Shown: piece after piece, positions 1-26,753 of the stretch | Numbering within the stretch: position 1 is the first letter of the stretch | Layout: each line of letters opens with the position of its first letter | Source: a virus | Reading direction: 5' to 3' (one strand) | Virus record (IMG/VR): IMGVR_UViG_3300010883_000357 | Location: 1-26,753 of that record | DNA length: 26,753 bases | Notes under the pieces: model-generated | What the model was told of the DNA's origin: nothing | The model's input: only the letters and a program-made list of their open reading frames with translations | Database searches by the model: none | Translations under genes and position numbers: made by a program

Positions 1-1
1 A

Positions 2-856
2 AGTAAGTTTGAGTTTTATAATGGTTCAGCATGGGCAGGTGCTACAACAGAGTTTACAATTGTAAGAAGTGAAACAGCAACTGGTGATGGTTCAACAACA
101 GCGTTCACAGGCCTCAACGCGGCCTTGACAACTGCTGGTTGTATGGTAAGCATCAACGGTGTTGTCCAACTTCCAACAACAGCATATGCTATTAGTGGTA
201 CAACAATAACATTCACAGCCGCACCTGCTAACGGTGATAAAATTGAAATTCGTGAGTTTATCACGACAACTTCAGTTAACGCATTAGAAGATGCAGACGG
301 TGATACAAAAATTCAAGTTGAAGAGTCAAGTGACGAAGATATTATTCGCTTCGACACTGGCGGTACAGAGCGTTTTACTGTAACTGCCGCAGGTCACGTT
401 GTTCCAACATTGGACGCAACATACGACCTAGGTACCTCATCCCTCGGATGGCGTAACATTTATGGCGTTTCCAGTTCAGCAAAATATGCTGATTTGGCAG
501 AACGTTATACAAGTGATGCAACATACGAAGCAGGTACCGTTGTTACATTTGGCGGTGACGCTGAAGTAACAATGTCCACAGAGACTATGGATTCAAGGAT
601 TGCCGGTGTAGTAAGTACAAACCCTGGTTATTTGATGAATGCAGACCTTGAGGGCACACAAGTACCAGTAGCACTAACAGGTCGAGTACCTGTTAAGGTA
701 ACAGGCACAATCCGTAAGGGTGATATGCTAGTTTCCGCAGGCGAAGGGTATGCAAAGGCAGAGGCAAATCCAAGAATGGGTTCCGTAATTGGTAAGGCTC
801 TAGAAGACTTCAACGGTACGAATGGTATCATCGAAGTTGTTGTAGGTAGACTATAA
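2..856 (+). CDS. Tail-fibre/virion structural protein, 3' part (5' end outside window)
   Basis: The frame is open from base 2, so the protein starts upstream and 284 C-terminal residues are seen. They hold a glycine/threonine-rich beta-type stretch, a DLGTSSLGWRNIY motif (about base 428) and a C-terminal domain running from KYADLAERY (about base 482) through GVVSTNPGYLMN and GRVPVKV to the end VVVGRL. This C-terminal pattern is one I know from fibre-like virion proteins of marine T4-like phages; it probably forms a trimeric fibre tip or shaft domain, which is inference. The visible N-terminus begins KFEFYNGSAWAG, a tryptophan hairpin motif that also appears in gp14, gp15 and gp18 here. A TTG at 125 could be read as a start, but the open upstream frame with matching composition argues against it. 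A GC-rich hairpin follows 33 bases after the stop. No S74 peptidase chaperone domain is visible. Confidence 0.8.
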   Translation, partial: SKFEFYNGSAWAGATTEFTIVRSETATGDGSTTAFTGLNAALTTAGCMVSINGVVQLPTTAYAISGTTITFTAAPANGDKIEIREFITTTSVNALEDADGDTKIQVEESSDEDIIRFDTGGTERFTVTAAGHVVPTLDATYDLGTSSLGWRNIYGVSSSAKYADLAERYTSDATYEAGTVVTFGGDAEVTMSTETMDSRIAGVVSTNPGYLMNADLEGTQVPVALTGRVPVKVTGTIRKGDMLVSAGEGYAKAEANPRMGSVIGKALEDFNGTNGIIEVVVGRL

Positions 857-889
857 GTTTAAAAGTTTACGACAATAAAGTTGTAATTG

Positions 890-916
890 ATGGAGGGGCG
901 AATTTCGCCCCTCCAT
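890..916 (+). terminator. GC-rich hairpin terminator after the fibre gene
   Basis: Perfect 11-bp inverted repeat ATGGAGGGGCG / CGCCCCTCCAT with a five-base AATTT loop, just after the fibre stop codon and just before the late promoter of the next gene. The sequence after it (TATCTGCAG) is not a proper T tract, so it may end transcription weakly or protect the 3' end of the fibre mRNA. A second hairpin of the same style lies at 13422-13444. Confidence 0.7.
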
Positions 917-925
917 TATCTGCAG

Positions 926-933
926 AATAAATA
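926..933 (+). promoter_or_regulatory. Late promoter box AATAAATA with Shine-Dalgarno leader
   Basis: AATAAATA matches the T4-type late box (TATAAATA) in 7 of 8 positions. With T4 spacing, transcription would start at about 939, giving a short leader that begins with AGGAG (939-943), a strong ribosome binding site 6 bases before the ATG at 950. The AGGAGAATAA leader is shared with gp19. Confidence 0.65.
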
Positions 934-949
934 TTGAAAGGAGAATAAA

Positions 950-1699
950 ATGGTACATCGTTATGTTACTGATTATGATGGTGAATATGTAGTATCTGGC
1001 ATTGTAGTTAAGAATGGTCGTAAACATCAAGATAGATTCTGGATTCCTCAAAGCGTTCCTAATTCTGATCACACAAAAGTAGCATATGTAGTCGGTAATG
1101 GCAAATCTCGAGTAGATTTTTCTGGTGTTGCAATGAAGTTAAGTTTTCTTTCAACAGCAGGTGGCGGCCATTTCGGAAAATATAAAGGACAATGTTATGG
1201 TTGTAATAGAATTTATCAAGATTGGAAACCAAATTTTCTCGTAGTAACCCATCCTAATTTAGCAACTGAAATAGTTGAAAGTGGCTATGCAGATAATAAT
1301 GTTGTATTTGGCAGGGCAAAAAGTGTATTAGATCATCCTGAATTCGTATCACTTATTCCACATGATCCACGAATGAACGCCGGCGCAACAGCAACATATC
1401 TTGCTTGCTTTCACGGCCATAAGAAAATTTATTTATATGGATTTGATAATCAAAATACTAATCCAACAGTGAATAATAATGTATATGCTGGTACAGAATT
1501 TTATGGTCCAGCAGATGAAAATCCAGGCGATCAAGTTTGGATTAATAATATGAAAAGAATATTTGACACATATGATGATGTAGATTTTGTAAGAGTAGTA
1601 ACAGACGGCATGGAAGAAGATATGCCTGAAGAATGGAAATGGTGTCGTAATTTCCGTCAATTAAAAACGTGGGATTTTGTAGTTGAAGCAGATATTTAA
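950..1699 (+). CDS. GT42/DUF115-like Rossmann-type protein
   Basis: 249 residues. The pattern VVGNGKS (residues 47-53) followed by YGCNRIY (83-89), then FLVVTHPN, an acidic/aromatic middle and KKIYLYGFDNQN, resembles the sialyltransferase-like GT42/DUF115 (MptE-like) proteins common in marine phages: a nucleotide-binding loop, a YxCN strand, then a GFD motif. In the wider family these bind nucleotide sugars or pterin phosphates; here a sugar transfer role is only inferred. It directly follows the fibre gene but has its own late promoter and a good ribosome binding site, so it should be well expressed late, which would suit modification of fibre or virion glycans. The last four bases overlap, in convergent orientation, with the Nudix gene. 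It could also be a non-catalytic relative. Confidence 0.6.
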   Translation: MVHRYVTDYDGEYVVSGIVVKNGRKHQDRFWIPQSVPNSDHTKVAYVVGNGKSRVDFSGVAMKLSFLSTAGGGHFGKYKGQCYGCNRIYQDWKPNFLVVTHPNLATEIVESGYADNNVVFGRAKSVLDHPEFVSLIPHDPRMNAGATATYLACFHGHKKIYLYGFDNQNTNPTVNNNVYAGTEFYGPADENPGDQVWINNMKRIFDTYDDVDFVRVVTDGMEEDMPEEWKWCRNFRQLKTWDFVVEADI

Positions 1700-2118
1700 A
1701 TCGTTTCTACTATAGTTCTAATCTTATCTTTAATTGAATCTAGTTTAAGGGTTGAAAAAACACCAGGATGCAATGGGCCTGGCCACCCTGCCATAGTAAC
1801 CCAAGCAAACCCGCAATGCTCCCCATTCAAAACGGGTATAAATTCCTCTTCAATTATTAAAATGAATGTATGATAAAAGAAGTGACCATCTTTTGAAGTA
1901 AACAATTCAATAGGAATTATTTTCTCTATATCGGGCAAGTGTCCTACTTCCTCGAAAATTTCCCTTTTTAAACCATTAATAGTTGTTTCATCATTTTCTA
2001 CTTTGCCGCCTGCGAAACCCCATCTATTTTTATACTTTTTATCATTCCTTAATAGAAATAGAAATCGTTTTGTTTCGCGGCAGTAGAGAATACCACCTGC
2101 TCCAGTAACTTGCTTCAT
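1696..2118 (-). CDS. Nudix hydrolase
   Basis: 140 residues with a complete Nudix box at residues 38-60: G-x5-E-x7-REIFEEVGH, which supplies the metal-binding glutamates. The fold is a single Nudix domain with no extra module, as in the small MutT/ADP-ribose pyrophosphatase class. Such enzymes hydrolyse a nucleoside diphosphate linked to another group; the substrate (oxidised dNTP, ADP-ribose, NADH or capped RNA) cannot be told from the sequence. It is separated from the gp15 stop by 22 bases and its stop overlaps the stop of the gene on the other strand by 4 bp. The start at 2118 fits the box just upstream, which reads either as a sigma70 -10 (TATAAT) or a degenerate late box (TATAATTA). Cellular and phage nucleotide metabolism is the likely role. 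Confidence 0.88.
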   Translation of the reverse strand: MKQVTGAGGILYCRETKRFLFLLRNDKKYKNRWGFAGGKVENDETTINGLKREIFEEVGHLPDIEKIIPIELFTSKDGHFFYHTFILIIEEEFIPVLNGEHCGFAWVTMAGWPGPLHPGVFSTLKLDSIKDKIRTIVETI

Positions 2119-2131
2119 ACTAATAATTATA
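2119..2131 (-). promoter_or_regulatory. Promoter of the Nudix gene (sigma70 -10 or degenerate late box)
   Basis: On the minus strand TATAATTA occupies 2131-2124 and the ATG begins at 2118. TATAAT is a perfect sigma70 -10 but no convincing -35 was found at 16-18 bases. Read as a late box it matches TATAAATA at 7 of 8 positions and puts the start codon at +1, as in seven other genes here. Both readings remain open. Confidence 0.4.
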
Positions 2132-2140
2132 TAAAATTTG

Positions 2141-3583
2141 TTATGGAAGTAATGAAATAGACCACAAGCCAGTTAAGTATTCGCCTTCGTATGATTTGAC
2201 CCATTCGGAAGTATCATCAGTTCCAGTCCATTTATATTGAATACCAGTTTTTGTATTAGTTACATAATGAATACCTTTATTAGCACTAGCATCATATGAT
2301 ACTGACCAATTCGTACCATCATATTGTATAATATCAAATTTACTTGCTTGTATGTCAGTAGCAGTAGCATCAGGCCATCCTGCTGGGCCGCCCGATGTGT
2401 TAATTGTAGAGCCAAGATCTTCTAATATTAAATAACGTTGTCCATTAGTGGCCGCGGGCAATCCATCTCCAGGAGTATTTTTTAGTGGATTAATAACAGC
2501 ATTAATAGCAGTTTGGGTATTTGCTGGAATTGTGTCAGAATCTACTGTAAAGTCAAGTATGGTTTCATCAACAGTGTTAAAAGATACAGTGCCAATAACT
2601 TCTGTAAAATCTGTACCAGTATCTTCATTTTGAAATTTAGTTAATAATTTTACTTGACTAATTCCGTCTTTTAGTTCTCCATATTGTGCTATGATTTTTT
2701 TCCAGGGAATATCATCACCATATTTTACAGGTAGATGATCGAAAGTTGAATCTTCTTTAGTCTCGCCACTTATTGGTTCACTAACGGCCAAAGCTTTTAA
2801 TTGACCATTTAATAATAGTACACCATAGTTTAACGGAGTATAGTATTGTCTACTACCCATTAGTTTTGTATCATCTAATACACTGTCTGCTAAACCACCA
2901 CTGCCATCAAATATACCCATAACAACTTTGGAAATAACACCTAGCCGTTTAATAATTGCTGGAGGATTAATCCAAATAGGTATTTCAAATGTCATCGTAG
3001 CAATATCGATCATATCATCAACACCAATTGGAACTGTTCTATTACTAAATGATATTTCAGTTAATTCAACATATGATAAACTAGTCCAATCAACATAATT
3101 GTCTGTAGTTTGTATTTCTAAACTTGGATTAAACATGTAAAATATTTGTTCAGTAATTTGCATCTTTTGCTCAGTATTACTTGTCCAAATATCAGCATTA
3201 ACTGTTAGTCTATATGGACTTGGCATACTGCGTTCAATAGTATAACTATCGCCAGGCCCTGCTGTATATGATTGTGTATCTTTATTATAGAAGCGTTCTT
3301 TGACATGAACTTTATCCATATGTGTTGGTGATTGGATTCTATCTCTGTCAAATGATATATTTGTTATATAACAAGAAATTTGGGGTACGGAATTAAGAGC
3401 ATTTTCACTATTTTTACGAACGATTGTTGCTACTTGACGAGAAATGTCCCCATATTTTACTGGAACTTGTATTAATGCAGAATTCCCAGCAGAATCTTTA
3501 CCAGTTTCTACCTGAAAATGACTCATTAATCTAATAAATTGAGAAAGATAACGGCGCATTTGACCATCATAATAGAATTCCAT
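2141..3583 (-). CDS. gp15: Tail completion / sheath stabiliser protein gp15
   Basis: 480 residues, against about 270 in T4, with a long C-terminal extension. The N-terminal 210 residues carry the pattern I associate with gp15 of marine T4-like phages: MEFYYDGQMRRYL, VPVKYGDISRQ (41-51), NSENALNSVPQISCYI (58-73), ERSMPSPYRLTVNADIW (117-133), a TSNTEQKMQITEQI segment and FEIPIWINPPA (199-209). In T4, gp15 forms a hexameric ring that closes the tail and locks the sheath, joining tail to neck. The extension holds repeated tryptophan hairpins (FDIIQYDGTNW; GIQYKWTGTDDTSEWV), probably surface decorations. It follows gp14 with a TAATG stop-start overlap and has AGAGGAC ahead of the ATG inside gp14, so the two are co-translated. 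Orientation is opposite to gp13. Confidence 0.85.
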   Translation of the reverse strand: MEFYYDGQMRRYLSQFIRLMSHFQVETGKDSAGNSALIQVPVKYGDISRQVATIVRKNSENALNSVPQISCYITNISFDRDRIQSPTHMDKVHVKERFYNKDTQSYTAGPGDSYTIERSMPSPYRLTVNADIWTSNTEQKMQITEQIFYMFNPSLEIQTTDNYVDWTSLSYVELTEISFSNRTVPIGVDDMIDIATMTFEIPIWINPPAIIKRLGVISKVVMGIFDGSGGLADSVLDDTKLMGSRQYYTPLNYGVLLLNGQLKALAVSEPISGETKEDSTFDHLPVKYGDDIPWKKIIAQYGELKDGISQVKLLTKFQNEDTGTDFTEVIGTVSFNTVDETILDFTVDSDTIPANTQTAINAVINPLKNTPGDGLPAATNGQRYLILEDLGSTINTSGGPAGWPDATATDIQASKFDIIQYDGTNWSVSYDASANKGIHYVTNTKTGIQYKWTGTDDTSEWVKSYEGEYLTGLWSISLLP

Positions 3584-4791
3584 TATTTGTCCTCTCTAGC
3601 ACTTAATATATTTGATAAACTTTGTCTAGAATCAATTTTAGTACCATCTGCTAATGTAACGGTAGTTTTAGTATTAAAGTGTTTAGTTCTGTGCGTTGAT
3701 TTGGTACTTGTATTTGTAATATCCATACGTACATTGTCTTCAACGTGTACCCATTTTTTGCCATTGTAAATGTATAATCTATTAGGACTATAATCTGTTC
3801 TCAATATATATTCACCTTTACTTGGATTAGTAACAAAACTAGTTAATGTTTTTACTGGTGCTCCATTTGGTGGAACTCCATCGCCTGCTAAGTAATGTTC
3901 TAGTTTTTTCGTTGGACGTCCATAATATGTATCACCAGTTACTGCGGCTGGTGAAGAAGCGTCAGCATCAACTGTAATGCTGGCATCGTCAGTAGACACA
4001 AGTAATATTGAACCATCATCTGCGCCTGGCGCAATCCAAAAGCGAGTTGTATCATAACCACTGCGTCCATCTACTATGTCTTGTGTAAATGGCGCCATTG
4101 CTTCTGCTTGTTTTATAATAGCATCATTTATTTCTAAATTCTTAGAGTAATCACTTAAGATTTCTTTTAGTGTATCATCACCGTCACCAGTTTCAATATC
4201 ACCAAGTATATCTCTGTACTCCTGTGCGTCTACTAATGGAGTACATTTTACACGCCATAAATGTGGATACCAAGTTTGACTAAATCCTTCAGCTGCTCTG
4301 TTTCCGTCTTGTATAACGTAATAACGTTTTAAACTTTCATATACTTTATCAACACTATCATCTTCTAAAGCATAATCATCTTTTAAATGTGGTAACTCAA
4401 TAACATCACCACTTATAAGTTTTCTTCCAAGTACGCCAACCATATCAGTCAAGTGGAAAGTAATAAAAACAGTATCATTCTGTAAAAATAAGCCAAATTG
4501 ACTCAGATCAAAGTCTACATCGTTTACATTATAGACTCCTTTCATGAACGTTACATCTTTTTCATATTTTCGATCACGATTCTCTAAAAATAATAAATCT
4601 TGTATGTTTGTGATGGAATTATTAGTGTACATAGGCTGATCAGCCTTTTTCTGGTCACCTTGATTGACAGGACCCATATATTTGTGTATATTAATACCAG
4701 TGCCGCCAATGATGAACTGCTCACGAATACGGTTATCCATGAACTTAAAGTCATTTCCTTTAGTTGGTTTCCATAATGAAAGTCTTGGCAT
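3583..4791 (-). CDS. gp14: Neck protein gp14
   Basis: 402 residues, longer than T4 gp14 (about 256). The region FLQNDTVFITFHLTDMV (102-118), KLISGDVIELPHLKDD (124-139), SLKRYYVIQD (153-162) and YPHLWRVKCTPLVD (175-188) matches the neck-protein pattern in which a measured start point, a strand pair and an aromatic-rich region recur. The C-terminus has RTDYSPNRLYIYNGKKW followed by VEDNVRMDITN and a final RQSLSNIL segment, typical of gp14 in marine T4-like phages. In T4, gp13 and gp14 form the collar and neck that let filled heads accept tails. It is first in a minus-strand pair with gp15, behind a late box at 4816-4823; a sigma70 promoter for the opposite gene overlaps its start region. Confidence 0.82.
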   Translation of the reverse strand: MPRLSLWKPTKGNDFKFMDNRIREQFIIGGTGINIHKYMGPVNQGDQKKADQPMYTNNSITNIQDLLFLENRDRKYEKDVTFMKGVYNVNDVDFDLSQFGLFLQNDTVFITFHLTDMVGVLGRKLISGDVIELPHLKDDYALEDDSVDKVYESLKRYYVIQDGNRAAEGFSQTWYPHLWRVKCTPLVDAQEYRDILGDIETGDGDDTLKEILSDYSKNLEINDAIIKQAEAMAPFTQDIVDGRSGYDTTRFWIAPGADDGSILLVSTDDASITVDADASSPAAVTGDTYYGRPTKKLEHYLAGDGVPPNGAPVKTLTSFVTNPSKGEYILRTDYSPNRLYIYNGKKWVHVEDNVRMDITNTSTKSTHRTKHFNTKTTVTLADGTKIDSRQSLSNILSAREDK

Positions 4792-4813
4792 TTTCTAACT
4801 CTTGTGTTATAAT
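4785..4813 (+). promoter_or_regulatory. Host-type sigma70 promoter with extended -10
   Basis: TTGGCA (4785-4790; 5 of 6 to TTGACA), a 17-base spacer, then TATAAT (4808-4813) preceded by TGT, giving the extended -10 TGTTATAAT. Expected start is near 4820, with GAGG at 4835-4838 before the ATG at 4846. The -35 lies across the first codons of gp14 on the other strand. Confidence 0.75.
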
Positions 4814-4815
4814 AC

Positions 4816-4823
4816 TATTTAGC
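4816..4823 (-). promoter_or_regulatory. Late promoter box GCTAAATA for gp14-gp15
   Basis: Minus-strand GCTAAATA at 4823-4816. With T4 spacing the start is about 4810, leaving a 19-base leader with AAGAG before the gp14 ATG. It partly faces the sigma70 promoter of the divergent gene, so the early and late signals of opposite strands interlock within about 40 bases. Confidence 0.5.
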
Positions 4824-4845
4824 ACTATATATATGAGGCAATACT

Positions 4846-6021
4846 ATGGTAAGAAAGAAACAAAAGCGAGTATCTAAAAAGAAAGATGGGTTATTTGCTG
4901 AGCCCAAATTCGATGATTTTGTTATAAAAGGTGAATTGATGGATATTGAAGCTGATCAACTTCAAGATATCAACATTAGAATTAATAAAGGTTTAAACTT
5001 TTACAACTATCATTATACTTCAAAGCATTCCAAGCAACCACTAATACAATGGATGGAAGCACAGAAAATAGTAGATAAAGAATCTATTAAAAAAATTAGA
5101 GCGGCAAAAGATTGGCAGATAGGCACAACAGTTGGCTCTGTAGCAAGAATGCTGAACAATGGTTGTCCTCCAATGGATAATCTTTTATTGGCTATTAGAA
5201 AGAAAATAAAAGAGTTATCAAATGTTGTAGTAATAGAAGAAAAAGAAGAAGTTAAGCAACTCGCTCCTGTGATATCCATACAAGAGCGTATGAAATTAAA
5301 TCTTAATGATTTCCTTGGTAAACACGTGGAAGGTGAGATTGATGATTTTTTTCAAAATAAATTTAAAAGTGATTTCAAGATGTCAAACGCTTTGCTAATA
5401 GGTGAGATTACCGGCAAGGCGGCGGCATTAATACCTGCTATGTATCAGCAAGAAGTAACAGATTTTAATACCTTGCTCAACCCTGTGGAACAAGATGACG
5501 AGTATGAGCAATTGGTAGAAGCATATCCGTATAAAAAAGCGGAGATAAAACGTATATTAGAGTTTTATAATATGCTTATAGAAGATGCCTTACATCATTC
5601 CAACAAACAAAAAGCAAATCGTAAAATTAGAGTTAAACAAGCACCTTCAAAAGAAAAACAAATCGCTAAATTAAAATATAAGGCAAACGATGACAAGTAT
5701 AAAGTAGTATCAATTGATCCTAAAACTATTATAGGTGCTCAAGAGTTGTGGGTGTTTAACACTAAAACACGTAAGATTGGAAAATATGTTTCTACAAATG
5801 GATTTAGTGCTGGTGAGTTAGGAATTAAAGGAACTAGTATTACTGATTTTGACACTAATCTTAGTATGCAGAAAACTTTACGTAAACCTGAAGAGTCACT
5901 TAAAGAGTTTAATAGTGCTGGTAAAGTAGTATTGCGTAAATTTTTAGATAATTTAACAACTACAGGTATTAAACTAAATGGGAGAGTTAATAGCGATGTT
6001 ATATTGCTGAAGGTATTTTAA
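4846..6021 (+). CDS. Conserved marine-phage protein of unknown function, early promoter
   Basis: 391 residues. I recognise the general pattern from marine T4-like phages but no function. The N-terminus is strongly basic (MVRKKQKRVSKKKDGLF), then a helical region with alternating charge, VARMLNNGCPPMDNLLLAI (about residues 97-115), an acidic stretch, a second basic stretch near KQKANRKIRVKQ, and a C-terminal domain with QELWVFNTKTRKIGKY, FSAGELGIKGTSI, LRKPEESLKEFNSAGK and final LNGRVNSDVILLKVF. The basic N-terminus suggests nucleic-acid contact, which is inference. Unlike its neighbours it is served by a near-consensus sigma70 promoter, so it is probably expressed early by host polymerase. 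Its stop overlaps the late box of gp13. Confidence 0.7.
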   Translation: MVRKKQKRVSKKKDGLFAEPKFDDFVIKGELMDIEADQLQDINIRINKGLNFYNYHYTSKHSKQPLIQWMEAQKIVDKESIKKIRAAKDWQIGTTVGSVARMLNNGCPPMDNLLLAIRKKIKELSNVVVIEEKEEVKQLAPVISIQERMKLNLNDFLGKHVEGEIDDFFQNKFKSDFKMSNALLIGEITGKAAALIPAMYQQEVTDFNTLLNPVEQDDEYEQLVEAYPYKKAEIKRILEFYNMLIEDALHHSNKQKANRKIRVKQAPSKEKQIAKLKYKANDDKYKVVSIDPKTIIGAQELWVFNTKTRKIGKYVSTNGFSAGELGIKGTSITDFDTNLSMQKTLRKPEESLKEFNSAGKVVLRKFLDNLTTTGIKLNGRVNSDVILLKVF

Positions 6022-6027
6022 TAAATA
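6020..6027 (+). promoter_or_regulatory. Late promoter box AATAAATA, leaderless gp13
   Basis: AATAAATA ends at 6027 and the gp13 ATG begins at 6033, exactly six bases later, with T at the base before. It overlaps the stop codon of the preceding gene (6019-6021). No ribosome binding site fits between box and ATG. Confidence 0.7.
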
Positions 6028-6032
6028 CATAT

Positions 6033-6797
6033 ATGGCAAGTAAAGAACTAACTAAATTAAAAACTGCGATGTTTAACAACGTCAAATTGCGACTAGGTGC
6101 TCAAATTATTGATGTTGAATTAGACAACGAGCATTTAGAAGTAGGTTTAGAAAATGGTATTAATAAATATCGTCAATTAAGTTCAAACAGCGTAGAAGAA
6201 TCTTATGGCTTCATAAAACTTGAGAAAAATAGGCAAGATTACTTTTTAGACAGTAATGTTTTGGAAGTAAGACAAATTTTTCGCAGAACAATTGGTAGCA
6301 CAACAGGTGGTGGTGCTTCCAACTTTGAACCATTTGAAGCAGGATACATGAATATGTATATGCTTAAAGCAGGTATGGTTGGTGGCTTGGCTACATATGA
6401 AATGTTTAGTGGCTATCAAGAAACAGCCGCAAGAATGTTTGGTGGTTTTATTAATTATAGATTTGATCCAGTTACTAAAAAATTAACTATTGTACGTAAA
6501 ATAGATAGTGATGAAGGTGAAGATGTTTTAATGTGGATGTATAATCAAAAACCAGATGAAAATATTTTACAACATCATATGACTAAGAAATGGATGGAAG
6601 ATTATACACTTGCTATGTGTAAGCAAATAATGGGTGAATCACGTTCTAAATTCTCAACTATTGCTGGGCCACAAGGTGGTACAACAATGAATGGTGCAGA
6701 ACTAAAAGCAGAAGGCCAACAAGAGATGGCAGAGTTAGTATTGCAACTAGGTAATTATGAAGACGGCGGTGTTCCAATGTCGTTTATCATCGGTTAA
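6033..6797 (+). CDS. gp13: Neck protein gp13
   Basis: 254 residues, close to T4 gp13 (309) and its marine relatives. Diagnostic segments: ELTKLKTAMFNNVKLRLGAQ at the N-terminus, VELDNEHLEVGLENGINKYR, NVLEVRQIFRRTIG (about residues 75-88), a glycine-rich insert followed by FEPFEAGYMNMYM, LATYEMFSGYQE, RDPVTKKL-type strand (FDPVTKKLTIVRK), LMWMYNQKPDE and the C-terminal AGPQGGTTMNGAEL followed by SFIIG. With gp14, gp13 forms the neck that seals the filled head and receives the tail. The ATG is chosen because it lies at the +1 position of the late box. Here gp13 is separated from gp14, which is on the opposite strand on the other side of an early gene, unlike the co-directional T4 order. Confidence 0.9.
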   Translation: MASKELTKLKTAMFNNVKLRLGAQIIDVELDNEHLEVGLENGINKYRQLSSNSVEESYGFIKLEKNRQDYFLDSNVLEVRQIFRRTIGSTTGGGASNFEPFEAGYMNMYMLKAGMVGGLATYEMFSGYQETAARMFGGFINYRFDPVTKKLTIVRKIDSDEGEDVLMWMYNQKPDENILQHHMTKKWMEDYTLAMCKQIMGESRSKFSTIAGPQGGTTMNGAELKAEGQQEMAELVLQLGNYEDGGVPMSFIIG

Positions 6798-6809
6798 TAT
6801 ATTTCTTTA

Positions 6810-6817
6810 ATTAAATA
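6810..6817 (+). promoter_or_regulatory. Late promoter box ATTAAATA, leaderless start
   Basis: ATTAAATA ends at 6817; the ATG is at 6823, six bases later, preceded by T. No ribosome binding site can be placed in between. Confidence 0.6.
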
Positions 6818-6822
6818 TTACT

Positions 6823-7674
6823 ATGACTCAATCTCCATTGAAGTTCTATGTAATTGCATACGCCAGCGGCCACAAAGGAAATCAATTAGCATATAACTTA
6901 ATTACAAAATTCCCTGAACAATTTGAAGTAAAATATTATAATGAAAGTGGGCATCAACGCGGAGATTGGGGGCATGATTTTTTAGAACATTATTTTTCAG
7001 ACATATATTGGACACATGAATCATTGCCTGTTGATAAAAATGTTTATTTTAGTAATGTATTATATCATATGTATGTTGATGAAATTATAAAAGATTTACG
7101 GAGACGGTTACAAGATAGTGACAGATACCCACATAATAATAGATGGAAGATAGTATTAACGCATGGTAGTTCTATTATACAATTACATGCAATACGTAAC
7201 CAAATATTAGATGGTCTTAGTGGTAGTTTACATCTTAATAGGGAACAATTAGGACATTGTGTACATATTACTCAAATAATGTGTGATGATTTACAACAAA
7301 ATGCTGAATATTTTCATAGGCATCATGAAAGTACTAATGGGTTTGGTGATTATTTTAATGATTTGCGAAGTTATGCTATTGGTGAAGGTGGTTATATGTT
7401 TTTTCGTGGACAAACCGATGCAACATTTGAAACGGATACAATTATAGAAACTAAAGATATTAATAATGAATCTTTTTATACTTTAGATAATTTATTTAAA
7501 TCACGTCCATATTTGACTACAGATATAGTAGAAGAATGGATTAAAAATATTACTATAGAAGAAGACCCGTGGATTTATACTAATATAGCATATAAATTAA
7601 ATGCGTTAGGATATCAAATTCCACCAGATAAAATTTATAAAAATAAAGTAGATTTACTTGCAATCTGCGGTTAA
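6823..7674 (+). CDS. P-loop-like protein of unknown function (family member A)
   Basis: 283 residues. Not recognised with certainty. The N-terminus LKFYVIAYASGHKGNQLAYNL looks like a beta strand, a glycine-rich turn and a helix, the layout of sulfotransferase-type P-loops, although the canonical GK[ST] is absent. The protein upstream of radical SAM 2 (16044-16790) begins in the same way (LKFIFVCYPHGAGGEFLSYI), which suggests one family. Further features are GHQRGDWGHDFL (residues about 43-54), WKIVLTHGSSI, HLNREQLGHCVHITQIM and several histidines near FHRHHES. It has a leaderless-type late promoter and is followed by the dNMP kinase 18 bases on. A sugar or sulfate transfer role is a guess. 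Its codons are more AT-rich than those of gp13. Confidence 0.55.
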   Translation: MTQSPLKFYVIAYASGHKGNQLAYNLITKFPEQFEVKYYNESGHQRGDWGHDFLEHYFSDIYWTHESLPVDKNVYFSNVLYHMYVDEIIKDLRRRLQDSDRYPHNNRWKIVLTHGSSIIQLHAIRNQILDGLSGSLHLNREQLGHCVHITQIMCDDLQQNAEYFHRHHESTNGFGDYFNDLRSYAIGEGGYMFFRGQTDATFETDTIIETKDINNESFYTLDNLFKSRPYLTTDIVEEWIKNITIEEDPWIYTNIAYKLNALGYQIPPDKIYKNKVDLLAICG

Positions 7675-7686
7675 TTATGTTATAAT
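7658..7686 (+). promoter_or_regulatory. Sigma70-type promoter of the dNMP kinase
   Basis: TTGCAA (7658-7663, 4 of 6), 17 bases, TATAAT (7681-7686) with TGT just before: the same extended -10 TGTTATAAT as at 4805-4813. Expected transcription start is close to 7693, the ATG itself. The -35 lies in the last codons of the preceding gene. Confidence 0.65.
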
Positions 7687-7692
7687 AATAAA

Positions 7693-8322
7693 ATGATTAT
7701 AGGACTTGTTGGATTAAAGGGTTGTGGTAAGGATACCGTAGCAGATTATTTTTTAGCACAACATAATAATTGGATTAAAGGCAGTTTTGCTGACTCCCTT
7801 AAAGATACCTGTGCTTGTGTTTTTGGTTGGAAACGAGAATTGTTAGAAGGCACTACTCACGAAAGTAGAGAATGGCGGGAGGAAGTAGATCCTTGGTGGG
7901 CAGATAGGTTAGATAAACCTGGTTTTACACCGCGTGTAGCCTTGCAACTTGTTGGCACGGACTTGTGGCGCAATCAATTTCATGATGATATTTGGTTATT
8001 AAGTTTTGAGAAAAAATTATTAGCCATTAAAGAAAATATTATTATAACTGATTGTAGATTTCCTAATGAGATAGCGTTGATTCAACGTTTAAAAGGTAAA
8101 ATTGTTAGAGTTAAACGTGGCGAAGATCCGCCATGGTGGGATACTGCTGTTGAAGATAATGATCGCCAAGATGAAGCACATTATAATCCAATGTTGCCAC
8201 GGACATATCCTGAAGTTCATGCTAGTGAATCTTCATGGGCAGGTTGCATTGAAGATCACGTAATTATTAATGATGGAACTTTAGAAGATTTAGAAGAAAC
8301 AGTTAAGAATCTGAATGTATAG
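7693..8322 (+). CDS. Deoxynucleoside monophosphate kinase (T4 gene 1 type)
   Basis: 209 residues. MIIGLVGLKGCGKDTVADYF places a P-loop at residues 7-15 (GLKGCGKDT), the form used by T4 gp1 and related dNMP kinases. Further family segments are FADSLKDTCACVFGW, ALQLVGTDLWRNQFHDDIW (about residues 84-102), IIITDCRFPNEI and the C-terminal VIINDGTLEDLEETVKN, which resembles the end of T4 gp1. The enzyme phosphorylates dNMPs to dNDPs for phage DNA synthesis. Length is close to the T4 protein (241). It is the one clear nucleotide-synthesis gene among late genes and has a sigma70-type promoter, in line with early expression. Its last 20 bases overlap the end of radical SAM 1 on the other strand. Confidence 0.88.
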   Translation: MIIGLVGLKGCGKDTVADYFLAQHNNWIKGSFADSLKDTCACVFGWKRELLEGTTHESREWREEVDPWWADRLDKPGFTPRVALQLVGTDLWRNQFHDDIWLLSFEKKLLAIKENIIITDCRFPNEIALIQRLKGKIVRVKRGEDPPWWDTAVEDNDRQDEAHYNPMLPRTYPEVHASESSWAGCIEDHVIINDGTLEDLEETVKNLNV

Positions 8323-9622
8323 CATCATAAACTACTGGAAAAAGTGCTGGATAGTTAGTACCACGCCGTCTATCTAATTCAGAAAGGTAGTTGTGTAGTT
8401 GTTTTTGTAATTCTTTATCAGGAGCACATGCTCTAATACTTTTAGCAATGCCTTCCCAATATTTTTTAGTGTTTATTAGAGTCTCTTCTCCAAATGTTTC
8501 TAATTTATTGGTAGCATCAGTATAACCCCAGTCAAGAATTTCTGCACCAAATATTGAAGGATGTATACAAGGTCGTCCACCTGCTTGCATCATTGAAACG
8601 TTTAATATCCTGAAAGTATCATTCAGTTTGTTTTCTTTAACAATTTGTTCTTGCCATGTGTTAATTTTATTAATAAGATCTTCCATTGTAAAAGTTGTTA
8701 ATGGCATCCAACACATATTAATACTGGGATTCATATCAGTATTATTAATAAAATAATTAAAATTATTCTCAAAATGTTCGAGATTTAAGCCAGATCTAAC
8801 ATATTCTGCTTCTTTGCCCCAGCAGTCTAAACTAGCAATAAGTTTATATTTTCCTAAATTGCCATTATCATGCAGAGCTTGTAATTTGTCTATTATTTTT
8901 TTTATTTTTTTTGGTTCTAATGAAAGATTGCTATTAATATTTAATTGTAATTCGGGACATTTTTTAGTAGATAAGAAATCTAACAATTCCAAAGTTTCAG
9001 GTTGTGTAAAAGGCTCCCCACCCAAAATATATAATTCTCTTAAATGTTGTACATTTTCATCAAGCCAAACAAATAATTTTTCTTTTACTTGTAAAACATT
9101 TCCTTTATAGTTGGATTTATAATTGGCTGGATCATTATCTGTTGCAAATCCATACAGATATTCATCTATATGTCCAAATTTCTTATTTTCAGCTTCCCAC
9201 GTAGTACTAAAATATTGTCCACAATACGTACAAGACATTTGGCAATTAGAACTAAAAAATAATTCTAATTCAGTAGGAGTAAGATTACTAGCTTGAGCAG
9301 GGTTGTCTTTTAATTCTTTTGCAGATTCTGGAGCATGTGGCATTGTAGAATGCATCATTCTGTCACTCATTCCATCAGCATCTTCTATAACTCTGCAATG
9401 CTCACAGCCATGTTCTGGCCATACATTATTAAGCATTTTATTTCTAGCAATTATTTTTTCTGGTGTATTATGGAAATCGAAGTTATCTGGTATTACATCT
9501 TGATTAACTCTATGGCAACTTGCAGTAGTATTTGTAGTTAAAAATATAGTGCTATGAGACCATTTAAGACGACATTGTAAATTTGACTGTAATGGATGCA
9601 TGAAGTTATTAATATGAGGCAT
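8303..9622 (-). CDS. Radical SAM protein 1, N-terminal twitch type
   Basis: 439 residues. The radical SAM cluster motif is CQMSCTYC (C127, C131, C134), followed by GGEP at 201-204, which contacts S-adenosylmethionine. Before the core are C17, C36 and a CEHC pair (C73, C76), which fits the N-terminal twitch class in which an auxiliary iron-sulfur cluster precedes the barrel; the set recurs in radical SAM 4. Other core signs are LNINSNLS and LIASLDCWGKEAEYVRSG, seen also as ELAASIDEIEERAEWVRYG in protein 4. The substrate is unknown; radical chemistry on a peptide or other polymer is possible. The gene has a leaderless-type late promoter, sits next to an HNH gene and converges with the dNMP kinase. 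Expression late in infection is inferred. Confidence 0.88.
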   Translation of the reverse strand: MPHINNFMHPLQSNLQCRLKWSHSTIFLTTNTTASCHRVNQDVIPDNFDFHNTPEKIIARNKMLNNVWPEHGCEHCRVIEDADGMSDRMMHSTMPHAPESAKELKDNPAQASNLTPTELELFFSSNCQMSCTYCGQYFSTTWEAENKKFGHIDEYLYGFATDNDPANYKSNYKGNVLQVKEKLFVWLDENVQHLRELYILGGEPFTQPETLELLDFLSTKKCPELQLNINSNLSLEPKKIKKIIDKLQALHDNGNLGKYKLIASLDCWGKEAEYVRSGLNLEHFENNFNYFINNTDMNPSINMCWMPLTTFTMEDLINKINTWQEQIVKENKLNDTFRILNVSMMQAGGRPCIHPSIFGAEILDWGYTDATNKLETFGEETLINTKKYWEGIAKSIRACAPDKELQKQLHNYLSELDRRRGTNYPALFPVVYDAIHSDS

Positions 9623-9627
9623 AACAT

Positions 9628-9635
9628 TATTTATT
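9628..9635 (-). promoter_or_regulatory. Late promoter box AATAAATA, leaderless radical SAM 1
   Basis: Minus-strand AATAAATA at 9635-9628; the ATG starts at 9622, six bases on, preceded by T. It lies in the 18-base gap between the HNH stop and the radical SAM ATG. Confidence 0.7.
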
Positions 9636-9640
9636 ATTCA

Positions 9641-9997
9641 TTAAAAATCTGGAATTAAATCTCCTTGTTTCCATCCCTTCCCTGCAATATATAAAATTCT
9701 ATGGCAGTTAGCACATACTGTTTTTAAGTTTTTCCAATCATTATTTTTTCTATTCCCATCTTGATGATATACATCTAGTTGTATAGAATGATCTGCTTTA
9801 AATCCACATCGCTGACATTGGGTTTTTTTAGTATATCCACTAGCCTTCCATTCAGAATGAGATGTTGTTTCTAGTTTTTTCTCTTGTCGTATACATTTAT
9901 CACACTGAGTTCTATAGTGTGGTATTTCTTTTTTATAATAATTTACTGCAACTGGGCGCATACCACAGCGACATAGTGGTCTTTTAGCATGTTTCAT
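9641..9997 (-). CDS. HNH endonuclease with zinc ribbons
   Basis: 118 residues from the ATG at 9997. An in-frame ATG two codons upstream (10003) is possible, but its A belongs to the late box and the 9997 ATG sits at the promoter +1. Zinc-type cysteine pairs are C9/C11, C32/C35, C61/C64 and C95/C98; the last two flank the HNH core LDVYHQDGNRKNNDWKNL (H78, N90) and CANCHR (H99). Small HNH proteins of this kind nick or cut DNA, acting as free-standing homing endonucleases or, next to terminase genes, in packaging. Here it is beside radical SAM 1 and divergent from gp18, so a homing role that helped carry the accessory gene is a fair inference, not shown. Confidence 0.85.
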   Translation of the reverse strand: MKHAKRPLCRCGMRPVAVNYYKKEIPHYRTQCDKCIRQEKKLETTSHSEWKASGYTKKTQCQRCGFKADHSIQLDVYHQDGNRKNNDWKNLKTVCANCHRILYIAGKGWKQGDLIPDF

Positions 9998-10002
9998 AAT
10001 CA

Positions 10003-10010
10003 TATTTATT
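10003..10010 (-). promoter_or_regulatory. Late promoter box AATAAATA, leaderless HNH
   Basis: Minus-strand AATAAATA at 10010-10003; six bases after its last A comes the second in-frame ATG (9997). The last A of the box is the A of the upstream ATG, so a transcript begun at 9997 would not contain that upstream ATG. Confidence 0.65.
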
Positions 10011-10071
10011 TCATGGAACCCTTTTCTGTACCCTTTGTGAGCGTGTATCGACGCGTATTTTACTAAATTGA

Positions 10072-10143
10072 AATAAATACTAGTATCAAATACATCGATA
10101 GATGTGTTAATTTTAATTAAAATTATACATAGAGGAAAATATT
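10072..10143 (+). promoter_or_regulatory. gp18 late promoter and structured 5' leader
   Basis: AATAAATA at 10072-10079 predicts a start near 10085 and a leader of about 59 bases, the longest here. The leader holds a 5-bp hairpin ACATC-GATA-GATGT (10092-10105), an 18-bp perfect palindrome TAATTTTAATTAAAATTA (10108-10125) and the ribosome binding site GAGGA (10132-10136) before the ATG at 10144. These could set mRNA stability or translation of the abundant sheath protein. The rest of the gap between the HNH and gp18 genes (10011-10071) shows nothing recognisable. Confidence 0.6.
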
Positions 10144-13100
10144 ATGGCTTTAGTATCTCCAGGTGTTGAAGTTACGGTAACGAATGAGTCAGCGTATGTT
10201 ACATCTGACCCAGGCACTGTGCCTTTAATCCTAGTTGCATCAGCACAGGATAAAACACAAGGTTCTGGTACAGGAACAGCGGCAGGAACAACCGCGGCAA
10301 ACGCTAACAAAGTTCAGTTAATGACTTCACAACGAGAATTAGCCACAACATACGGTACACCTACTTTTTATAAAAGTACATCAGGTACCATGTTACATGG
10401 CTACGAATTAAACGAGTATGGTTTGCAAGCCGCATATTCATACTTAGGTTTGGCCAACAGAGCATATGTATTACGAGCAAATGTAAATTTGAGTGAATTA
10501 GCAGGTTCTGCTTCAACTCCATCAGGCACACCAGTTACAGGAACACACTGGTTAGACCTTACAAATACAAAATGGGGCATTCATGAATGGAATGCAACTA
10601 CTCAAGCATTTACAAACAAGGTACCACAATTAGTAACATTAGCCACTCAACATAGTGGTGGTGTACCAGTTGCTTCGTTCGGCTCAATTGGCGATTTTGC
10701 TGTAGTTACAACAACAACAAGTAACGCAGTATATTATAAAAATAGAAGTAATACATGGAAGCTTACCGGCGACGGTACAGCAACAACAGCTGCACATTCA
10801 GGTGCAACTAAAGATGCTACATGGGCATCAAGCAGTCCAGCAGCTACTGGTACAGTATCAAGTCCACCAGCAATGGCATCAGGTGATGCTATTACTATTA
10901 ATGGAATAGCAATCAATTTATCAGCAGTTCCTAACGTTGCTGGTGTAGTTTCAGCAATCAACTCAGCAATGGATGGTAGTACAGTGGCTAAAAAAGGTGT
11001 TCAATCTGCTGTAGTTAACAATAAGATTGAACTTTATGTTATTGGTTCATCTGCAAGTAATGGTACAGTAGTGAATGGTGGTGTAGCTCTTGCTAATACC
11101 GCCGGCACTCCATTAGCAACATTAGGTTTATCAGTAGGAACCATATATGGTCCATCAACACAAACATCTTCATATACTACTGTTCCTTCATGGGAAACAG
11201 CCGCATCTACTTCACGTCCATCAGGTAGTGCATGGATGAAGTTAGATAAATCAGATAATGGTGCTGATGTGATTATTAAATCATATTCAGCAACAACAAA
11301 AGTATGGACAGCACAAACAGTTAATGTTTATGATACAATTGTTAAAGCAACGTCAGGTTTAGGTAGTACAGATCCAAGAACAATTGCAGTAGGTACATTG
11401 TTTGCTGATCATGATGTTAGTGAAGTAGAAGCATTAACATTGAAACCATATCGCCGTGCCAAAAGCACAGCAACAGTTATTGTTGGTTCTACAACCTCAC
11501 CAAGTTTTGTAAATGCTGAAACATTTACTATTGGTAGTACAACAGTAACACTGGGTGGTACAACTGCAACAGATTTTGTTGCCGCTATAGCAGCTGCCGG
11601 TATTACCGACGTATCAGCCACAGTGGAAACATCCGGTGCAGTAAGTATTTCACATGCTAAGGGTGGTGATTTAGTAATGCGTGATACCTCAGGTACACCA
11701 TTAGCAGATGGTGGTATTACTAATGCATTAACTAATGTTTATTCATTACCAAATGCTGATTTAATTGGTACAAACTGGGAAGAATTGACATATGAAGCAA
11801 AAGCAACAGAACCAACAACTAATCCAGGAAATGGTACTTATTGGTATGATACAACATTAGCAGCTGATATTATGATTCATGATGGTACAACTTGGAAAGG
11901 TTACGGATCAGTAAATCCTGATTTCCGTGGTTTTAACTTAGCTAATACAGATCCAGCAGGTCCACAGTTCGCCGCATCCGCACCATTAACACAATCCGAT
12001 AAAACGGCTCTTGTAAATGGTGATTTATGGATTGATACTTCAGATTTGGAAAATTTTCCAAAACTATATAGATATCAAACAGCAACATGGGTAGCAGTTG
12101 ATACTTCAGACCAAACATCAAGTAATGGTATTTTATTTGCCGATGCAAGGTGGCAAACTGAAGCAGCTGCTACAGTATCAGGTACTGGTGCAGGTACAGC
12201 AAGTAGTATTGTTAGTTTACTAACTGATCATTTCTTAGATCCAGATGCTCCAAATCCAGCAAGTTCACCACGTGGTATGTTATTATGGAATACACGCCGT
12301 AGTGGATATAGTGTTAAAAAGTATGCTAAAGATACTATTAACACAACAACATATGCCGCAGGAAACCCACGTTTTGGTTCACCAGCAGATTCAATTGCTG
12401 ATTATTTTCCAGATCGTTGGCAGAATGCCGCAGGTAATAAAACAAATGGTGCTATGTTTGCTGGTCGTAAAGCACAGCGTCAAGTCGTAGTTGCCGCAAT
12501 GAAGTCAGCAATTGATGCAAATACTGATATCCGAGAAGAGCAACGTCAGTTTAACTTACTTGCCGCTCCAGGTTATCCAGAGTTGATTTCTAACATGGCA
12601 ACACTTAATGTAGATAGAAAAGAAACAGCACATATTATTGCTGATTCTCCTCTACGTTTAGCAGCTAACGCCGCTAACTTGCAAACTTGGAGTAAAAACT
12701 CTAATTCTGCAACAGACAACGGTGAAGATGGTCTTGTAACCAATAATGCTTACATGAGTGTATATTATCCTTCAGGGTATTCAAGTGATCTAGCAGGTAA
12801 TGCAATTGTAGTACCAGCAAGTCACATGATTTTACGCACAATGGCTTATAACGATAGTGTTGGGTACCAATGGTTTGCCGCCGCAGGCACAAACCGTGGT
12901 AAAATTTCTAATGCTACTGCTATTGGTTATATTGATTCTGCTACTGCTGAATTCCAGAGTATTGCTGTACGTGAAGGACTACGTGATGTATTATATGCTG
13001 ATAGAATTAACCCAATTACCTTTATTAATGGTAGTGGTTTAATGAACTTCGGTAATAAATCCCGCGCTTCGACATCTTCTGCAATTGATAGAGTTAACGT

Positions 13101-13404
13101 TTCAAGGCTTGTTTCATACATGAGACGTCAATTGGATCTCATGGCAAAACCATTCATCTTTGAACCTAATGATGAACTTACACGTAATGAAATTAAAGGT
13201 GTAATTGAATCATTTTGTAATGAATTGATGGCGAAACGAGCACTTAATGATTACCTGGTTGTATGTGATGAATCTAACAACACGGCTGTAAGAATTGATC
13301 GTAATGAACTATACGTAGACGTAGCGATTGAGCCTGTGAAAGCGTTAGAGTTTATTTACATTCCAGTAAGACTTAAAAATACAGGTGAAATAGCAAAATT
13401 ATAA
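10144..13404 (+). CDS. gp18: Tail sheath protein gp18, enlarged
   Basis: 1086 residues, against 659 in T4. The N-terminus (VSPGVEVTVTNESAYV, then TVPLILVASAQDKTQG, YGTPTFY, LGLANRAYVLRANVNL) and the C-terminal third (AAPGYPELISNM, AYYPS-type and NDYLVVCDESNN, then LYVDVAIEPVKALEFIYIPV) are the conserved sheath domains. In between, about residues 125-670, are inserted elements: tryptophan hairpins (near 136-156, 363-388, 565-587, 628-652) and two copies of an ITING-type domain (about 248-335 and 458-530) that resembles the flagellin-hook IN motif. The sheath contracts to drive the tube into the host; insertions should lie on its outer surface. It has a late promoter and a long leader. Contraction motifs themselves cannot be mapped by eye. 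Confidence 0.92.
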   Translation: MALVSPGVEVTVTNESAYVTSDPGTVPLILVASAQDKTQGSGTGTAAGTTAANANKVQLMTSQRELATTYGTPTFYKSTSGTMLHGYELNEYGLQAAYSYLGLANRAYVLRANVNLSELAGSASTPSGTPVTGTHWLDLTNTKWGIHEWNATTQAFTNKVPQLVTLATQHSGGVPVASFGSIGDFAVVTTTTSNAVYYKNRSNTWKLTGDGTATTAAHSGATKDATWASSSPAATGTVSSPPAMASGDAITINGIAINLSAVPNVAGVVSAINSAMDGSTVAKKGVQSAVVNNKIELYVIGSSASNGTVVNGGVALANTAGTPLATLGLSVGTIYGPSTQTSSYTTVPSWETAASTSRPSGSAWMKLDKSDNGADVIIKSYSATTKVWTAQTVNVYDTIVKATSGLGSTDPRTIAVGTLFADHDVSEVEALTLKPYRRAKSTATVIVGSTTSPSFVNAETFTIGSTTVTLGGTTATDFVAAIAAAGITDVSATVETSGAVSISHAKGGDLVMRDTSGTPLADGGITNALTNVYSLPNADLIGTNWEELTYEAKATEPTTNPGNGTYWYDTTLAADIMIHDGTTWKGYGSVNPDFRGFNLANTDPAGPQFAASAPLTQSDKTALVNGDLWIDTSDLENFPKLYRYQTATWVAVDTSDQTSSNGILFADARWQTEAAATVSGTGAGTASSIVSLLTDHFLDPDAPNPASSPRGMLLWNTRRSGYSVKKYAKDTINTTTYAAGNPRFGSPADSIADYFPDRWQNAAGNKTNGAMFAGRKAQRQVVVAAMKSAIDANTDIREEQRQFNLLAAPGYPELISNMATLNVDRKETAHIIADSPLRLAANAANLQTWSKNSNSATDNGEDGLVTNNAYMSVYYPSGYSSDLAGNAIVVPASHMILRTMAYNDSVGYQWFAAAGTNRGKISNATAIGYIDSATAEFQSIAVREGLRDVLYADRINPITFINGSGLMNFGNKSRASTSSAIDRVNVSRLVSYMRRQLDLMAKPFIFEPNDELTRNEIKGVIESFCNELMAKRALNDYLVVCDESNNTAVRIDRNELYVDVAIEPVKALEFIYIPVRLKNTGEIAKL

Positions 13405-13421
13405 TATGCTATTATTATTAT

Positions 13422-13444
13422 TGGGGCGGTGTAAAACCGCCCCA
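13422..13444 (+). terminator. GC-rich hairpin between gp18 and gp19
   Basis: Stem TGGGGCGGT / ACCGCCCCA (9 bp) with loop GTAAA, eighteen bases after the gp18 stop. As at 890-916 there is no proper T tract after it (TGAATAAG), and a late promoter follows within eight bases. It may limit read-through from gp18 or stabilise the gp18 mRNA end. Confidence 0.65.
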
Positions 13445-13451
13445 TGAATAA

Positions 13452-13459
13452 GATAAATA
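13452..13459 (+). promoter_or_regulatory. Late promoter box GATAAATA with Shine-Dalgarno leader
   Basis: GATAAATA predicts a start near 13465 and a 17-base leader with AGGAG (13471-13475) before the gp19 ATG at 13482. The run AGGAGAATAA is identical to that before the gene at 950, and both follow a GC hairpin. Confidence 0.65.
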
Positions 13460-13481
13460 TTGATAACAATAGGAGAATAAT

Positions 13482-14090
13482 ATGTCCGTAGCGTCATTAA
13501 CAAAATTTACAGTACCAATTAGTGGTGCTGGATCAATGGGCACATTGATGCCGAAACTAAAATATCGCTTTAGAGCGATATTGGAAAACTTTGGCGTTAC
13601 CACCCCACGATCAGAGATTACAAAGAATGTAATGGATATTACACGACCAACCGCATCATTTGATAATCAAGTAATCGAAGTATACAACTCAAAGATTAAT
13701 GTATTGGGTAAACATACTTGGGAACCAGTTACAATTAACTTGCGTGACGATGTCAATGGTGAAATGACACGCAGAGTTGGTGAACAAATGCAGAAACAGT
13801 TCGATTTCTTTGAACAAATGAGTTCAGTATCTGGTATTGATTATAAATTTGTACTAAAGTATGAAGTACTAGATGGTGGTAATGGTGCAACTGCACCAAT
13901 AGTTTTAGAAACTTGGGAAATGTATGGTTGTTATATTGAAAGTGTAAACTACAATGATATGACTTATACTGATAGTGCACCAGCAACTATCACATTAACA
14001 ATTAGGTATGATAATGCACTTAATACACCACTAGGTCAAGGTGTAGGTGCTACAGTACCAAGAACAATAGGAGCAGTAGCCACTGGTTAA
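13482..14090 (+). CDS. gp19: Tail tube protein gp19
   Basis: 202 residues; T4 gp19 has 163. LMPKLKYRFRAILENFGV (about 22-39), DITRPTASFDNQVIEVYNS (52-70), GKHTWEPVTINLRDDVNGE (75-93) and the strand-rich end APATITLTIRYDNAL are the usual features of the tube protein, whose hexameric rings stack inside the sheath. It has its own late promoter and a strong ribosome binding site, as suits one of the most abundant tail proteins. The next gene follows after five bases and shares a related fold. The start is fixed by AGGAG seven bases ahead. Confidence 0.9.
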   Translation: MSVASLTKFTVPISGAGSMGTLMPKLKYRFRAILENFGVTTPRSEITKNVMDITRPTASFDNQVIEVYNSKINVLGKHTWEPVTINLRDDVNGEMTRRVGEQMQKQFDFFEQMSSVSGIDYKFVLKYEVLDGGNGATAPIVLETWEMYGCYIESVNYNDMTYTDSAPATITLTIRYDNALNTPLGQGVGATVPRTIGAVATG

Positions 14091-14095
14091 ACTAG

Positions 14096-15184
14096 ATGGC
14101 CTCCTTTTTAAGTAATTTCTTGCATGGTGTTGGACATGGAGATAGCATCAAAGATTACCGCCATGCAAGTAATCTCTTCACCCACGATAACTTTAGGCTC
14201 GCGCCTAAGTTTCGTTATCTTTATCACTGTAATATAAAATTAAATAGAGGAATAGCAGGTGCTCTATTAGATCAGGCTGAAATAAGTTTTATGGTTAAAA
14301 CTATAGAACTGCCTAGTATTACTTTTGAAGTAGAAACAAATAAACAATATAATAGAAAAGCATATAATCTTTTAGGTGTAGATTATGCACCTATTAGTAT
14401 TACTTTTCATGATGACAATCATAACAATGTTCGTAATTTTTTAGCACGTATATATCAACATTATGTAAATGATGGCACTAAAAATAATTATAGTGTGCGA
14501 TCTGGTGGTAAGCGACATACATATAATGAAAGAGCATCTGATTTGACATGGGGATTGGATTCTAGTTATGCTCAAAGCGGCGGTACAAATTTAATAGATG
14601 AAATACAGATAAATTCTCTATCAAAAGGAAATGCAACAGTATATACTTTAAAAAATCCAGTTATAGCATCATTCTCGCATGGTTCACATGATGTTTCTGA
14701 TGGTGCAGGCCCTATGGAAAGTACAATACAAGTACATTATGATGCAATTGTTTATGGTGATAATAAAGCAGGCTCAGTAGAGAATTTTGGTGGCTCATTT
14801 TATGATCGATCCGGAAGTGTACTATCTGGTGGTGCTCGAGGTGGAGGTGGTGGCTTGTTTTCTCCTGGTGGTATATTTGATAAAGCTACAGATGTTTTTG
14901 GTAATCTGCAGAGTGGAAATTTATTAAACGCGGCCGCCGGCGCATTCCAATTGCGTGAGCAACTTAGACACAATAGTACAAAAGATTTACTTAGAAATGA
15001 TATAAGTAACTCATTACCAGGAATTACTGATTTGATTTCTAGAAATCAAGGAAACTCATTCCCAACGGCTACTTTAAGACGGGCACAACAGTCTGTCCGT
15101 GAAGCAGCTGCTGAGGCCGATGTAGATTCTAGTGGTGGTGGTGCTTCTGGCGCTGGTGCCGGCGACGGATCAGGACCTTTCTAA
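14096..15184 (+). CDS. Second tail-tube-fold protein (gp19/gp54-like, possible tube initiator)
   Basis: 362 residues. MASFLSNFLHGVGHGDSIKDYRHAS and FRLAPKFRYLYHCNIKLN (about 34-51) lead into VKTIELPSITFEVETNKQYNR (67-87), then DYAPISITFHDDNHNNVRNF (95-114). This is a tube-type beta domain in the same register as gp19 (GVDYAPISITF here, WEPVTINLRDD there). In T4, gp54 is the tube initiator on the baseplate and has this fold; marine T4-like phages carry such a protein after gp19. The C-terminal third is glycine-rich and low-complexity (GGARGGGGGLFSPGG; GGGASGAGAGDGSGPF), perhaps a flexible tail. It overlaps the next gene in a TAATG junction. The gp54 assignment is probable rather than certain. 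Confidence 0.7.
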   Translation: MASFLSNFLHGVGHGDSIKDYRHASNLFTHDNFRLAPKFRYLYHCNIKLNRGIAGALLDQAEISFMVKTIELPSITFEVETNKQYNRKAYNLLGVDYAPISITFHDDNHNNVRNFLARIYQHYVNDGTKNNYSVRSGGKRHTYNERASDLTWGLDSSYAQSGGTNLIDEIQINSLSKGNATVYTLKNPVIASFSHGSHDVSDGAGPMESTIQVHYDAIVYGDNKAGSVENFGGSFYDRSGSVLSGGARGGGGGLFSPGGIFDKATDVFGNLQSGNLLNAAAGAFQLREQLRHNSTKDLLRNDISNSLPGITDLISRNQGNSFPTATLRRAQQSVREAAAEADVDSSGGGASGAGAGDGSGPF

Positions 15185-15591
15185 TGGCAGAATATACAAA
15201 TTTTGTAGAAAATACTAATTTTCCAGTTGATGATCAAGTATCTGATCAAATGTCTGCTGATGCAAAACAACGAAAGTTTTTTGATAATTATTATACAAAA
15301 GTAGGATCAGTAGACCCAGCACAGTTTGATATTGTGCGAGGTTTTTTATTAAGTAAAGGCTTAGATGAAGCTTCAATTGATAATTTAACAATATCATTAT
15401 TGGAAGTGTCGAAAGAACAAGGATTAAATCCAGTTGATTTAGTAAAACAATTGGATGATGTGAAAGATAAACTAAAACTTAATACATTACTATGTATTTT
15501 GTTAAACACGACAAGAAATCGTACAAGTATATTAGGATATTCAGAAGCTAAATTAGTTAGTACAAATATTCAACGAGCAATATTGGCTTAA
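15184..15591 (+). CDS. Conserved small virion-region protein, unknown function
   Basis: 135 residues. I know the pattern from the same position in marine T4-like phages but not its function. The N-terminus (TNFVENTNFPVDDQVSDQM) is polar; KQRKFFDNYYTKVGSVDPAQF opens a helical domain with FLLSKGLDEASIDNLTISLLE and QGLNPVDLVKQLDDV; the C-terminus NTLLCILLNTTRNRTSILGYS is strongly conserved in my memory of the family. Translation is coupled to the tube-fold protein by the TAATG overlap, and gp4 follows after 3 bases, so it belongs to the tail-tube/head-completion unit. A chaperone or minor virion part is possible; no catalytic motif is visible. Confidence 0.65.
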   Translation: MAEYTNFVENTNFPVDDQVSDQMSADAKQRKFFDNYYTKVGSVDPAQFDIVRGFLLSKGLDEASIDNLTISLLEVSKEQGLNPVDLVKQLDDVKDKLKLNTLLCILLNTTRNRTSILGYSEAKLVSTNIQRAILA

Positions 15592-15594
15592 GTC

Positions 15595-16032
15595 ATGGCA
15601 AAATATGCCCAAGGTCGTTTTCTTCCTAAAAACACTAAAAAATATGTAGGAACAAAAAATCCAAAATATCGAAGTGGATGGGAATTTGCTTTTATGAAAT
15701 TTTGTGATAATCATCCTAGTATAACAGAATGGGCAAGTGAGGCAATTAGAATACCTTATAGAAATCCATTAACAGGTAAACAAACGCAATATGTTCCAGA
15801 TTTTCTTATTGTATATAATGATAGGACTGGCAAACGTATAGCAGAGTTAATAGAAATTAAACCCAAAAGCCAAACATTGGTTGAACATGCTGGTAAAAGT
15901 AAGTACAATCAAGCGCACGTAGCAATGAACCACGCAAAGTGGGAAGCTGCTAATAAATGGTGCCAACGTCAAGGTATAAAATTTAGAATAGTAACTGAAG
16001 ATGATATTTTTCATCAAGGTAAGAAACGTTAA
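15595..16032 (+). CDS. gp4: Head completion protein gp4, nuclease fold
   Basis: 145 residues, near T4 gp4 (150). KNPKYRSGWEFAFMKFCDNHP places E30, followed by EAIRIPYRNP and QYVPDFLIVY (D69), then ELIEIKPKSQ (E87 and K89). E...PD...ExK is the metal site of the restriction-endonuclease-like fold, as in TnsA-type enzymes. The C-terminus KWEAANKWCQRQGIKFRIVTEDD also matches. In T4, gp4 completes the filled head before tail joining, perhaps by trimming packaged DNA. It sits at the end of the gp18-gp19-tube unit and its end overlaps a degenerate late box for the next gene, at the left boundary of the accessory block. Confidence 0.88.
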   Translation: MAKYAQGRFLPKNTKKYVGTKNPKYRSGWEFAFMKFCDNHPSITEWASEAIRIPYRNPLTGKQTQYVPDFLIVYNDRTGKRIAELIEIKPKSQTLVEHAGKSKYNQAHVAMNHAKWEAANKWCQRQGIKFRIVTEDDIFHQGKKR

Positions 16033-16038
16033 TAAGTA
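16031..16038 (+). promoter_or_regulatory. Degenerate late box AATAAGTA, leaderless GTG start
   Basis: AATAAGTA differs from the box AATAAATA by one base. Six bases after its end comes GTG (16044), preceded by T, the same geometry as at six ATG starts in this window. This spacing is the main reason for accepting the GTG start. Confidence 0.5.
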
Positions 16039-16043
16039 TTAGT

Positions 16044-16790
16044 GTGTTCGTCTTACCTGAATTAAAGTTTATATTTGTATGTTATCCACACGGCGCTGGT
16101 GGGGAATTTCTGTCTTATATTATAAGTAAATCTGAACAATGTAATACATTAGACAGGCGCAAAATAGGTGATAGGTATAAAGTTGATGATATATTTAATC
16201 AAAACTTATTACGTATTGACTTTAAACCAGAAAGACTATATGATCATAAAGATGCTAGTACATTAGATAAAGACAAATATGTTGTGGTTCCTACGCATTA
16301 TAGAGAAGATGATATATGGAAATATTTTAAAAATTACAAATTTATTAATATAACATATCCTACTTCTAAAGAAGGACATAATCAAGTATTACGCAATATT
16401 AAGAATAAAGTTTGGGATCAACCACAACCAACACAATTAGAATTTTTTGGCATGTTGCTACAATTAACTACTAATAATGATAAATCATGGTATATTAATA
16501 CGCATTTTAATATGAATACGATAGATATTATACTTGCCTCACGTAAACAAGAATTAACAGATAGTAATAGAAAAAAGTTAATGAAAGATTGGGATAAAGC
16601 AGAATACAAATACCATTCTGTAACAGATAGAAATTTAAATATTAATTATGATGATTTAGATAAATGTCAACAACACATATTTTCACAGAGTGAAACACTG
16701 AGGAAAATAAGTAATTATTGTAGGATAATTTTACAAGATGAAATACACCAAGAGTTTCGAGTTAAAATAGAAAATGATAAGCAAATATGA
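16044..16790 (+). CDS. P-loop-like, possibly sulfotransferase-like protein (family member B)
   Basis: 248 residues from a GTG start. LKFIFVCYPHGAGGEFLSYI (residues 7-26) is a strand, glycine-rich loop and helix as in sulfotransferase-like P-loop proteins, and it matches the N-terminus of the protein at 6823-7674. The rest includes KYVVVPTHYREDDIW, the region YKFINITYPTSKEGHNQVL, which suits a second nucleotide-contacting strand, and a C-terminal helical part with many lysines. A sulfate or phosphate transfer role is only a guess; the 3'-phosphate-binding motif of true sulfotransferases is not clear. The gene overlaps radical SAM 2 by 17 bases, so the two are translated together and probably work together. 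The sequence is strikingly AT-rich. Confidence 0.6.
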   Translation: MFVLPELKFIFVCYPHGAGGEFLSYIISKSEQCNTLDRRKIGDRYKVDDIFNQNLLRIDFKPERLYDHKDASTLDKDKYVVVPTHYREDDIWKYFKNYKFINITYPTSKEGHNQVLRNIKNKVWDQPQPTQLEFFGMLLQLTTNNDKSWYINTHFNMNTIDIILASRKQELTDSNRKKLMKDWDKAEYKYHSVTDRNLNINYDDLDKCQQHIFSQSETLRKISNYCRIILQDEIHQEFRVKIENDKQI

Positions 16791-17667
16791 TTTAAAATAT
16801 TTAGATGTAATGGTACAATATGCTTGTAGTTTGTCTTGCAAGGGTTGTATAACAATGTCTAATTATAATCGTAAAGGTCATGTTCCTTGGAGTGACGGTG
16901 AGCAATGGTTAAAAGAATGGAGTAAACGTTTTACTATACGAGAAGTTAATTTAATGGGTGGAGAGCCACTACTTAATAAAGATCTTAAAAATTGGATGTT
17001 TGGTGTTAGAGAAAACTTTCCTACCGCCAGAGTAAAACTTATTACAAATGGATTTCACTATCTTGTGCGCCCAGATTTATATAATTGGTGTAAAGAATTA
17101 GGCAATGTTTTAATACAAACTAGTTTACATTTTTATCCACCCCCGCAAGAATATATAGACAATGTTAAGTTTTTTCTACAACATTCTGATTGGAAAGTAA
17201 CTGCTACGCCGTTTCATCCATCTGATAAACTTATTAAGTTAAAAGACAGAAATGCTGACATAAAGTGGCATATGAACATGTTTGGTGAATTTAGACGTCC
17301 ATTTATGGGAGAAGGTCCTAAATTAATGCCTGCTGATAATGAAGATTATGTAGGTGCTCATAAAGTATGCGGTGGCCCAAATTCCCCTACATTATATAAA
17401 AATAAATTATATAAATGTCCTGCTGTTGCTAATTTAGATGATACATTAGCATTGTTTAATATACAAGATTCAGAAGCATGGCAACCATACCTTAATACAG
17501 GATTAAGTTATGATGATAATTTAGATAATTTTGTTAATAATATTAAAAAGCCAAACTCTGTAGTATGTAAGGCTTGTAGCAATAATCCAGATGAAATAGA
17601 ATATGATCATTATGGACAAGGAAGTGTTATAACACGTAAAGAATATAATGCAATATTTACTAACTAG
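16774..17667 (+). CDS. Radical SAM protein 2, C-terminal cysteine cluster
   Basis: 297 residues. CSLSCKGC (C18, C22, C25) near the N-terminus is the cluster motif, GGEP is at 62-65 and VKLITNGFHYLV (88-99) is a core strand. In the C-terminal half C199, C215 (LYKCPA) and C265/C268 (VCKAC) could hold an auxiliary cluster, as in short SPASM/twitch proteins. The order CGG...YKCP...CKAC is like that of marine-phage relatives. The start codon lies inside the preceding P-loop-like gene, and the stop lies inside the following SGNH-like gene (20-base overlap), so three proteins are coupled. Substrate unknown; the barrel seems short (full-length family members often exceed 330 residues). Confidence 0.88.
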   Translation: MISKYDLKYLDVMVQYACSLSCKGCITMSNYNRKGHVPWSDGEQWLKEWSKRFTIREVNLMGGEPLLNKDLKNWMFGVRENFPTARVKLITNGFHYLVRPDLYNWCKELGNVLIQTSLHFYPPPQEYIDNVKFFLQHSDWKVTATPFHPSDKLIKLKDRNADIKWHMNMFGEFRRPFMGEGPKLMPADNEDYVGAHKVCGGPNSPTLYKNKLYKCPAVANLDDTLALFNIQDSEAWQPYLNTGLSYDDNLDNFVNNIKKPNSVVCKACSNNPDEIEYDHYGQGSVITRKEYNAIFTN

Positions 17668-18442
17668 TGGTTGTGGTATAAGCCAACGAGAATTTAAGCA
17701 CTATCCAATTTGGGTACATTTCCCTAAACTTACACATAAATTAACACATTTGTCTATGGGAGGACCTGCTGTGGGTAATGAGTTTATAGGACGAGTGTGT
17801 AAAAAACATATATTAGAAAATTTAGATAAAGAGTTGGTAGTAATAATACAATGGACTAGTATAGGCAAATTGGATATGTTTGTTGAAGATATTGAAGTCC
17901 AACAACAAATAAAAACATTTAATTTGAGAAACTTTATTGTTGATATGAATGCTAATGTTGTAAATGATAGAGGATTTTGGGCAAGTAGTCATAGTGATGA
18001 CAATATAATCAAAGAATTATATATACAATCTAAAGTATATGATCATATGAGAGATTTAGAGCAAATATTAGATGTGCAAAATTTGTGTGAGTTACATAAT
18101 ATTCCTTATTATTTCTTTTATGGATATCCATTTGATTTTGAGTTTATAACAGAAACAGAAGAATTGGCTCATTTACGGAGCAATATTAAGTGGGATAAGT
18201 TTGTAATACATACGCCAATATATGATTTGTATAAAGATAGTAGTCATTATCAATATCGTATATTCCAAGATCCCAGATTTATGTCTCCAATGCCTTCATT
18301 TCATATAGAGTTTTATATTAAGTATATTACACCAATTTTAGATATGCATTTTACATCAATAAATTTTGATATAGAAAAATTAAAAGAATATTGTAGCGAA
18401 ATTACTAACGAAATATATTACAAGTATAACAATGTACATTAA
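17648..18442 (+). CDS. SGNH-hydrolase-like protein, nucleophile position altered
   Basis: 264 residues. YLLTSGCGISQREFKHYPIW at the start and MGGPAVGNEFIGRV (37-50) recall block I and the GN block of SGNH/GDSL proteins common in marine phages (usual form TSGCSxS... GxGNEfI). VVIIQWTSIGKLDMF and, near the C-terminus, PMPSFHIEFYIKYI would be the oxyanion and histidine blocks. The nucleophile serine of the usual GCS is glycine here (G10), so catalysis is doubtful unless another residue serves. Classic SGNH proteins deacylate lipids or sugars. Overlaps by 20 bases with radical SAM 2 and by 11 bases with radical SAM 3, so it is likely a partner or binding subunit of them. The assignment rests on motif pattern only. 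Confidence 0.5.
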   Translation: MQYLLTSGCGISQREFKHYPIWVHFPKLTHKLTHLSMGGPAVGNEFIGRVCKKHILENLDKELVVIIQWTSIGKLDMFVEDIEVQQQIKTFNLRNFIVDMNANVVNDRGFWASSHSDDNIIKELYIQSKVYDHMRDLEQILDVQNLCELHNIPYYFFYGYPFDFEFITETEELAHLRSNIKWDKFVIHTPIYDLYKDSSHYQYRIFQDPRFMSPMPSFHIEFYIKYITPILDMHFTSINFDIEKLKEYCSEITNEIYYKYNNVH

Positions 18443-19439
18443 TGCAGATAAAGTAAATTTATTACACGTTGAACCTACAACTAGATGCAATGCATCTTGT
18501 CCGGGGTGCCCGCGTAATAATAATGGGTTTGGGGTTCGAAAAGACTTAATACTTGATGATATTAAGCCAGATGTAGTAATTGAAACAGCAAGACAATTTC
18601 CTTATTTAAGAGTAGTGCATTTGTGTGGTAATTTAGGTGATCCCATAGCATACAAGCATTTAGATAGTTTAATAGATAAAATAATAATACAAAATGAATA
18701 TTTTTGGAATGAGTTTGATAGTGGACGATCAATAGAACCACAACATCATTGGCATGTTAATATACAGACAAATGGTAGTTTGCGATCGATAAAATGGTGG
18801 CAAGATTTGGGAAGAAAATGTGACAAGTATTTACTAAGATTACATAAAATAACTTTTGGTATAGATGGACTAGAAGATACGAATCATATATATAGGCAAG
18901 CGACTAATTTTAGTAAAATAATAGATAACGCAAAAGCATTTATAGATGCTGGTGGAAATGCATGGTGGCAATTTTTGGTATTTAAGCACAATGAACATCA
19001 AGTTGAAGAAGCAAGACAATTAGCAACCGATATAGGATTTAGTAATTTTTATACAAAAGAACCATGGTTTACTAAAGCATATCATTGGAAAACTGGTGAA
19101 AAATTTTATTTAGAGCCAGGCACTATGTTTATTAATGCAGATTTGCAACGTCCTAATGATATGTATGAGGAATCATTACTTGAGCCGGCGAGCATATTAA
19201 AAACAGATAATACGTATGTTAAAATAAAAAATTGTATGCATATAGATATTGATGGTGATGAAACAAATAATTATAGTATGTTTCAATCAGTTGATGGTAG
19301 TGTTATGCCATGTTGTCATTTTTCTAATAATTTTAGTTATAAAGAAAACTATGATATAAAAACATTAGATATTAACAAGGAATTTGAAAATAAAGATTAC
19401 CGATTAACATGTCGTGCAATATGCGGATCTATTAAATAG
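18432..19439 (+). CDS. Radical SAM protein 3, SPASM type
   Basis: 335 residues. LLHVEPTTRCNASCPGCPRN holds the cluster motif CNASCPGC (C19, C23, C26). The usual GGEP is replaced by LCGNLGDP (64-71), a form common in some SPASM proteins. HVNIQTNGSLRS and FGIDGLEDTNHIYR are core strands. The C-terminus carries C268, then DGSVMPCCHFS (C294, C295) and LTCRAIC (C327, C331): a SPASM-type auxiliary cluster set. SPASM enzymes usually modify peptides, so a peptide or protein substrate is likely but unproven. The start lies inside the SGNH-like gene, and the stop codon overlaps the late box of gp16. Its codons are very AT-rich. Confidence 0.88.
   Translation: MYINADKVNLLHVEPTTRCNASCPGCPRNNNGFGVRKDLILDDIKPDVVIETARQFPYLRVVHLCGNLGDPIAYKHLDSLIDKIIIQNEYFWNEFDSGRSIEPQHHWHVNIQTNGSLRSIKWWQDLGRKCDKYLLRLHKITFGIDGLEDTNHIYRQATNFSKIIDNAKAFIDAGGNAWWQFLVFKHNEHQVEEARQLATDIGFSNFYTKEPWFTKAYHWKTGEKFYLEPGTMFINADLQRPNDMYEESLLEPASILKTDNTYVKIKNCMHIDIDGDETNNYSMFQSVDGSVMPCCHFSNNFSYKENYDIKTLDINKEFENKDYRLTCRAICGSIK
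19431..19438 (+). promoter_or_regulatory. Late promoter box ATTAAATA, leaderless gp16
   Basis: ATTAAATA ends at 19438 and the ATG begins at 19444, six bases later, preceded by T. It overlaps the TAG stop of radical SAM 3. This spacing decides the start of gp16 against the GTG at 19414. Confidence 0.65.
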
Positions 19440-19443
19440 TATT

Positions 19444-19932
19444 ATGACAAAGAAATTAGAAGAATTATTTGATTTGGATGCCCCTGTTGACGAAGAGCAA
19501 CCAGACAGTAATATAGCAAAGACCGAAGCTAAAAAACTTAAAAAAGTTATGGCTGATGTAGACAAAATAGATAGTGCATTGCCGCTTGTGCGTGATTTAG
19601 AAGCAAATGACTTGGAAATGGATAATATTGCTACTAAAGCTGTAGATACATTTAATGACTTAATGGATTTAGGTATGAATGTAGAGGCACGATACGCAGG
19701 AAAAATATTTGAAGTTGCTGGCACTATGATGAAGAATGCTATAGATGCAAGAGCAGCTAAAATAGATAAAAAATTACGTATGGTCGAATTACAAATTAAA
19801 AAACAGCGAGTTGATCAACAAGAGCCTGTGGGTGAATCATATGATACTACTATTGATGGAGAAGCAACCATAGTAGCAGATCGCAACGAATTAATTAAAC
19901 AAATATTGAATCAAAATAATGACAAGAAATAA
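19444..19932 (+). CDS. gp16: Terminase small subunit gp16
   Basis: 162 residues, matching T4 gp16 (164). A longer reading from GTG 19414 was rejected since the ATG sits at the promoter +1 and the upstream codons lie in radical SAM 3. The centre is a long helix pair (DTFNDLMDLGMNVEARYAGKI and FEVAGTMMKNAIDARAAKID), then KLRMVELQIKKQR and the C-terminal EATIVADRNELIKQIL, which corresponds to the conserved end of marine gp16 proteins. gp16 is a ring protein that binds DNA and stimulates the gp17 packaging motor. Its stop overlaps the ATG of radical SAM 4 by 14 bases, and gp17 is 3 kb further on, an unusual separation. Confidence 0.8.
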   Translation: MTKKLEELFDLDAPVDEEQPDSNIAKTEAKKLKKVMADVDKIDSALPLVRDLEANDLEMDNIATKAVDTFNDLMDLGMNVEARYAGKIFEVAGTMMKNAIDARAAKIDKKLRMVELQIKKQRVDQQEPVGESYDTTIDGEATIVADRNELIKQILNQNNDKK

Positions 19933-21130
19933 TATTTGCATATTGCCGTGGGTATCGGTAGCAATAATGCCCGATGGTAATGTGTATCCTTGTTGTATGT
20001 CAATGCACGGCACAGCAATGGGAAATGTAAATGAATCTTCATTAGAAGAAATTTGGAATAGTGATGTATCGAGAGATATACGCAAAGACTTTCTTGCTGA
20101 TAAGCGTCTTGATATGTGTTCTGAGTGTTGGAAAGTAGAAGACAAAGGCAACTTTCATAGCACTCGTTTATGGGCCAATAAAAACTTTAAACATCATTTT
20201 AATTTATTAGAAAATACTAATGATGGTAGAGCAGATATGAATTTAATTTATACTGATATACGATTTTCTAATAAATGTAATCTTATGTGTTTTTACTGTG
20301 GTTCAATTTTTAGTAGTAAATGGGAAGCTTTTGATAAAAAAGTTCGTACAAAAATATCATCTATTCCTAAAATAAACAAACCTGAAAATTTATTAGATAG
20401 TTTAATAGATAACATTTCCAAAGTAGAGCAAATATATTTGTCTGGTGGTGAACCAAGTATAATGGAAGAAAGTTATACTATGCTTGAGGCAATAATTGAT
20501 ATGGGCCTATCTAAAAATATTAAACTATTATTGAATAGTAATATGTCTAATGTAACATACAGGGATAAAAACTTTTGGGATATGATATCAAAATTTAAAG
20601 AAGTAGAACTCGCCGCAAGTATTGATGAGATAGAAGAACGTGCAGAATGGGTACGTTATGGTGAAAAATGGAATAATATTATGGAAACTAATGACTATGT
20701 TAAGCGATATCCTAATATAAGAGTGCAATATTCACCAGTTGTATCTATGTTTAACTTCCATAGACTTCCAGAGATATTGACATATTGGCAGAATAAAGGA
20801 TGGATCACTAAAAATTACAGTAGTGTTTATTTGGCAGAGCCTGGATTTGACACTCGTTCAGATTTTAGATATTTGCCAACTAGTTGGAAATATAATATTA
20901 AAGAGATTATAGAAAATTTTCTTGAACAATCTCAAATGGATAGAAAAAATAGATTTATATATGATACTGCTAATAGTTTAGTGAAAGCAATGATAGATTT
21001 TAATGATGAAGTAGTAATTCTAAATAATATGAATCAAGTAATAGACGACATAAATCTACACGATAAATATAGGAAAGTAAAGTTTAGTGATGTATTTCCA
21101 GAACTAAATTTCTTAAAAACAACTAAATAA
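19919..21130 (+). CDS. Radical SAM protein 4, N-terminal twitch type
   Basis: 403 residues. The N-terminal part ICILPWVSVAIMPDGNVYPC has C7, C25/C26 and, later, MCSECW (C67, C70), the N-twitch arrangement also found in radical SAM 1. The core motif is CNLMCFYC (C120, C124, C127) with GGEP at 176-179. LAASIDEIEERAEWVRYG resembles the equivalent strand of protein 1. The C-terminal 150 residues are helix-rich and lack cysteines. The start is inside gp16 (14-base overlap) with no promoter of its own, so it is tied to the gp16 unit. In a PCC-type N-terminal domain the first cysteines probably bind an auxiliary cluster; the substrate is unknown. It is possibly a late virion- or host-modifying enzyme. 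Confidence 0.88.
   Translation: MTRNNICILPWVSVAIMPDGNVYPCCMSMHGTAMGNVNESSLEEIWNSDVSRDIRKDFLADKRLDMCSECWKVEDKGNFHSTRLWANKNFKHHFNLLENTNDGRADMNLIYTDIRFSNKCNLMCFYCGSIFSSKWEAFDKKVRTKISSIPKINKPENLLDSLIDNISKVEQIYLSGGEPSIMEESYTMLEAIIDMGLSKNIKLLLNSNMSNVTYRDKNFWDMISKFKEVELAASIDEIEERAEWVRYGEKWNNIMETNDYVKRYPNIRVQYSPVVSMFNFHRLPEILTYWQNKGWITKNYSSVYLAEPGFDTRSDFRYLPTSWKYNIKEIIENFLEQSQMDRKNRFIYDTANSLVKAMIDFNDEVVILNNMNQVIDDINLHDKYRKVKFSDVFPELNFLKTTK
21122..21129 (+). promoter_or_regulatory. Possible late box ACTAAATA
   Basis: ACTAAATA overlaps the end of radical SAM 4. It would start RNA near 21135, nine bases before the ATG at 21144. There is no ribosome binding site in between and the spacing differs from that of the leaderless group, so support is modest. 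Confidence 0.35.
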
Positions 21131-21143
21131 GTGTAATACCTTA

Positions 21144-21758
21144 ATGAGCAATATTATGAAAAGTTTGAAAAATTATATAACAGAAGCAAAGACAGAGTAT
21201 CCTTTTAGGTTAAAGTTTGCTGTAGACGTTACAGATGATGACCTAGATGCTCTAGAGAGTTGCCTACAAAGATATGGTGTAAAAAGCGTATCGAAAGCAA
21301 CCAAAACAATCATGCAAAAGCATCCAATGGATTTTGGTAACTTGCCAGCAGGCGAGATACACATTGTAGATATTGTATTAGAATATCCTGCAACTCCAGA
21401 CACATTAACCTCTTACTTACACAATAAATTGGGTGTCCCACAAAGTCACATTGTAGTACGTAGTCCAAATCATCCTGAAGAAGCACAAAATGATATAGAC
21501 CAAAAGGCGGCAGATGATAAGGATCCAGACGCAAAGCCAGAATCATTATTAGATAGTGATTATGAAGATAGCGACAATGAAGTTGTAGCAGGACAAGAAC
21601 ATACTGACACAATGCTAGACGCAGAAGATAAAAAACGTAAAGGCAGATTGTTTGACATGATCAATTTTGAAAAAGATCCAAGTAGTGAAATTGAGCATGA
21701 CCCAGATGAACTTCTCAAAGCTCCACAAGGCACAAAATCACCAGTAGGAAGTAATTAA
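21144..21758 (+). CDS. Conserved marine-phage protein, unknown function (packaging region)
   Basis: 204 residues. MKSLKNYITEAKTEYPFRLKF (from the second methionine, residue 5) followed by DVTDDDLDALESCLQRYG, MQKHPMDFGNLPAGEIHI and VDIVLEYPATPDTLTSYLHN form a small alpha/beta domain of about 115 residues; the tail from residue about 120 is acidic and disordered (KDPDAKPESLLDSDYEDSDN). I recall this pair of parts from genes between gp16 and gp17 in marine T4-like phages, with no function attached. The next gene starts one base after the stop. A role as an internal head protein or packaging factor is a guess. Start could be 21144 or 21156; neither has a good ribosome binding site. Confidence 0.6.
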   Translation: MSNIMKSLKNYITEAKTEYPFRLKFAVDVTDDDLDALESCLQRYGVKSVSKATKTIMQKHPMDFGNLPAGEIHIVDIVLEYPATPDTLTSYLHNKLGVPQSHIVVRSPNHPEEAQNDIDQKAADDKDPDAKPESLLDSDYEDSDNEVVAGQEHTDTMLDAEDKKRKGRLFDMINFEKDPSSEIEHDPDELLKAPQGTKSPVGSN

Positions 21759-21759
21759 A

Positions 21760-22665
21760 ATGGAAGGTACAAAATATAATTTAAGTATTACAACAAGTGG
21801 CGAAAATGGCGACCACGCCTCAACTAATATTAGCACAAGCAATCCAGCACAACTTGCAGATATATTGCAACTAGCAGGAATGCAAGGTGGGCATCCGGTT
21901 GCTCTTGGCGCACCTGAAGCATCAGCACCTGAAGCATTAGCACCTGAAGAGCATGGTTCATGTGACGTATGTGGCGGTATGCATGAAGACGATGAGCATG
22001 TTGTAGAAGGCGATAGTTGGGATAACGAGCCAGATGTAGTAGTACATTCTCCAGAAGAAATTACTCAAACAGGCAATGACTTACATAAAGTAAAGAAAAC
22101 CTATCCAAAAGTAAATGGTGGTGATAATCCGATGGCTTTAGAAGAAGCAGAAGGTAAACTTCGAGAAAAATGGGAAAATTTCCTAGCAGAAGATATGGAA
22201 ACACATTTTGAAACAGGCCTAGTAAGTCCTTGGAAAATAACCGAAGCACAAAGCGAAGCACAAAAAGCAGCCTTTGAAAAAATGCTTGCCGCCAAAAATG
22301 GCAATAACGAAGAAGCAACTGACGAAGAAGAAAATGTTGATGAAGCCGCAGGTAAAATGAAGAAAAAGAAACCCTGCCCAGAAGATACAACAGATTTAAA
22401 GAAACTAGCAGGCATAGTTCACGAAGGATATGATGTATATGTACCTTCAAAAGAAGATGTTCAAGGTTTAGCGTCTCGAGCAATTGCAGCTATTACTGAT
22501 TTGGCGCAAGAAGGTGGTGCAGAAATGAATGTTTCAGTATCAACTGGAGACGATGAAATGCCACCAGAAGATGATGGTGAATATCATACTGAACTTGGTG
22601 ATGCAGAAATGGAAGTTGAAGAAGATCCTGACTCATTAGATTTAAGGAAATTAGCAGGCATTTAA
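21760..22665 (+). CDS. Acidic protein with zinc-knuckle-like motif, unknown function
   Basis: 301 residues, strongly acidic. The N-terminus YNLSITTSGENGDH with SNPAQLADILQLAGM resembles short domains in several marine-phage proteins. Next are three APEA-type repeats (residues 51-65), then SCDVCGGMHEDDEH (C68, C71, H75, H80), a compact C-x2-C-x3-H-x4-H set that could bind zinc. The middle is a charged helical part (KLREKWENFLAEDMETHF). The motif DLKKLAGI or DLRKLAGI occurs twice, once at about residues 212-219 and once as the last eight residues. No known family was recognised. The position between gp16 and gp17 and the acidic, low-complexity make-up suggest a virion interior or scaffold-like role (inference). 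Confidence 0.55.
   Translation: MEGTKYNLSITTSGENGDHASTNISTSNPAQLADILQLAGMQGGHPVALGAPEASAPEALAPEEHGSCDVCGGMHEDDEHVVEGDSWDNEPDVVVHSPEEITQTGNDLHKVKKTYPKVNGGDNPMALEEAEGKLREKWENFLAEDMETHFETGLVSPWKITEAQSEAQKAAFEKMLAAKNGNNEEATDEEENVDEAAGKMKKKKPCPEDTTDLKKLAGIVHEGYDVYVPSKEDVQGLASRAIAAITDLAQEGGAEMNVSVSTGDDEMPPEDDGEYHTELGDAEMEVEEDPDSLDLRKLAGI
21910..21954 (+). repeat. Three 15-base in-frame repeats (APEA[S/L])
   Basis: Units begin GCACCTGAAG and encode APEAS, APEAL and APEEH. They form an alanine/proline linker just before the cysteine/histidine cluster of the acidic protein. Slippage could vary the copy number. Confidence 0.8.
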
Positions 22666-22666
22666 A

Positions 22667-22846
22667 ATGCTTATAGCAGACTTGCTTATTAATGAACGTA
22701 AACTTACGGGTGGAGAAAAGCGTTCTAAAGAATCACATTTTAAAGAGTTAAAAAAACATAAAGATAACTTTGAAAAGACTTATGGTGATGATGCTGAGAG
22801 TGTAATGCACGCCGTAGCAACTAATAGAGCTAAAGGCGTATCTTAA
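22667..22846 (+). CDS. Small basic protein, 59 residues, unknown function
   Basis: ATG 22667 is one base after the previous stop and the frame runs to TAA at 22844. The protein starts MLIADLLINERKLTGGEKRS, then SHFKELKKHKDNFEKTYGDD and ends AESVMHAVATNRAKGVS. Marine T4-like phages have many small proteins with a basic helix, then YGDDAxSVMxAxATxxAK at the C-terminus, and this one fits that pattern, so it is likely real although short. The function is unknown; such segments also occur at the end of some larger virion proteins. It is in the same transcription unit as the acidic protein, and 37 bases separate it from gp17. Confidence 0.7.
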   Translation: MLIADLLINERKLTGGEKRSKESHFKELKKHKDNFEKTYGDDAESVMHAVATNRAKGVS

Positions 22847-22870
22847 AAAGAAATCTTAATCCCTTTTACT

Positions 22871-22878
22871 GTTAAATA
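22871..22878 (+). promoter_or_regulatory. Late promoter box GTTAAATA, leaderless gp17
   Basis: GTTAAATA ends at 22878; the gp17 ATG begins at 22884, six bases on, preceded by T. No ribosome binding site lies between. Confidence 0.65.
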
Positions 22879-22883
22879 CTTGT

Positions 22884-24467
22884 ATGGCTAGTAAATCTCT
22901 TGATGGCAATTTAGTTAAACGAGCACATACGAAAGAATCATATACTGACGATCAACTATTAGAGTTGGCAAAATGTGCAGATCGTGAGACCGGTCCTGAC
23001 TATTTTATAAACAATTTCTTTTGGATCCAGCATCCGCGACGTGGTCGTATTCCATACAAAGCATATGAGTATCAAACAAGGTTACTTTCAAGTTACCATG
23101 ATCACAGATTTAGTTGTAATTTAATGCCGCGGCAAACAGGTAAAACTACTACTGCCGCAGGTTATATATTGTGGTATGCAATGTTTATACCCGATAGTGC
23201 TATATTAATTGCCGCACATAAATTTGCAGGTTCTCAAGAGATTATGCAACGCATACGGTATTCATATGAAGATGTACCAGATCATATACGCCCAGGTGTG
23301 TATAGTTATAACAAAGGTAGCATAGATTTTGATAACGGTAGCAGAATAATTAGCACAACAACTACCGAAAACACTGGACGTGGTATGGCACTCAGTATGC
23401 TATACTTGGACGAGTTTGCGTTTGTAAAACCTAATATTGCGAGAGAATTTTGGACAAGTATTTCACCTACATTAGCAACAGGTGGTAAAGCGATAATAAC
23501 ATCAACGCCCAATAGTGATGAAGACCAGTTTGCTATGATTTGGCGCCAAGCAAACAAAACTATAGATGATGAAGGTAATGAAACCAATATAGGACGCAAT
23601 GGATTTTTTGCATTTAGATCATATTGGAATGAACATCCAGAGCGTGATGCCCAGTGGAAAGCAGAAGAAATGGGACGTATTGGCGCAGAACGGTTTGCTA
23701 GAGAACATGATTGTGAGTTTATTATTAATGATGAAACATTAATAGATTCTCGTACATTGGCAATGTTACGACCACGAGATGTTTGGCAAAAACAAGGTGC
23801 AGTTAGATGGTATGATAAACCTAAGAAAGGGTGCAATTATTTGGTGTCACTTGATCCAAGTTTGGGTACAGGTGGTGATAATTCCGCAATACAAGTGTAT
23901 GAAATACCAACAATGAAGCAAGTTGCAGAATGGATGCATAATAAAACACCAGTACAAGGTCAGGTAAGAATATTACGAGATATTACTCATTATATTGCAG
24001 ATGAAATAGATTATAAAGAAGCTGATGTCCCGCAAATTTGGTATAGTGTTGAAAATAATACACTGGGTGAAGCAGCTCTTGTAGTTATTGATGATATGGG
24101 TGAGCAACAATTTAGAGGTATATTTTTATCTCAATCTAAACAACATGGCCATGCTAAACGCTATAGAAAAGGATTTAATACTACACATAAATCTAAATTA
24201 TTAGCGTGTAGTAGATTGAAAAATCTTGTAGAAACAGATAAAATAGAAATAAAAAGTAAGAATCTGATATCGGAACTAAAGACATATATTGCTCGGGGTC
24301 AAAGTTACGCCGCCAAAGATGGTGAAACAGATGATTTAGTTGCCGCAACGTTATTAATAATAAGGATGAGTTACGAAGTAAGGCAGTGGGATAGTGGATT
24401 ATTTGATAGACTTAAAGATGGGTTAGATCAAGATATGGATATGCCAATGCCTTTTATAGTAGTTTAA
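22884..24467 (+). CDS. gp17: Terminase large subunit gp17
   Basis: 527 residues. The ATPase domain holds a Walker A MPRQTGKTT (81-89), Walker B LYLDE (173-177) with the catalytic glutamate, and a coupling motif TSTPN (206-210). An adenine-contacting YEYQTRLL lies just before the Walker A. The nuclease domain begins near residue 318 with YLVSLDPSLGTGGDNSA (D324), continues with YSVENNTLGE and ends with TDDLVAATLLI, giving the acidic residues of the RNase H-like site. T4 gp17 (610 residues) pumps DNA into the prohead and cuts it to headful length; this form is shorter, as in marine relatives. The late box puts the ATG at +1. gp16 lies 3 kb upstream. Confidence 0.95.
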   Translation: MASKSLDGNLVKRAHTKESYTDDQLLELAKCADRETGPDYFINNFFWIQHPRRGRIPYKAYEYQTRLLSSYHDHRFSCNLMPRQTGKTTTAAGYILWYAMFIPDSAILIAAHKFAGSQEIMQRIRYSYEDVPDHIRPGVYSYNKGSIDFDNGSRIISTTTTENTGRGMALSMLYLDEFAFVKPNIAREFWTSISPTLATGGKAIITSTPNSDEDQFAMIWRQANKTIDDEGNETNIGRNGFFAFRSYWNEHPERDAQWKAEEMGRIGAERFAREHDCEFIINDETLIDSRTLAMLRPRDVWQKQGAVRWYDKPKKGCNYLVSLDPSLGTGGDNSAIQVYEIPTMKQVAEWMHNKTPVQGQVRILRDITHYIADEIDYKEADVPQIWYSVENNTLGEAALVVIDDMGEQQFRGIFLSQSKQHGHAKRYRKGFNTTHKSKLLACSRLKNLVETDKIEIKSKNLISELKTYIARGQSYAAKDGETDDLVAATLLIIRMSYEVRQWDSGLFDRLKDGLDQDMDMPMPFIVV

Positions 24468-24475
24468 CATAAATA
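24468..24475 (+). promoter_or_regulatory. Late promoter box CATAAATA
   Basis: CATAAATA ends at 24475; T4 spacing gives a start at 24481 and a four-base leader before the ATG at 24485. It overlaps nothing but follows the gp17 stop by one base. Confidence 0.6.
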
Positions 24476-24484
24476 CTGTACGTT

Positions 24485-25873
24485 ATGAAAGAAATAGAAC
24501 ACATTGCAGAAGATTTATTTAATAAATTAAGGTCAGCATATTCATCATTACAAATTGGTGATGCTAGTGCGAATAAAACATTAGAACCAGAAGAAGCTCG
24601 CTTTTTTGATTTTGTATATGAATCTGGTGGTGCAGATATTGGTTCTGTAACTATTACTTTAGTGGATGATCAATTTAAAGTATATTACAGTAAAGAATTA
24701 ACAGAGAGTTTAGGTGAAAATAAACAGCAATGGTTTAATTTTTTACGTGAAATGCGTCAGTTTGCAAAGAGACGGTTAATGACATTTGACGTAAGAGATA
24801 TTACAAAATCTAATTTAGAGCGTAAAGACTTTGAGTTTTTACGTACACAACAACAAGAATTTAGGGATTCTGATATGAATGAAGGCAAAATGTATGGTAG
24901 CATTAAAAGCAGTTACCAAGACTTAGGTGAAACAGCAAAAATTATTGTAAGGCATAAACGTCCTGTAGATGAGGATGTTAGAGGTTCACGCAGTAGACAC
25001 ATTAGTAAAATTTTTATTGAAAATACTGATGGCGAGCGTATGCTTTTACCATTTAAAAACTTACTAGGCGCAAGAGCAGCTGCAAGGCACGTTAGTGAAG
25101 GTGGGCAACTACATGATGACATTGGCACACATATTACTAATACAGTGGGTCAAATGGGCCAATTAAAGAATTTTGTTAATTATAGTAAACGAAATAAATT
25201 GGTTAATGAGGATACTGTTGATATTGTAGAAAGTGTACGTGATGCGTATAACAATATTAGGCAGGACTTAACTAGAATGTCCTCACGCCGTGGTTATAGT
25301 AACTTTGCTGAAAGTTTTGAGCCAGTAGAAGTAACATTGTCCGAAGACGACTTGGATGCAATGAAAGACCAATTTACTGTAAAGAAGCATGATGATAATG
25401 TTTTTGAATCCCTACCGCTCATTAACAGCATCTACAAAACTGCTATGGAAAATAAAACAAATAAACTAAACCAAATTAGAGAGTTTATTGATAGTGGTGA
25501 TCTAATGTTAGAAAGTTCACCTGATAGTGATATGTTAGCACGGTCAGTACAACATTCAGATGTAAGAGGTTTAGTACAAGCGGCGTTGGAAGATATTAAT
25601 ACACGCATTGTAGATAATAATATCATTAAAGAGTTTGCACAAGCACACCTTAACAAAGAACTTACAGAGTCAGAAGAAAGTGCGTTAGCAGTTCAATTGG
25701 CTAAAAAATATGTAAGTGATTTAGGGCGCATTGCTGAAGATGCAGAGTATGCAGAGCGTGTACGACACTTCCAAGTTGAAGACAATGAGTTTGTTGACGA
25801 AGCACAACTAGTTGACGAGTGGGCAGACAGCATTGTAGATAGATTGGAAGAAAGTCTAAGTGCTGTTAAATGA
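24485..25873 (+). CDS. Conserved marine-phage virion-region protein, unknown function
   Basis: 462 residues. I recognise the pattern ARFFDFVYESGGADIGSVTI (38-57), then KVYYSKELTESL, WFNFLREMRQFAKRRLMTFDV (82-102) and RDITKSNLERKDFEFL (103-118) from marine T4-like phages next to gp17, with no assigned function. The middle carries IIVRHKRPVDEDVRGSRSRH and FIENTDGERMLLPFKNLLGA, and the C-terminus is a helical, acidic part (DAEYAERVRHFQVEDNEFVD). The N-terminal domain is alpha/beta and basic, perhaps for contact with DNA or portal; that is inference. It is translated after a very short leader and its stop overlaps the next start by 14 bases. Confidence 0.65.
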   Translation: MKEIEHIAEDLFNKLRSAYSSLQIGDASANKTLEPEEARFFDFVYESGGADIGSVTITLVDDQFKVYYSKELTESLGENKQQWFNFLREMRQFAKRRLMTFDVRDITKSNLERKDFEFLRTQQQEFRDSDMNEGKMYGSIKSSYQDLGETAKIIVRHKRPVDEDVRGSRSRHISKIFIENTDGERMLLPFKNLLGARAAARHVSEGGQLHDDIGTHITNTVGQMGQLKNFVNYSKRNKLVNEDTVDIVESVRDAYNNIRQDLTRMSSRRGYSNFAESFEPVEVTLSEDDLDAMKDQFTVKKHDDNVFESLPLINSIYKTAMENKTNKLNQIREFIDSGDLMLESSPDSDMLARSVQHSDVRGLVQAALEDINTRIVDNNIIKEFAQAHLNKELTESEESALAVQLAKKYVSDLGRIAEDAEYAERVRHFQVEDNEFVDEAQLVDEWADSIVDRLEESLSAVK

Positions 25874-26753
25874 ATTAATATATAAAGGTAAAGACGACCC
25901 TAAAAGAGATCTTGGTGGTTGGTTAACTAGTGCTAATCAATGGCTCGGCGGAAAGTCTCGAGATAAACAATATTGGTCAAAAAATATACGAGCTGGTAAA
26001 TCTTTTGTTGGAGCCTATGGTAAGGATCCAAAGCAAGGATATGATACAGGTATAATAGGTGGCGCCGGTTCAAATTTATTTAGAGGTCCTAATAAACATG
26101 CTGGCCAGTTTCATAGTATAGGTGCCGGTGATGCGGCCCCCGTACCCCTTGGCCCACAAACTGGTCCCGGTTTAGTAAACGCCCCAACTGGCAATGCCGC
26201 CACAACTGGCGTGGCAGATGTCCCGGCCGCAACCCCAGCCGTAGCCGTAGTACCAGGTACACAAGATGATCCAGTGGGCGATGCTCAGTTTGCACCTAAA
26301 CCTGACACGGCAACGGCGGTAGCGAAACTTAAACCTGAACCTTACCGTATACCAAGTGAAGTAACTGGAATGGCAGGAGCAGGAGCTCCTGACAGTGCTC
26401 GCGATGCTGATCCTAATGCTATGACAGCAAAGCAAGAACATATGGCCAAAGTAGATAAGAAACGTGCTGATTTGGCTGATAGATTGCAAGGACAAAGAGA
26501 TACAATAGCAGCTCATAAAGATAGGCAACAGGCACGAATAGATGCCGTTGCTAGTCCAGCAGGTTCTCCAAATTACCAACATGATGATAGTGGTGTACAA
26601 GATACTACAATGGCATCTGGTGTCCAGCACGATGATAGTGGTGTACAAGATACTACAATGGCATCTGGTGTCCAGCACGATGATAGTGGTGTACTAGATA
26701 CTACATTAGCAACAGGTATCCAACATGATGATAGTGGTGTACAAGATACTACA
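25860..26753 (+). CDS. Repeat-bearing protein, 3' end outside window
   Basis: The frame opens at GTG 25860 directly after an in-frame TAA (25857-25859), so this start is nearly forced; it lies inside the previous gene by 14 bases. 298 residues are seen to the window edge. N-terminus: LLNELIYKGKDDPKRDLGGW, then LTSANQWLGGKSRDKQYWSK and a glycine-rich stretch (IIGGAGSNLFRGPNKH). From about residue 85 it becomes a proline/alanine linker (GDAAPVPLGPQTGPG; PAATPAVAVVPG), then a charged helix (KRADLADRLQGQRDTIAAHK). The last part is a 16-residue tandem repeat. Not recognised as a known family. Low-complexity parts and the position after gp17 suggest a virion or internal protein; a secreted or lysis role is not excluded. 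Confidence 0.6.
   Translation, partial: MLLNELIYKGKDDPKRDLGGWLTSANQWLGGKSRDKQYWSKNIRAGKSFVGAYGKDPKQGYDTGIIGGAGSNLFRGPNKHAGQFHSIGAGDAAPVPLGPQTGPGLVNAPTGNAATTGVADVPAATPAVAVVPGTQDDPVGDAQFAPKPDTATAVAKLKPEPYRIPSEVTGMAGAGAPDSARDADPNAMTAKQEHMAKVDKKRADLADRLQGQRDTIAAHKDRQQARIDAVASPAGSPNYQHDDSGVQDTTMASGVQHDDSGVQDTTMASGVQHDDSGVLDTTLATGIQHDDSGVQDTT
26577..26753 (+). repeat. In-frame 48-base tandem repeat
   Basis: Units start at 26577, 26625, 26673 and 26721; the fourth is cut by the window end. Each encodes the pattern QHDDSGVQDTTMASGV. Units 1 and 2 are almost identical in DNA; unit 3 has LDTTLATGI at its end, so sequence drift has begun. The array probably continues beyond the window. Confidence 0.95.

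Follow-up and report, generated by a model that had tools for sequence, protein, structure and literature searches.

Four radical SAM genes in a structural block

The window, that is, the whole 26,753-nucleotide stretch of DNA analysed here, carries four intact and mutually different radical SAM (RS) genes inside the T4-like structural block of a marine phage (Table 1). An earlier note on this DNA had placed four such genes among the virion genes, and that observation is confirmed: all of the open reading frames are intact and each encodes a CxxxCxxC motif (CQMSCTYC in RS1, CSLSCKGC in RS2, CNASCPGC in RS3 and CNLMCFYC in RS4), with RS1 on the minus strand, a detail absent from the note. The distribution of the second motif was also as described, with GGEP in RS1, RS2 and RS4 and GNLGDP in RS3. 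All four proteins combine CxxxCxxC with the PF04055 core of the radical SAM superfamily. Three of them score above the curated PF04055 cut-off (E-values of 3e-12, 4e-12 and 2e-11; RS2 at 3.2e-12 and RS3 at 2.3e-11), while the RS1 match of 6e-8 falls under it and RS1 is confirmed by NF033640. Many other contigs carry near relatives, including one with 100% identity over the covered part, and dN/dS values of 0.09–0.37 against orthologues in relatives show that purifying selection acts on all four RS genes.

Table 1. Features of the radical SAM region, in positions of the window.
Feature	Position	Strand	Length (aa)	Description
STa	6823..7674	+		Possible P-loop-like N-terminus; further insertion relative to PA5oct
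dNMP kinase	7693-8322			Also present in PA5oct
RS1	8303-9622	minus	439	N-terminal-twitch RS (NF033640); optional; antisense to block, convergent with dNMP kinase
gp4-like head closure	15595..16032	+		phrog_218, 2.4e-44; left border of cassette
STb	16044..16790	+	248	P-loop, sulfotransferase-like; GTG start; cassette gene 1
RS2	16774-17667	+	297	RS with C-terminal auxiliary-cluster cysteines; cassette gene 2
SGNH-like	17648..18442	+	264	SGCG replaces GDS; cassette gene 3
RS3	18432-19439	+	335	RS with SPASM-like C-terminus, GNLGDP; after cassette
gp16-like small terminase	19444..19932	+		phrog_445, 0.0012; core gene splitting RS run
RS4	19919-21130	+	403	N-terminal-twitch RS (NF033640); optional cargo, gp16 to next virion gene

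The genes between 15595 and 21130 are tightly packed, with no gap larger than 13 nt. Reading frames overlap by 17 nt between STb and RS2, 20 nt between RS2 and the SGNH-like gene, 11 nt between the latter and RS3, and 14 nt between gp16 and RS4. Overlaps of RS genes with a P-loop-like gene, an SGNH-like gene and gp16 had been noted previously; a further one between RS3 and gp16 holds only if gp16 starts at GTG 19414, and alignment of the PA5oct homologue begins at ATG 19444, so that the two genes are separated by 4 nt instead. The gp16-like protein is 42% identical to the PA5oct protein encoded directly after head closure. The proposal that the RS genes sit within late transcription units is unsupported, and late-promoter-driven expression was rejected: the late-promoter signal TATAAATA is depleted in the window, with a single antisense occurrence at 1430 against 6.2 expected and none within the RS-bearing block, and RS1 itself runs antisense to that block.

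Optional and conserved radical SAM enzymes

The earlier suggestion that two of the enzymes share an N-terminal twitch is correct, since RS1 (200.9 bits) and RS4 (317.6 bits) both pass the NF033640 (N_Twi_rSAM) cut-off of 170, a family whose name carries no function. RS2 and RS3 score 31.6 and 17.4 bits and are not members. The twitch cysteines C7, C26, C67 and C70 are invariant among 21 members of the RS4/RS1 family. In addition, the N-terminal 70 residues of RS4 match the twitch domain of BtrN (PDB 4M7T; E 1.2e-5), known as a 2-deoxy-scyllo-inosamine dehydrogenase. The BtrN twitch is, however, C-terminal (residues 186–258), and the two radical SAM cores remained unmatched in a single-sequence search. 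The remaining architectures also agree with the first description. RS3 has a SPASM-like end, with C294, C295, C327 and C331 conserved in the alignment, and in RS2 the CxxxCxxC motif, GGEP and the C-terminal cysteines C215, C265 and C268 are invariant across an alignment with 17 homologues, C199 being nearly so.

The occurrence of these genes in relatives led us to reject a fixed four-enzyme set. RS1 occupies its dNMP-kinase/HNH junction in 6 of the 20 contigs that span it, has orthologues at a different locus in two relatives (G005 and G011) and has no matches in cultured phages. RS4 was found in 10 of 19 spans from gp4 to the large terminase gene (TerL), all 19 of which contained RS2 and RS3 (these contigs having been selected by RS2), and an N-twitch enzyme was present in 6 of 12 TerL-selected close relatives. 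The interval upstream of TerL is also variable in outgroup phages. RS1 and RS4 are thus optional N-terminal-twitch enzymes; uneven presence, which the earlier note had named as evidence against a joint system, is seen for these two and not for RS2. RS3 is present at the gp4–gp16 site in 12/12 close relatives and is duplicated in some. It evolves faster, with 46–71% identity to other lineages against approximately 90% for RS2 and the SGNH-like protein in the near clade.

The wider lineage is rich in these enzymes. Its largest relatives reach 322 kb, and up to 19 RS genes are found per contig (12–19 PF04055 matches in the large relatives), with several N-twitch orthologous groups conserved one-to-one across three large relatives. 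Within three genomes the RS genes clustered more than the random mean, although some shuffles matched or exceeded them. PHROGs gave almost no matches for the neighbours of the larger RS island. An A-type Fe-S carrier was detected in only 2 of 10 relatives, and a PF01883 Fe-S assembly gene (PaaD/MIP18-type) lies inside the RS cluster of one large relative.

A three-gene cassette carried as cargo

The SGNH-like gene lies directly downstream of an RS2 gene for all 32 of the distinct SGNH-like proteins found, and STb is no more than two genes away from RS2 in 26 of 27 distinct copies, the remaining one being at a contig end. The P-loop gene, RS2 and the SGNH-like gene are therefore a real unit, and the four RS genes are not one set; of the linked system originally envisaged, the two partners of RS2 stand and the enzyme quartet does not. 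The dN/dS values of STb, RS2 and the SGNH-like gene (approximately 0.1–0.2, with RS2 at approximately 0.1) are close to that of TerL. In cellular genomes the only match to the triad was L099, a contig of a Pacearchaeota MAG; it matches the viral contig L042, looks like misbinned phage DNA and was rejected as a cellular occurrence.

With TerL as an unbiased probe for picking close relatives and an outgroup, the cassette was found between gp4 and gp16 in 12/12 close relatives and 0/38 outgroup contigs. In all 38 of the latter, and in the cultured phage PA5oct, which has the same core gene order without the cassette, gp4 abuts gp16, and hence the cassette is cargo rather than assembly machinery, like a moron or auxiliary metabolic gene that relatives sharing the core genes do not have. 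PA5oct also lacks STa, which has no Pfam or NCBIfam match, between Ad2 and the dNMP kinase. Two core-gene junctions are occupied by the cassette: gp4|gp16 here and gp47|gp46 in other T4-like phages.

These distributions bear on two alternative explanations. The idea, raised in the earlier note, that the RS enzymes act on a virion protein during assembly, for which the capsid, tube or tail fibre would be candidates, is in keeping with overlapping frames among head, tail and packaging genes, and tail-fibre-like genes immediately precede the larger RS cluster in relatives. Nevertheless, the next lineage and PA5oct keep the structural genes without the cassette, which marks its position in the virion block as a cargo insertion, and elsewhere it sits between the recombination-type genes gp47 and gp46; we consider virion modification unlikely. 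The observation behind the earlier note thus holds and its interpretation is partly supported. An insertion hotspot that has merely collected unrelated passenger genes, sharing no pathway, is similarly improbable. RS1 and RS4 do come and go independently, and the pre-TerL variability of the outgroup would suit a hotspot, yet RS2, the SGNH-like gene and STb remain together at two different genomic sites.

Predicted functions of the cassette proteins

The sequence profile of STb gave only meaningless matches in the PDB, and its AlphaFold2 model (pLDDT 86) only weak sulfotransferase matches in Foldseek (SULT7A1 probability 0.72), with no PDB match at E <0.001. Residues Y14, G17, G19, G20, E21 and H85 are invariant. 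The protein carries YPHGAGGEFLS and VPTH, which resemble the SULT motifs YPKSGTTWL and KTH, and it lacks the arginine that normally follows the next strand. Weak viral fold matches were to uncharacterised phage proteins (E 9e-7) and also to 5-hmdU DNA kinases and uridine kinases. The latter, together with the nearby dNMP kinase, would fit a pathway of phage DNA hypermodification in which STb is a P-loop base kinase and RS2 rearranges a base adduct. This appears very unlikely given that a thymidylate-synthase-type gene (PF00303) is absent from 9 of 10 relatives, including those of 322, 235 and 202 kb (although contigs are possibly incomplete), and that the dNMP kinase also occurs in PA5oct, which is without the cassette.

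The predicted fold of the SGNH-like protein places GDSL/SGNH esterases at the top of the Foldseek matches (best probabilities 0.97–0.99; TM ~0.4; E 0.005–0.02), and resembles SGNH/GDSL esterases and acetyltransferases such as PDB 1Z8H, 1DEO and 7TJB; sequence searches of the PDB returned nothing meaningful. In contrast to those enzymes, GCG stands in place of GDS (SGCG in 31/32 distinct proteins) and no C-terminal DxxH block was seen. As the usual catalytic motifs are absent, including the GDS serine, the protein is named SGNH-like and not a hydrolase. Neither it nor STb had tblastn matches in cultured phages.

The best sequence matches of RS2 (7WZV in the PDB, E 2e-15) include peptide, lipid and cofactor enzymes. 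Its profile extends to YydG, SkfB and further enzymes that modify peptides, and several different RS enzymes are known to occur together in RiPP-like systems, so that RS2 and RS3 might modify a small peptide of phage or host. We regard such maturation as quite unlikely: the matches mainly cover the shared radical SAM core, no precursor-recognition family was matched, and the short gaps across the block leave no room for an adjacent precursor gene, although one may lie elsewhere.

Gene neighbourhoods and comparison with known systems

A relative of RS2 in the cultured Synechococcus phage S-SCSM2R (PQ898602; profile E 1.5e-47) lies in a glycan/aminocyclitol-type biosynthetic operon with several annotated glycosyltransferases, an aminotransferase-type gene and an inosamine amidinotransferase. 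An amidinotransferase is likewise found just upstream of the RS2 relative in eight other contigs, and that of L044 is closest to the inosamine-phosphate amidinotransferase PDB 1BWD (E 9e-91). A further candidate in L041 was guessed from sequence, is unconfirmed, and was left out of the argument. Close to a second RS cluster are genes for a NodU-type carbamoyltransferase and GDSF-type SGNH proteins, along with a sulfotransferase-like gene. The neighbours of RS2 relatives point to sugar or cyclitol chemistry more than to virion-protein modification, and the BtrN match of the RS4 twitch speaks for the same substrate class. The substrate class may not transfer to RS2 itself, because these relatives share only ~23–29% identity with it and are without the SGNH-like partner (for S-SCSM2R, 23%, and the 12.7 kb examined contain neither STb nor an SGNH-like gene). 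No gene of the window has an established role in sugar synthesis or transfer, and sulfation would need host PAPS, as a search of ten relatives yielded no APS kinase.

RS-rich T4-like marine phages were reported in 2017, when 12 radical SAM genes were described in the 183 kb TARA_ERS488813_N000010 (Nishimura et al. 2017; PMC5332604). As in the present lineage, many RS genes are accompanied by Fe-S helpers such as PaaD; the parts of that text available to us link gene counts to Fe-S metabolism, and a cassette, landing sites or linkage do not feature in them. RS genes also form variable cassettes in the T4-like pelagimyophages (PMC7029224), there at another site, in the host-recognition cluster with glycosyltransferases, and no cassette of such make-up appears in the portion of that account consulted. 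Within the literature as accessible, no description of the STb–RS2–SGNH-like cassette was found.

Proposed role and significance

We infer, with moderate confidence, that the cassette tailors a surface sugar or cyclitol. The RS genes are metabolic cargo at junctions of core head, tail and packaging genes in this T4-like marine lineage, with STb–RS2–SGNH-like as the functional unit and RS3 usually downstream of it. With a SAM-derived radical and the help of a second iron-sulphur cluster, RS2 would alter a building block of the sugar or aminocyclitol type, for instance by epimerisation, deoxygenation or dehydrogenation. The sulfotransferase-like and SGNH-like partners would subsequently add, remove or bind a decoration, and the product may decorate a glycan of the phage or of the infected-cell surface. 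The separately expanded family to which RS1 and RS4 belong would perform related chemistry on other substrates.

It is possible, at somewhat less than even confidence, that STb–RS2–SGNH-like represents a mobile system of three phage genes, so far undescribed, in which RS2 and an obligate partner of SGNH fold, devoid of hydrolase residues, bring about a new glycan or small-molecule modification, in lineages whose complement of up to 19 RS genes is unusually dense for a virus. The vague notion of RS genes in a phage is replaced by a defined unit, a radical enzyme with two linked partners, that is reused at core-gene junctions and is under selection like that on packaging genes. An SGNH-like fold that lacks the catalytic motif hints at uncommon chemistry or at a role in substrate binding, and the RS2 and SGNH-like pair is small enough for expression and assay. 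Radical SAM enzymes depend on iron-sulphur clusters, and seawater is poor in iron; a phage maintaining as many as 19 such enzymes must therefore profit greatly from what they make.

The four radical SAM genes

The window's 26,753 bases form one virus contig with a T4-like phage block of tail, connector and packaging genes, which encodes sheath and tube proteins, the head-closure protein (gp4), gp16, virion proteins and the large terminase (TerL), the last of which is 83–89% identical to TerL of one contig group and ∼54% identical to that of the cultured Pseudomonas phage PA5oct. The four radical SAM genes (RS1–RS4) described in the earlier note are all intact. RS1 and RS4 belong to NF033640, the N-terminal-twitch radical SAM family, as the note's assignment of such a twitch to two enzymes implied, while RS2 and RS3 are non-members. 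Alignments showed that the cluster cysteines are kept within each family, and dN/dS values of 0.09–0.37 against orthologues indicate purifying selection on all four genes. RS3 evolves more quickly than its neighbours.

Features of the window and of the large related contigs
Sequence	Feature	Position	Strand	Remarks
Window	Sialyltransferase-like/GT-like protein	950–1699		phrog_30607; weak phrog_4603; after tail-fibre-like ORF
Window	RS1	8303–9622	−	intact
Window	HNH endonuclease	9641–10003	−	adjoins RS1 at dNMP-kinase/sheath junction
Window	STb	16044–16790	+	P-loop, sulfotransferase-like
Window	RS2	16774–17667		intact
Window	SGNH-like	17648–18442	+	
Window	RS3	18432–19439		intact
Window	RS4	19919–21130		intact
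G005 (L066)	Second RS cluster	143589–154770		6–8 radical SAM genes, conserved order
G003 (L083–L084)	Second RS cluster	159312–168959		as above
G011 (L088–L089)	Second RS cluster	19556–29707		as above

The HNH endonuclease is missing from PA5oct and kept in relatives without RS1; the sialyltransferase-like family has several paralogues in the large relatives (G003, G005, G011). The T4 late-promoter octamer TATAAATA was observed once against 6.2 expected, and the phage may avoid it. A 48-nt tandem repeat (26576–26753) encoding VQHDDSGVQDTTMASG-type protein repeats closes the contig, whose end there is likely an assembly break.

RS2 and its linked partners

Linkage of radical SAM enzymes with a P-loop-like and an SGNH-like gene held for RS2. 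Among the fetched contigs, 32/32 distinct SGNH-like proteins are encoded directly 3′ of RS2, in the same orientation, and STb is within two genes of RS2 for 26 of 27 distinct proteins, the remaining one being at a contig end. In a search with STb alone, every contig recovered with flanking sequence also had RS2. RS3 usually follows this cassette and is duplicated in some contigs. The proposed co-occurrence of all four enzymes as a block did not hold, as RS1 and RS4 are optional genes; in two other large relatives, RS1 orthologues occupy a different location. In contigs selected by RS2, the counts for RS2, STb and SGNH-like (19/19 each) involve circularity for RS2 and were left out as presence evidence. 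No published account of the cassette was found in the open-access literature. The Pacearchaeota MAG ARS103 (G025, locus L099) has 19 NF033640 matches and a cassette matching viral contig L042, and probably includes phage contigs.

The fold of STb, predicted with good confidence (pLDDT 86), gave weak matches to known folds, with sulfotransferases the most coherent group, and on our reading its motifs resemble the sulfotransferase P-loop and catalytic histidine. The SGNH-like protein has a predicted SGNH-type fold (pLDDT 78; loops 10–18 and 90–116 poorly predicted). SGCG replaces the hydrolase GDS in 31/32 copies and none of the 32 has the DxxH block; true GDSF-type SGNH proteins are present elsewhere in relatives. 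The STb fold and the SGNH-like catalytic state are model predictions.

Cargo rather than assembly genes

TerL was used as the probe, so the contig sample was not selected by radical SAM genes. The cassette and RS3 were present in all 12 close relatives spanning gp4 to TerL, in every case flanked by gp4 and gp16, with the following core gene as the border where no gp16 was recognised, and an N-terminal-twitch enzyme lay between gp4 and TerL in six of them. Among 38 contigs with TerL ∼59–65% identical, by contrast, gp4 abuts gp16 in every case and the cassette is absent from all. The related sequences are metagenome contigs, save PA5oct and Synechococcus phage S-SCSM2R, and partly repeat one virus across several samples, so that contig counts overstate independent lineages; distinct-protein counts were used where possible. 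PA5oct shares the window's core gene order, several of the proteins having been seen in its virions by mass spectrometry, and its annotation has no gene at the sites of the cassette, RS1 or RS4. This distribution argues against the joint role in virion assembly put forward previously: the cassette and radical SAM genes are cargo, not assembly genes. In other T4-like contigs the cassette sits between genes of 338 and about 590 aa, which by sequence we read as the recombination genes gp47 and gp46.

Radical SAM expansion in related phages

Three large related contigs of 322,647, 235,363 and 201,690 bases have 19, 13 and 14 PF04055 matches, respectively, and eight N-terminal-twitch groups are one-to-one over them. 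Most of these groups fall in a second cluster immediately after tail-fibre-like genes; SGNH genes, a carbamoyltransferase gene, a gene for an Fe-S assembly protein and a glutamine synthetase-like gene lie nearby. Other environmental phage contigs (L377–L380, L390, L391, L408, L416) have RS3- and N-twitch-type radical SAM genes in dense runs, which indicates that the expansion extends beyond the window's lineage. A 2017 paper reported that a T4-like marine phage can have 12 radical SAM genes (PMC5332604), and one from 2020 described pelagimyophages with radical SAM cassettes (PMC7029224).

A possible role for the cassette

A peptide maturation system is less likely because the locus has no room for a precursor gene, as is thymidine hypermodification, since almost all of the relatives tested lack the synthase family that it requires. 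We instead propose, from gene context and similarity, a sugar or cyclitol substrate for RS2, because the cultured phage S-SCSM2R carries an RS2-class gene amid glycosyltransferases, an aminotransferase-type gene and an inosamine amidinotransferase; a phage-borne StrB1-type amidinotransferase lies upstream of an RS2 relative in eight contigs (L043–L049, L052; L044 against PDB 1BWD, E = 9e-91); and the RS4 twitch is BtrN-like. More distant amidinotransferase homologues occur in G003, G005 and G011. We hold this reading with evenly balanced confidence, because the clue-bearing relatives are just 23–29% identical to RS2. RS2 would remodel a sugar or cyclitol through a SAM-derived radical, STb and the SGNH-like protein would handle a decoration, and the outcome would be an altered glycan of the virion or the infected cell.
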